Source: Gautieria morchelliformis (lineage: Eukaryota > Basidiomycota > Agaricomycetes > Gomphales > Gomphaceae). From it: a stretch of 64,000 nucleotides of DNA. The notes beneath the pieces were generated by a model, which was given only the letters and a program-made list of their open reading frames with translations, did no database searches and was not told where the DNA came from. Of the stretch, positions 1 through 64,000 are shown in pieces. The stretch spans positions 123,861 through 187,860 of the forward strand of contig WHVA01000198.1 in assembly GCA_015179125.1 (NCBI GenBank). The letters are read 5' to 3'. Made by a program: the position numbers and the translations under genes. Within the stretch, counting starts at the first letter, position 1. The number at the start of each line of letters is the position of its first letter.

Positions 1-288
1 GCTACACGTCGTTGCGACGTGTCTGCTTGCCATGACTGCTGCCTTAAAAAATAGTAAGCCTCCAACATATGGCACATGTGGGCACACCCAACCAATGATT
101 ACTACAGCAAAACTCCTGATGGCTAAATTCAACGAGGAGACTGGTCGAACAACTTGCTCGCACTCGAGTTCTGTACCCCTTGATATCCGACATTTGCCGT
201 TGTCAGCATCTTTTGGAATATTTGACTCGTGCGTTTTACTATTACGTTCAGTGCTTAGCAACGATAATTTTGTGTCAGATCACATATC

Positions 289-483
289 CTTGCGGACCCT
301 GCATCATTCCAGGAACCATTACTGGATGCCTTCATCACGGTGATTTTAAACGAGGATGGTGCCCTTAATTCGATAGCGCAATCTGGTCTACCTACGGTGG
401 GCAAGAACAGCAGTGAAGAAGTCGTGGCTGGCTGCGTTGCAGAAGCCAAAAAGAGATGTGCTGACACACGAAAGTGCATATAG
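289..483 (+). pseudogene. C-terminal exon of an unrecognised gene
   Basis: An open frame ends at the stop TAG at 481-483. It reads as ordinary protein, with a stretch beginning ADPASFQEPLLDAF and ending in lysine/arginine-rich KKRCADTRKCI. Composition and the absence of low complexity suggest a real terminal exon. I do not recognise the family. The upstream part cannot be joined confidently: 200-290 has a plausible splice region but no clear exon. The next recognisable gene (lysyl-tRNA synthetase) starts about 170 bp downstream on the same strand. It could be a pseudogene piece like its neighbours. Confidence 0.35.
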
Positions 484-651
484 GTGCAGACTAGCTAAAA
501 TAAAATTTGCGTAGACTCACGGCAACTGCCGAAAGGTCACTTCAAGTCACAAAAAAATTCAGGTGGCCGCTTGTGCATGCAAGCGCTGCTGCGTCTTATA
601 CCACGAAGGCCATTGCTAGCATACCCTCCATTATCTAGAAATATGATCACC

Positions 652-1617
652 ATGGCTGATGCTGGCACCCCTCAAAACCTTCAGACAGATCCTGTAATGG
701 GCGAGATGGTATCCAAGATGTGCGTATCCCATTTGTGTTTTTGCGACTTTCAATGTGTTGACGCGTCTCGGCTTGTCTATCTGCCTTCAGCGAGCTTAAG
801 AAGTGTGAAAAGGCCAGGGAACGAGAAGCGAAGAAGGCGGCGGCTGCAGCTGCAAAGCCTGCACCAGCCATGAAAGCCAGTGGTGCTGGTCCCAGCGAGG
901 AACTTACACCTAATGTAAGGTATGTGCTTGATTCTTGAACCTGTGTGCTTACCCCATATCTTCTAGCAATATTATGAACTTCATTCACGCCATGTCCAAG
1001 AACTGCGGCAAACTCTGCAGCCAAACTCTTAGCCGCACAAGTTCCATGTTTCCAGCTCTATCCCCCTATATATTGAGAAATATGGCGGGCCTGGAAAGAT
1101 AGAAAATGGAAAGTGGTTAGCAGACGCCACAGAATGTTTGGCTGGACGAATTCATAATATCCGTGCCTCGGGTTCAAACCTCCTATTCTACGACCTGCAT
1201 GGAGAGGGCAAGAAGGTTCAAATTATGGCACAGTTGCAGTATGTTGTCACTATCGATTTTATTTAGTTCAGGACTAAAGCAAAGGATTCTGTTAGGGATG
1301 CTAAGGATCCAGAACACTTCCGGTCGACTCATTCCCATTTCCGATGCGGTGATATTGTCGGCGCCAAGGGAACTCCTTCACGCACGAAGAAAGGCGAACT
1401 GTCTATTTCTCCGTCTGAAATGACCCTTTTAGCTCCCAACCTCCATCAGCTGCCGAGTGCGCATTTTGGCCTCAAGGAACAGGAGACACGGTACCACAAG
1501 TGAAATCTGGACCTCGTCATGAATGATGACACCCGACAACTCTTCATTACATGAAGTCGGATTCTGAACTACATTAGAAGGTTCTTGGATTGGCTCGGCT
1601 TTCTTGAGGTGCACACT
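652..1617 (+). pseudogene. lysyl-tRNA synthetase 5' fragment (mosaic copy A)
   Basis: Cytosolic lysyl-tRNA synthetase charges tRNA-Lys with lysine. The ATG at 652 opens MADAGTP. An intron (gtgcgt...ttcag) leads into a lysine/alanine-rich N-terminal extension, and a second intron (gtatgt...ttctag, about 919-965) leads into the anticodon-binding domain (IENGKWLADATECLAGRI, LLFYDLHGEG). A third intron follows MAQLQ. The fragment stops at class II motif 1 (FITRSRILNYIRRFLD, then GFLEVHT), so the catalytic core is absent. A TAG near 1033 breaks the frame where copy B at 22.7 kb keeps a tyrosine codon; a TGA near 1501 is shared by both copies. It fuses directly to helicase sequence. Family assignment is by recognition and is firm. 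Confidence 0.85.
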
Positions 1618-1705
1618 ACGTATGTGGCCTTCCTCCTACTGGGGGCTGGGGCATGTTATAGGTTTTTCGACTCCCATCATTACGTTGCTAATGCTACTTG
1701 ATCAG

Positions 1706-2140
1706 GTGGAGTCAACGCAATCATTGATTAGAATTGTGGGGCTCAGTGCAACATTGCCAAATTATATTGATGTTGCTGATTTCCTCAGGTACTGTTTTTC
1801 TTTAACAACAATACATTTTCTCATTCCAAATATCCAGGGTTTCGAGGCACCAAGGACTTTTTTATTTCGACTCATCCTTCCGTCCCATCCCATTGGAGCA
1901 ACACTTGGGCATCAAAGGGAAAGCAAATTTACCGGTGGCACGTCGAAATTTGGACCGAGTGACATGTCAGAAAGTCATTGATCTTATTCGAGAAGGCCTT
2001 CAAGTAATGGTCTTTGTACACGCATGCAAGGAGACGGTCAAAACGGCTCAGGCGATACAGGAAGCAGCCCTCGCCGATGGGACTCTGGATGACTTCAGCA
2101 CCCAAGAGCATGCCATGTTCTCTCCCCTGACAAGTGGTTT
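1706..2140 (+). pseudogene. Ski2-like helicase fragment (Slh1/ASCC3 type)
   Basis: Slh1/ASCC3 is a large RNA/DNA helicase of the Ski2/Brr2 superfamily used in ribosome quality control and alkylation repair. Two exons around an intron (gtactg...atccag, about 1791-1840) read QVESTQSLIRIVGLSATLPN, then YFDSSFRPIPLEQ, IREGLQVMVFVHA and DDFSTQEHA. The SAT motif and the conserved segment after it mark the end of RecA domain 1 and the start of domain 2 of the first helicase cassette. Only about 135 codons remain out of a protein that usually exceeds 1900. The upstream side is fused to lysyl-tRNA synthetase, and the downstream side runs into the amine oxidase piece. Confidence 0.75.
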
Positions 2141-2327
2141 TGCTATAACATGGTCCTGCTTTGTGATTTGTTCAGAGGCTCCCTTCCACCTTGCCTTACC
2201 ACTATAGTCATGACAGCATGGAATCTATCGATTCATGAGTTCCATGGCCACACTATTCTTGGGCATTATCACCAGAACCTTGCAATTGCCCTCGTGGTTC
2301 AGGACGCTTCAGATCTTTCCCCCAAGC

Positions 2328-2495
2328 ATGTCTCTTGGTCGCCGCGCCATAGGTATCATTGGGGCAAGTGCTTCTGGACTGTATACTGCAATGATCCTTC
2401 AAGGTTTGGGTATAGACTATGAGATACTCGAAGCAAACAAGACTGTCAGCGGAAGGCTCTTCACCCACCATTTCGGAGAAAAACCGAACGACCAC
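2328..2495 (+). pseudogene. Flavin amine oxidase N-terminal fragment
   Basis: The frame from ATG 2328 encodes IGIIGASASGLYTAMILQ followed by YEILEANKTVSGRLFTHHF. This is the FAD-binding Rossmann motif (GxGxxG form, here G-A-S-A-S-G, so the third glycine pattern is altered) and the GG-doublet-like stretch of monoamine/L-amino-acid oxidases. Only the dinucleotide-binding N-terminus remains; the substrate domain is absent. Copy B reads VGGRLFTHHF at the doublet, closer to the family consensus, so copy A has the worn form. Confidence 0.7.
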
Positions 2496-2749
2496 TGTGC
2501 GATTGAATGCCGCCTTCAAAGACGCCAGGCCTGGGACTGGTCTGGATCTGTGCTACCGAGATTTGGGTTGAGCCACAGTGTGACACCTCACGCTACCCAT
2601 TCAGCCATTGCGCCTACAAAACCAGCGCGTCACGCTAAAGGCCGTTAGCAATTGGTCATAGTAATATATTACAGTACTATGCTATGAACAGCCTACATAC
2701 ACATGACCTAACGCTCTAATCTAAGAACAGGATATCCAACCGTTTCTCT

Positions 2750-3040
2750 CTAGGATGCATCCAACGCAGAGCATATTCCTTCAAGTTGTTTGTGTCCAAG
2801 CTTCTTTGTCCAATCAAACCCCAAGTTAACCCTGGGGTTTTTCCAACTTTTAAGTGTGACCAAAGCAGGTGTCTCCCAGTCAAACGTTTTGTGCGAGGTT
2901 AAATCTGAAGGACAATCTACAAAAATCATCAGCCCCTCATTATTTGCGGGGATGAAACCGGTCCGGATTCCAGATCGAATGAGGTCTCGTGGAGGCTCAT
3001 GGAACCCCAAGACATTCAATATAACAAAGGCTGCGAGAAA
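2750..3040 (-). pseudogene. LOG-family-like C-terminal fragment
   Basis: On the minus strand the frame reads NVLGFHEPPRDLIRSGI, then GFIPANNEGLMIFVDCPSDL and KTFDWETPALVTLKSW. It resembles the C-terminal part of fungal LOG (cytokinin phosphoribohydrolase / TIGR00730-like) proteins, in which a LNV-G-F/Y-DPL segment and a GFI segment follow the catalytic PGGxGTxxE motif. That motif itself is not in the fragment. An intron acceptor may lie just upstream (near 3040). This is the only piece of the mosaic on the minus strand. Assignment is from memory of the family and moderate. Confidence 0.45.
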
Positions 3041-3127
3041 AGCTATCAGGGTGATGGAATGGGTTCAATGATGGAGTCACTCACGCTTATAAGATGTGTG
3101 AGCTTTTCATAGTCCTGTAGAGTTCAC

Positions 3128-3297
3128 GAGAGAAATCACCGCTAGCTCTTTTTTGAGTTCCGTAAAATTATGCTCCCATGCCTTACCAATTAAACTCCGA
3201 ATTGCTGTTCGGTGTGGGATATCGCAGCTTAGCATGGATTCTCGTAGCAGAAGTAGGAGATCACGGAATTCAGGGCATTCAACGACATTAATAGACT
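3128..3297 (-). pseudogene. hAT-type transposase fragment
   Basis: The minus strand carries an uninterrupted stretch of about 60 codons reading VVECPEFRDLLLLLRESM, then DIPHRTAIRSLIGKAWEH. This matches the segment just after the BED zinc finger in Agaricomycete hAT transposases (the ...EFRxLLLLLR...DIPHRT... signature). A probable intron acceptor (ctcatttag) precedes it at about 3300. The catalytic D-D-E region and C-terminal dimerisation domain are missing. It lies outside the duplicated mosaic, which ends at 3090. Confidence 0.65.
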
Positions 3298-3865
3298 AAA
3301 TGAGAATATTAATAAGTTTTGAAAGCTAAGTGTACCAGTACCAGCGATGCTCATACTAATAGTACTAAGTACTAGTACGTGTACTTGTAAGTTCATTTTG
3401 TTTCAGACTCCGTCGCTTTCACTCCTACCACCACAACCCACTCGTGGTGTGCTTCTGGCTCCTATAATAGCATCCTTCTCGACTCTTGATCCCTACCTCA
3501 GAGGCAGTCAGCTCAACAATAAGTAGTCTGCGTTGGCAATTGATACCATGTTTTTGTGACAGCGCAAGAACGGGGGGGCGACCGAGTGAAGGGTGCATCC
3601 CTTTCCCTCCCACGCCGCATGCTGACCGACCTACAGAGTCCACGCACACGCCACCCATCGCACAACTCGAAGATGGGTGCGAAGACATGGTGCGGAACCA
3701 AGGGTGTGCCGCAGTTTCATTTCTCTCTTTCTGTGTGGTTGGGCTGATCCGGTGTTGGTCAGATTCATATTCATTTTTGGGTTTTTGTCGCCTTGCTCGA
3801 GATGCTGGTCGAGGACTCCACGGCACAAAGCTCGGGGACCTTTATATCCGCAGCATATGATTTAG

Positions 3866-4135
3866 CCCCAGCGGGAAGCTCCTCGTGACGGGTGCCAAGG
3901 ATAAACAGATATGCATGAGTAGCGCAACGTGTTCACGAGGGGGGGGGGGGAGGGGGCGGGGTGTGGTGATGGGTGCTGACTTTGCCTCTTCTTCTTCTGC
4001 TTTTGCAGGTCTAGCACATTGCAAAGAAGCCCATCCACGCCATGTTCGAGGGGCACCAGCTGGAAATCTATTCGCTTGACTTTTCCCGCAACGGGTGGCT
4101 TATCATGTCTGGTCCTGGGACAAGGTGCGGTGCTG
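3866..4135 (+). pseudogene. Tup1-like WD40 co-repressor fragment
   Basis: Two pieces resemble the WD40 propeller of the general co-repressor Tup1. The first reads SGKLLVTGAKDKQI. The second, after a likely intron with a G-tract (3940-3960) and acceptor tttgcag near 4010, reads IAKKPIHAMFEGHQ and EIYSLDFSRNGWLIMSG. In Tup1 this is the WD repeat pair that positions the co-repressor on DNA-bound partners. Frame is lost after the second piece, and no further blades can be read. The family is inferred by eye from the FEGHQ-EIYSLDFS core. Confidence 0.55.
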
Positions 4136-4301
4136 CTATGATGCGTACACTGATGCTGACGTGCGCACACAGACGACGCATATATGGGATATAGAGACAA
4201 GGGGGAGTGGGGACGCTGTCCAGAATATTGTGTATGGCTGTTTTTCTGACTTTGGGTGGCAAGTGGCAATGTATTGATCGTGTTTGTTCTTCACGCACAG
4301 G

Positions 4302-4706
4302 TCAATGTGCGCGACCTGGCTGGACATGATCCTTGCTTACACGTTCTTCCGGTCCATCTTCAGTTTCCAAGTTGCGCTTACCTGGCTTTTTCCCATGCAG
4401 TAAAGATCTGGGATCTACCAGTTCTTCGTCAGACTCGGGCTTGGTCGTGGATCCATCCTCAAGCTCCTTCCAAGAAGCCTCTCGCATCTCGACTGCAAGC
4501 TTGTGCCACCTCTTATGGAGTGTGCTATTCTGCATGGACAGCAGTGGCTTTCCATATGGATTGGTCGGGTCATGGTTAACGACCCGCATGCCGGTATTGA
4601 GGAATGGGACTAGTACTGGTATAATATATAAGCCGGAAGAGAAAGGATGGGTTGTATGGACGCGTTCTGGTACTAATGGATCGATGATGACATGTGTTGA
4701 TATCAA
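4302..4706 (-). CDS. Hypothetical 134-codon ORF
   Basis: An open minus-strand frame of 134 codons with a charged middle (KRWHKLAVEMREASWKELED) and an acidic, proline-containing tail. I do not recognise it. Composition is protein-like rather than low complexity, and it lies antisense to the degenerate DNA that follows the Tup1-like fragment. It may be a piece of a transposon-linked hypothetical protein. No start context or introns were established. Confidence 0.25.
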   Translation of the reverse strand: MISTHVIIDPLVPERVHTTHPFSSGLYIIPVLVPFLNTGMRVVNHDPTNPYGKPLLSMQNSTLHKRWHKLAVEMREASWKELEDGSTTKPESDEELVDPRSLLHGKKPGKRNLETEDGPEERVSKDHVQPGRAH

Positions 4707-4710
4707 ATAA

Positions 4711-6017
4711 TATTATCTCCGTTTATTTTAATATATGTCTCATACCAGTTTGGAATACAATTACCTGCTACAAGCAGGTGTGGCTGTACGTCACTGCGCT
4801 CTAAGTAGATTATATGCGCCCGACCGTTCTGGCAGACTCGGCATCTGACAAGGAGGTCTACTTAGAATATGATGAACTTGGGAATTCAAATGTCCAAATA
4901 GGTGGTATATTCAGATGCATGATGAATGATATGCATATAAAAATTGCAAGCATATTCTTATTCATCAGACCTATTTAGTCATCCATGTACCTCACGTAGT
5001 CTTTTGCCAAGTACCTACGTAAGCCCAGTGGCAGCTGGGATATCTACGGGTTCTCAGACCACAATTACCAACTCAAAAATGCGGTGACTTTAAGCCTCAG
5101 CAGGCCTTGTGTCCACCATAATCAGAAAATAAAAATTGGAAGATATATAAAATATTGACTAATGTATATTAAGGACCCATATTATGTTGCGTGTTGACTT
5201 CACTACAGGGTGATTGGGTCGGAAGTTTAAACTCCTGTCCACCCATAGTATGGATCAAGAAACTCTGTGAAAATCAAGGTTTTTTATGGGTTTTTTATCA
5301 GTTTCTTTACAGTTTTTTGAACAGTTTTTCAGCCCAAAAAACCTTACTATGCCTTCAGCGTGTCATATGAAATTTAGTTCTATAGACCTAATAAATAGAT
5401 AATGACTTATTATAAAATAATCTGAGGACTTGTGTGCACATTTTACATGTGTGCATGCCAGTAATTACAGTAAAGTGCAATCGGAGTAGCATACTGTTCC
5501 TGCAGTGCATTCAGGTAAAGGTTACTCAGTAAATGCCAAGCAGGAATAAATGGATTCACCTAAGGTGCTGCTTTGCTTTCTGTCGCCAGAGGGATGCCTG
5601 CATATGAGGACGTCCATGCTTTGGCTTGGCAGTGCCTTGCCTGAATGGTAACAATCAACTACATACTGAATACAGGATTGAAATGGTAGCACAACTACCG
5701 TTCGGTTCACATACTCACAGAACTAACCCATGTATCTGCTGAAACTCCATCTTTCTGGCGGACGAACATGTGCGCCACAAGCTACCTCACCGAGGGTCAA
5801 TAACATCCATGCATCATCACATTTCAATGTGAATCCACGTGAATATCAATCCACACTCTCATCAATGTCCGAGGCAATGTCAACAGGGATACTGGCTAAA
5901 ACTACAGTGGGAAAAACGCATCCCAATGTTTTGGATCTGAGTGCACCCCAGGAGTCATCCGCCACATGATGTCAGAGGCGGATGATTCATGCATGAGCAT
6001 CGGGGCCACCGTAAACA
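4711..6017. other. AT-rich stretch without recognisable genes
   Basis: About 1.3 kb with T-rich tracts (for example 5280-5330) and no coding signature that I recognise on either strand. A short imperfect stem (CTAAGTAGA at 4800 pairing with TCTACTTAG at 4858) is the only local structure noted. Confidence 0.5.
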
Positions 6018-8992
6018 TCAGCCACATCGCTTCTGCGAAAGAATCTCACGCCATATTGCCTCGTCCTCCTCTTGAATTGGACGGAAAACCTCGTGACTCA
6101 TGCCGGCAGCAAAAAATCTAAAATGCTGCTGTGATAGCGGCACATTCTTCAATCGGGAACGAGTCTTTGCAGGATGCTTTGGGGGGGGACATGTCAGTAC
6201 AGGTGTGTTTGTTCCGATACTGAGCACGAGTTTGATGATCGGGATATCGCCTACAAGGCTAGCATGAAAAAATAAATTGAAGTTGTCATGTTGAAGCAAG
6301 TTTTACCTGGATGGTCACTGTTGAAAATTCCTGTATGGTTAGGATCCATGTTTGTGAATATGGTGTCCTGTGGATTATGCAAAGGGGTGACGTTCCTGAA
6401 CTTTATAGCGATCGCCGTGATATTCTGTGTGACCAGTTTCTTGCCCGTGTAGCAGACAGGTATGATTGCATCAATTCCAAGTTCATTATCACAAAGGATC
6501 CCTGACCCACGCGCCATCAGACGCATCAGGAATTTACGACTGCAAAGTAACCTCAAAGTCTGAACAGACACAACGCAATTCAGGCTCACTTTACGACTTT
6601 GGGGTCTGCCACCTTCACAAAGTGCGTACAGTGTGTCCATGAATCTCTGAAGGCCTCTTTCAGGGATGGCCCACCTTCATACGCTTGAGCGTCCAAGACG
6701 GTAGCCTCATGTCCGTGGGCGAAAAGGTTTGTGAGAAAGTCAGTGACGCGCACCAGGGTATGGTAACGCATTGGCGTGTCTGAAGTAGTCACAGCACGAC
6801 AGGCCATATCACGAGCCAGCAATAGTAGGAGCATGCACGCTAGCCCGGCTCGGTGCCCTTTTGGCAAAAAATGGTCGGATAGAAAACGATGAAGGACGTG
6901 TACAGGGCGGGCTCTAAGCCTTGTTAGCTTTGTTTCACGATTTCCCATAGTCTGCGCTGCCGCCTCAATTAAAACAGGCTCCGAAGGCGCCACTGTATAC
7001 ATTATATCCGCAAACGGGTCTATTTTGAGGCATATTCGCATGTGGGATTCCACCTGTCGCTGTTCTGGCTCCTCAGTTAAAGTGTTGAATTCCAGTGGCA
7101 ACCGGGTTGCAAGTGGTGCGATACTGATGTGGAGGTCAGAAGGTTTGTCCTGGCCGTTCAGCAGTTTGCGGATAGCGAGCTGCACTATGTCCGACTCATG
7201 TTTATGTTCATTTCGGTTATCATACGGAGGTTTCAAGCTTTTCATTGCATCATACCGAGTTTTGAAGCTGTTCATCACATCAGGCTGTTGAGTAAGTCAA
7301 TTTACCTGTGATCACAAAACTCACAGAGGTCTTCCAAGTGATAGCATATAGTCCATCGTTGTGGCATCATCCAGGGTCTTCCCTTCTTTCAATTTGATTG
7401 CCAATTGGTCATAGTCAACCTGGGTGATGGGTGGATGTTGGTAGATGGTACCATCTTGGATCCGCGAGGAATTATCCCTCACTGAGCGCCGATGGAACTG
7501 CTCGACCGATCCAGTCGTCGACGTTGACAAAAACACGCCAAAAACGGGCTGCTCGCGGAGATACCGAAATACACGACGAATCTTTTCGACAGCATCCCAA
7601 TCTTTCGTCGGGTCAGCTAGGTCGCTAGATCCATCGAATCCCAGGAGAAGCTTAACGCTCAGAGGTCCTTGACGAGGTAGTTTATCTATGAGGGTCTTGG
7701 CAGCCGTCGCCAATGTTCGCTCCACTCCAAAGGGATGAAACGTCAATCAAGCTGCAACGCCCACTGTGCGTGTGGATAGAACTGACCTGACCGATGCAAG
7801 CGAGGAACGGAAGGGCTCGTTTTATCACGCGGTGGCAGTGTTCGACGCTGAATGCTTTGCTGCAGGATAAGGCTCTTTAGTGGCATAAACCTCGGAAGTA
7901 ACAGGTGCTCTGACTTCAATCTTGCCGGCCTCTGATATCACACCATCAAAAAAGGCCGTCCGTTTCGACAATTTCTCAGGGTCGCCATACCCCAAGTATC
8001 CGGCCAAGTCAGATGGAGACCCGAAGTCGACTTTGGAAAGCTCCCGGAACAGTGAAGCGAGAAAACAGGAGACTCTATTCTCACACTGTTTTTCGGTCTC
8101 CGCATCGACAAGATATGTCCGGACTTGCGTATCCGATTTTGGAAAGGCTTACACCATAGTTAACATACTTGCTGTAAACTTGAATAACATGACATACCGT
8201 CAGAGCAGATCCCGAAATTCATGATGACTGTGTGTACATGATGAGACGCTTCATGAAGCATCCTCGATTTGCCACAGCCAGATGATTGAATTAGCGCAAC
8301 GTGGTTAGAATACTGTATGGTATATCAAAATATGTAGTTATCATATATGAAAACGCGCACGTTGAATCGCTCGACCTTGGAGTAGAGTACGTCGATTCTT
8401 TCGACGAAAGACGTATGTGCTCCTGCCACATATGGGGTTTGCCATGCAGCAGAGGATGCTAAACGATATATGAGCGCCATTATTGAAACAAATTATATAA
8501 TCTGACCTTGTTCCGACTCCGGAAGCAATGTATCCAGTCCAGCCGATGCCCGTGCAGGCTGTAGGATGTCTAAATAATTAGTTAGACACTCTCAGTTTTA
8601 ACACTGATATCAAGTCTGACCTAAATCCCGAATGCTTGCAAATTCCTTCGCATCCCATGCTTCTTCCAGTTCTTTGAGCAAGCCGCCTTGGGTGTCCAGG
8701 AGAGTCTGAGCTTCATCTGGGCGGAGATATTTTTGGTCCAGATGTTCAGGGTCGGCCTCACCAATGATATGTTGTATAAGAATCGGGGCAAGCTTGGGGA
8801 AAGACAAAACGTCTCGACACGCTACTATAAGTGGTGCTCTCGTAATAGCTTGGTCCATTTCTGCATGCTCCTCGGGTGTAGCAGGATATGGAATAGTAGC
8901 CAGGCGCTGAGTCTTCAGTTGTGGGCTTCCTGAACCAGCTTGGGAACCGCTTTCGCCTGCGTGATATGCTCGTTTCTTGCCTTCACTCATGT
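6018..8992 (-). pseudogene. P-loop NTPase of an Agaricomycete-expanded (crinkler-like) family
   Basis: A multi-exon minus-strand gene. Likely start at 8992 (MSEGKKRAYHAGESG), after which the product reads VACRDVLSFPKLAPIL and LLDTQGGLLKELEEAWD. A Walker A motif SSGCGKSRM lies at about 8264-8292. Later exons read WDAVEKIRRVFRYLREQPVF-GVFLST (about 7560-7640), a long helical part with ATRLPLEFN and EAFRDSWTHCTHFVKV (6586-7278), then RGSGILC...GIDAIIPVCYTG (6250-6640) and a C-terminal piece to 6018. This order is shared by a large Agaricomycete family often annotated as crinkler-like or hypothetical; its function is unknown. The expected DEAH-like Walker B is LGFDGSSDL here. In-frame breaks between exons suggest decay. 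A second partial copy lies at 23.1-25.1 kb. Confidence 0.6.
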
Positions 8993-9215
8993 GGGCGGGA
9001 ACAAAGTTGTTTGTTACGTGTGACTGAAACGGACCTGTAAGGAGCCGAGGTAGATTAGTAGAAGCCGGCGTTGCCAAAGCCCTTAGTCGAGGACGCTGAA
9101 GTAGAACGCATTTCTTTTGGATAGTTCGTTGTACAACACTGAAAAGTGAAAGAGACATTTGGGGTACGTTTTGCTTGAGAGTAAACGAAAACATACGAAA
9201 TGTGACGTCATACAT

Positions 9216-9689
9216 TACTGGTTGAAGGAAAATGGGATGATACTTAATAAGCGGGAAAGAGTATATGGCGCGAGGCGCCGCGGCCGCTTATCTTCCTCTG
9301 ACGCAATGATGGTGTGGTATCAACGAGTTGCGTGTAAGTGACGCGAAACATGCACGATACTGTAGTATTTTCAGCTTAGTATGCGCTTTCCCACCGCACC
9401 TTCACTCGTATTTTAAGATTGCAACTAAGTTTTATATTCACAAGGGCTATATAGTAGTTTTCGGTGAGAGTTTCGGCCGTTTACGATGTTTGGTGGAGGC
9501 TGTGCACGACAATGACGTCACGTACGGGAAAAAGTTGATGTCGTTAGTCGTTTGCTCGTCCGATTCCTTTTGAACGGTACGTTGACCGTACAACACTTAT
9601 AGACTTGCGGTATGGTAATATGTTATCGAGCTCACTTATGCATGCAGGCGCGTGAGTGTGGAGTAGGATTCAAGGTCATAGCTTACAAT
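9216..9689. other. Spacer with no recognisable gene
   Basis: Between the NTPase remnant and the first POLD2 copy. No open frame resembling a known family was seen on either strand. A NotI-like GC patch (gcggccgc, 9280) is the only feature of note. Confidence 0.5.
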
Positions 9690-10250
9690 TGGGAGGATGG
9701 AAAAGAAAATACACCCGCCGAAAACGGTCGAGTTAGCTCGTCCACGACCAAATTCGCCACCGGGGGTCGGGGGTCTCTATAGCAAGAGTGGCCAGAACGA
9801 TATCCGTAACGTACTGCTGCAGGGTGAGTCGTTCACCGACGAGGCTGAGCCTGCCAGATTCATCTTCCAAGTACTATTATAACCTGGGGAGGGAGATACT
9901 CGGCACGAAAAGCACGCTTCAGAGACAAATCCATGTATACTGTCCCAACCATCCGTCCTTGACAATATCCAGAACCCTCGGCACCATTACGGGGCTCCCT
10001 GTATAGCTGGATCAGTGTCAGCCCTCCTCAAAGCAGACGGAGCTCACAGGGAGTTAACTCCTTGCCAACTCTGCTTGGAATTTCTCCCGATAGGCTGACG
10101 GGGTTTCCTGAGCCAAAGAAAGTATATATGGGCACACTGAGGCTTGTAGGCGCGATTTGGCGGACCGATGATAAAAGAGTGCTCAGGGACGAGACATTGG
10201 TGCGTAGGACGTGTCCACGGGGTTGAAGGTGCTGGTCTGCAAAGTGAAGT
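9690..10250 (-). pseudogene. DNA polymerase delta small subunit (POLD2/Cdc1) pseudogene, copy 1
   Basis: POLD2 is the inactivated-phosphoesterase B subunit that bridges the catalytic subunit of DNA polymerase delta to its C subunit. The minus strand gives the OB-region pieces HSFIIGPPNRAYKPQ, then IYFLWLRK, then MVGTVYMDLSLK, and finally a worn version of the GRI-LVGERL exon that is cleaner in copies 2 and 3. In-frame stops and shifts separate all of these. It is the shortest of three copies; homology to the others continues to about 10520. Confidence 0.6.
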
Positions 10251-10520
10251 AAATACATGTCCTACGGAATACAGAGAATGGAGACTCATGGAGACTCACG
10301 AGTGTATGTTGTGACTTATGAAAGCGTCCTCAACGCATTGACACAAATATTAGTAATATCTTAACTGGGACCCAGAAATGATTATTGATACTGTAGAAGA
10401 GTTCTGTTGCTAAGTCATGAAACGGCTGGACTTGTAATCCATTAAAGTATAAATGGCATCAAAAGTGCCCAGAGACTCCCGCTTAAAATTTCATGAATAG
10501 TCAGCCACACAATATATTCA
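9690..10520. repeat. Partial third copy of the POLD2-containing duplicated block
   Basis: The stretch from the POLD2 exons through GACACAAATATTAGTAATAT (about 10340) and the CTAAGTCATGAAACGGCTGG segment to TTTCATGAATAGTCAGCC (about 10490) matches 27.55-28.45 kb and 37.6-38.64 kb in the same orientation. The match stops near 10520, whereas the other two copies continue another 1.4 kb in common. Confidence 0.7.
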
Positions 10521-10549
10521 CTGTCTCCTTACCCAATATTCACTGTCTC

Positions 10550-11170
10550 CTTACCCAAACCTCCCTCCGGGCTTTGGCCCCCTTTGCGTTCGTGGGCGGC
10601 TGTGGCCTGTGCCTGACTTGGGCCCCTCGGGCCTCATCCCTTTTCCGTCCACCCTTTTACCCCGACCTCCCCTGAACTGTTCTCAGACCCGAACCTCCCT
10701 CCCCTTTCCCCTCTACGCGGCCCAGCCCTGGGTTTTTTTCTTTTCCTTTCAGGGGGAAAGGGGGGCCGGGGCGCGCGCCATCCTTCCCGCCCCTACCGCC
10801 GTTTTGTCCCGCACCTCCATCTTCTTTTCGGTTTCCAGGTAATGACACTTCCTTCTGCCTTCCCGCTCACCTCTTCGCCTTCCTTTCCTTTCCCCCGTGC
10901 TGTGTCCTACTTATCCGCCCTGTCCTCGGTGCTGTTTCCGCCTTCCCCTTTCCGCGCTCCCCTTTCCGCGCAATCCACCGCGCTCCTTTTCGGCTTCACC
11001 TTTCAAGTCGGGATATCTTTTCTTTTCCTGGCTTCGTTCCGTCTGTCCTTTTTTTCTGTAACTGTGCGTCCGTTCTCCAGGCCCTTACCTCCCTCCCATC
11101 CTTTACTTCTGATGCGTTCCTTCCTTTGCGCAGGCAATTTTTCCTTCCTTACATGTGCCGATGGGTGGCT
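10550..11170. other. Pyrimidine-rich (CT) tract
   Basis: The plus strand is strongly C/T biased with long CCTTTCC-type runs. A 147-codon open frame at 10842-11285 is a product of this bias (Ser/Pro/Phe/Leu-rich) and I do not call it a gene. CT-rich DNA is common in basidiomycete promoters, so it may once have lain upstream of the kinesin-like gene that follows. Confidence 0.45.
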
Positions 11171-12259
11171 GCATCCTTCACTGCTGATAAACGTTTGCCG
11201 TCGACTAACGTCATTCGGCCTTTCCATCCTGTTCTCTGACGTCATTTTTCCTTTCGGGTCAAACTTCAACAATCAAACCCTCTAAACTCGACCTTCGACG
11301 ACCAGCCAGCTATTTTTTCTCCGCCCACGATGTCGCTGCGTTCTCCCCGAGGTCGTTCTCCTTCGCGTTCCTCCGTCTCCCCTCCCCCCTTTCCTGTAGG
11401 ACTTTTGATATCGATGCATGCAATTACTGGACCGTGCGATGCTACCTCGGGTCTACACCGACCGAGGACATCACGAATGTCAGCGCCCCTCGAGAACAGT
11501 GCGATATCCTCGCGCCTGTACCGTCGGTGGCGGAACATTTGCCACATCCGAAGATGGCTCGAGATGTGTTGTCGCTGGGAAGGGTGGTGCGTTTCCGATG
11601 GTGTCATTCCCTGTATATGTGGTGTTTGACATACCTGATGCTGTGACCTCGCTATGTAGTACTTCGAATTCTACGCGTGACTGACCCCGTTCGCGCGCGG
11701 GAGTCGCCATCTCGACCCCATATTAGGCCGATTTATAGCGGCTGCTCGACGGATGCCAGAATAGGCACTGATTCAGGCGGTGCGAGCATCGAAATCAGGA
11801 CCAACGTCTGCACGGGTTCCGGACTGAAGATTGACAGTGTTCCGACCGATGTCGTGTGAGCACGTGGAAGTGAGTGTTTCGCTCTTCGTCGGCTTGCGAG
11901 GCGTCCCAGCGTGATACGCACGATGCGTTCGACGACGAGATTGTGACTAGGACAACATCGACACGTGGAGTTGGTTGTACGTCTCCGGGGACAGCGTCCC
12001 CGTACATAACTGGAGCTGTAAACTAAGATGCGTACGTCGGTAGGAAGGGAGAACGGAACGGTAAGGAAAGGCACAGAAGACGTAGAATTGGAGGCTATCA
12101 AGGCGTTTGATGGTTCTCTTCAAAACGCGTGGAGTACTTACCGGTAGTGGCTACAGGCCTTCCTTCGCATCTGACCACAGAGCTCTGAGGAACCCACTTC
12201 GACTCCACATCTATCTGCACTATCGAGTACAGCAGTCCAAATGACTGACTCTTCCCCAT

Positions 12260-13378
12260 CTACTTCCCGCTTTCGCCCTGTATCCACTCATTCTGCATGC
12301 ATACACATGCTGTCTTTCTTCCAGAAACTCCGCAAGCAGAATTCTATACCCATGGCGCGCTTCCGCTGGTTCGCGACTCGCTAGAAGGACAGAACGGTCT
12401 TTTGTTTGCATACGGTGTCACCAACTCGGGGAAGACATGCTATACAAGATGGGAGCGGTAAAGGGCAAGGCGGCTTGCTGCCAAGAACGCTCGATGTTGT
12501 ATTCAATAGTCTGGGTGGCTTACACAGTGCTGCACCGGTATGTGGTGTAACAGAGGCTAATGGTAGCTTACTGATGTTGCAGTAGTTCTGACCAGTCCAT
12601 TTAGCTGGAGTGGAGTATGACGGCGAAGCGCTGGCTAGTGCACACTCCAGCCTCTCTCCACTTGACGCGTCTCAAAAACCTTTTGATCCGTAAACACCAA
12701 CCAAAGCATCCCGGCCAGCGTCGTTGCCGAGCAAATGGATATTGAGGACAGAAATGAGACGAGTGAGCATGCCATACTAAATCGGGCATTTTCTCAATCC
12801 ACCTATAGTCGTTGAAGTCGATGGAAACTATGAATACTCCATTTGGCTATCATATTCAGAGATTTACAATGAAAAGGTCTTTGATCTAATGATTGGTGAA
12901 GATGGTAGATTAACCCCAGCAGGAGAGAAGCTAGCTGAATGTCCGGTTGAGGTATCCATAGCGAGGATGGTAAGCTACTGAAAGACCGACCATCTTTCTT
13001 ACGTGACCCTCCTTTTCCAGCTTTTCAGTTGTAAAGAATATAAATGTGGAGAAGATATCCTGAAAATTGCTGCCATGGTCGCGGTTCAACTATGTCTGTC
13101 ACTAAGTGCATTCTCCGGCTCGCAGTTGAATGACTAGGATATTTTCATCATACCTGGTGTATGGGTGCCCTTGCTGAACTGGAAAGAAGAAAATTCACCG
13201 CCCAGGAAGGAGTTTGTCATTTTGGTTTTCCTCAATGTGAGCAATTATTAACTAAGACCTAGGATCATTTCACACCTCTGAATGGTAAGTCCCGTCATGA
13301 TGCCTAATATTTTGCAACTGTTCCATGCAGCCTACAATGCATTCACGCAATATGGACATTCTTTTCCTTGGTGCAAAG
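12260..13378 (+). pseudogene. Kinesin-6-like motor domain pseudogene, 5' part
   Basis: The frame at 12363 reads PLVRDSLEGQNGLLFAYG followed by the P-loop VTNSGKT (about 12414-12437). The VTNSGKT variant is typical of kinesin-6 (MKLP/KIF20) rather than AGQTGSGKT of other kinesins. After a frameshift the next exon reads GLLPRTLDVVFNSLGGLHS, followed by an intron (gtatgt...ttgcag, 12538-12583). A later exon gives YSIWLSYSEIYNEKVFDLM (about 12830-12890). Another intron (gtaagc...ttccag) precedes a degraded CKEYKCG piece. Sequence before 12260, including an ATG at 11330 opening a Ser/Arg/Pro-rich stretch, could be the N-terminus but is not proven. The copia element at 13379 interrupts the gene; I could not recognise motor or stalk sequence beyond 18105. 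Confidence 0.7.
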
Positions 13379-13627
13379 TATTGGGATACGACACCGTTGG
13401 TAAGCTTGGAACGCAGCAGGGCCGTGCCCGGCATCAACGTAGGGAGGATACTCGTAGCTTCGGTCCTGCATGACCGAAGCTAGTATATAGTTCAGACGTA
13501 CGAGCAGTCGCACCTCAGTGAAGCTATCGTTCACTGAGGCACGCATCGTCTCTCATAGTTACACACGCATCGCTAATCGTAATGTATAGCCCATTGTACT
13601 TAGTCTACTGCGCATAACCCATCAACA
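13379..13627 (+). repeat. 5' LTR of the copia element
   Basis: 249 bp from TATTGGGATACG to CATCAACA. The first two bases are TA instead of the canonical TG; both LTRs share TA, so the change predates this insertion. It contains a strong hairpin around TAGCTTCGGTC/GACCGAAGCTA (13455-13482) followed by TATATAG, a plausible TATA region. Confidence 0.92.
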
Positions 13628-13645
13628 GGTTATGGGCCCCGCAGA
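13628..13645 (+). promoter_or_regulatory. Primer-binding site resembling a half-tRNA-iMet site
   Basis: Directly after the 5' LTR the sequence GGTTATGGGCCCCGC is, with one mismatch, complementary to the anticodon arm of eukaryotic initiator methionine tRNA (contains CTCATAACC). Copia-group elements of insects and yeasts use this internal cut-tRNA priming rather than the tRNA 3' end. The gag start ATG (13632) lies inside the site. Confidence 0.6.
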
Positions 13646-14713
13646 GCCCACCACGTCTTCCTCTACCTCGAAGTCCTTTGTCGTACCCAAGCTTGCCCGA
13701 GATGGCACGAACTGGGTTACCTGGAAAAGTCAAACGTTAGCCACATTAGCGTCGACTCGTGGTGCAAAACGACACCTGGAGGGAACCGCCCGCATCCCCC
13801 CCCGATCCCCACTTACCCTACTGGCCACTCGCTAACGGACGAACAGGAGGAAGAGCTAGATGATCTAGAGAAGCGTTGCGACGACTACAACCAACGTGAG
13901 GCCACGATCATGGCCCATATCTTCACCACGGTCCCGGACAGCGTACTCATCGAAGTACGGAACCTGACGACGGCAAAGGAGGTGTGGGAAGCGGTATGTG
14001 CCAAACATGAAAGTAAAGCATTCACGGTGAAGATCGACATGAGACGACGGATGTACGAGATGAAATGCGAGGACGAGTCGAACGTCCGTACGCACCTGGA
14101 AGGTCTCATGAGAATGCAAGAGCAGCTATCTGGAATGAATGCCGCACTCACCAATGACGACCTAGTCACTGTCATCCTCGGCTCGCTCCCCAAATCATAT
14201 CGCTCACTCATCAACGCTATCACAATGTCTGCCGCGCACGCCAAGGCAAAGCTAGAACCGGATCAAGTAGTTAGCACGCTCATTGACGAGTTCGAGAGAC
14301 TCACCATCGAGGAGCGCCAGCTCAAGGCGAGTGAGAATGCCCTTGCGGCAGCCAAAGGTCGCGGGAAGCCCCAAGCGCGCGCAAGCACCTCCAGCACCAC
14401 GAAGATCGATGTGGAATGCTGGAAGTGCGGCAAGAAGGGTCATTTGAAGGTGGACTGCCGTTCAAAAGCCAAGAAGAAGGAAGAGAAGAAGGGAGGCGGG
14501 TCAGCAAATGCAGCAGCTGAAAGCGAGGATTTCGCGTTCACAACTACCTTTGCTGGGACCACACTCACGCTGGAAACGAGTCCGTTGACTGGTCAGGAAA
14601 TCGACGTCTACGACTCGGGTGCATCAGGTCACATGTCGCCGAACAAGCATCGCTTCGTTACCTTCAAAGCAATCACGCCGCAGATAAGACGGTCTTCCAA
14701 GCTACAGGAATAG
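13632..14713 (+). pseudogene. copia gag and protease, frameshifted
   Basis: Starts ATG 13632 (MGPAEPTTSSSTSK). The frame breaks in a C-tract at about 13796-13803 and resumes in another frame with DEQEEELDDLEKRC, matching the retrotran_gag (UBN2-type) fold: WEAVCAKHES, MRRRMYEMK, LGSLPKSYRSL. A CCHC knuckle C-W-K-C-G-K-K-G-H-L-K-V-D-C lies at about 14416-14460. The protease active site follows as VYDSGASGHM (about 14612), where copia proteases have D-S-G-A. A second frameshift near 14690 separates this from the rest of pol; the codons for ADKTVFQATG continue in the next frame. Confidence 0.9.
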
Positions 14714-14718
14714 GAAAT

Positions 14719-16644
14719 ATGAGGATTGGCATCCCCAACAGCAAGACAACGACGCACGTCACCTTGATGTTATACTGCCCCGACCTCGCATTCACGCTAA
14801 TCTCACTGACGCGCTGCGATGCAGCCGGTTACTCGGTCCTCTTGCAGGACCGAAAATGTCTAATACGAGACGCGAAGGGGACGCTGCTTGGGCAGGTCCC
14901 ACTCTCGAACGGGCTCTACAAAGCCGAGCATAAGGCTACAGCAGCGGTCGCGAACATCACGACCAAGTCACTTACGGTGGACGAGCTACACCGCCGCATG
15001 GGGCACATCTCCCCACAGGCCACCCAGAAACTTGTGCAGGATGGCACGGTGACCGGCCTCGACGTAGATGCGTTGAGCCAGCCCAGCTTCTGCACGGCGT
15101 GTGCACAAGCAAAGCTGACTCGCAAGCCCGTCCCGCAGAAGTGGGAAGGACCGCGAGCCGCGAGCTTCGGCGAGAAGGTACACTCAGACGTATGGGGGCC
15201 CGCGAACCCCCAAAGCTACGACGGGAAAGATTACTTCGTCAGCTTTACCGATGATCACAGCAGATGGACTTACCTAGTGCCCATGGCAAAGAAAAGCAAC
15301 GCCTTCGACTGCTACAAGCAGTACGAGGCGTGGGTGGAGACCCAGCACGGCATGAAGCTAAAGCGCCTGCAAACGGATCGAGGGGGAGAATACTTGTCTG
15401 AGGAGTTCACTGCTCACCTTAAATCTAAAGGGACAGTCCTCAGTTTAACCGTGCACGACACACCTGAGGAAAACGGTGTGTCAGAAAGACTGAACCGCAC
15501 GCTGCTGGAACACGCACGAGCGATGCACCTAGCAGCAAACCTACCGAAGTTCCTCTGGACGGAATCGGTACAACATGCCGTATGGTTGAAGAATCGAACG
15601 TCGACCCGCGCACTGGACGGAAAAACGCCGTATGAGGTCATGCACCATGAAAAGCACGATCTGACGGACTTACCTGAGTGGGGCGCGAGGGTCTACACTC
15701 TCAGAGAAGACCGCGACAAACTAGAGCCCAAAGCGGACGAGGGCAGATGGGTCAGATATAGCGACGAAAGCAAAGGCCATAGGATCTATTGGCCTGGGAA
15801 ACGTCACGTGAGCGTCGAAAGAAACGTTACCTTCGACAACTCTGTCCTGGTCACCCCAAGCGACGCACAGACTGAGGGGGAGTCAACCACCCAGGGCAGT
15901 CAAAGCGCCGCTCGACACGACCAGCCGCCCGTACCACCCCCAGCTACTCTGCGCGTCGATCCACTCAAGGGCCTTGAGGTGCCAGATCCCCCAGAAGACC
16001 AGCCACTGGGCAGGGGACACCGGACGCGGAAACCGTCTGCATACATAAGGGACATCGCCGACGGTGCAGGCAGCAGCACCGGTCGCGTGAACGCCCCTGT
16101 GTACCCCAAGGGACTGCCCATCCCCACAGGGAACGTGGCCCTAGCGGTCCTGGAGGAGCTGGGAGAGGACGTGGAAATGGAGGGGGTGACGTGTCGCCCT
16201 CTTGAACTTTCGATGTCCGCGGCTGTGCACGTGGGAATCGACCCCACTAGTCTGGACGACGCGCACTCCCACGAGGATTGGCCGCTCTGGGACACGTCTA
16301 TAAGACAGGAGCTGGACCAACACGAGAGAGTGAAGACGTGGGATCTAGTGGAACCCCCACCTGGCGCAAACATCATAGGAAGCAAGTTGGTCTTCCGGTA
16401 CAAGCACGACGCCAGCGGCGAGATCGTGAACCGCAAGACGAGGCTCATCGCGCAAGGGTTCTCGCAAGCGGAAGGCATTGATTACAGCGAAACTTTCTCA
16501 CCCACCGCTAAGCTATCTGCAATCTGCGTCATCGCCGCCATCGCCGCCAGAAACGACTGGGAGCTAGAGCAAACGGACATAGACGGCGCGTATCTCAGCG
16601 CTCGCCTCACGGAAACCATTTACGTGTCAGGCAAAGGGATATGA
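14719..16644 (+). pseudogene. copia pol part 1: integrase and first half of reverse transcriptase
   Basis: After the protease, the GAG_pre-integrase zinc region reads LHRRMGHISPQATQKL and FCTACAQAK (HHCC). The integrase core has D in KVHSDVWGP, D in LQTDRGGEY and E in ENGVSERLNRTL, so the DDE triad is intact. A divergent Pro-rich spacer follows. RT begins with GSKLVFRYKHDASGEI, then LIAQGFSQAEGIDY and ETFSPTAK, and reaches LEQTDIDGAYL with the first catalytic Asp. It ends at TGA 16642-16644 because of a one-base shift around 16630; the downstream frame continues with KGYEAPG. Confidence 0.92.
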
Positions 16645-16645
16645 G

Positions 16646-17827
16646 GCCCCTGGGAAGGAACACCACGTATGCCGCCTCAACCGCACTATCTACGGATTGA
16701 AACAGTCGGGAAGGGCATGGTATGAACTATTATACAGCGTACTACTCAGGTTCGGGTTCACTCGCTGCAAGGTGGAACATGCCGTGTTCCACAGGCACAT
16801 CGGCCAGGAGGCGCTCATCGTCGCCGTCGACGTAGACGACCTCACGATGGCCGGAAATACGAAGGAGGTCATCTGGAAGTTCAAAGACAAGCTACGCACT
16901 GTGTTCAAGATCAAGGATCTCGGCGACCTGCATTGGCTACTTGGGATAGAAGTGGCACGAGACCACAAACGACACACAATATCATTCTCACAATGTGCGT
17001 ACATCGATAAAATACTTGAGCATTTCAACCTGCAGGACGCCAACCCGCTAAGCACGCCGCTCGATCCCCACCATAAATTGAGTCTATTGCAATGCCCCAC
17101 GACCCCGCGCCAGTTCGACGACATACGCAACGTACCTTATCGCGAGGCCATTGGCTCGCTCATGTACGCTTCCCTGGGCACGCGCCCAGACATTTCCTTC
17201 GCCGTCTCCTTCCTGGCGCAGTTCATGCAAAATCCCGGTAGGCCGCACTGGGAGGCCGTGAAGAGGGTATTCCGATATCTAAAAGGAACTAAGTCAGAGT
17301 GCCTCGTCATTGGCGGCGCTCACAGAGGTCTCGAAGGATTCTCAGACGTGGACTGGGCGTCGCAAGAGCACTGGCACTCGATCTCAGGATACGTCTTCAC
17401 GATAGACGGCGGCGCGATCTCCTGGAGCTCGAAGAAGCAAGGGATCATCGCGCTCTCCACGACAGAGGCCGAGTATATCGCAGCCACGCACGCCGTGAAG
17501 GAAGTGCTATGGCTGCGCATGTTCCTAGCCGACATCGCGCGCCCGCTTGAAAAGCCACTCACCATCCACCTCGACAATATCTCCGCCATCTCTATCACAA
17601 AGAATGATGAATATCATCCACGCACGAAGCACATTGATATCCGTTATCACTTCATACGCCATGCCGTTCAGGAGGGGCTAATCCAGGTCGACTACGTCCT
17701 GACAGCAGATATGGCCGCGGACATGTTCACCAAGGCTCTTCCGCGGCACAAAGTCTTGCATCTGAACGCAGTCGTTTGGGCTGCGTTCGGCTTAAGGGGG
17801 AGTATTGGGATACGACACCGTTGGTAA
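16646..17827 (+). pseudogene. copia pol part 2: reverse transcriptase end and RNase H
   Basis: Continues RT with LNRTIYGLKQSGRAWYELL. The catalytic YVDD-type box is VDVDDLTMAG (about 16828-16857), so the aromatic residue before V-D-D is replaced by D, which is unusual for copia RT. RT thumb and RNase H follow: GFSDVDWAS, SGYVFTIDGGAISWSSKKQ, LSTTEAEYIAA, and the final HIDIRYHFIRHAV with D. The reading frame runs into the 3' LTR. The polypurine tract lies just before the LTR. Confidence 0.9.
17794..17802 (+). promoter_or_regulatory. Polypurine tract of the copia element
   Basis: AAGGGGGAG abuts the 3' LTR start TATTGGG. It is the expected primer for plus-strand DNA synthesis. Confidence 0.85.
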
Positions 17828-18104
17828 GCGTGGAACGCAGCAGGGCCGTGCCCGGCATCAATGTAGGGAGGATACTCGTAGCTTCGGTCCTGCATGACCG
17901 AAGCTAGTATATAGTTCAGACGTACGAGCAGTCGCACCTCAGTGAAGCTATCGTTCACTGAGGTACGCATCGTCTCTCATAGTTACACACGCATCGCTAA
18001 TCGTAATGTATAGCCCATTGTACTTAGGTAGCTATACATGTTACAGTGAAGCTATCGTTCACTGAGCCCATCGTACTTAGTCTACTGCGCATAACCCATC
18101 AACA
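17803..18104 (+). repeat. 3' LTR of the copia element
   Basis: 302 bp, 53 bp longer than the 5' LTR. The extra block near 18028-18080 repeats the local motif AGTGAAGCTATCGTTCACTG and TACTTAG, so it is an internal duplication. The few other differences are single substitutions (for example CTTGG/CGTGG near the start). The end CAACA is followed by the target duplicate CAAAG. Confidence 0.92.
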
Positions 18105-18878
18105 CAAAGGCCATGCACTATCATTTCGTGCTATGTCCAGAGCCATCTCCATATGGCCACAACTGAAACAGTAGATGGTCCATTTCAATCTACCCTTGGA
18201 GAGTTGCGAGGGTGATGCGAAATGGTGAGGCAGTGTCTGGTTAGCAGATACTGGAGAAACAGAGCACGCTGGATTGCTGATGGAACTTACCAATTGGTCA
18301 GAGGTGGCAAGGTATTCCAGGTTCTTGGAAACTGCATCTAGATGGCCTCACAGTTTTGCAGGCCTTGAATATCCACCCCAACTCCATGTTCATCAGAAAG
18401 TGCAAGCTGTTGGGTCATTTTCCATGAAATCAAAGAGACGGAAAAAACCAGTGCATTTTGAACTTGAGAATTCCTCATTAACTGTGTTCACGAGCCATTG
18501 AAATAGCATACATATAATTACTGAAATTGACCCAGATTGGTGAGGGCTCCCAGTATTCCCATGTTCCTTCTTGCACCCTCCAATGTTTGATCTCCTTTGC
18601 AGTCATATGTGCCCATTGTTCGTTCCACCCCTTTCCCCTTTCCACATTGCAGGTAACTTTGGTTTCCTTCTGCCACTGCTCTTTTCTGCCATGCCACTCA
18701 GCCACACCGTTCTCCCTCAGCCAATAATGACATGCCATTCAGCCGCACCATTAACCCTCCTCTAGCAATGACAACATATGGTTTTTCAATTTTTATTTTG
18801 GCTTTCCTTCTCACAGATGTTGTCTTCCATCCCATTCATTCCTTTCCAGCACCTCTCCACTTGAGGGGTTCAGCTGTT
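18105..18878. other. Unassigned sequence downstream of copia
   Basis: I see no recognisable gene. A CT-rich part (18540-18770) holds short frames only. If the kinesin-like gene continued here it is beyond recognition. Confidence 0.45.
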
Positions 18879-19185
18879 TTGGAACCCTTCAAGACTTTGG
18901 TGTTATTGCTAACACTTCAATCTATCAGAACGTGTTGTTTACGAGACTCAAAGAATATTAAACAATGCTGCAGCACAACTCCGGAAATAATTTAATATTT
19001 GTACCTTGGTTGCAATCCACGCAAAAACTAGTACAAGTTAATACGGATGGAAGGCAATGCATTTCTTAGCAGCACTTAACAATAAACTAAAAGAATGTAG
19101 GTTCAAGGACACTATCGGGGTCCAAGCATATTCCAAAATATAAAGGAATGTACTTAGCAGGCGAGTTTATAAATGGACTGCCCTG
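18879..19185 (+). repeat. 305-bp direct repeat, left copy
   Basis: From TTTTGGAACCCTTCAAGACT to GTTTATAAATGGACT this stretch is almost identical to 22779-23085 in the same orientation (a few substitutions, such as ACGTGTTG/ATGTGTCG). The two copies flank the MITE and mosaic copy B. The right copy begins exactly where mosaic B homology ends. Confidence 0.8.
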
Positions 19186-20105
19186 ATAATCTACCAGTGC
19201 ACAGCAATAAAACGAGGGATGAATGAGTTTTAGAAGTGACTTGTGAAAGTCTCTAATCAGGAAAATCGACTGATCAGATCGTCTCGGGTATTGGAGTGCG
19301 AATGGCAAGACTATCAATTGACAGACTCACTCTGTAGAATTACACCCGGAGGATTAGTCCAAGTGGCTAAGCAGTAAAGTAACTACTTAACAAGGAATTA
19401 GACACTAAAGTAAGTGAATAACCCTAGCTGGGATTAGCAGCTTAGTAAGATGCAAGTCACACGAGGTCATGTGGATAGAAGATGTTAGATTGCTAGAATG
19501 ATGATTCAAGGAGGTCAGAATGGCCTCCTTTTATATTGTAAAATACACAGGATTACATAAGGTGGGGTTCTTCTATCTATTAGGCGAGTGATGTCATACG
19601 TAAATATTTGCACTGCTGAAACACACCCTCGTAACTATTGCGGTGTGTTTGTGCAAAGAAATTGGAAATAGATAGCCAATCACCTTCCCTGGTTTGCACA
19701 GCCTTTCACAGCCATACACAGCCGCTATGACATCAAGGGACCTATTTGGTGTCGTAGCGTTGCATTTGGAGGATTCATTCCTCCAATAGGCTTTGTCAAA
19801 CCTGCACCCTAGTTTTGGCTTTGTACATCTTTGTGTGACTTTGTACGCAGCCTTGCACAGCCATGGTTGCTATGATGCAAGTCATGTGCCAGCTGGGTTT
19901 GAATTGCACAGGCTTGTGTAAGCGGTAGAGGACACATTCAGTCTCAGCGGCTGAGTTTGAGTGAGCCAAGGTACCGGAGTTGTAGGTACTTGAGTGCCTG
20001 CAACTCTGAGTTCACGGTTCGTGGGAAGCTCTGGTCGGAGTTTGAAACTGAGCAGCTGAGGCAGAGTTGTGGACCTGCGTGGGTTCATAACTTTAGCCAA
20101 TGTCC
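19186..20105. other. Unassigned sequence with a minus-strand TATA-like site
   Basis: No gene recognised. Around 19530-19545 the minus strand reads ATATAAAAGGAGGCC, a good TATA box, which could belong to an old LTR or promoter facing left. No matching repeat pair was found to define an LTR. Confidence 0.35.
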
Positions 20106-20107
20106 TA

Positions 20108-20519
20108 TGGTGCCGCTCACTTAGACACCGCTACTTTTGTGCAATCACAATTCCAGGTGAAAAAAAAAACAATTTCTTATTCCTCTATACAAAGTGCTTA
20201 TTTAGGTCAGATCTATTGATTGTATAGAGCGATTGATCTAATTTGTAAAACTGAGGGAGTTATTTTTATTTTGTCATGTCAATTTGGTGGCACTTCCATA
20301 TATGGATGTAATTACCATATATAGTGCTGACAAATCAAGCAAACAAACGAGAGGACGAGATGTTGAAATGCCATAACAGGCATTTCTACAGCTTTTGCAA
20401 CAAAATATAATCAAAAATACACCCTATTTCAGTCAAAAAGGGGTTCACTATCAGAAAATTTTTCGTTGGGCCAATTTGGCGGTTGCACAAAAGTAGCGGT
20501 GTCTAAGTGAGCGGCACCA
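20108..20519. mobile_element. MITE with 37-bp perfect terminal inverted repeats, TA target
   Basis: The left end TGGTGCCGCTCACTTAGACA and its continuation to position 20144 are matched without mismatch by the reverse complement of the right end. TA dinucleotides flank it at 20106-20107 and 20520-20521, as in Tc1/mariner-type insertions. The 412-bp body is AT-rich and has no transposase, so it is non-autonomous and mobilised, if at all, in trans. Perfect arms suggest it is young. Confidence 0.88.
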
Positions 20520-20624
20520 TAGCTACTGGAAGTCACCACCTGGTCGCAAATTGGACTGCATGTGAAGCGTGAGTGACTTCATCATTGAACCCATTCCATC
20601 ACCCTGATAGCTTTTCTCGCAGCC

Positions 20625-20905
20625 GTTGTTATATTGAATGTCTTGGGGTTCCATGAGCCTCCACGAGCCCTCATTCGATCTGGAATCTGGACCGGTTTCA
20701 TCCCCGCAAATAATGAGGGGCTGATGATTTTTGTAGATTGTCCTTCAGATTTAACCGTGCACAAAATGTTTGACTGGGAGACACCTGCTTTGGTCGCACT
20801 TAAAAGTTGGAAAAACCCCAGGGTTAACTTGGGGTTTGATTGGACAAAGAAGCTTGGACACAAACAACTTGAAGGAATATGCTCTGCGTTGGATGCACCC
20901 TAGAG
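20625..20905 (+). pseudogene. LOG-family-like C-terminal fragment (copy B)
   Basis: Reads NVLGFHEPPRALIRSGI, GFIPANNEGLMIFVDCPSDL and FDWETPALVALKSW, nearly identical to the fragment at 2750-3040. An intron acceptor-like sequence lies just before 20625. The catalytic PGGxGT region is again missing, so both copies derive from one captured fragment. Confidence 0.45.
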
Positions 20906-21164
20906 AGAAACGGTTGGATATCCTGTTCTTAGATTAGAGCATTAGGTCATGTGTATGTGGGCTGTTCATAGCATAGTACTGTAATATATTACTATGACCA
21001 ATTGCCAACGGCCTTTAGCATGACGCGCTGGTTTTGTAGGTGCAATGGCTGAATGGGTAGCGTGAGGTGTCACACTGTGGCTCAACCCAAATCTCGGTGG
21101 CACAGATCCAGACCAGTCCCAGGCCTCGCGTCTTTGAAGGCAGCATTCAATCGCACAGTGGTTG

Positions 21165-21335
21165 TTCGGTTTTTCTCCGAAATGGTGGGTGAAGAGCCTT
21201 CCGCCGACAGTCTTGTTTGCTTCGAGTATCTCATAGTCTATACCCAAACCTTGAAGGATCATTGCGGTATACAGTCCAGAAGCACTTGCCCCAATGATAC
21301 CTATGGCACGGCGACCAAGAGACATGCTTGGGGGA
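21165..21335 (-). pseudogene. Flavin amine oxidase N-terminal fragment (copy B)
   Basis: The minus strand reads IGIIGASASGLYTAMILQ and YEILEANKTVGGRLFTHHF, ending in HFGEKPNNH. The GG doublet is better kept than in copy A (SGR). FAD-binding N-terminus only. Confidence 0.7.
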
Positions 21336-21549
21336 AAGATCTGAAGCATCCTGAACCAGCGAGGGCAATTGCAAGGTTCTGGTGATAATGCCCAAGAATA
21401 GCGTGGCCATGGCACTCATGAATCGATAGATTCCATGCTGTCATGACTATAGTGGTAGGGCAAGGTGGAAGGGAGCCTCTGAACAAGAGCAGGACACCAG
21501 GATCACAAAGCAGGACCATGTTATAGCAAAACCACTTGTCAGGGGAGAG

Positions 21550-21965
21550 AACATGGCATGCTCTTGGGTGCTGAACTCATCCAGAGTCCCATCGGCGAGG
21601 GCTGCTTCCTGTATTGCCTGAGCCGTTTTGACCATCTCCCTGCATGCGTGTACAAAGACCATTACTTGAAGGCCTTCTCAAATAAGATCAATGACTTTCT
21701 GACATGTCACTTGGTCCAAATTTTGACATGCCACCGGTAAATTTGCTTTCCCTTTGATGCCTAAGTGTTGCTCCAATGGGATGGGATGGAAGGATGAGTT
21801 GAAATAAAAAAGTCCTTGGTGCCTCGAAACCCTGGATATTTGGAATGAGAAAATGTATTGTTGTTAAAGAAAAACAGTACCTGAGGAAATCAGCAACATC
21901 AATATAATTTGGCAATGTTGCACTGAGCCCCACAGTTCTAATCAATGATTGCGTTGACTCCACCT
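21550..21965 (-). pseudogene. Ski2-like helicase fragment (copy B)
   Basis: The minus strand keeps QVESTQSLIRTVGLSATLPN, the intron (gtactg...ccag), and GLQVMVFVHACREMVKTAQA, then DEFSTQEHA. Same limits as copy A. Small changes (CREM for CKET) show that the copies have been diverging separately. Confidence 0.72.
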
Positions 21966-22039
21966 GATCAAGTAGCATTAGCAACGTAAGGATGGGAGTC
22001 GAAAAACCTATACCATGCCCCAGCCCCCAGTAGGAGGAA

Positions 22040-22779
22040 GGCCGCATACGTAGTGTGCACCTCAAGAAAGCCAAGCCCATCCAAGAACCTTCTAATGTAG
22101 TTCAGAATCTGACTTCGTGTAATGAAGAGTTGTCGGGTGGGTGTCATCATTCATGACAAGGTCCAGATTTCACTTGTGGTACCATGTCTCCTGTTCCTTG
22201 AGGCCAAAATGTGCGCTCGGCAGCTGATGGAGGTTGGGAGCTAAAAGGGTCATTTCAGACAGAGAAATAGACAGTTCGCCTTTCTTCATGCGTGAAGGGG
22301 TTCCCTTGACGCCGACAATATCACCGCATCGGAAATGGGAATGAGTCGACTGGAAGGATTCTGGATCCTTAGCATCCCTAACAGAATCCTTCGCTTTAGT
22401 CCTGAACTAAATAAGATCGATAATGACAACAGACTGCAACTGTGCCATAATTTGAACCTTCTTGCCCTCTCCATGCAGGTCATAGAATAGGAGGTTTGAA
22501 CCCGAGGCACGGATATTATGAATTCGTCCAGCCAAACATTCTGTGGTGTCTGCTAACTGCTTTCCATTTTCTATCTTTCCCGGCATGCCATATTTCTCAA
22601 TATATAGGGGGATAGAGCTGGAAACATGGAACTTGTGCGGGTAAGAGTTTGGCTGCAGAGTTTGCCGCAGTTCTTGGACATGGCGTGAATGAAGTTCATA
22701 ATATTGCTAGAAGATAGGGGGTAAGCACACAAGGTTCAAGAATCAAGCACATACCTTACATTAGGTGTAAGTTCCTCGC
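22040..22779 (-). pseudogene. Lysyl-tRNA synthetase fragment (copy B, 5'-truncated)
   Basis: Begins at the end of the Lys/Ala extension (SEELTPN), followed by the same introns and anticodon-binding pieces as copy A. The tyrosine codon that is a TAG stop in copy A is TAC here, so copy A acquired that stop after duplication. The TGA in RYHK-stop is shared. Motif 1 ends in RRFLDGLGFLEVHT before the helicase fusion. Confidence 0.82.
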
Positions 22780-23085
22780 TGTTTTGGAACCCTTCAAGAC
22801 TTTGGTGTTATTGCTAACACTTCAATCTATCAGAATGTGTCGTTTACGAGACTCAAAGAATATTAAACAATGCTGCAGCACAACTCCGGAAATAATTTAA
22901 TATTTGTACCTTGGTTGCAATCCGCGTAAAAACTAGTGCAAGTTGATACGGATGGAAGGCAATGCGTTTCTTAGCAGCACTGAACAATAAACTAAAAGAA
23001 TGTAGGTTCAAGGACACTATCGGGGTCCAAGCGTATTCCAAAATATAAAGGAATGTACTTAGCAGGCGAGTTTATAAATGGACTA
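22779..23085 (+). repeat. 305-bp direct repeat, right copy
   Basis: Direct repeat of 18879-19185. It ends in AATGGACTACC, after which an inverted piece of the NTPase gene begins. Confidence 0.8.
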
Positions 23086-23380
23086 CCTCATCATCTGGCT
23101 GCGGCAAATCGCGAATGCTTGACGAAGTGTCTCATCATATACACACAGTCATCATGAATTTATTCTCACACTGTTTGTCGGTCTCCGCATCGACAAGATA
23201 TGTGCGGACTTGCGTACCCGATTTTGGAAGGGCCTGGACCATAGTTTACTTGCTGTAAACTTGAATAACATGACATACCGTCAGAGGAGATCCCGAAATT
23301 CATAATGACTGTGTGTATACGATGAGACGCTTCATGAAGCATCCTCGGGTTGCGATGAATTAGCGCCACGTGGCTCTAAC

Positions 23381-24592
23381 TGGGTGGCGGGGAAGCTACA
23401 TAAATTATTAGATGAGAAAATTATGTGACAGCCGGGCATACATACGTCGCCGGCTTTCCGGAGGCAGGAATGGGGGTCAAGAATGACCTCAGAGCAGTCA
23501 ACCAACTGGTATGGGTTCTGACCAATCACGGCGAGCTTAGCTATAACATCCTTGAAGGCATTTGACATCTTTTCTTGCTCATTGACGAAGCCTTGCCACG
23601 TGCAAGCTGTGCGGGGCTCACGAGCGATGAGGAAGTCGGATTGGAGACGCATCTCTCACACATTCACCCTAGAACCCAAGGGAAGGGGGGTCAAGGCCTC
23701 GCCTGAACATTCAAATTAGACACAGCGAAGCGTCGAGGAAAGCTAAACTGACCAGTGTTGTTTTGAGTTCCGGGGAATCCAGTACCCTTGAGGAAAAGCT
23801 CGAGGAAAACTTGAGTGTCGATGGTGAAAGGCGTCGAGTCGAAGGGAACAGCCTTGGTTGAGGGGTCAACGTGAGCTGATCTCGCAATGAAGTTGGACGC
23901 AGCAGCGAATTGAATCAGGTCACCTGCAGAGACCTGGGTGTGGTTGTGGAGGAAGGGGGTTAGTTCAACGCTGTCAGAAATCCCGAGATTTGCGTGGAAA
24001 TTCGGCTCGACGTTGGAGAAAATAAGCATAGAACCGTCGGCACTTCCACCGGCTGGGAGCCCTTGATACTTTAGGGCTGGCAAGAATCCGATGGCGTCGT
24101 GTTAAAGAGAAGAATACTGGAGTAAGTAAAGGTATGCCACCGTCGTCTGGGAATGGACAAACGGAGACTGAGACGAACTGCCCCATGAGTGTTCTCACCG
24201 CACTGGTGTGAAAAACTAAGCAATTGATCAGCTAACTGAGCTGCGCAATCCGGAAGAAACACCTTACGCGTTATTTTGCAGGTCGTCACGAAGGGCAAAA
24301 AACGGGCAGCAAGCAGAATGGAGAGAGCTACATTGCCATCTGGACACTTGACATGGCCGGTGTTCGCGGCGTTGACTTGGGTGGATAGTTGAAAAACCAG
24401 TTGAGAAATTTTCATCTGTTCAAAACCTTTTTAACTCTTTTGGACTTCGCAAACGACGATCCGCATTGGCGCCCAAAGCCCGGGCTTAAGGGCCGGGCTG
24501 ACTGACGGCTTCTGAAAACAAAGCCGAGCCTTCCTCCTTGGGCTTTTGGAGGCCTCGGCTCGGCTTGGCTCTGGCTTTTAAGGGCTCTAACA
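23381..24592. mobile_element. 1.2 kb insertion carrying a peroxidase pseudogene
   Basis: GGCTCTAAC occurs at 23372-23380 and 24593-24601, exactly where the two halves of the NTPase copy would join when compared with 8.29-8.33 kb. The inserted DNA holds a class II peroxidase remnant and, near its right end (24475-24590), a GC-rich block with short inverted repeats (AAAGCCGAGCC/GGCTCGGCTT). No long TIRs or transposase are visible. A 9-bp duplication would fit a Mutator-like or other cut-and-paste element, but this is inference. Confidence 0.55.
23440..24415 (-). pseudogene. Class II heme peroxidase (manganese/lignin/versatile type) pseudogene
   Basis: Secreted class II peroxidases oxidise lignin or Mn2+. 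Recognisable in order on the minus strand: a worn leader and GHVKCPDGN mature start; PFFALRDDLQNNA in a shifted frame, then an intron and CGENTHGAVRLS; a further intron; distal heme segment HDAIGF with a TAA immediately before the distal His in that frame; [13 protein letters not shown] and [10 protein letters not shown]; then a jump, with the NCPGAP region and the usual proximal-His exon missing, to [36 protein letters not shown] and DCSEVI. The proline-rich C-terminus is frameshifted and truncated. Several lesions rule out function. Whether it was an Mn-peroxidase cannot be decided from what remains. Confidence 0.85.
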
Positions 24593-25234
24593 CTAGCTAA
24601 CTTAGAGTACTGTATGGCAAATAAACATATGCAGTTATCATATATGAAAATGCGCACGTAGAAGTGGTCGTCCTTAGAGTAGAGTGCGTCGATTGTGTTG
24701 ATGAAAGAAGTATGTGGTTATAGCATCCTCCGCTGCCTGGCAAACCCCATACGTGGCAAGAGGATATATGAGTGCTATTATTGACACAAATTATCTAGTC
24801 TGCTCTTGTTCCGTCTTTGAAAGTAGTGTTTCCAAAACAGGTTTGCTGGACGGACGTCCAGCCAGGAGGCCGTAACATTGCTAAATGACTCGTTAGACTC
24901 TCTCACCTTTGAAAACTGATATCAGGTGTGACCTAGATTACGAATGCGTACTTTCTTCACTTTCCATGCATCTTCCTGGCTGGAAGATTTTTCCAGTTCT
25001 CCGAGAAAGCCGCCTTCGGCGTCCAGGATGCCACTAGCTTCGTCGCTAACGGTAACAATTCGCATATGCTTCTCCGTCTCGTCAGTGGAGCGTGAGCATG
25101 ATGTCACCACCTTCTTACTCGTTTTCTGCTTCTGACACTACCGCCAGCCTGCATCCCTTCCTACAAGTTGGGGTATGTGACATTGGTACTCGAGGTAATG
25201 CTCTATAAATTAACAGTACATGTCCAGTATAGCC

Positions 25235-25565
25235 TTGAGTTCGACAGGTGGCGACCGGCATTGCTCAAGCCGCTGTCCATACATCGCAGGCATTCGCATT
25301 TCTCCCTCCTGAAAAATTTGCTGACGCATCCCCTGCTAACGGTTCTCACCCTGTGGGAAAGGGAAATCAGCCACATAGTGTCCCGTCTGTTCTGTCTCTC
25401 CTGCGACAGATATATGACAGTCCCAAGTTGACGCCAGTGCTTCCGTGCAACTTCAATAACTCCCAACCAAACGGGTCGAAGGCCTTAAGAGAAGACATTT
25501 ACGGTGCATGCGTCGCTTCGCCGGGTCTCGTCGCCAATCGCGGTACCCGCTCCCCGCCGACATAA
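25235..25565 (+). pseudogene. Possible questin-oxidase-like (DUF4243) N-terminal exon
   Basis: One open frame reads HTSQAFAFLPPEKFADASP, then VPSVLSLLRQIYDSPKLTPV, and ends with stop after RGTRSPPT. The SLLRQIYDSP-L-P pattern resembles the start of fungal HypA/questin-oxidase-like proteins (Baeyer-Villiger type, DUF4243). The central alpha-helical body is not found downstream. Family call is tentative. Confidence 0.3.
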
Positions 25566-25786
25566 AACTCGCGGTCGCCCGCGGCGTCCCAAGGCTCAAT
25601 TACTCGCCCGAGATGCCAACTATATCTAATGCTTATACGTTGAATTGCTAACTTGAATGCTCATCTCCACCTGTATAAATGTCAGCTTTCAGGGCCTTGT
25701 GGAAATCATGTTCTTACTTCTTATCTGTGCCCTTTTTCTACAGTCGTTGATCACCTCCTCGGTTTAAGTATCTCAACTCCATCAAC

Positions 25787-26288
25787 ATGATAACCCATTC
25801 CTCTGCACTGCATCATGCTGGCCACCATCCCCTTCCCATTATTCCCCAATATCTTTTCGTCAATCTTGAACTTGTGCTCATCGACGCACGATCACTGAAT
25901 CTCGTGGCCAGGCACTCACAATTCACCTTCGCGTCCCTCGCTCAATCTATCCCCATTCTCTATATCACAACATTGTTTGCATGTTTGAGATGCAGTGCCG
26001 CGGTCATGTACATGTGCACAATGGTTGATATTATCTGGTTGGCTCTCCCTCTATAATGTAACAACAATGAGGCCATATACCGGTTCCTTGCTCATGGAAC
26101 ACATAAGCATCTCTTTGACAATGTTACGAGGTTACAAGGATAGGTATAAGTACATCTTTATACTGGCACTCATCACCATTGCGTCTAACACCTTTAATAT
26201 CAGTGCTGCGTGTTCTTGGCTTCGTGCCTTCACGAGTTGGACACCTCTGGTCGGTTGGCATGTGCTAGGTAAGTGGTTCTATCGCTAG
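25787..26288 (+). other. Unrecognised hydrophobic frames
   Basis: Two short frames (25787-26056 and about 26130-26288) are rich in Leu/Ile/Ala and could hold membrane segments (YITTLFACLRCSAAVMYMC; YIFILALITIASNTF). They may be exons of a fungal membrane protein, but I recognise no family. The remaining sequence to 26750 shows nothing assignable. Confidence 0.25.
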
Positions 26289-26749
26289 GACTAGCAATCC
26301 CCCACTACTTAAACTTAATCAATTCAGGTGATTCACATATGTCCCCTGGGATGCAGGAATTTATGCCTCTTGTCCACAATATCCATCCTGGTTTATTCAT
26401 ATAATGTTCGTCCATCAGACCCTTCCGCCTTGTACTTGATTGTGCCATGCTTCGGCACGGATAGAGGATGCTGTGAATACTTATCTGTTGAGCCGACATC
26501 AATATGGCCAGAAATTAATATTACATCACCTTGCACGGTCAGCTATTCCAACCCCACACACTGAAGGAAGGAAGGCAGCACTGAGTACAAGTGCCCTTTG
26601 AGCTGAACACCAGTGTCAAAACGCTGACTCTCAGCGGCCGAGTCAATCTGAACGTGTGGCTGATGTGCAGTAGGGATGGATAACTTCAAACACTAGTCTT
26701 TGAAGTCTGTATTTAGTACACAAAACACTGCCACTAATGTATACTATTT

Positions 26750-28285
26750 ACCTTGGTAGAAGTCCCGTGCCCAACCCCCTTGGATAGTTTTACAATCCAA
26801 TGAATTTTCACCAGTATATACCAAGACGAGCGTTGCCGATTCCGAGAGGATGGGTAATAGTATCATGCGACGGTTGACTTGATTCTGAGATGCTGCCTTC
26901 TCTGCTCCTCCGAGAGCCGGTCGATATCTGGAGTTCACTGGAAGATTACAATGTCATTGCCGCCGATGGCTGGTTGCCTATATGGTATATGTGGGGCGTC
27001 GAAGGTACGATTAACGCCAGAGTGTCTGGTGCCGTTGGCGCCATGTACCGCCAGCGCAGAGGATGTGTTGCGACAGTCAGGCGCTCGTCAGTCAAGTCAA
27101 GGTATTTGTACACATCGTCCAAAGTCTGGCCCGACGTCACGAGGATTCTGGGATGATCTATGTTCAACGAGTAATGCGAGGTGTGCCGGTAATTGCCAAC
27201 GTACGTCTGCCCGTCGACCATCAGCCAGGTGGTGTTGGTCTTGCACTTGAAGCGCTCGTTGCGTCGTGCTTCGCCGAACATGGCTCGAGGGAGGGCCTGA
27301 TGAGGAAGGATAGTCCTGCTTGGGTCAGAAGCGCCGGGAAGTGATGAACAGGAACTACGATGTCTTGCAAGGCTTTTGAGAAGGTCAGGGTCGCCGGGGA
27401 CGCCAGCAGGCCTGGTGTGGGTTCAGACGTTGGATTGAGACGCTGTTAGATGTCCTGATCAGCACGTGAGGGATGTGGAGAGTTTGAGTTGAGGCAGTAA
27501 CGCAATCCAGCCTGAGGCGAAAGAGTTGAAACGGAAGGCCCTGCGACAGGCAATACGACGGGGATTAGCAGTCAAATTTTCTAGTACTCAGAAGGAAGGG
27601 TCACCATCGACGTCCTATCGTTCTCAGCTTTCGTTACCACATTGGCCATCTCCGCATGAGGCGCCAACCCTGCAAAGCATCGTCCACGACCAAATTCGCC
27701 ACCGGGGGTCGGGGGTCGGGGTTCGGGGGTCTCTATACCAAGAGCTGCCCGAATGGTACCCATAACGTATTGCTGCAGGGTGAGTCGTTCACCGACGAGG
27801 CTGATCCTGCCAGATTCATCCTCAAGTACTGTTGTAACCTGGGGAGGGAGATGTCTCGGCAGCGGTGGGGGTGATGCGGTTGAACAACGGAAAAGCACGC
27901 TTCAGAGACTTATCCGTGTATACTGTCCCAACCATCCAACATAATTCATCCTTGACGACATCCAGAACCCTCGGCACCATTACGGGGTTCCTGTATAGCT
28001 GGATCAGTGTCAGCCCTCTGCTCAAAGCAAACGGAGCTCACGGGACGTTGAGTCCTTGCCAACGCTCCTTGGTGCGATTTGGTGGACCGATGATAAAAGA
28101 GAGCTCAGGCACGAGACACTGGTGGGGTGGACAAGCTTGACGTACGACGTGTCCACGGGGTTGAAGGTGCTGGTCTGCAAAGTGAAGTAAATACATGTCC
28201 TACGGAATACAGAGAATGGAGACTCACGAGTGTGTGTGGCGGGGGTGTTTGTGAAAGCGTCCTCAACGCAGTAAATTGACACAAA
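26750..28285 (-). pseudogene. POLD2 pseudogene, copy 2 (longest)
   Basis: The minus strand covers more of POLD2 than the other copies. From high to low coordinate: VPELSFIIGPPNR; PRVLDVVKDELCWMVGTVYTD (27900-28000); the OB-fold exon PPQVTTVLEDESGRISLVGE with VMGTIRAALGIETPEP and CFAGLAPHAEM (27640-27850); then, after a gap, ILVTSGQTLDDVYKYLDL and PLRWRYMAPTAPDTLA (27000-27170), a jump to HIYHIGNQPSA, and a C-terminal piece RMILLPILSESATLVLV (26780-26880). The phosphoesterase-like middle is missing and the pieces are in different frames. Confidence 0.72.
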
Positions 28286-29880
28286 TATTAGTAATATCTT
28301 AACTGGGACACAGATGTAATTATTGATACTCTAGAAGAGTTCCGTTGCTAAGTCATGAAACGGCTGGATTTCCATTATAGTATAAAGTTCAGGCAGCAAT
28401 GGCATCAAAACTGCCCAGAGACCACCGCTTAATTAAAATTTCATGAATGGACAATATATCTCTCGGCACATGACGTGAGCTGAGAAGACGACGAAACCCA
28501 GAGCCGCCCGGGTTCCTTGCAAATCGGGATTTCGAAATACACCGCGGACACCTTCGGAGTCCACAACACAGGTCAGACCGTCGTCTCTGGAGTGGGAATC
28601 AAGGTGTTCCTAAGCCGTCGACGTCCTCAAATACGGACTTGCCCTCTCGAGTGCAACAGCGCAAGAGAGGGATCGTGAGGCACTTGGCAACGATTTGAAG
28701 GCGGAATTGACATTGCAGCGTATCCGACGCACGGGGAACTCGGGACAGGACATATCTGGCGCGTCCTGGGCGTGATGCAAGCTGCTACTGCGTTGTGACT
28801 GCCGAGTGAATATGGAGACCATGAATTGACAGCATCTCGCTAAGACCATAAGGATGAGCACACGGATCAAGTCGGACAGCCAGAAGCCAGAAGCATCCTG
28901 TTGGGGGTTCATAATACCGGTAACTGAACAGGTGATAACTTACTGTAAAGCAAAGCACATCGGTCCGAACTGCACATATCTTGGGCGCGGAAGCGACTGA
29001 CTGCGCAGTAATGTGTTGAAACAGACGTCGCTTCCCTTGTAAGAGCGGAGGACCCTGGAGAGACGTGTTCCCTGCAACCCAGCGGAGTGCCTAGAGTCCG
29101 ACTTCGCGCAAAAACAAGCGGAAAGTTCGCCTTGATCGGGAGAGCGTGTACTATGAGTGTACTAGGTGTTTCTAGGAGATCTGCGGCTCAAACTCTATCT
29201 GTGGTTTGGGTTACTGTGAGTTGGAATCCAAAGGAACTAGTACTGATGGTTCGACTTCAGCTGATGTAGTATGGGCGCCCGGCCCGGGCCCGATTAGAGT
29301 TTTCCTTTGTCGTCTCCAGTGGATCACTAGACTTTTTATATGGTTTGTCCACCGATCCTTGTCTCATGTTACACTGGCTAGTCTCAGTGAAAAGTTACCG
29401 GCCCTCAAGGCCTCATGTCAGGGTCGGACGCTTCTGTAACTGTGTTCAATAGAGCGCCCAGGCTGTGTTCCGCCAGCTGGCTTATCCAGCCCCATTGTCT
29501 GACATCGGGCAATTAGCCGTTCTTCTGTCTGCCATCTTTCAGGGCCAGCCGCATGGTCTAGTCCACTTACTCTGCCGTGGCTTGCCACTGACTTTGAAAT
29601 TTTTTGTATAATAGGTGCCCGTTTCCTTGTCTCCAGCACCCACCCGCGCCATCTCCCCTCTTGTTCTCTCCCACTGTTTCTTCCCATTTCCACGTTTCTT
29701 TGCTGAGCTACTGGTGGCCTTTCCTTTGACCGCTATCTGCCATCTTTCGGAGCCAGCCGCACGCGAGTGCTAGTCCACTTACTGCCGTGGCTTGCCTCTG
29801 ACTTTGAAATTTTTTGTATAATAGGTTCCCTCCAGCGCCCGCCCGCATCTCTTCTACCGTTTCCCTCCTCCCCATTTCCG
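27430..29880 (+). repeat. Segmental duplication, left copy (POLD2 end, unknown exons, promoter-like repeats)
   Basis: From AGATGTCCTGATCAGCACGT (27450) through the POLD2 exons, the TTAGTAATATCTTAACTGGG segment (28290), a coding-looking part with EALGNDLKAELTLQRIRR (about 28670-28740), and the TTTGTCGTCTCC block (29310) to the TATA-like repeats, this matches 37090-39850 in the same order and orientation. An unrecognised protein fragment (FGVHNTGQTVVSGVGI) occurs near 28555-28600. Confidence 0.72.
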
Positions 29881-30020
29881 CCATCTACTTCCTCCAATTT
29901 TCTCAGATAGTTGTCTCTGCTCGTCTTCCAAAGTTTTTTTCCGTCTTACCAGTAATGCACTAGTCCACTTCCTCCGCCGCGGCTTGCCACTGACTTTGAA
30001 TTTTTTTAATAGGTCCCCGT
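29562..30020 (+). repeat. Three tandemly dispersed promoter-like units
   Basis: Three copies (29562-29615, 29770-29825, 29960-30020) share AGTCCACTTACTCTGCCGTG, then GGCTTGCCACTGACTTTGAA, a T-run and (twice) TTTTGTATAATAGGT. A fourth, diverged copy lies at 39763-39830 in the duplicated block. Each has a TATA-like GTATAAT about 50 bp after its start and is followed by a CT-rich stretch, as in basidiomycete core promoters. This looks like a promoter multiplied by local duplication; no intact gene follows. Confidence 0.5.
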
Positions 30021-30253
30021 TTCCTTGTCCAGCTCCCACCCGCACCATCTCCTTCCCTATTCATTCTAGCTGTCTTCGCAGCCCACCGTCCTTGACTCTG
30101 CTCTTATGCTTGGCAACACTATGCTCAGATGTTTCCTCGTTGGATGTGGGTTATATCGGCTCTGTATTGTGTATTATTGTTGGACGGCCTACGGTGGGTC
30201 CGGTCTTTCTCTTCAGGTAGATAGGGACGTATGGGCACAGCGTTTTTGTGCCC

Positions 30254-30363
30254 CGCGAAATACCCTCACGGGGAGGTAGGAAATTATTATACGCAACTAT
30301 GGGGAGGGGCATAGTTGGTATAATAATTTCCTACTCTCCTCTCCTCGTGAGGCTATTTTGCGT
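30254..30363. mobile_element. Foldback/MITE-like palindrome, copy 1
   Basis: Left arm with CCTCACGGGGAGGTAGGAAA and TTATTATA pairs with right arm TATAATAATTTCCTACTC...CTCGTGAGGCTATTTT; the arms are about 40 bp around a short loop (CGCAACTATGGGGAGG). No coding capacity. Confidence 0.65.
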
Positions 30364-30549
30364 CAGGCAGTCTTTCCCCTTGGTGAGGTTGGCCTACGGT
30401 GGGTCCGATCTGTCCTCACTAGGCGGTGCTTTGCTCACATGCTTGCTCGCTGGATGGGTTATATCGTGTATTATTGTTGGACGGCCTACGGTGGGTCGGG
30501 TCTTTCTCTTCAGGTAGATAGGGACGTATGGGCACAGCGTTGTTGTGCC

Positions 30550-30655
30550 CCGAAAAATAGCCTCACGAGGAGGTAGAAAATTATTATACGCAACTATGGG
30601 GAGGAGCATAGTTTGTATAATAATTTCCTACTCTCCTCGTGAGGCTATTTTGCGT
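30550..30655. mobile_element. Foldback/MITE-like palindrome, copy 2
   Basis: Same arms as copy 1, closer to perfect: AAATAGCCTCACGAGGAG on the left and CTCCTCGTGAGGCTATTT on the right, with TTATTATA/TATAATAA inside. Half an arm (CCTCGTGAGGCTAT) also occurs near 42083-42097. Confidence 0.65.
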
Positions 30656-31653
30656 TAGGCACCCTGTATGACAAATCCAAGTAGAACGGTCTGGCGGACC
30701 GGATGACCCTTCAAAGATATATTTCGTACCTAGACCCTCATACCGTGAATAATACCATGAATAAATCGCGACTCTGAAAAATAAACCTACTGGCAAGGCC
30801 ACCGGATGACTGGGTGACCTTGGACCGGGTCATTCCACCACGCGTGTGGGTACCCATAGACTCCAGCGGCGTCATCAGCCCCACACACGCGTGCGCTCAG
30901 ACGTCACGGACGCTCGTGCTCATCGTCCGTCACGGTGAGCACGAGCACACTCCAAATCCTTTTGTTTATTTTCGGAAATTCGCACGGGCCTTTGTAAGTA
31001 GTAATAAGTTAGACTTCTCTTACTTAGACCTCAAGGAAAAACACTCGAGGGCTGCAATTAATCCATATCGACTCCGTGGCCTGCATCACGTGGCTGCCAC
31101 CTCGTGACTGCCGCCTCGTGGTTGCCTTGACTTCAACCGTGTCGTTCGCCAGTGAAGGGCCCCGTGTAACAGCCAGTTGGTCTAGCTTAGTGATGGGCAC
31201 GGCCCGGCCGCGGCCTGAGCCGCCAAAAACCTGAGCCAGGCCAGGCCCAAGCTGTTGGCGCACCGGGCTTCCTGGCCTGGCTTAGAAAGGCCAACCATAA
31301 ATCATACAGTCACGTGACCTCAGCGCCCACTGAACCACTGAACCACATGCACCCATGAACCACCAGAACGCGCCCATATTCGCCATATATAGACAAATGA
31401 GTATCCAGCAGCCGAACTAAAATCATTTTCATATGCCCCCTTCTCACCGCGTGAATATACTGTTTCTGCCGCATGTCCATGCCCACATCACTACCAGCCA
31501 GATCAAAAAATATCTCTTCCCCTCCATGTTGACCCAACTGCTCCAGGCCAGGACTGAGAGCAGATGTTGTTGTGCCCTCAACGTGGATCGGTGGCAAGAC
31601 GCCAAAGCTTCGTTATGGGGTGCTGGAGCTGGCACAACTCAGAAGGATGATGT
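30656..31653. other. Unassigned sequence; GC-rich putative hAT end
   Basis: No gene recognised. TAGTGATGGGCACGGCCCGG (31190) resembles the ends of hAT-type non-autonomous elements (TAGxGxTGGGCAxGG), with G+C-rich AGGCCAGGCCC repeats after it, but no partner terminus was found. A GTGCTCA/TGAGCAC inverted repeat lies at 30917-30944. Confidence 0.3.
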
Positions 31654-31830
31654 GTGGACAAGGGAGACAGAGGACAGCTGGGGGTGGAATGCCCACAGCT
31701 CAAGTCCAGCATACTGACAGTGGCTGCTAGGCATGACGAGGATGAGGATCCAGAGCCAGATCCTGGCCATACCCCTCTTCAGCAAATCAATGAAGAGGGG
31801 GAGGGCAAGCCTCAAAATGATGAGGCTCAG

Positions 31831-32232
31831 TGTAAATACGCATATTTACCTGCATCAATACATAATACTGGTAACTTATATAGCACCAGTGGGTCCTCAT
31901 GGACCCACTGTATAGTTCTTGCGTGGGAACCCTCCAGGATTCCCCAGCTTAACCTTACTTGTAACTGTCACTATGTTGTATTAGAATCACCACCGATTGG
32001 TCAAGTTCTACTGCCTTGTGATAACACAAGTATTAAGCCACACTTTTTTGAACTTCCAGCAGCTGTTTTCCCAGTTGAAGAGTGGTTCCTGCAGCATCTC
32101 AGACAAGAAATCGTCGGAAAATGAACATAGTATAGCATACTACATTCGACTGTGCGCCTGCCATGTACCTGCTCACCCCAGCCTCTTGACAAGGGCAAAG
32201 GTCGAGCCAAATCACATTTAAGCAATGACAAA
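31831..32232. mobile_element. 402-bp insertion in gag; relative at 34531-34690
   Basis: The direct repeat AGGCTCAG borders the insert (31823-31830 and 32232-32239). The insert starts TGTAAATA, holds CACCAGTGGG...CCCACTGTA and AACTGTCACTA, and shares these with 34531-34690, which also begins TGTAAATA. No clear TIR or LTR ends were found, so the class is open (short LTR relic or hAT derivative). Confidence 0.45.
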
Positions 32233-32445
32233 GGCTCAGTGTCAGACCGGGCCTTGCAACCAGCAAAGAACCGCGATGCATCCCCCCATCCAAAAGATCA
32301 GATAACCGCTGTTCCTCCAAAGGAATAACATCATAAACGACGAGCACCTGATGACAGTCAGGACTTGGAATACTCGAGCTCAAGTCGAAAGAGCTCAAGG
32401 ACAAACACCATTGATGAAACAACGGTAGCAGTGCGGCTGAATAAC

Positions 32446-34037
32446 TGCCATGACTCGTTTATTTCTTGTATCCAGTAACCTCATTTTTCCTTCCATTGCT
32501 CCACCTCTATGTTTGCTCCGTTTGCTCTTCGCCGAATTCACCGAAGGACCATTCGCTACTCGCATCATTCGCCAGTAGGCACGCCATCAAACACGATTGA
32601 CATCCTTTACCCGGCGTGATGGTTCATCACTGGCCCCATCATCTTCCCGACTGATCCCCTTTGGGTATCCCTATGGCCGGAATGCATTCGCGGGACGTCC
32701 TACCTGTAGATTGTGTGGGATCAACCCAGCAGATGAAGAGTCCGTGCAGGGTAACATGTATGCAGGTCTGAAGGCGTGTTGTCTTACATAGGTACCTTTA
32801 TCCTCTTTCCTCCCCGCTGTTTCATGTTCGCACTCATCTTTCATTCTATTGTATATGTGTTTCATCTACTTGTATCCTGACTGTGCAGCCCTATCCAACC
32901 CTGACTCATGACAGCCTCTTTCCTATTTGCTGATATCATATGAGCATTTGGTATAAGTAGTTTACATTCGCATGTATATTCTGCAGTTCAATTATCTTAT
33001 GTCTATCTTGTGCAAAACTTGACCTCACTGTGACCATCATCTTGAGCTCTCTTCTATAGGCTACCATCTTCAACCAGAGGACTCAAGCACCACTGGTGAG
33101 TTTTTGTACTTCACCTTTATTACCTTAGCCTTTGTAGTATTATCGGTGCTGTTGGCGAAGGGCTCCGAAGGAGCATCTTCGCCAGCGAAAGGATTGTTAC
33201 TGCTTGACAACCTTTCCGTGAGACCTTGCATGTTACATCGTCAAGTATCACGGGCTAGTTCACTACGACTGTAGATAAGATAGCGGACACCAGGAACCAG
33301 CGACCTTTACGTAAGTGAGCAGGCCAGTAGCAGCTGCCTTCCGACATCAATTCCACCCACGTACATTAAGTTCTGACTTATTTGAGTCCTAAGAGTTTCT
33401 CTCGATATGTCTAGTTTGAATTTGTAGGAAAGGGTTTAGCTAAATAATGCAGGGTAGCTGAGTTATATACTCTTGAAGTGCAGACTAAGAAATTTTTTCC
33501 AAATACTTTATTTTGTGTGTTGGAACTGTTTGGGACACATTTTGTATTTTCCAACGGCAACATTTGGGGCATCACGTGACATGAGTTGTCAGCTTTCTCA
33601 GCGCTTGGACGTTGGCGCTCAGTGACAGATGACCATTCTGGGAGGTCACGTGCCACATGACACAGTGAATTGGTCAAACATGGGCAGAGTCCCTTGCCCA
33701 GTAACATATTAGCAAGTCAATCACAAGTATAGTAATTAGATACAAAATTTACACTTCTCTATATCAAAATTGAAATTTCTGGCACACTTTTTGAAAAATT
33801 GAGTTCCAAGTCTTTCGATTTGGCGCGTCATGTGATCTAAGCGCTCGCTAATGTAAAGGTCGCTGGTTCCTGGTGTCTGCTATCTTAGGGCGAGCTCTGT
33901 TCAGGCAGCCCTCTTACCTTCTGAACATTTATTGGTTCATCTTATTCACCGAATGGCACACTTTTTTGCACAAGCTATTCAGGCATTTGCAGTGTTCACT
34001 AATACACAATATTAACGCCTAAAATCCAATCTTGACA
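32446..34037 (-). repeat. Solo LTR A1 (gypsy-type, family LTR-A)
   Basis: In minus orientation it begins TGTCAAGATTGG (34037) and ends GTCATGGCA (32446). The 5-bp duplication ATAAC lies at 32441-32445 and 34038-34042. Without the nested MITE it is about 0.98 kb. Related LTRs: A2 (34838), A3 (47481), A4 (48776). It sits in a gag remnant. Confidence 0.88.
33277..33885. mobile_element. TA-flanked MITE nested in solo LTR A1
   Basis: About 43-bp inverted ends starting AGATAGC(G/A)GACACCAGGA with four or so mismatches; TA at 33275-33276 and 33886-33887. Other LTR-A copies read CTGTAGATAGGGCG across the empty site, which confirms the insertion point. The 609-bp body has no transposase. Different family from the MITE at 20108. 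Confidence 0.88.
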
Positions 34038-34712
34038 ATAACCAGCTGCACGAAGGAAATCAGCGAATTGGACGCACCGATGCGAGGAACGAGCAGATAG
34101 GCCACGAGCTGGAAAACATGGCAGATGGAATTGCCAGCATAGTCATGATGGCACGTGGACTAGCAAAGTCACTTGCAGGTCTACGGGCCTTGCTGACCAA
34201 GTCCTGCATGGACGTGCGCCAGAGCAATACAGAGATTGCCGGTGTGAGAGCGACACTGCAAGCTCTTGAGGACAAGAATGAACACCACTGCCATCAAGGC
34301 TCACGCCGAGCGACAGACAGTGGGTGTGAAAGCGCAGCTGAGGAGCAGCGAGAGGTGCATGACCGGCGATGAATGCCACCACCGACCATCCTGTCCGTGC
34401 AGGACGTACAGTTCAGAAATGAACCAAGGAACCAAGGGACCCACATGGCCCCAGCGAAGGATGGCAAAATCCAACAGGTGATCTGCGAGCAGGTGGCCTC
34501 CGAGATTGACTCCAAAGACACGGCCGTGAGTGTAAATAACCTAACAACCTATGTACATAGTGTTTACCTAATACCAGTGGGCCCCTTAGGGACCCACTGT
34601 ACAGTTCATGCATGGGAACCGGCCAGCGGTCCCCATCGCATCTTACCTTACAACTGTCACTACGTAGCATCCAGAATACCACACATTGGTATGATATTTT
34701 TCATGGCTTTAG

Positions 34713-36058
34713 GTCATCATCGACAAGCGCAAATTCTGGTTGACGCTGCTGAACATGCTTCATGCATCAAACCTGAAGATCATACCCGCCACCTTACCCG
34801 TGGGAGACTACATTCTCACATGTCGAAAGGAAAAGCATGTCAAGATCGGTTTTTAGGCGTTAATATCCTGTATTAGTGAACACAGCGAATGCCCGAATAA
34901 CTTGTGCGAATAAGTATGCCGTCCGGCGAATAGGTGAACCAACAAATGTTCACAAGATAAGAGGGTTCCCCGAATGGAGCTCGCCCTATCTACAGTCGTA
35001 GCGAAATAGCCCGTGGCACTTGACGATGTAACGTGCAAGGTGTCATGGAAGGGCTGTCTAAGTAGCTACAATCCCTTCGCCGGCGAAGGTGCTCCTTCGG
35101 AGCCCTTCGCCGACAGCACATAAAATAGTTCGAAGGCTAAGGTAACGAAGATGAAGTATGAGAACTCACCAGTGATGCCTAAGTCCTCTTCTGGTCGAAG
35201 ATAGAAATCTCCAGGAGACGGCTCAAGGTGATGATCACAGCGAGGTCAATTTTGCACAAGATGGACGACGTATGATAATTGAACTGAGGAATATACATGT
35301 GGATGTAAACTACTCATATCGAATGCGCGTAAGGTATCAGCGAATAGGAAAGAGGCCATCGTGAGTCAGGGTTGAATAGGGGTGCGCAGTCATGATACTA
35401 AGTAGATGGAATAAACATACAATAGAGTGAGGGAAGAGTGTGAACATGAAATGACGGAGAGTAAAGGTGGTGAAGGCACTTATGTACGAAACCATATCTT
35501 GAGACCTGCATGCATGCTATCCTGCACGGACTCTTCGTTTACTGGGTTGATCCCACACGACCTACAGACAGGACGTCCCACGAACACACTTTGGCCATAT
35601 GAACACTCAAAGGGGTTGGATTGAGAAGATGATGGGGTTAGTGATGAACCATCACGCCAGGTAAATGGTATTGATCGTATTTGATGGCGTGCCTGCTGGC
35701 GAAATGTGCGAGCAGCGAATAGCGGTTCAGAGAATGGGGCGAACAGCGAATAGAGTGGGCGTAGAGGAGGGGTGGTCGGAGGGTAAGGCAAACTCTGGCG
35801 AAGATGCTAGGGAGTGACAAGGGGGAACATAGAGGCAGTGGGGTAAGAGAAATAGACAGGTCATGACAAAGCATACTGGACCTTCTGTCAAGTTTTAATA
35901 GTGGCAAGCTGTGCATACACAGTTTTCTTGTTAATCATTTCTATGAATCCTCAGGCCCCCCCTCCTCAGGTACACACAATGCGAGCTGGTGTCTGTGCAT
36001 TATAAACAGCCGTTCCTGTTGATCGAATTCGAGGAGGGTCGTTTTCGCTCAAGGTAAT
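34713..36058 (+). pseudogene. XPF/ERCC4-family nuclease domain fragment
   Basis: XPF (Rad1/Rad16) is the catalytic subunit of a structure-specific endonuclease in excision repair. Exon 34713-34837 reads VIIDKRKFWLTLLNMLHA and NLKIIPATLPVGDYILT. Across the solo LTR at 34838-35868 it resumes with ERKSILDLLSSFNSGKL, and after an intron (gtgcat...cctcag, 35911-35969) gives YTQCELVSVHYKQP and LLIEFEEGRFR. The GDYILT and ERKS elements belong to the nuclease motif GDx(n)ERKx3D. A small deletion between ILT and ERKS shifts the frame, and the LTR lies inside the ERKS codons. The second half of the protein is absent; a reductase pseudogene follows. Confidence 0.85.
34838..35868 (+). repeat. Solo LTR A2
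   Basis: 1031 bp from TGTCAAGATCGG to GTCATGACA with the duplication AAGCA at 34833-34837 and 35869-35873. It contains the CCTTCGCCGGCGAAGG / CTCCTTCGGAGC palindromes shared by the family. It splits the XPF-like exon. Confidence 0.92.
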
Positions 36059-36116
36059 GTTATTTTACCAACGGGCAGCTGTTACGGGGGGCTGAGCAAC
36101 CATATATATTCTCCAG

Positions 36117-36945
36117 ATGGTTGCAGGGATCAAATCCTATGCCAAGGCTACCGGAAAGTATCCGACCGCGGGAAAGTCTCTACCAGGTCCGTGCAATCCA
36201 AGCTCGTTCTGTTGGCGTTATCGTTCCCCGCGTGCGCGATCAATATGCTGACGTCATTCATGCATCCTCGTGGTATCTGACAGCCTACGATCCACGAGAT
36301 ACCGAATGCGTCCTCACTCAACAGATCCCTTACAGAAATTTATGCCAGGATCTAAGGACATCACCTCCACGCCGGGGGGGAGCTGGGTTGACGTTCGAGA
36401 CATTGCAACGGCCCACGTCAATGCAATAGTTACCGGGGCTCCTGGAGGTGAACGCTTTACAGTTGCATCAGGTATGTTCTCGCGTCTATTACAACAAAAA
36501 CAACAAAAAAGCTTACCTTGTCTGACATTTAGGCCTGTATACCAACCAAGAGATTATTGTTGCTGCAGCAGTGACGCAGTACGTCACGTGATCGTCACTA
36601 ATATGGTATCTGAGTTCGAAGTAGGAACTATACATTTCCTCCTTCGAACTCAGGTGAGGGTCTTGTAGATCGGCTTGTATCCAGGACTAATATAAATACA
36701 TTTCCTCCTTCGAACTCAGCACTGCGCTTAACAATTATTGATGCAGTCCACGATGGAACAACCTCGGACGCGGTGCAAGCTGTGCTCTTCCTAAAGGAAC
36801 TCCCGGCGCGAGGAAGGACGGAGTACACCCTGTATTGCTTGATACCACGAAGGCTCGCACGGTGTTGGGGAAGAAGTTCCGCCAGCTCAGCGAGACCGCC
36901 CAGGACACGACCAGGAGCTTGTTGTCCAATGAGAAGGCTTGTTAA
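36117..36945 (+). pseudogene. Extended short-chain reductase (Gre2/cinnamoyl-CoA reductase-like) C-terminal fragment
   Basis: After GSKDITSTPGG the frame reads WVDVRDIATAHVNAIV, then GGERFTVASG, a conserved substrate-side segment of NAD(P)-dependent extended SDRs, and an intron leads to GLYTNQE. Later exons give DGVHPVLLDTTKARTVLGKK, then FRQLSETAQDTTRSLL, the family C-terminus (NSKAxxxLGFKFRxxxET...). Missing are the N-terminal TGxxGxxG and the YxxxK catalytic part. A short hairpin insertion lies at 36609-36718 (CTGAGTTCGAAG twice inverted). Confidence 0.7.
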
Positions 36946-36987
36946 CGAGAGACGCAATATCCCGGAGCCAGTATCGTAACTAGAACT

Positions 36988-37046
36988 AGAGCGTTTTTTT
37001 TTTCTTGTTTTTGTTTCTTTTAAATCCAAATTATCATCTTTTGGGG
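36988..37046 (-). mobile_element. LINE 3'-tail fragment 1
   Basis: The minus strand reads TCGCCCCAAAAGATGATAAT, TTTGGATTTAAAAGAAAC and an A-rich tail. It matches the 3' end of the LINE at 42.8 kb. Imperfect flanking copies of ACTAGA(A/G)CGTTT fit a target duplication. Confidence 0.5.
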
Positions 37047-37064
37047 CGACTAGAACGTTTCTAT

Positions 37065-39870
37065 GAAGAAGGATAGGATTGTGATGCTGTCAGATGTCCT
37101 GATCAGCACGTGAGGATAGTGAAACAGGCCCGCCACACGCACTGAGTTGAGATGATCGTCGCAGACCACATTTGAGTTTCTGACTATGAGTACACGCGAG
37201 ATCTGCGAGCTTAGCGCTTAGCCCTGATCATTCTGTCCGCCCGACCCCTGCTAGAATATCTTCTATCAAGAGCTGTAGATGCATCCCGGTTTCGGATGAG
37301 ATGGGGTGTGATGTAGAGGGTTCGACTATTCCGAAACACGTCATTCGGGTGGCGCAGCAGCGCGGCGACCTGCGCATGGAACGTCCCTGTCGGTGTCGGC
37401 GGGGGCGCGCGGCTCTCGGAATGCGCGGGGGACTGCGGATGCGGGTCCGTGCGCGTCGGGCGGTGGGGAGTGCGGTGCGGACGGATGGTGGGGCTGGGAC
37501 GCGGTGGGGCTGGGGGTAGAGGGCGGGCGACGAGGGTGGGGCGAGGGCGAGGACCAAGAGGCGAGACAGTAACGCAATCTATGAACCTGAGGCGCGAGAG
37601 AGTTGAAACGGAAAGCCCTGAGACAGGTACTGCAACCGGGATTAGCAGTCAAGTTTGGAAGTACCAGAAGATAGTCACCGTCGAAGTCCATGTCGTTATC
37701 AGCTTTCGAGCCCACATTGTCCATCTCCGCATGAGAAGCCATGCCCGCACAGCTCGTCCACGACTTCAAATTCGCCATCGGGGGTGGGGCGTCGAGGGTC
37801 TCTATTCCAAGGGCTGCCATAATGATAGCCGTAACGTACTGCTCCCGCGTGAGTCGTTCACCGACGAGGCTGATCCTCCCACATCCACCCTCAAGTACGG
37901 TTGTAACCTGGGGAGGGAGATATTTCAGCGGCGGTGAGGGTGGTGGAATTGAAAACTGAACAGACGCACGTCTCTTTGAATTTCCTCTAAAATATTTGCC
38001 TGCAGAGACATATCCATGTATACTGACCCAAATATCCAACATAACTCATCCTTGACGATATCCAGAACCCTCGGCACCATTACGGGGTTCCCTGTATAGC
38101 TGGGTCAGGTGCCATCCCCCTGCTCAAAGACGACAGGGCTCACAGACCTCTGGCTCCTTGCCAACGCTCCTCGGCATCCTCTCGACCACCTGACGGAGAT
38201 TCCTGTGCCAAATAAAGGATATATTGGCATTCTGATGCTTGTAGGAGCGATTTGCGGGACCAGGGCTGAAAGAAGGCTCGGGGACGAGACTCTAGTGGGG
38301 TGGACAAGACTGACGTAGGGCGTGTCAACGAGGTTGACGGCGCTGGTCTGCAACATCAAGTAGATACATTGCCTAGGGGAAAGGAGACTCACTATCGAGT
38401 GTTTTGGGTGACTGGTGGCGGGGGTGTTTGTGAACGGGTCTCACCGCAGTAAATTGACACAAATATTAGTAATATCCTAACTGGGACAGAGAAATAATTA
38501 TTGTCGCCGTAGAAGACTTTTGTTGTTAAGTCATGAAACGGCTGTGCTTGTAATCCATTATACTTAGTATAAAGTTCAGCCAGCAATGGCATCAAAAGTT
38601 CCCAGAGACCGCCGCTTAAAATTTCATGAATAGTCAGCCACACAATATATCACGGAGTCACATGTCATGAACTGAGACAGACGAAACCCCGACAGCCGCC
38701 CGGGTTCCTTGCAAATCAAGAGTTCACGGACACACAGATGAACCGGCCTTCGGAGTGCACAACACAGGTCAGACGAGTCGTCTCTGGAGTGGGAATCGAC
38801 GAGATCCAAAGCCGTCGACGTCCTCAAATACTGACTCGCCCTCTCGAGTGCCACAGCGCAAGAGAGGGAGCGGAGCGTGAGGCACTTGGCAACGATTTGA
38901 AGGCGGAATTGACATTTCAGGGTCTCCGCCGCAAGGGGTACTCGGGTGCGGACAGATCTGGCGCGTCCTGGGCGTGCGACCTGTAGAAGCTGCTACCGCC
39001 TTGTGAGTGCCGACTGAATAACTGATTTTGACACCATCTGGCGAGGGCATGAGTATAAGCCCACGATCCAGTTGGACAGCCTTCTAGAAGCAGCATGTTT
39101 TGGGGTTAATACACGTAACTGAACTGGTAAGAATAGTACTGTAAAGCAAAGCACATCGGCCTTGATCCGAACTGCACGTATCTTGGGCGCGGAAGCGATT
39201 GCCTGCGCAGTAATGTGTTGAAACAGACGTCTCTTCCGTTGTACGAACGGAGGACCCTGGAGGGACGCGGTATTCCTTGCGACGCAGCGGAGTGACTAGA
39301 GTCCGATTTCGCACAAAAACAAGCGGAAAACTCCTCTTGATCGGGATATCCGGTAGTAGATGTGTCTATGAGATCTACGGCTCGAGTTAGAGGACCACGA
39401 TCGTGGTTTGGGTTGCTGTGAGTTGGAACCCAGGCAGCCCGGAAAGGAACTGATGGTTTCGAGTTCAGCTGATGTAATATGGCACGCGGCCCGATTAGAG
39501 TTTTCCTTTGTCGTCTCCCGGTAGACCACCGGCCTTATTATCTGGTTTGTCCACTGATCCTTGTCTCGTATTACACTGGCTAGTCTCAGTGAAGAGCTAC
39601 CGGCGCTACCGTACATGCCTTGATGCAAGGTCGGATGCTTCTCTTCTTTAGAGCGCGCAGGCTGTGTTCCGCTGGCTCGTTTGATATCGGCCGGTTTATC
39701 ACGATATTCGACGCGCGTAATTGGCCAATCTTCTATCTGCCGTATTTCGGAGGCCGCACGTCAGCTCCACTTACTCTGCCGTGGCGTGCTTCTGACTTTG
39801 AAGTTTTTTCATATAAGAAGACCCCCTTTCCTTGTTTCCAGCCCCCACCCACCATCTCCCCCGCTGCGAT
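37065..39870 (+). repeat. Segmental duplication, right copy
   Basis: Second copy of the 27430-29880 block, about 10 kb away in the same orientation. It includes POLD2 copy 3, the EALGNDLKAELTFQG frame (38880-38930) and a single promoter-like unit at 39763-39830. A GC-rich insert at about 37340-37560 (Arg/Gly or Pro/Ser-rich in all frames) is not in the left copy. Confidence 0.7.
37570..38330 (-). pseudogene. POLD2 pseudogene, copy 3
   Basis: The minus strand reads a worn MLDIWVSIHGYVSAG, then YLPPQVTTVLEGGCGRISLV, GERLTREQYVTAIIMAALGI, CAGMASHAEMDNV and DNDMDFDGDYLLVLP. This copy keeps the acidic linker (DMDFDGD) better than copy 2. Upstream, HPTRVSSPS and RESPSGG pieces match the N-terminal exons. 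Frame is lost towards 37560 in GC-rich DNA. Confidence 0.68.
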
Positions 39871-39885
39871 CCTCCCTGTACCTGC

Positions 39886-40937
39886 GCTGTAGGCTTCGCT
39901 TGCGCTGCAGAAGGCTCGTCTTTTCTTAGCTCTCGCTGCAGCAGGCTCGGCTTTTCGTAGCTTTCGCTGCAGCAGGCTCGGCTTTTCGTAGCTTTCGCTG
40001 CAGCAGGCTCGGCTGTCTTAGCTTTCGCTGCAGAAGGCTCGGCTTTTCTTCGCTTTCGCTGCAGCAGGCTCGGCTGTCTTCTTTCGCTGCAGCAGGCTCG
40101 GCTGTCTTAGCTTTCGCTGCAGCAGGCTCGGCTGTCTTAGCTTTCGCTGCAGCAGGCTCGGCTGTCTTAGCTTTCGCTGCAGCAGGCTCGGCTGTCTCAG
40201 CGAAAGCAGCAGGCTCGGCTGTCTTACCTTTCGCTGCAGCAGGCTCGGCTGTCTTAGCTCTCGCTGCAGCAGGCTCGGCTGTCTTCTTTCGCTGCAGCAG
40301 GCTCGGCTGTCTTCTTTCGCTGCAGCAGGCTCGGCTGTCTTCTTTCGCTGCAGCAGGCTCGGCTGTCTTACCTTTCGCTGCAGCAGGCTCGGCTGTCTTA
40401 GCTCTCGCTGCAGCAGGCTCGGCTGTCTTCTTTCGCTGCAGCAGGCTCGGCTGTCTTACCTTTCGCTGCAGCAGGCTCGGCTGTCTTAGCTCTCGCTGCA
40501 GCAGGCTCGGCTGTCTTCTTTCGCTGCAGCAGGCTCGGCTGTCTTAGCTTTCGCTGCAGCAGGCTCGGCTGTCTTAGCTTTCGCTGCAGCAGGCTCGGCT
40601 GTCTTCTTTCGCTGCAGCAGGCTCGGCTGTCTTCTTTCGCTGCAGCAGGCTCGGCTGTCTTACCTTTCGCTGCAGCAGGCTCGGCGTCTTAGGTTTCGCT
40701 GCAGCTGGCTCGGCTGTCTTCTTTCGCTGCAGCAGGCTCGGCTGTCTTCTTTCGCTGCAGCAGGCTCGGCTGTCTTAGCTTTCGCTGCAGCAGGCTCGGC
40801 TGTCTTAGCTTTCGCTGCAGCAGGCTCGGCTGTCTTAGCTTTCGCTGCAGCAGGCTCGGCTGTCTTAGCTTTCGCTGCAGCAGGCTCGGCTGTCTTCTTT
40901 CGCTGCAGCAGGCTCGGCTGTCTTAGCTGTCGCTGCG
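39886..40937. repeat. Minisatellite of about 35 units, 28 or 30 bp
   Basis: Core TTTCGCTGCAGCAGGCTCGG followed by CTGTCT and a linker of TTAGC, TTACC or TTC, which makes unit lengths of 30 or 28. Early units vary more (CTTTTCGTAG linkers) than central ones, and one unit near 40195-40210 is partly inverted (CAGCGAAAGCAG). The 30-bp unit alone could encode a Lys/Ala/Pro/Glu decapeptide on the minus strand, but the 28-bp units break that frame. Confidence 0.92.
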
Positions 40938-40980
40938 CCAGCTCCCGCTAAATCATGCAGTTCGCTCACAGGCAGCTTAG

Positions 40981-42265
40981 GTAAACCCTTGGTGAGTTCC
41001 AGAATCGCGGCTTTTGATCCGTCTACTTATCATTGTCCAACCCCATGAACAAAGTTGTCAAGTCACCACGGCACAGCTGAGTGAACGACTACCTATCGCA
41101 GAGGCTTCCGCCCCCCTTGATCTCCCCCCGCATAGGTGTTTTCCGGACCTTCATGCCTGCGGTACTACGCTGCAAGAGTACCCGGTAGTGCCTTAGGGTA
41201 CACCACTGTAAACCCTTGGTGAGTTCCAGAATCGCGGCTTTTGATCCGTCTACTCATCATTGTCCAACCCCTTGAACAGATTTGTCAAGTCACCATGGCA
41301 CAGCTGAGTGAACGACTACCTATCGCAGAGGCTTCCGCCCCCCTTGATCTCCCCCCGCATAGGTGTTTCCGGACCTTCATGCCTGCGGTACTACGCTGCA
41401 AGAGTACCCGGTAGTACCTTAGGGTACACCACTAGTCTGCAGGGTGCTTCGCGCTCTCTGTCTCAGACTGGTGTAACAATTTTTTCCCGAGTGCTTAGCA
41501 CTCTGCATCAATATGAGCACTGCCTCAGATGCGTAAGCGCCCTCGATGCGCATAATTTTTTCCTCCCGCCCAGCGGTTGGGGTAGCGTTATCCCCCTGAC
41601 GAGAGCTTTCGTCGGCTCGAAACCGCTGCGCATGCGTCTCCCCTAGCAACCCTCTTCCCTACCTAGCACAAGCCCAATCTTCGGAGAAGGCTGTCCGCGG
41701 TAGTTGAAAAGGTTGTGGTCTGCCCAGAGGCGCTCTGTTCGACGGAGCGGCCTGCGGGTTCGCTCGCAGATGGCTTAGGTAAACCCTTGGTGAGTTGCTA
41801 GAATCGCCGATTTGATCTGTCTACTCATCATTGATCAAACTCTTGAACAGAGTTGTCAGGCACCAACCGCACAGGTGAGTGAACGATTGCATGTAGCAGA
41901 GGCTTCCGCGCTTGATCTCCCCCGCTTTTCTACATAGGTGCATTCCGGGATTTCATGACGTACGCTGGGAGTACCTTTGGGCACACCACTTGTCTTCAGA
42001 GTGCGAAGCACTGCCAGTGCATCAATCTGAGCTTTGTCTCAAATGGCTAAGCGCCATTGTTGCGCATAAGGTTTCCCTCCCCATCCTCGTGAGGCTATCC
42101 TGTCGTGCATTGCTTCCACTTGGTGAGTTCAGAATCTCCAGCATTTTGATCCGTCTACAAATCCTTGTCTAGTTTCTTGACAAATCACGACTGTACAGTG
42201 AGTCATCGATACCTTATCGCACAAGATCCTTTCCGCACTGGATCCTTTAATCTGCATATGTGTGC
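40981..42265 (+). repeat. 227-bp tandem repeat, four copies of rising divergence
   Basis: Copies start at 40981, 41208 and 41779 with GTAAACCCTTGGTGAGTT, and a diverged fourth begins near 42119. Copies 1 and 2 are nearly identical; copies 3 and 4 differ more. Each includes CACAGCTGAGTGAACGA and GATCTCCCCC segments. Two copies are preceded by GTTCGCTC...GCTTAG. No gene is recognised; 41434-41778 between copies 2 and 3 is unassigned. Confidence 0.75.
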
Positions 42266-42287
42266 ACCTTCGGATAATTTGGAGCTT

Positions 42288-42410
42288 TTTTTTTTTTTTT
42301 ATATATCCAATTTTTTGTCTTTTGGGGCCGTGCCCTATGTAAGACGATGCGTACAGATGTTCCGTCAACATGCTTATTTTGTCTATGCTCCCGTGTCTAT
42401 CTCCGCAAGG
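42288..42410 (-). mobile_element. LINE 3'-tail fragment 2 with 12-bp target duplication
   Basis: AATTTGGAGCTT occurs at 42276-42287 and 42411-42422. Between them the minus strand ends in GGGCACGGCCCCAAAAGACA, AAAAATTGGATATAT and a poly(A) tract, the same 3' end as the LINE at 42.8 kb. This is a heavily 5'-truncated target-primed insertion. Confidence 0.78.
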
Positions 42411-42972
42411 AATTTGGAGCTTATCGGGGTTGCTGATCACCTTTTCAGGTATCACTCCTTCCTGGGAGGTGACCGGCCGGAGATGTACTACACCCCTGAG
42501 ACCTTAGCGGTGAGCCTGAGTTCCAGCAGTGTGGGTACGTCCACTAATACTATCTCCTGTTCAGACTGCAAGTTGCCAGGACTGGTGCAAAAGATGAGTA
42601 ACTCTTCGTATGGCCAAATAGAAGCTCACTCGAATTATCAGCATCGCTGTTCGGAACAAATATAAGAGCACCGATGTGGAGGCGGACATGCTTCGAGATA
42701 GCCGGAGACTTCAGGGTGGACCGGGTCTAATATACAGTGATGTCTTGTTGCTAGAGCCAACGAAACGAAATTCAATGGATATTACTATTTTTTTTCCAAG
42801 TTAACGTCTTTTGGGGCGATGCCCTATGTAATACGATATATACATTTTCTTCCTTGCGCTCATTCCCCCTCTCCTTTATATCTCTGTCTCTGCTTGTACT
42901 CCTAGGGCATGGTCCCGAGTGTGTCCGTGCCTTTGTGGGCGGGGTGTGCGGTTAGTGTCCCGTGTCTTTGTG

Positions 42973-44080
42973 CTACCTTTCGGCCCTTCCTCTCCCTTTG
43001 TCCTCTTTCGCTGGCGGGAGCGTGACATCTCCGTATTGCTTCTCGAACCGCTTCGTGTCATGTATGTACCTCAATAGATATTCCAGCGCCTTGTGCCCTC
43101 CCAATAGCGTCCTTACGGATTTTGCTCCTCTTTTCAACTTCCTTTCCAGTCTCTTTCTCTGCTCCCTGCAGGCCGGGCACCGGAACAAGAAATGATGCAC
43201 CGTCTCCTGAGCGTTTCTGCACGATGGGCATAGGGGTGAGTCCGTCTTTCCTATCCTGTACAGGTGTCTGTTTAGCGATATGTGTCCCGTCCTCAACTGT
43301 ACGAGCAAGCTCGCTTGTCTGCGCGGTATGTTCTTCGTGATTTTCGAGAAAGCTGCCGACAGCATTGTAGGGTCAATCTCGTGTGCGAACATAGCTCTGG
43401 GGGACTTAGCAAAGATTTCCCGTGCTTCCTGCTTCAACTTTGCATTGCGTCGCTGAATTTCAGCCGCTCTGCTTACAGGCAGTGTCCCCCGGCACTTGAC
43501 TGGTATCTCTCTCTCTTCACTGGTCTCTCCCCCCGCGGCCTTTTTTGCCTCCTCATCCGCCCTCTCATTCCCTTCCACTCCCTCATGGCCTGGCACCCAC
43601 CTCATGACCACCTTGGCTCCCATCCATTGCTTGAGCACGCCCTGGATCTGCCTGTGTACTGCATTAACGAGGTATTGTCCGGGGATGGCTCGCTCTCTCT
43701 GGGTTGCCTGAATCGTGGCTTGGTTGTCCAAAGCTATTGTGTACCTTCCGCTCCTCTCCATGTTTAGCATCTTCGCTCATATGGCCGCCCCTGCCAGCTC
43801 AGCCTCGAATACGGTGTTCACTATCTGGGTCTATGTACAACCTTGCCGACTTCCACTCTGTTCTGTTCTTGTACATCACTGCTGCCGCTCCTACGCCGCC
43901 GTCTATGCATGAGCCGTCCATGTACACCATCACTTTTGCGCTATCTGTGTCTATCTCATCTTTCACTTGTTCCTTATCTGGTGGAATTCTCGCGCTGAAG
44001 GCTGGTGTCCATTTGGGTCCGAGCACCACCGTTTGGATCTTCTCCATCGTGTCTGGCTTTAGCTCAAAAGCGTGCATCAT
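42973..44080 (-). pseudogene. LINE RNase H domain and C-terminal CCHC region
   Basis: RNase H starts in DSAKVMVYMDGSCIDGGVGA with the first catalytic Asp. After a short break (43770-43800) it continues IALDNQATIQA (second Asp) and WVPGHEGVEGNERADEEAKK (His and last Asp). Then follow LVQLRTGHISLNRHLYRIG and the zinc motif CPSCRNAQETVHHFLFRCPAC, trimmed here to C-x2-C...H...C spacing seen in LINE zf-RVT ends. A frameshift separates the two parts; otherwise 265 codons stay open, ending at 42973. Confidence 0.85.
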
Positions 44081-44095
44081 TTCGTGGAGAGGGGA

Positions 44096-45119
44096 TCAAT
44101 GGCACTTAACGTATCTCTTTGCCGCTCTGCTCGTTTTCTCTGCCAGCGGGTGACTCTGGGGCAGGCATGCTAGCCGCACTGCTGCTCTATGCACTAGCTT
44201 GGACACTAGCAGTGGGAAGGGGAGAAGGTTAGCATGTGTGTCAAGTGTGTCGGTAGCTGTAGTTTTGAGGGCTCCTGTGATATCCAGCGCCGCTTGTCTT
44301 TGGATTCTACCCAACTTGTTTACGAACCCCTTGGTCCCCTTGCTCCTCTCTGTTACTGGTGTGAGAAACACGTCAGCGGCATATAACATTCTTGGTATCA
44401 CAACTGTCAGGTAATCGGTCCTCATGTACTTAGCTGTTATGCCTTTCGATGGCTGCGCTAGTCTCCTGTATTGACCGATGTATGCTTCTCCTTTTTTCAA
44501 TGCATAATTGATGTGATCCTTGAATCTCAGCTCCTGGCCCATTATTACCCCCAGGAACATGTGCACCGCCGTGGGCCGTACTACATGCTGCCCTATCCTT
44601 ATCGACAGCCTCGTTACTGGCCTGGTCTTCCTCAGTTTCGTTGGGTCTTTCTCTCTTCATCTGGTAAGCCCCATCAGCCCAAATTTTGCTACAGTGAACT
44701 GGCAATGGTGGTTCTCGGCCCAGCTGTATGCCCCGTCTGGCCTGACCATTATATCTGTCAATTTCTTGAATGCCTCTTCCAGGTCCCTCCCTTCCGCTAT
44801 TATGGTCGTGTCATCTGGTGTATAGCATCGGTAGTTGTCCATCCTGGCCTGATTGTCAGGCAGTAGGCGGTACCTCTCTGACATTTTTACTAAGTCTTCC
44901 ACCACGCATGCCGATAGCACCTTGCCTATCATGTTGAGCAAAGCTATGGGCTGATATGCGCCTGGGACCATGTAATTGGCATTCCCTGGATTTCTTAGGA
45001 CCTTCGTGTGTTACAACTGTGCAGTTCCAGTTTCCGCCACTCAGTTCCCCACACATTCCGACCCCCCGATAGTTCTGATATTCCGCCCCTTGTTTTACTC
45101 CCTTGTTCATTCGGAGCAA
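44096..45119 (-). pseudogene. LINE reverse transcriptase, catalytic core deleted
   Basis: The N-terminal piece reads PGAYQPIALLNMIGKVLSAC, then VKMSERYRLLP, and jumps within a few codons to PDDTTIIAEGRDLEEAFKKL. The stretch that should hold the palm motifs A and B and the aromatic residue of the FADD/FVDD box is gone (TPDD remains). After another break the thumb/connection continues FLGVIMGQELRFKDHINYAL and VIPRMLYAADVF. The element cannot make active RT. Confidence 0.82.
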
Positions 45120-45278
45120 TCTTGAAAAAGATCGCTATGTCGACAACTAACCATCATTGAGACCCTCCAGTAGACCCTCTACTGTCAGCTGCAAGCATGA
45201 TGATTCCACGCAGTTGAAGACAGACGTGAGCCACGAGCTTGCGGTCCATGCCCCAGGCGCAGCCCAGCGACATGATGG

Positions 45279-48200
45279 ATGGCTGATGCAACCCTGGACC
45301 AAGAATCCAGGACACCAGGAGACGGTGAGATCATAGATCTCACCACCCTCATCCCCCCAATCCAGGACGAGGAAAACCCCAACCACATCTCACCGATCTT
45401 GGTCAGGGATGAGATGTCACCGAGCGATAGACCGGTGCCGCCCCCCCAATCCCCTCTGCCCAGAGACAAAGGGAAAGGCAGAGAAGTCTCGCCATCGTTG
45501 GACAGCAGAGCATCACAATCGAGATGGGCACGAAGCTGAGACTCGAACCACCGCTCGTGAAGTCGAGCAATGACTATCATCCCCGAAGGAGGATGAAGAC
45601 AAAAAAGACGAGCCCCTGACGATGGTCAGGGCTCAGAATACTCGAGCTCGAGCCACAAGAGCTTGAGGATGCACGCCATTGACAACAAGACAGCAGAGGC
45701 AATGGCCAAACAGGTGCAGGACGCATTGCACTGGAACGCCTCACAGGCCACAAGCACGAGCATATCGCATTGTGGCTCAATAACATTGTGTCTGCCCTTA
45801 TGCAGTTTGGCAAAGAGCTCCACCAGATCGAGGAGATCTGGCAACGGGACGCTGCCATGCTGGAGGATGTCCAGACGGCTCTCCCCTTGTGCGGGGAACA
45901 CGGTACGCCATGTCAAAGCTCATGTCAGCCCGCAGTCAGAGAACCTGGCCACGACGTGGAAGACTTGCACTGAAAAGAGCTGGACCGGCAGTGAATGCCA
46001 CCGCCAACCACCCCGGTCAAACAGGACGTACAGTTCAGAAATGAACCGCAAAGAGAACTGGCTGCCCCTACAGACAGCTGTAAGACGATCCAACAGATTG
46101 TCAGAGAGCAGGTTGCCTCAGAGCCAGACTCTGAAGCCACGATGGAGATCTTAGAGCTCGAAGCCGAGCACTGGCAGAGGAAAGAGGCTGCAGCCGCACG
46201 CCACCATATGTGGGCCCTCGAACTGCTAGCGAAGAACACTGAGGAAGCAGTGGCCCAGAGCCACGCCACTCAGCAGCCCGATGAGCAGCTTGCGTGCACC
46301 GTGCAGGATGCATGACAAGTGCGCACAGCCTACAACAGCAGGCTGCGCATCTGCAACGTGGGGCTAACGGGGGACACCCGGCACAAGACCCCCCCATATC
46401 CGAGAGCACAAAATGCTCCCAACCCCGAGCCCGACCCAGACCCAGGCACCACTAGAGCAAACAACAACCTGCCCTATGCGGTGTCACAGCCACGTGAAAG
46501 ATCCATGGCCCCAACAGAAGGGCAGGGCATACCGGATCAGGCAGACGGCTCACATGAGCCGTACGACAGGATCACGTGCATGATCCGCATGGCGCTAGCA
46601 GATGCCATCGACACAGACCCTGATGAAAGGTCTGTGCTTGCAAAAGCCAGCATGAAGCTGGCACACCCGAGCCATACGCTGGGGGATCAGACCTTGAAGA
46701 GTTTGAGATCTTTGTCGCAGCCATCCTACGATGGCTGAAAATGAACTGCCTCCTAGGGCCAACCAGCATAGACATGCAGGTCGGCTACATAGGCACCCAC
46801 CTGACCAGCGAAGCCCAGGAGTGGTTCCTCTGAAACATGGAACATTTCAACCACCAGGTCCGCAATTGGACCCTGGAAACAGTGATGCGGGGCCTGCAAA
46901 AGAGGTTCCTGCACACACTGACATACCACCACGCTTCGAATAAATTCGACGCAGTCATGCAGGGCACAAAAATTGTTCAGGAGAGGCTGAACGAGCTCAC
47001 AAAGTATGCAGCATGTATGATACAGCCACCAGATGACTACACATTCCAGAGACAGTTCGTGTTGGCGCTGCGTGAAACACTGCGCAACAAAGTCCTCAAA
47101 AAGAGCGATAACGCCGAGAGCAGCTCAATAGGGCAGCTCTTCAAGACGGCTCGCATGATCGAGGAAGCATCCTCATACAACATGGGGATGCGCCATGCAG
47201 AAAGTGCAGCTGCATCAGCGAGTGCTGCCCAGATTGCAGTGAGCAAGCCGGTGACACAGACAGTCCTGAACAGGCCTAGCCTGTTCCCGAGGAGTGGAGC
47301 ATCGCAGCAACCGCCACCCCCACGCCCAGCTCCAGCTGGACGACCGCCTGAGGCCAAACTGCCTCAAGCATCAGGATCATCACTGCGACCAGCCCCACTG
47401 CCGAAAATGTTGGCCCGACCTAACGATTGGCCCAGTGGTAGTCAAAGCAGTACTACATGCTTTGAATGTGGCCAACCTGGTGTCAAGATTGGTTTTTAGG
47501 CGTTAATATCGTGTATTAGTAAACACAGCGAATGCCCGAATAACTTGTGCGAATAAGTATGCCGTTCGGCAAATAAGTGAACCGATGAATGTTCATGAAA
47601 CAAGAGGGTTGCCCGAATGGGGCTCACCCTATCTACAGTCGTAGTGAAATAGCCCGTGGCACTTGACAACGTAACGTGCAAGATATCACGGAAGGGCTGT
47701 CTAAGTTTCGACGGTCCCTTCGCTGGCGAAGGTACTCCTTCGGAGCCCTTCGCCAACAGCACAGAAAGTAGTTTGAAGGCTAAGGTAACGAAGATGAAGT
47801 ATGAGAACTCACCAGTGATGCCTAAGTCCTTTGCTGGTCGAAGATAGAAATCTTCAAGAGGAGGCTCAAGACGATGATCACAGCGAGGTCAGGTTTGCAC
47901 AAGATGGATGACGTATGTTAATTGAACTGGGGAATGTACATGTGAATGTAAACTACTTATACCGAATGCTCATAAGGTATCAGCGAATAGGGAAGAGGCC
48001 GTCACGAGGCAGGGTTGGATAGGGGTGTGCAGTCATGATACTAAAGAGGTGGAATAAACATACAATAGAGTGAGGGAGGAGTGCGGACATGAAATGACGG
48101 AGAGTAAAGGTGGCGAAGGTACTTATGTACGAAACCATGTCTTGGGACCCGCATACATGTCACCCTGCACGGACTCTTCGTCCACTGGGTTGATCCCACA

Positions 48201-48775
48201 CGGCCTATGGAAGGAACGCCCCGTGAACATACTTTGGCCATACGAAAACCCAAAGGGGTTGGATTAAGAAGATGATGGGGTTAGTGATGAATCATCACGC
48301 CGGGTAAATGGTATCGATCATATTTGGTGGCGTGCCTGTTGGCGAAATGTGCGAGCAGCGAATAGCGGTTCGGCGAAATGCGAGGGAGGGCGAACAGCGA
48401 TAAAATAGGGAAGGAGAAGTCGAGGTGGAGGGCGAAGCCGAGTGAACACGGGGGAGGAGTAGCGAATGAGGAAATGGGGGTAAAAAGGTGCAGGAAATAC
48501 ACAGGTCATGACAATCCGATTGTCAGAACACCATCGGAAGAGGGTCGAGCAGAGGAGGTGATAGGCCCAACAATAACTGCCAAGTTAGTCCAAAGACATC
48601 GATCGCTTGTTGACGGCATAGCCATGGTAATTGGCGCGAACAGCGAGAATTGGTTGCCGAACATGGCAATGGCGATCTGAACGAACATGGAGATGGAGTG
48701 ACAAATGGCAGGACAGAGCACCTGAATATGAGAAATAAACGCGTCATGACACCTGGCCACAAGAAGGTGGAGTGC
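45279..48775 (+). pseudogene. Ty3/gypsy gag remnant (family G3, second copy) cut inside its zinc knuckle
   Basis: The N-terminal frame opens at 45279 (MADATLDQESRTPGDGE) with an acidic/proline-rich leader. Later frames hold the coiled part (EQVASEPDSEATMEILE) and the capsid-like region: QEWFL, then WTLETVMRGLQKRFLHTLT, PPDDYTFQRQFVLALRETLR. The zinc knuckle CFECGQPG is interrupted at 47481 by solo LTR A3 and resumes at 48757 with HKKVEC, so C-x2-C-x4-H-x4-C is complete when the insertion is removed. Several stops and shifts precede it. No pol was found, because LTR A4 begins 20 bp later. Confidence 0.78.
47481..48751 (+). repeat. Solo LTR A3 inside the gag zinc knuckle
   Basis: Starts TGTCAAGATTGG and ends CGTCATGACA; the duplication CCTGG lies at 47476-47480 and 48752-48756. 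It is about 240 bp longer than A2 because a second GTCATGACA-ending segment (48514-48751) follows the usual end at 48513. Confidence 0.9.
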
Positions 48776-49106
48776 TGTCAAGATTGGTTTTTAGGCATTA
48801 ATATCGTGTATTAGTGAACACAGTGAATGCCCGAATAACTTGTGTGAATAAGGGTGCCGTTCGGCAAATAAGGTGAACCAATAAATGTTCAGAAGACAAG
48901 AGGGCTGCCCGAGTGGAGCTCGCCCTATGTACAGTCGTAGTGAAATAGCCTGTGGCACTTGATGATGTAACGTGGAAGGTGTCATGGAAAGGTTGTTTAA
49001 GTAGCGACAATCCTTTCGCCGACGAAGGCGCTCCTTCGGAGCCCTTCGCTGACAGCACAGATAATAGTTCAAAGGCTAAGGTAAGGAAGGTGAAGTATGA
49101 GAACTC

Positions 49107-49586
49107 TGTCAGGGGACACCCTGTTTTCCATTTCCAGTTCCGACACCACACCAAGTTCCGACTCCATTTCCGACTCCGCTTCCGGTTCCGATTCCATCTC
49201 CGCATCCGCTTTCGGGAACGATTCCGCTTCTGGGAGAACTTCCACCAGTTCCGTTCGCCTTGCCAGTTCCACTCCAATTTCCGACTTCCGCCCCGGAACA
49301 GTGTCGGAAATCAAACGACTCGCATAATAGGTGGCATCAAGGGTCGATCAAGGGTCAGGGGGATGCAGGGTTGATGGCGGGTGCCAAGTGTTGTCCCTGG
49401 CTGCGCAGCGTAGTATAATACGGGCTCGCTGACATTGGGGGTCCTTAGACTTTTCTCTTTGGATTTCCCCTTGTCAGGTGAGAACCCCCTCTCTTGTATG
49501 CTCTGTTCATTTATACATACTTTGGATTTCCCCTTGTCAGTTGTGTGGTAGTGTGATCTCCACGACTAGCCAGGGTTGCCCTTACA
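49107..49586 (+). repeat. Gypsy-1 5' LTR
   Basis: TGTCAGGGGACACC to CCCTTACA. A TATA box (GTATAATA, 49413-49420) places the transcript start near 49445-49450. It contains an unusual run of TTCCGA/TTCCGC hexamers (49130-49320) that also gives the pol ORF a Ser-rich tail where it runs into the 3' LTR, and two copies of TTTGGATTTCCCCTTGTCAG. Confidence 0.95.
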
Positions 49587-49588
49587 GC

Positions 49589-49598
49589 AGAAAAGTCT
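49589..49598 (+). promoter_or_regulatory. Gypsy-1 primer-binding site, self-complementary to LTR
   Basis: AGAAAAGTCT, two bases after the LTR, is the exact complement of AGACTTTTCT at 49447-49456, which lies 33 nt downstream of the TATA start, i.e. at the predicted 5' end of the RNA. There is no TGG as in normal tRNA sites. This is the Tf1/sushi arrangement, in which the folded RNA 5' end primes minus-strand synthesis. Confidence 0.7.
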
Positions 49599-49773
49599 CT
49601 CCCCTAGAGGACCGGCGGTCGTACTGCACGTTGCATTCGCCATAGGTGCGTTCGGAATCGGAGACAGCGACTCGGAGATCGCAACCTCTTCCGCACATAC
49701 AGCGTACGACAGCCCCTCTTCTTACGTCGAGCTCCCAACCCCAGAAATCCCGTCCCATATTTCTCCTTCCAAC

Positions 49774-50949
49774 ATGGATCCGGACGATCGTCTTCGGAAT
49801 ATGGAGGAGGAATTGACGCGGAACCGGATGAAGACCGACGCGATTGAAACAGCCTTACAAGCGATTTTGGCTAAGTTAGATATTCCACAAGGTGGTGGAA
49901 ATGAAATGCTGGACGATCCAGATTTCGGAAAAGCGGAACTAGCGGAAAAGAGGATGTCCGCGAAGTTAGCAAAGGTCAAACCCGCAACTCCGGCGGACTT
50001 TGACGGAGATCGGGAGAAGGGACGCGCATTCTTCAACACATGCAGCATCTACTTCGCAATTGTCGGAGACCTCTTTCCGAACGACCAGGCTCGGATTCAC
50101 TGGACATTGTCCTTTTTCAAATCGGACCGCGCAGCCCGTTTTGCAAACAAGGTGATCCGACATGAAGCAAAGGGCAAGGGGAACTACTTCCGGGACTGGG
50201 ACGCGTTCGAGAAAACATTTTCCGACCAGTTCTGCCCGAAAAACGAGCAGCTCACAGCCCTTACAAAGCTCGAGGGGACGAGCTGGTACCAGGCCAAAGA
50301 TCCGGTCGATGACTACATCGATCGCTTCCAGGAGCTCATCGACCTTGCGGAATATGACGACGACAAGACGATCGTCATCAAATTCCGACGAGGACTTGAT
50401 CCGACGCTCCAGAACCAAGTTGCGCTGCTGGGGGATGGAGCTCCGGATTTTGATGACCCGGAAGGGTGGTACCAAGCCGCGCAGAAGGTTTCTCGGAACA
50501 GGGACGCAAATGAGGCCTTCGTGGAGACGAGTCGGAACACGACACGCAGTTCCGCTCGTCCTACTCCACCTGTGCCAAAACCCGGAAGCGCATTCATTCC
50601 CACACGGAAATTATTTCCGATGCTTGCTCCGCCTGCTCCTATTAGGAACCATAGCCCTCCTCCCTCGAAGAGTGGCCCTGCCCCGATGGATGTTGACCGC
50701 ATGCGCGGAAAAGGCCACGGAACTATCACCTGCTTCCGCTGCCGACAACCAGGCCACTATGCTCGCGAGTGCCCCCAAGCCTTTGATATCCGGCTTATGA
50801 CCACAGAGGAGAAACTCGAGATCCTTCCAGAGTTCCTCGCACTTGCAGACATAAACGGAGTGCCCACTGCGGAAGAACTTTCCGAAAATGCGGAACATGG
50901 TCTACCGGAAGCGGAAGATGCGTCGGATTTTGTGACACGCAGCGGGTGA
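49774..50949 (+). CDS. Gypsy-1 Gag
   Basis: Capsid/nucleocapsid polyprotein that packages element RNA. I choose ATG 49774 (MDPDDRLRNMEEELTRN) because upstream in-frame codons lie in or next to the LTR and primer site; this gives 391 residues. A short coiled N-terminus leads to a retrotrans_gag capsid core: ADFDGDREKGRAFFNTC, FFKSDRAARFANKVI, DYIDRFQELIDLAEYDD, KFRRGLDPTLQNQVA. A Pro-rich linker precedes one zinc knuckle CFRCRQPGHYAREC near residue 315. The frame ends TGA 50947-50949, overlapping pol by 4 bp in the -1 frame. Intact. Confidence 0.93.
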   Translation: MDPDDRLRNMEEELTRNRMKTDAIETALQAILAKLDIPQGGGNEMLDDPDFGKAELAEKRMSAKLAKVKPATPADFDGDREKGRAFFNTCSIYFAIVGDLFPNDQARIHWTLSFFKSDRAARFANKVIRHEAKGKGNYFRDWDAFEKTFSDQFCPKNEQLTALTKLEGTSWYQAKDPVDDYIDRFQELIDLAEYDDDKTIVIKFRRGLDPTLQNQVALLGDGAPDFDDPEGWYQAAQKVSRNRDANEAFVETSRNTTRSSARPTPPVPKPGSAFIPTRKLFPMLAPPAPIRNHSPPPSKSGPAPMDVDRMRGKGHGTITCFRCRQPGHYARECPQAFDIRLMTTEEKLEILPEFLALADINGVPTAEELSENAEHGLPEAEDASDFVTRSG

Positions 50950-53900
50950 GATGTGTGCCCCTGCTGCCTGTACATAACCGGTTTGCCTGTCTTGAAGTAG
51001 AGAATGAAAAGCCCCCACTCCCCTCACTTCGTACAGACCCACCGGATAAAGTCACACAAAAACCAAATCTGACACCCCGTCCATCCCGCATCCGCCCTTG
51101 GGAGAGACGCCTTCCGAAGCGCTATGTTGTTGCTGCCACCCTTGGCCCCAAGTCACTAGTCATTAAGGTAGAGATCCAGACGACCGATACGGCGGAAGTC
51201 AAATCCGGACCCGCCCTTGTCGATTGCGGGGCCACTGGTCAGTTTATGGACCGGGACTATGTGGAACGGAACCGACTGACCACGCGGAAGTTGCAACGTG
51301 CAATCCCGGTGTTCAATGTGGATGGAAGCCCCAATGAGGCAGGGTCCATCACGGAGATAGTGGACACAATTCTCCGCTACGATGGACACTCGGAACGCAC
51401 TTCCTTCGCTGTCACCAGCCTGGGGAAGCAAGACATCATCCTCGGGTTTACCTGGCTTCAAGAGCACAACCCGGAGATCAATTGGCAGACTCGGAAGGTA
51501 CTGATGAGTCGGTGTCCAGCCAAGTGTCACATGTGCCGGTCGGAAGTGCGGAAGGAGCGCCAGGAGCAGCGGAAGACCGAACGGCTCATACAGACATGTC
51601 GTTCCGGCCCCCATCCACTGCTTGCAGAAGAAGACTCGGAAGCGGAATTTGACCCGGATCCCCCTTCCAATTCCGATTCCGACGCCATCCGACTCGGCCT
51701 GGAAGGCACTCTGACGGAAGGGGAGCGCTTGCTGTACGTAAACCTTCCGCCGGAGGCGGAACACATCCGCGCCACCGGAAATATTTCGCAACGCCTTGCT
51801 GAAGCCTCTAAGAGGTATGATAGAGTGGAGGCGGAAATTCCGGAGTACCTGCGGGAGTTTGAGGACGTCTTTTCCAAGGAGTCGTTTGATACCCTGCCTC
51901 CACGGAAGCTGTGGGACCACGCCATCGAGTTGGAGCCTGGGTCAAAGCCCACCAACTGCAAGGTCTACCCGCTGTCACCCAAGGAGCAGGTAGAGCTCGA
52001 TGCATTCCTTGCGGAAAACCTCCGTACAGGGAGGATCCGCCCCTCCAAGTCACCCATGGCATCTCCGGTGTTCTTCATCAAGAAGAAGGATGGCTCGCTC
52101 AGACTTGTGCAGGACTACCGGGCCTTGAATGCGATCACGATCAAGAACCGGTACCCCATTCCACTCATTTCCGAACTGATCACACAACTCCGCGGAGCGA
52201 GGTACTTCACTAAGCTGGATGTCCGCTGGGGCTTCAACAATGTCCGGATCCGAGAGGGAGACGAGTGGAAGGCCGCATTCCGCACCAATCGAGGACTCTT
52301 TGAGCCACAGGTCATGTTCTTTGGCCTCACCAACAGTCCCGCCACATTCCAGACGATGATGAATGACATTTTCCGTGACATGATAGCAGAAGGGGTTGTC
52401 TGCGTCTACCTCGATGACATCCTCATTTTCACGAAAACAATGTCCGAACATCGGGAAGTCGTGCGGAGAGTGCTGGAACGGCTCCGGGAGTACAACCTGT
52501 GTCTCAAGCCGGAAAAGTGCGAATTTGAGCGGACGCGGATAGAGTATCTTGGGGTGATTGTGTCGGAAGGGAAGGTGGAAATGGACCCAGTCAAAGTTTC
52601 CGGTGTATCGGATTGGCCCGTGCCGCGAAACAAGAAGGAGGTCCAGTCCTTCATTGGGTTTGTCAATTTCTACCAGCGGTTCATCAAGGACTTCTCCTGC
52701 CACGCCCGTGCCCTCTTCGACCTCACCAAGAAGGAGGTTGGATGGGGGTGGGGAGAGCCGGAACAGACTTCCTTTGACAAACTCAAGGAGCTGATCACTT
52801 CCGCTCCGGTCCTGATCTTTCCCGACGACTCTCGCCCTTATCGAGTCGAGGCGGATTCTTCCGACGCAGCTACCGGAGCGGTCTTGTCACAGCAGTCATC
52901 GGAAGATGGTGGGGGGTGGCATCTGATTGCCTTCTTCTCTAAGAGCCTTAGTCCGGTCGAGCGGAACTATGAGATCCATGACAAGGAGATGCTGGCAATC
53001 ATCCGAGCGCTGGAGGAGTGGCGACACTTCCTCGAGGGTGCTCTATGCCCTTTTGAGATCTGGACAGACCACAAGAACCTCGAGTATTTCCGCACGTCTA
53101 AGAAGCTGAACCGACGACAAGCACGGTGGTCCCTACACCTGTCCCGGTTTGACTTCATGCTCCACCACCGCCCCGGCCGCACCATGGGCAAGCCCGATGC
53201 CCTATCCCGCCGCGCGGATCACGGAAGCGGAAGTGGAGACAACGCGGATATGACACTGCTCCGCCCAAGTCTCTTTGCAATCCGTGCCCTAGAAGGAGTA
53301 ACTGCAGTTGGGGCGGAAGCGGAAATGCTCCGGGATATCCGGAGGCAGTACCGGAATGGAGAGAAGGAGGAGTCGGTGGTGAAGGCAGTGGAGGAACTCC
53401 GGAAAGGGCACTCACGGTCTGTACGGGCAGCGGAATGGTCGGAACGTGATGGACTGCTCCACTTCAGAGGCAAGGTCTATGTTCCGGGTGGGGCGGACCT
53501 CCGCCGTCGCATCGTGTCCCAGCACCATGACACACGGGTCGCTGGGCATGCTGGCAGGTGGAAGACGCTGGAGTTAGTGGCTCGGAATTACTGGTGGCCT
53601 CAGATGTCCCGCTACATCGGACAGTACGTGAAGACGTGTGACCTTTGTCTCCGAACCAAAGCGCAACGACGTCCGCCCGTCGGAGAACTTGTTCCGCTCC
53701 CGATTCCCGAATCCCGCTGGGACACCATCAGTGTCGACTTCATCGTTGAACTCCCAGAGTCTCATGGCTACGACGCGATCATGAACGTCGTGGATTCGGT
53801 GAGCAAGGTGTCCCACTTCATTCCGATGCACAGGACGATCACAGCCCTCGGAGCGGCCCGCCTGTTCCTTGCACATGTCTGGAAGTTGCATGGGCTCCCG

Positions 53901-55076
53901 AAGCAAGTTGTTTCCGACCGAGGTCCGCAGTTTGTCGCGGAACTGACTCGGGAGCTCTACCGCCTGCTCGGCATAAAGCTGGCTACCACCACAGCGTACC
54001 ATCCGCAGGGTGACGGACAGATGGAACGGGTCAATCAGGAGTTAGAGCAATACCTCCGCCTCTTTGTCAATGAGAGGCAGGATGACTGGGATGAGTTACT
54101 TCCGCTGGCGGAATTCCAATACAACAACCATGTCCATTCCGCCACACAACAGACTCCCTTCATGCTTGACTCAGGACGACACCCGCGGATGGGCTTCGAA
54201 CCACGCCAGGCTGAGTCCCGACTCGAGACGGTCAATGAGTTCCGAGACCGCATGGACTCCACCCTTTCGGAAGCCAAGTCGGCCCTTGCGAAGGCCAAGG
54301 ATGACATGGCAAGGTACTACAACCAACGCCGGGTTCCTGCCCCAGAGTACCAAGTTGGAGACAAGGTGTACCTAGATGCAAGTGACATCCGCACCACACG
54401 CCCTTCGCAGAAGCTTGCCCACCGCTACCTTGGGCCCTTCACAGTGACGCGGAGGGTTGGACGGAATGCATACCGCCTCCGACTTCCGATGTCCATGTCC
54501 CGCCTCCACCCCGTCTTCAACGTGGTGAAGTTACTCCCTATGCTTGAGGACCCAATTCCACATCGGAAGGCTCATCCGCCACCTCCGCCAGAAATTGTAG
54601 ATGGGGAAGAGCACTACGTGGTGGAACGGATCCTGGACAGCCGGTTTGTGCGAGGACGACTCCAATTCCTCGTGAAATGGGAAGGGTATGGGTACGAGGA
54701 GAATTCTTGGGTCCCGGAGCAAGATGTTTCCGCTCCTGACAAACTCCGGGAGTTCTATAGGACACATCCAGGTGCCCCTCGCCGAATCCGCTCGCTGGCA
54801 TTTCAATCCCTTGTGTCCCGTGCTTCGAGGACGCAGCACGCTAGAGGGGGGGTGATGTCAGGGGACACCCTGTTTTCCATTTCCAGTTCCGACACCACAC
54901 CAAGTTCCGACTCCATTTCCGACTCCGCTTCCGGTTCCGATTCCATCTCCGCATCCGCTTTCGGGAACGATTCCGCTTCTGGGAGAACTTCCACCAGTTC
55001 CGTTCGCCTTGCCAGTTCCACTCCAATTTCCGACTTCCGCCCCGGAACAGTGTCGGAAATCAAACGACTCGCATAA
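50946..55076 (+). CDS. Gypsy-1 Pol (protease, RT, RNase H, integrase, chromodomain)
   Basis: Up to 1376 codons in the -1 frame relative to gag, with no early ATG, so expression by -1 frameshifting or reinitiation is likely; the pol frame is also open for at least 60 bp into gag. Protease ALVDCGATGQF (residue 93). RT palm: QDYRALNAITIKNRYP, FTKLDVRWGF, FFGLTNSPATFQ, YLDDILIF (about 487). RNase H: EADSSDAATGAVL, HDKEMLAIIRALEEWRHFL, WTDHKNLEYF. Integrase HHCC around HDTRVAGHAG and CDLCLRTK; DDE as VDFIVE, VSDRGPQF, DGQMERVNQELE. C-terminal chromodomain YVVERILD...FLVKWEGYGYEENSW (about 1220-1275), which may target heterochromatin. The last 73 codons lie in the 3' LTR. Confidence 0.95.
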   Translation: MRCVPLLPVHNRFACLEVENEKPPLPSLRTDPPDKVTQKPNLTPRPSRIRPWERRLPKRYVVAATLGPKSLVIKVEIQTTDTAEVKSGPALVDCGATGQFMDRDYVERNRLTTRKLQRAIPVFNVDGSPNEAGSITEIVDTILRYDGHSERTSFAVTSLGKQDIILGFTWLQEHNPEINWQTRKVLMSRCPAKCHMCRSEVRKERQEQRKTERLIQTCRSGPHPLLAEEDSEAEFDPDPPSNSDSDAIRLGLEGTLTEGERLLYVNLPPEAEHIRATGNISQRLAEASKRYDRVEAEIPEYLREFEDVFSKESFDTLPPRKLWDHAIELEPGSKPTNCKVYPLSPKEQVELDAFLAENLRTGRIRPSKSPMASPVFFIKKKDGSLRLVQDYRALNAITIKNRYPIPLISELITQLRGARYFTKLDVRWGFNNVRIREGDEWKAAFRTNRGLFEPQVMFFGLTNSPATFQTMMNDIFRDMIAEGVVCVYLDDILIFTKTMSEHREVVRRVLERLREYNLCLKPEKCEFERTRIEYLGVIVSEGKVEMDPVKVSGVSDWPVPRNKKEVQSFIGFVNFYQRFIKDFSCHARALFDLTKKEVGWGWGEPEQTSFDKLKELITSAPVLIFPDDSRPYRVEADSSDAATGAVLSQQSSEDGGGWHLIAFFSKSLSPVERNYEIHDKEMLAIIRALEEWRHFLEGALCPFEIWTDHKNLEYFRTSKKLNRRQARWSLHLSRFDFMLHHRPGRTMGKPDALSRRADHGSGSGDNADMTLLRPSLFAIRALEGVTAVGAEAEMLRDIRRQYRNGEKEESVVKAVEELRKGHSRSVRAAEWSERDGLLHFRGKVYVPGGADLRRRIVSQHHDTRVAGHAGRWKTLELVARNYWWPQMSRYIGQYVKTCDLCLRTKAQRRPPVGELVPLPIPESRWDTISVDFIVELPESHGYDAIMNVVDSVSKVSHFIPMHRTITALGAARLFLAHVWKLHGLPKQVVSDRGPQFVAELTRELYRLLGIKLATTTAYHPQGDGQMERVNQELEQYLRLFVNERQDDWDELLPLAEFQYNNHVHSATQQTPFMLDSGRHPRMGFEPRQAESRLETVNEFRDRMDSTLSEAKSALAKAKDDMARYYNQRRVPAPEYQVGDKVYLDASDIRTTRPSQKLAHRYLGPFTVTRRVGRNAYRLRLPMSMSRLHPVFNVVKLLPMLEDPIPHRKAHPPPPPEIVDGEEHYVVERILDSRFVRGRLQFLVKWEGYGYEENSWVPEQDVSAPDKLREFYRTHPGAPRRIRSLAFQSLVSRASRTQHARGGVMSGDTLFSISSSDTTPSSDSISDSASGSDSISASAFGNDSASGRTSTSSVRLASSTPISDFRPGTVSEIKRLA
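54844..54855 (+). promoter_or_regulatory. Gypsy-1 polypurine tract
   Basis: AGAGGGGGGGTGA-type purine run directly before the 3' LTR TGTCAGG. It lies within the pol reading frame. Confidence 0.85.
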
Positions 55077-55335
55077 TAGGTGGCATCAAGGGTCGATCAA
55101 GGGTCAGGGGGATGCAGGGTTGATGGCGGGTGCCAAGTGTTGTCCCTGGCTGCGCAGCGTAGTATAATACGGGCTCGCTGACATTGGGGGTCCTTAGACT
55201 TTTCTCTTTGGATTTCCCCTTGTCAGGTGAGAACCCCCTCTCTTGTATGCTCTGTTCATTTATACATACTTTGGATTTCCCCTTGTCAGTTGTGTGGTAG
55301 TGTGATCTCCACGACTAGCCAGGGTTGCCCTTACA
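54856..55335 (+). repeat. Gypsy-1 3' LTR
   Basis: Same length (480 bp) as the 5' LTR, and no differences were found on reading. The pol stop (55074-55076) lies inside it. Confidence 0.95.
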
Positions 55336-55438
55336 AACTCACCAGTGGTGCTTAAGTCTTCCTCTGGAGGGGCGGGTTAGTGCAGGTGGAACTGACCCAA
55401 ACCAAGCGCCCGTTTTGGATCACGCGAAGGGAGAGCCT

Positions 55439-55985
55439 TGTAAGGACCCGGCCTTTGGCCGGCTACTTACCGGTAGAACCTTCTTCCGAGCCCCAAGCCT
55501 TGTGATATCCGTGCCCGAGTACATGATACTTATCCGCGCCCGAGCCCGAGCCCGAGCTTGAACTCATATCCGACCTTGATCCCATGCCCGTATCCCCCTT
55601 AGTTACTGATTCCGCTCCATCACGCATCATTCGTATATTACCTCGCCCTGACCTCGCCCTGACCTCCACTAATCTGTTCGCCCCTGACTTGCACCTCGTC
55701 CGTATATAACCCCCTTGTATGCATTCCTACTCCTCAGTCTGAAAATCAACTATCGTGTCCCTTCGATCCCTAGCTAGTTTCTACGCCTCGCCTCTTAAGC
55801 TAGAACCTCGCCTCTTATTCGTTTACCTCCGAAGTTGGGACTCGTGCGTAGGGTCGGCGCAGCACATAAGCTGAAGCCAAGTCCCTCTCCGACTTCCCCA
55901 TCCAAACCTCGCCCTGTAACCTCGGACCTTGACTCGGGTTTCGTCCCCGACCTCGGTCAACCTTACGACGGATCGTAACGTAACA
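55439..55985 (+). repeat. Gypsy-2 5' LTR
   Basis: TGTAAGGACCCGGCC to GATCGTAACGTAACA. It contains a TATA box GTATATAAC (55702-55710) and a CCCGAG-rich block (GCGCCCGAGCCCGAG). Confidence 0.93.
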
Positions 55986-55987
55986 GT

Positions 55988-55999
55988 ATTTTCAGACTG
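55988..55999 (+). promoter_or_regulatory. Gypsy-2 primer-binding site, self-complementary to LTR
   Basis: ATTTTCAGACTG, two bases after the LTR, is the exact complement of CAGTCTGAAAAT at 55735-55746, which begins 32 nt after the TATA start. Same geometry as Gypsy-1 although the sequences are unrelated. Confidence 0.72.
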
Positions 56000-56028
56000 C
56001 TTACACCCTACGTATCCCTTTTTTCACG

Positions 56029-57261
56029 ATGTCCATGATAACTCGTTCTCGCACCCTTCGGGGTATCTCAGAACAGCGACGTTTCTCGGAAGCCCCCGAT
56101 GACTCACCCCCGTCCCCGGGGATACCCCTCGCAGACCCCGCCGAGCCTAGTAACAAAGGCAAAGGTAGGGCTAACCTCGGTGACCCTTCAGGTGATCCAG
56201 GTGATGGCTCTAGAAGTTCTGACAACGATCGGGACCTCCCCAACCTTCCGCCCGAGGACCTCGGTGACCTCGAGGACAACGAGCTTATGCGTCGAGTGTT
56301 CATCAAACTCGCGAAACCTCGCGAATCCGAAGCATGAGCCAAGGTCAAGGAACCGGATAGTTATGACGGTACTGACCAAGCCAAGCTTCGCACTTTCTTC
56401 CTTCAATGTGTACTCAACTTCAGAGATCGCCCCACCGCGTTCAAGACTGGGGCCTCAAAGGTGCAGTATGCTATTTCTTACCTGTCCGGCTCAGCTCTGC
56501 AATATTTCGAGCCGGCGATCCTCGGCGAAGTCCAACCCGAGCCAGATTGGCTCGAGGACTGGGACAGTTTCAAGGCCAAGCTTGAGCTTAACTTCGGCCC
56601 ATACGACAACGCGGCCCAAGCCGAGATTGACCTCGAGAAGATCGTTATGAAAGAGCACCACAAGGCCACGCGATTCTTTATCGACTTCGCCCGAGCTTCG
56701 ACTCGGACTCAGTGGAACGACGCGGCCCTCCAACACTTTGCCTATAAGGGCTTGGCCAAACGAATCAAGGACGACTTACTTCACTTCCCTCGATTCCGCA
56801 GCCTCGCCGAGCTTAGGAACTTCGCGCTGGAATGCGATAGCCGTTACTGGGAGCGAAAGGAATACGACGCCATGATCAATGGTCGTAGCTCCCAGCCTGC
56901 ACGCACCCCTAATCAGTCCAGTAGCAATGCCACTAACAACCACCAGCCTTCCAGTGGTTCCAATAACAATAAGAACCGCAACAAGACTAACAACAGCGGC
57001 AAGGGTTCCAACAACAACAACTCTTCGAACAACAAGAGCCAGCCCGACATTTCGAGCAAACTCGGGAAGGATGGCAAACTGCTTCCCGAGGAGCGCCAAC
57101 GTCGGGTCGACCAAGGCCTTTGTCTGCTTTGCGGCACCAAAGGTCACGTCGTCAAGGACTGCCCGAAGAACAAGTCTACCAATAGTAGCGGTTCTAAAGG
57201 TCAGGCAACGAAGACCCCTAACGAGGGGACTTCGGCCTCCATTACGGAGGTGAAAAAATAG
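56029..57261 (+). pseudogene. Gypsy-2 Gag with one in-frame stop
   Basis: ATG 56029 (MSMITRSRTLRGI) opens a 103-codon leader. TGA at 56335-56337 (GCA TGA GCC) interrupts it, and the same frame then runs open to 57261. The core reads FFLQCVLNFRDRP, SYLSGSALQYFEPA, WEDW-like DWDSFKAKLELNFGP, then an Asn/Ser-rich linker (NNNKNRNKTNNSGKG) and a zinc knuckle CLLCGTKGHVVKDC. The end is GTG AAA AAA TAG, with pol open in the -1 frame across this A6 run, a plausible frameshift site. The stop probably came from CGA by C-to-T change. Confidence 0.9.
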
Positions 57262-60200
57262 GTAGCAACCTCGGAACCACACGATCCGAGGATTGCGGTA
57301 ACCTCACCCGTGTGCTCAGACTCAGCGCCGCTTCTCATTCATTGTCCAAAGATTCCCTTAATGTAGATCTAACCTCGCCTTCGCTTCCCAACGTCGCTTT
57401 TGTTGCATTAGTTGACTGCGGGTCCTCAGACTGTTTTATTGAATCCAGATTTGTCCAGAAGTACTCCATGCCTGCTTATCCTGTCTCTCCTATACCCTTG
57501 AAACTATTTGACGGTAGTACTAACACTACCATTACCCAAGCTCTAGACCTCTGCATTTGCTTTCCGACCGGCGAACAACAATGGGTTACCTTCTACGTAA
57601 CCTCGCTCGACTCAAGTTGCTCGATGGTACTTGGCCACAACTGGCTCACCCGCTACAATCCGTCGATTGACTGGGTATTGGGCAGTATTATTTTCAAGAC
57701 CATCAACCTAACAACGACTCCAGCGACCCCGGCGACGTCAGCCCGCTTAGCTTCGGCTACGACTTCGACCTCGCCTACGGCATCTTCGCCACCGCCTCCG
57801 ACCTCGCTTCCGAAATTGCAAGCACCCCTCGTTTCCCTAATCAATGCACCCGCTTTCATGCGCGCATCTAGATTGGAAGGGTCCGAAGTGTTTCAGCTCA
57901 ATTTGGCTTCGCCTGAGCTCCTCGCCAGAGGGGCAACATCGGGAGGAAGCTCTTCCGAGCTTCCTGAGAACGTTAAGAAACATGTTCCCGAAGTATATCA
58001 CGAATTTGCAGATGTGTTCAGCAAAGCACGCGCTGACACTCTAGCTCCCCACCGACCTCACGATATCAAAATCAACCTCGAAGAAGGGACCTCGCCACCT
58101 ATCGGTCCCATCTACTCTCTCTCAGCTTCCGAACTCAAAGCACTTCGCAAGTTCATCGACGAGCATTTAAACATCGGTTTCATCCGACCTTCACGCTCGC
58201 CTCATGGTGCACCGGTATTGTTCGTTCGCAAAAAAGATGGCTCACTTCGGTTGTGTGTCGACTTCCGAGGTTTGAACAAAATCTCAAAAAAAGATCGGTA
58301 TCCATTGCCATTGATTGCTGACTTACTTGATGCTCCAAAGAATGCTCGCATCTATACGAAAATTGACCTTCGTCACGCTTACCACCTCGTACGGGTGGCC
58401 GAGGGTGACGAATGGAAGACCGCCTTCAGGACTCGCTATGGGTCTTTCGAATGGTTGGTCATGCCATTTGGTCTCACTAATGGCCCTGCTGCCTTCCAGA
58501 GATTCATGAACGAGGTGTTCGCCGACCTTTTGGACGTTTGTGTGGTGGTATACTTGGATGACATTCTAATCTACTCCAGTGACCCCTCCAAACATGTTGA
58601 ACATGTCAAGGAAGTCTTGCGACGACTACGACTCAACAACCTCTTCGCCAAAGAAGACAAATGCGAGTTCCATCGCGACTCGGTTGAATTCCTCGGCTAC
58701 ATACTCTCTCCCGAGGGCCTCACTATGGCAGATGACAAAGTAAAGGTCATTCAAGACTGGCCTGAACCTCGCAAAGTTCGCGACATCCAATCCTTCCTCG
58801 GCTTCGCCAACTTCTACCGACGTTTCATTCACAACTACTCCGACATCACCATTCCTCTCACCCGACTTACCCGCAAGGGTACCCCTTGGAATTTTTCCGA
58901 GGATTGTCGACGGGCTTTCAACCTGTTGAAGAGGGCGTTCACTACCGCCCCTATCCTTACTCACTGGATTCCTGACCTTCCACTGATCGTAGAGACTGAT
59001 GCATCAGATTATGCCTTAGCGGCAATCTTATCACTACGAACCTCGGAAGGCGAACTTCATCCCGTCGCTTTCCACTCCCGCACATTCACCTCTACCGAGC
59101 TCAACTACGATGTTCACGACGACAAGGAGCTCCTCGCCATTTTTGAAGCCTTTCAACGCTGGCGACACTACCTAGAGGGCTCAGGCGAACCAGTTGACGT
59201 TATCACCGATCACAAGAACCTCGAATACTTTTCAACTACGAAGCTCTTGACCCGTCGACAAGCTCGGTGGTCGGAATACCTTTCCCAGTTCAACCTCGCC
59301 ATACGCTTCCGACCAGGTCGCCTCGGAACGAAGCCTGACTCTCTCACTAGACGATGGGACGTCTACCTTAAAGAGGGGAATAGCGACTATGCCACCATAA
59401 ACCCGCAGAACCTACGGCCAGTGTTTACTCAGCACCAGCTGGCATCATCCCTTAGAGCTACTAACCTCGCTCCCATCGTGCTCCGAGCCGCTTCACTGCT
59501 TGATACCGAGCAGATCCGAGCTGACATACTAGCGAACCTCCCCTCGGACCCCATAGCCAAGTCGCACCTCGGCTTGGTTAATGACCCGAGGTGGACCACA
59601 GACCCCGAGGGTTTCCTCAAGCTTGACAACCGAACCTATGTTCCAGGGGCCCAAGACCTTCGACTTCGCATCCTGCAATACAAGCACGATCACATCCTCT
59701 CGGGACACTTCGGGGTCAACAAGACCTTGGAGCTGATCCGACGAGACTATACTTGGCCGGGGATTAGATCCTTTGTCAAGGATTATTGCAAGACGTGTAC
59801 CACTTGTATGCGAAGCAAGCCACAACGTCACAAACCCTATGGCTCCTCAAGCAACTTCCTGTTCCCGAGAACCTTGGAATTCCATCTCTATGGATTTCAT
59901 TGAGCAACTCCCCCTTCATCCGAGTTCACCTCCATCCTAGTGATTGTTGACCGCTTCACTAAGCAGGTTATCTTCATTCCAACCACAGACAAGATAACCT
60001 CGCAAGAGCTCGCTCACCTCTTCGTTCTTCATGTCTTTTCAAAGCATGGAGTCCCCTCGCACGTCACCTCGGACAGGGGTTCCGAGTTTGTTTCGCGCTT
60101 CTGGCGTTCCCTAGGGAAAGCTTTGGACATGCGGTTGCATTTCACCTCGGGATATCATCCCGAGGGTGACGGTCAGACCGAGCGTGCTAACCAAACTTTG

Positions 60201-60970
60201 GAACAGTACCTCAGGATCTATTGCAACTATCAGCAGTCCAATTGGGCTTCGCTCCTTCCCCTAGCCGAGTTCGCCTACAACAACGCGCCTAGCGCAACCA
60301 CCGGCGTCTCCCCATTCTTTGCCAATAAGGCTACCATCCGAACCTCGCAGTTCACCCCGAGCGCGACCTCGCCTCGGAACGAGCCCGAGACTTCGTGGTT
60401 GACCTGGACGAGCTTCACCAAGAACTTCGCCACGCCATCCTCGAGGCTCAGAAAACTTACCAAGCCTCGGCCGATGTTCGTCGCAAGCCCGCTCCTGATT
60501 TCCAAGTAGGATCCCTCGCCTTTGTGAAGGCACAGTACTTTCGAACAACTCGGCCTACCAAGAAGCTCGCCGAGAAGTTCTTGGGTCCTTTTGAAATCAT
60601 TTCCCGAGCGGGTACTCACTCCTTCACCCTTCGACTTCCAGAACACATGCATTCAGTCCATCCGGTCTTCCACGTATCTATGCTCGAACCAGCCTCGCCC
60701 AACACCATACCAAACTGAGTTCAGCCGCCTCCGCCCCCAGTCGTTATCGACGGCGAACCCGAGTTTGAGGTTTCCGAAATCCTCGACTCGAAGATCGATA
60801 ATAGACGCAAGAGCTGCAAATTACTCTACCTTGTTAGGTGGACTGGTTACGAAGGTACCGACGAAGAAACCTCGTGGATCCTCGCTTCCGAGCTTGATCA
60901 TGCCTCGGAGCTGGTCACGGATTTCCATGACTCTTACCCGGGCAAGCCCGGCCCTTTGACTGCTCTATGA
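57262..60970 (+). pseudogene. Gypsy-2 Pol, frameshifted
   Basis: Open from the gag end to 59903 in one frame: protease FVALVDCGSSDCF, RT CVDFRGLNKISKKDRYP, VMPFGLTNGPAAFQ, VVVYLDDILIY, RNase H VETDASDYALAAIL and ITDHKNLEYF, integrase HHCC HDHILSGHFG and CTTCMRSK. Two small indels near 59850-59880 put SISMDFIEQLP in a different frame. The integrase core then continues VTSDRGSEFVSRFW and GDGQTERANQTLEQ (60000-60200). Another shift near 60395 is followed by FVKAQYFRTTRPTKKLAEKF, and TGA at 60717 precedes the chromodomain EFEVSEILDSKI...LVRWTGYEG...ETSWI (60757-60930). The final stop is 60968-60970. Confidence 0.9.
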
Positions 60971-61013
60971 TCATTTTCCTTTGTTAACCCCCATGACCCC
61001 AGTAGTTAGATAA

Positions 61014-61037
61014 AAAAAAAAAAAAAAAAAAAAAAAA
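61014..61037 (+). other. Internal poly(A) tract in Gypsy-2
   Basis: An uninterrupted A run of about 24 nt follows GTTAGATA, 45 bp after the pol stop and 65 bp before the end of the antisense ORF. Gypsy genomic RNA ends in the 3' LTR, so a poly(A) here is not part of a normal life cycle. Confidence 0.8.
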
Positions 61038-61101
61038 CCCTCGCAATCGAACAACAAAAATCGATAAAAACCAAGAAAAGCCTATTATTCCATTTACTAG
61101 T

Positions 61102-62254
61102 TCACTCCACCATCCTCATATCCTCTCCCTCGCTCCCCTCGCTACCCTCACCTGACTCCTCCTCATTACTACTACTACTTCGCTCCACCAGACCCCCATG
61201 TCCCCCATGATCTGCCAAGTCCCTCGCCCCCTGCATCCGCTTCAAATAATTCCGCCTCCTCCTTATCCTCATGAACTCCACATCCGCCCTGTTCATCCTG
61301 TCATTCGCAGCCCTAAACTCCCCTAGCAACTCGCACACCCTCTCCCCAACCTCGCCAACCTTCTGTCCCACATCCCTCACCGCCGCTATCAACTCCCTCA
61401 TCTCCGCACTTCGCTCCGATCTTTTCGTCTTCTTGTCCTTTTTCGCCCTCCGACCTCCAACCTCGGTTTCCTCCCCCTCAGTCTGCCTCGCTTCCCCGAC
61501 CTCTGTCTCCTCACGCTGCCTCACTTCCCCAGTCTCCTTACCCTTCTCCTCGCTCAACCTCGCTTCCATCCGCTCTACCCTCATCTCGAGGTTCCTCTCG
61601 ACCCAATCACTCGAGTCGTCGTCCTCTGCAACTTCGTCCTGAACCTTGGCCTCTTTCCTCGGCCTCGGTCCATCCTCGGCCTCCTCGCTCCTCGCTCGCT
61701 TCTTGCTCGCGGTACCCGCCTGACCCTTGCCTGGGGTTGCCTTGCTGCGGCGACCTTGGGCGATACTACAACCCAAGGAACGGGTCCTGCACCACACGCA
61801 AGCACCCTGGTCGGCGAGGCCGAAGTCGAGACTAACGGCCCGAAGGCACGTATAGTCGCGCTCTTCGCAGCGCGCGCACCTCGCCTCGGCCTTGGTCGCG
61901 AGCTGCCACTCGCGAGGTCCCCCGTCGGCGAGCTTGTACCCGTATAGGGACAAGTCGGTCGGGTGGTAGGAGAATAACATGCGTTTATACTAGACAAATC
62001 AGCAGCGCCCATGATTAGACAACTACGGTACTCACCTTCTTTCCACTCGGTCCTTCCTGCCACGGCTGCCGCATGTCGATGGCCCCCGTCTCATCAATTG
62101 GCAATGTGCCAACCTCGGGTCGATCCTCGGGCGTAACCTCGCCCGAGGCTCCGTTCTCCTCAGACAACAAAGTCTGGTCGAACGCGTTGTTCACGCTGTT
62201 CTCGTCGACGGCTGAGCTGAAGAGGGCTTGAGGGCGCACCATATTAGTTGGCAA
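61102..62254 (-). CDS. Antisense two-exon gene with Zn2Cys6-like motif
   Basis: Exon 1 runs 62254-62036 (MPTNMVRPQALF to GPSGKK, 73 codons). A 46-nt intron (GTGAGT...GTCTAG, 62035-61990, phase 0) follows, then exon 2, 61989-61102. Product about 368 residues. Cysteines sit at 111, 114, 121, 137, 140 and 147: C-x2-C-x6-C-x15-C-x2-C-x6-C, the binuclear zinc-cluster pattern of fungal transcription factors with a long central loop. A basic stretch (KKRARSEE) follows, then charged coiled-coil-prone sequence (ERMEARLSEEKGKETGE, AEMRELIAAVRDV) and an acidic tail. No fungal_trans domain is seen. The frame is fully open while pol of the same element is broken. Function unknown; DNA-binding or element regulation is inference. 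Confidence 0.75.
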
Positions 62255-62404
62255 TGGGGTTCGCTGCCTTCCTACCCACCCTTTTATCCAACCTCGGCTA
62301 CGATTTAAGCTTCGCCTTTCCGGCTACTTAACATCGGACCGAGATCTAGATTCAAGGATAGGCGAACCTTGTTCACATTACGGCCTCGAGGGTCTCGGCC
62401 ATAA

Positions 62405-62415
62405 GGGGGGAATAC
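62405..62415 (+). promoter_or_regulatory. Gypsy-2 polypurine tract
   Basis: AAGGGGGGAATAC abuts the 3' LTR. Confidence 0.8.
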
Positions 62416-62976
62416 TGTAAGGACCCGGCCTTTGGCCGGCTACTTACCGGTAGAACCTTCTTCCGAGCCCCAAGCCTTGTGATATCCGTGCCCGAGTACA
62501 TGATACTTATCCGCGCCCGAGCCCGAGCCCGAGCTTGAACTCATATCCGACCTTGATCCCATGCCCGTATCCCCCTTAGTTACTGATTCCGCTCCATCAC
62601 GCATCATTCGTATATTACCTCGCCCTGACCTCGGTCTCCTGACCTCGCCCTGACCTCCACTAATCTGTTCGCCCCTGACTTGCACCTCGTCCGTATATAA
62701 CCCCCTTGTATGCATTCCTACTCCTCAGTCTGAAAATCAACTATCGTGTCCCTTCGATCCCTAGCTAGTTTCTACGCCTCGCCTCTTAAGCTAGAACCTC
62801 GCCTCTTATTCGTTTACCTCCGAAGTTGGGACTCGTGCGTAGGGTCGGCGCAGCACATAAGCTGAAGCCAAGTCCCTCTCCGACTTCCCCATCCAAACCT
62901 CGCCCTGTAACCTCGGACCTTGACTCAGGTTTCGTCCCCGACCTCGGTCAACCTTACGACGGATCGTATCGTAACA
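62416..62976 (+). repeat. Gypsy-2 3' LTR
   Basis: 561 bp. It differs from the 5' LTR by a 14-bp insertion (CTCGGTCTCCTGAC near 62629) and a few substitutions (GACTCGGG/GACTCAGG, GTAACG/GTATCG). Older than Gypsy-1 by this measure. Confidence 0.93.
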
Positions 62977-63314
62977 AGCCTCCAGGTTCGAATCCCCCCC
63001 TCCCCATTTGTAGCAGTAATTACTACAATGGTTCACCCCTCCGATAGGTGTCAATAAGTGTTAGGATTACGAGGCTCCTGGACTTCCACCCAGCATATAA
63101 GACCTACTGAAACTGACCGGTACTGATATGTATCTAAGGTGATTAGGCATTGTAGACAAACAGGAAGTATCCTATGTTGGTGCCAGCATATCTCTGGCTT
63201 ACTTCGGTAACTACGATACCCTAGCATGTAAAACACTTTGATTACTCTATTCCGCGTTCCGTGTAGAGACTGCCTATATAGGGCTCGGCCCCAAGGTGGC
63301 AGTATAATAAATGG

Positions 63315-63351
<37 letters not shown>

Positions 63352-63426
63352 TCCTCTGGTCCAAGATAGAGATCTATAGGAGAGGGCCCAAGACGATAGT
63401 CACAGCGAGGTCAAGTTTTGCACAAG

Positions 63427-63956
63427 GGCGGATGCTCACAACTTTTTATTACCTGTAGCTTCACCCATTTTATTCTCAGATTATAGAAAAGAAGAGGACG
63501 AAAGTATATGCTAATCTTATTGTTGGGCTATAAATAAATTTTCTTTTGTCCCGACCCAAGCAGCGCCTCCACCGACGAGAACACCTCTTTTGATTTTTGC
63601 GCCTCTTCTTATCTTTTCTACCCACTTTTAATATACACTATATCATTATAACTATTCATATATATTACAAATATCTACACAACTACTATTAATCCATATG
63701 GGTGTCTAATACTCTCTCATTATAATTAGTCATACTAATACTCCTACTCATATCTGTTACAAGTATCTCTCCAAGTATCTGTTACTCTATCTTGTAGTCT
63801 GATACTCTCTCATATGTACATATATCTTCGAGATGTTTAAATATATACAGAATCATCTAATAACATCTATTATTCTCCTTATAAACACTACTATATATTC
63901 CTATATGTTGTTATTAATACTCATATATGCTGTATTACATAACCATTATGAGTATC
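63427..63956. mobile_element. AT-rich insertion in LTR A4
   Basis: Other LTR-A copies read TTTTGCACAAGATGGA across this point. Here 530 bp of AT-rich DNA with many ATACTC/TATATTAC motifs separates CACAAG from CAAGATGG. A short CAAG repeat at the edges may be a target duplication. There is no coding capacity and no TIR that I could pair; class unknown. Confidence 0.55.
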
Positions 63957-64000
63957 CTCCAAGATGGATGTATGATAATTAAACTGGGGAATATACATGC

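Follow-up and report, generated by a model that had tools for sequence, protein, structure and literature searches.

Does the spliced open reading frame that lies opposite to gag-pol near the 3' end of a retrotransposon of the basidiomycete Gautieria morchelliformis encode a protein and, if so, what would this protein do for the element? A first-pass annotation, made from the letters of a single stretch of 64,000 nucleotides (hereinafter, the window), had described a two-exon frame, antisense to gag-pol and located in the interval from pol to the 3' LTR, and proposed that it encodes a Zn2Cys6-like accessory regulator. Here we describe the element and its antisense gene, compare copies across the genome and weigh the possible roles of the product.

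Results

The carrier retrotransposon

The frame is carried by a 7.5-kb LTR retrotransposon at the end of the window (positions 55439-62976; Table 1). This is a Ty3/gypsy chromodomain element of young age. The order of domains inside the LTRs is gag, reverse transcriptase, RNase H, integrase and chromodomain, the 5' and 3' LTRs are identical at 545 of the 547 aligned positions, with one additional length difference of 14 nt, and the target-site duplication AGCCT flanks the element (55434-55438 and 62977-62981). A protease match in the pol frame fell below the cut-off. In the window copy, pol is interrupted at several points within 59903-60718; a stop immediately 5' of the chromodomain frame, the only interruption of pol that was counted across copies, occurs in 4 of 70. 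A plus-strand A tract (61013-61037) lies between pol and the antisense gene and is absent from many other copies.

Table 1 Features of the element and its antisense gene, with positions in the window
Feature	Position	Strand	Basis
5' LTR, 547 nt	55439..55985	+	LTR comparison
Gag frame	56338..57261	+	Retrotrans_gag PF03732 above cut-off; zinc knuckles below cut-off
Pol frame: reverse transcriptase, RNase H, integrase zinc-binding domain	57222..59903	+	Pfam
Integrase core (rve) frame	59904..60509	+	Pfam
Chromodomain frame, end of pol	60719..60970	+	PF00385, E 1.8e-9
Exon 2, 295 codons plus stop (stop 61104-61102)	61102..61989	-	
Long predicted helix, coiled-coil-like, exon-2 residues 176-260 (product 245-329)	61210..61464	-	structure model
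Six-cysteine segment, product residues 107-143	61768..61878	-	
Spliceosomal intron, 46 nt: donor GTGAGT, branch CTGAT (A 9 nt from end), acceptor TAG	61990..62035	-	
Exon 1, 69 codons, ATG 62242-62240	62036..62242	-	
Candidate promoter, least variable non-coding 60 nt of the aligned stretch	62273..62332	-	pi 0.046-0.055, 51 copies
GATAAAAG, TATA-like, 39-46 nt upstream of ATG	62281..62288	-	
GCCTTTCCGGCTACTTA, 17-nt match to LTR edge 62428-62446, two-base gap	62314..62330	+	
3' LTR, 561 nt	62416..62976	+	LTR comparison

Directly upstream of this element lies a second LTR element (49107-55155), with 300-nt LTR stretches (49107-49406 and 54856-55155) that are 100% identical; its 1,429-codon frame, which runs to 55076, enters the 3' LTR and thus leaves no room for an antisense gene between its pol and this LTR. 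Elsewhere in the window, there is a tandem array of a 30-nt unit (39894-40936; 35.5 copies, 92% matches), a pair of long inverted repeats (942-3088 and 20565-22731; 96-98% complementary in pieces, with the innermost arms about 17.5 kb apart) and a pair of LTR-like direct repeats (227 nt, 99%) flanking long plus-strand frames at 13377-18027, in which a YGLK-type motif is suggestive of Ty1/copia.

Structure of the antisense gene

The coordinates confirm the placement given by the first-pass annotation: the gene is on the minus strand, between the chromodomain frame, which ends at 60970, and the 3' LTR, which starts at 62416. The layout is convergent, with the antisense gene ending at 61102. The two-exon frame previously counted as 368 codons is present, at a corrected length of 364 amino acids for the spliced product, the start assumed 12 nt further upstream having no ATG. 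None of 2,000 order-1 Markov shuffles of exon 2 yielded a frame of at least 290 codons (longest, 225).

Copies in the genome

At least 139 matches to exon 2 were found in the genome (122 Mb, 1,113 contigs), with 133 of the 567 candidates scored and a few of the 139 matches representing two pieces of one copy. We analyzed 70 copies (L001-L070; 30 from the exon-2 matches and 40 fetched), among which L002 is the window copy. The set is ranked by exon-2 match, so that badly broken copies are under-represented and open frames are favored; the contrast between reading frames reported below is less exposed to this bias than the indel counts. The spliced frame is open in 49 of the 70 copies, including L028 and L049, in which it runs beyond the usual stop. 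An LTR is found upstream of the gene in 68 copies and the chromodomain downstream in 69; every copy adjoins at least one of the two, so that no host-locus copy was seen among the 70.

The first-pass annotation had named an absence of homologues in other copies of the element as grounds for refutation. A search with pol-end DNA (query 60600-61100; 40 of 364 candidates scored) speaks against such an absence: the gene or its remains was found in all 40 scored copies, of which 27 adjoin an exon-2 match by position and the other 13 were fetched. No family member that never had the antisense gene was seen among these 40. A distinct subfamily with a short gene, considered on account of frames of 206-216 amino acids, was rejected; the five such copies that were fetched (L086-L090) retain the gene and the cysteine region, with frames broken in places.

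Selection on the coding frame

In 27 non-redundant copies (open spliced frames with mutual identity below 97%, from the 49 with open spliced frames), pN/pS was 0.251 in the frame of the antisense gene, with a median pairwise dN/dS of 0.21. The other two frames of the same strand gave 1.20 and 1.19, and the frames of the opposite strand 1.25, 1.52 and 0.39, the last value being low because the third codon positions of that frame coincide with those of the antisense gene. For the pol chromodomain in the same 27 copies, the sense frame had a pN/pS of 0.264, whereas two further frames, also tested, had values of 1.38 and 1.74. Purifying selection on the antisense gene is thus about as strong as on the pol chromodomain, and the random pattern of substitutions that had been raised as a possible refutation of the gene is contradicted by the ratio in its frame. 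The earlier argument that the frame stayed open while pol decayed, taken as a hint of separate constraint, fares worse: it is weak from one copy, and across copies the gene and the chromodomain are equally constrained (0.251 vs. 0.264).

On a tree of the copies (69 distinct sequences), the ratio was 0.17 for internal and 0.35 for terminal branches, and 25 of the 29 changes involving stops mapped to terminal branches (4 to internal ones); therefore, the constraint acts on lineages that still transpose. Among indels in the exons of the 70 copies, 23 distinct in-frame events were identified, 8 of them common to at least two copies, compared to 11 distinct frame-shifting events, none of which is shared and some of which, in the form of paired gaps (58 nt in each direction and 5 nt in each direction), resemble artefacts of the alignment. 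A chance open frame is ruled out by the frame-specific pN/pS together with the indel pattern and the exon-2 shuffles, and the antisense frame is almost certainly a selected protein gene.

Selection is uneven along the product: pN/pS is lowest (0.05) at residues 287-312, within the helix, and highest (0.60) at residues 27-52. The cysteine region, with 0.37 at residues 105-130 and 0.21 at residues 131-156, is not the most constrained part of the gene.

Conservation of the intron

The intron pattern was found in 69 of the 70 copies (46 nt in 57 copies, 47 nt in 10 and 48 nt in 2; L067 was unmatched). The donor is GTGAGT in 68 of these (GCGAGT in one), and all 69 have the AG acceptor and a CTRAY branch site, the A of which lies 9 nt before the intron end; because G[TC]GAGT and AG are required by the search pattern, the unforced observations are limited to the CTRAY site and the TA[CT]AA-free spacing. 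In a second, independent alignment, GTGAGT was present in all copies except for L035 and the terminal AG in all except for L067. Among the 57 copies with the 46-nt intron, the donor, branch site and acceptor had diversities of 0.006, 0.059 and 0.000, respectively, compared to 0.202 elsewhere in the intron (Mann-Whitney p = 1.6 × 10−5, with positions treated as independent). The splice signals are frozen, whereas the remaining intron drifts. The 46-nt intron annotated previously is thereby confirmed and is conserved across copies. Residues 53-78, which span the splice junction, have a pN/pS of 0.10, and no intron-less copy was seen among the 70. We consider it very likely that this intron is spliced from an antisense transcript; it would be expected to outlast reverse transcription, since its signals are in reverse orientation in the sense genomic RNA.

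The protein and its six cysteines

The cysteines at residues 107, 110, 117, 133, 136 and 143 have the spacing C-x2-C-x6-C-x15-C-x2-C-x6-C, which bears out the zinc-cluster spacing read from the window copy. In the 70 copies, chosen by exon-2 match, the first four are present in all and the last two in 69. The remainder of the product includes a conserved block (GAIDM..PWQEGP.GKKYK.MLF.YHP), basic stretches that, by eye, look like a nuclear signal, and an acidic tail. The long helix was modeled with block pLDDT of 64-93 at exon-2 residues 181-260, and the cysteine segment, in two structure models that disagree on secondary structure, with block pLDDT of 34-46 and 37-42.

The spacing is shared with fungal Zn2Cys6 transcription factors (PF00172), as is a helix region after the cluster; in contrast to that family, the present product falls below the Pfam cut-off, has a 15-residue linker and is mostly acidic between cysteines 2 and 3, unlike classical Zn2Cys6 proteins. 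Could the segment nevertheless be a true Zn2Cys6 domain acquired from a transcription factor of fungi, which would make the product a genuine member of the family? The C-x2-C-x6-C half-site occurs twice, and Zn_clus was the most-matched Pfam family when the 90-residue segment was searched alone, with weak matches in 18 of 26 rows (best E 0.018), which represent closely related copies and hence do not count as independent, and none in 10 shuffled controls, 5 of which had the cysteines fixed. However, the segment of the window copy scored 13.5 bits (E 0.079) against a curated cut-off of 21; a Pfam search with the full spliced product at E 1 gave no match, and among 28 exon-2 proteins, searched at E up to 10, a single one matched Zn_clus (E 0.36). 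Three of the shuffled controls matched other families, one of them (with cysteines fixed) at E 0.046, so that segment hits of this size arise by chance. Endonuclease_7 was matched by 10 of the 26 rows. Both structure models of the segment are poor, and the best matches in the solved-structure searches (E 1.4 and 0.22) are unrelated proteins. On balance, true membership in the family appears doubtful, and the segment is best described as zinc-cluster-like, a resemblance by cysteine spacing. Of the product class assigned in the first-pass annotation, then, the cysteine spacing has stood, and the window copy falls short of the curated cut-off of the family.

Copies without the cysteine segment

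Among the 13 fetched pol-end copies, the cysteine segment is deleted in seven (L071-L077), L078 is shifted in several places, and in L080-L084 the gene is present but has shifts or gaps; a frameshift is also found in L079, which belongs to the 27 copies adjoining exon-2 matches. When the 17 copies (including that in the window) with a pol end at least 97% identical to that of the window copy are considered, 7 (L071-L077) have no cysteine segment and 2 more (L078 and L079) are frameshifted. The loss of cysteines that had been named beforehand as evidence against the gene is, accordingly, not seen at individual positions in the copies chosen by exon-2 match, but the entire segment is missing from 7 of the 17 nearest pol-end copies.

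A single AGGCCGAGG repeat is the breakpoint in L073, L076 and L077, which have different backgrounds; the frame is changed at this junction in L073 and L076 and kept in L077, which is one base shorter there and has other indels. L074 and L075 have another junction in common, with open frames of 283 and 294 amino acids. Recurrent slippage or template switching in reverse transcription would be a simple explanation of these deletions. A second spliced intron as their source was rejected: the breakpoints of L073-L077 are at a direct repeat of the AGGCCGAGG type, the frame is altered at this point in L073 and L076, and the actual intron is still in place. Young copies have spread without an intact gene, and thus the gene, or the segment, is dispensable in cis, as expected for a protein acting in trans.

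The region upstream of the gene

The first-pass annotation placed the promoter near the 3' LTR. A conserved stretch located between the ATG and the LTR, outside the 3' LTR, fits this proposal, as a candidate promoter. In 51 copies (L020-L070), pi was 0.046-0.055 in this stretch, compared to 0.068-0.187 in LTR windows and 0.17-0.24 in intron windows. The TATA-like GATAAAAG is present in 64 of the 65 copies with variants listed (of 70 in total). The match between GCCTTTCCGGCTACTTA and the LTR edge, GCCTTT(GG)CCGGCTACTTA, is equaled in score by 15 of 1,000 shuffles, and the exact forms found in the window occur in 42 of 70 copies (upstream form) and 31 of 70 (LTR form); we regard this putative shared motif as a weak lead.

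Homologues and known antisense genes

Approximately 5.8 billion proteins were searched three times, and the only match, obtained in two of the searches, was P0001, a protein of Gautieria morchelliformis, via its C-terminal part (88% identity over 16% of the query); the genome differs from this record, with 92-98% identity over the pieces compared. P0001 (L085) joins the C-terminal part of the gene to an unrelated repeat family (about residues 27-261), which has further genomic matches at 42-68% identity. The third search, with residues 50-152, found no match among 44 candidates. The profile search scored the best 7,999 candidates, those sharing most words; the protein search requires shared five-residue words and, therefore, absence elsewhere is weak evidence. 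Protein-database and solved-structure searches found no homologue of known function, the NCBIfam search gave one match far below the cut-off (E 0.12), and the Rfam search gave nothing useful.

An antisense gene at the 3' end of an LTR element is of a known kind, represented by Grande, RIRE2 and Retand in plants, by Boty (brtn) in fungi and by retroviral HBZ; what is new is that the present version, from a basidiomycete, is spliced, has six cysteines and has no detected relatives. Among the papers listed in a literature search that covered few subscription journals, no title or opening of an abstract describes a gene of this kind, antisense, spliced and with six cysteines, in an element of a basidiomycete. 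The antisense gene brtn of Boty-like retrotransposons of Botrytis cinerea was reportedly the subject of Zhao et al. 2011. In the parts of later sources that were consulted, brtn is mentioned as an additional antisense gene of Boty (PMC8365987, PMC4227169) and a similarity to BRTN is mentioned in Monilinia (PMC5987419). By these partial accounts, Boty, like the present element, is a fungal gypsy element with a chromodomain and an extra antisense gene between pol and the 3' LTR; its host is an ascomycete, whereas the present host is a basidiomycete, and brtn was compared by description only. No BRTN-named protein was among the hits at E 1 in a search that needs shared five-residue words and used no BRTN query sequence.

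According to excerpts on the plant elements, Grande gene23, RIRE2, Retand (TRP28 domain) and PvRetro13 share position and orientation with the present gene, and the plant antisense ORFs, like it, occur in most copies and are conserved about as well as other element proteins. By position, presence in most copies and conservation similar to that of other element proteins, the present gene is a probable member of the class of antisense additional ORFs found 3' of pol (aORF-3R). The consulted portion of PMC7264820 describes the Grande antisense product as nuclear and its promoter as upstream of the gene, calls the functions of plant antisense ORFs unknown and asks others to look for antisense spliced transcripts; DNA binding is predicted for TRP28 (PMC7264820 and PMC11963269, in part). 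The word 'intron' does not occur in the main text of these two papers, whereas the present gene has a conserved intron. Neither TRP28 (PF04195) nor SMC was matched by the spliced product at E up to 1 or by 28 exon-2 proteins at E up to 10, and Retand belongs to a non-chromovirus lineage, whereas the present element has a chromodomain.

Like the present gene, HTLV-1 HBZ and APH-2, -3 and -4 are antisense, located at the 3' end of the element and spliced, and HBZ is nuclear and lowers sense expression (PMC10186651, in part). However, HBZ belongs to the bZIP proteins and is expressed from the 3' LTR, whereas the candidate promoter of the present gene is outside the LTR, and bZIP was not among the Pfam matches of the spliced product or of 28 exon-2 proteins. 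The likeness to HBZ would be one of functional analogy; homology was not found.

Discussion

The product is probably a protein used by the element. Our best guess is a nuclear, dimeric accessory regulator of the element, and the architecture of the product together with the precedents of HBZ and Grande gene23 is the reason for favoring a nuclear, dimeric, zinc-holding regulator. Under this proposal, transcription would start in the conserved upstream stretch, which is internal to the element but not part of the LTR; the 46-nt intron would be removed from the antisense transcript; the product would enter the nucleus and dimerise via the long helix; its six cysteines would hold zinc and the product would bind nucleic acid; and its most likely role would be to control sense transcription of the element, similar to that of HBZ in HTLV-1. 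That a Ty3/gypsy chromodomain element carries an accessory antisense protein gene whose product regulates sense transcription of the element is, in our estimation, an evenly balanced proposition, and the more specific reading of the product as a DNA-binding regulator of the element is held tentatively, falling slightly short of even. An HBZ-like circuit that arose independently of HTLV, in which a spliced antisense zinc protein expressed from an internal promoter binds GCCTTT..CCGGCTACTTA, appears improbable; if it existed, the presence of GCCTTT..CCGGCTACTTA at the LTR edge and upstream of the gene would place both the element and the gene itself under control, and L074 and L075, in which the helix is kept and the cysteine segment lost, would be natural interfering variants.

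The main rival of such transcriptional regulation is an accessory protein of a later step, such as nuclear import, RNA handling or choice of the integration site. The constraint, which equals that of the pol chromodomain, is compatible with this role, and the most constrained block lies in the C-terminal helix (0.05) rather than in the cysteine region (0.37 and 0.21); one of the two structure models predicts, with poor confidence, strands in the cysteine segment, and CxxC-x22-CxxC spacing also suits zinc ribbons. Nuclear transport was also considered by the plant authors (PMC7264820, in part). However, nothing specific links the product to particles, integrase or RNA, and the pol chromodomain already plausibly serves integration choice; we consider a later-step role somewhat unlikely, if the strongest of the rivals. 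It is also conceivable that the antisense RNA is what matters, by forming double-stranded RNA, by silencing or by interfering with the sense RNA, and that the protein is incidental. The convergent layout (frame ends at 60970 and 61102) is suggestive of such an effect, and antisense RNA roles are discussed for plant elements (PMC7264820) and for HTLV-1 hbz RNA (PMC10186651) in the parts consulted; an effect of the RNA alone leaves the codon-level selection, the excess of in-frame indels and the frozen splice sites unexplained and is largely refuted, hence highly unlikely, but the RNA may have a role in addition to that of the protein.

Least likely of all, to the point of being barely credible, is a captured host gene carried without use to the element. 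No homologue was found outside the Gautieria record, in accord with such an origin; against it, the gene or its remains is present in every scored pol-end copy, selection is detected on the internal branches of the copy tree, and no copy at a host locus was seen among the 70. A useless passenger is likewise ruled out, by the internal-branch selection and by a pN/pS like that of the chromodomain.

Returning to the favored reading, an accessory protein that would regulate its own element, the coding frame, the intron and the upstream region are visibly constrained across more than 100 matches with graded divergence, which makes the functional question testable. Antisense 3'-end genes of LTR elements recur in plants, in retroviruses and in at least one fungus. 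The present case suggests that a spliceosomal intron can persist through RNA-mediated copying when it is opposite to the genomic RNA strand, and conserved intron signals would therefore mark a gene expressed from that strand.
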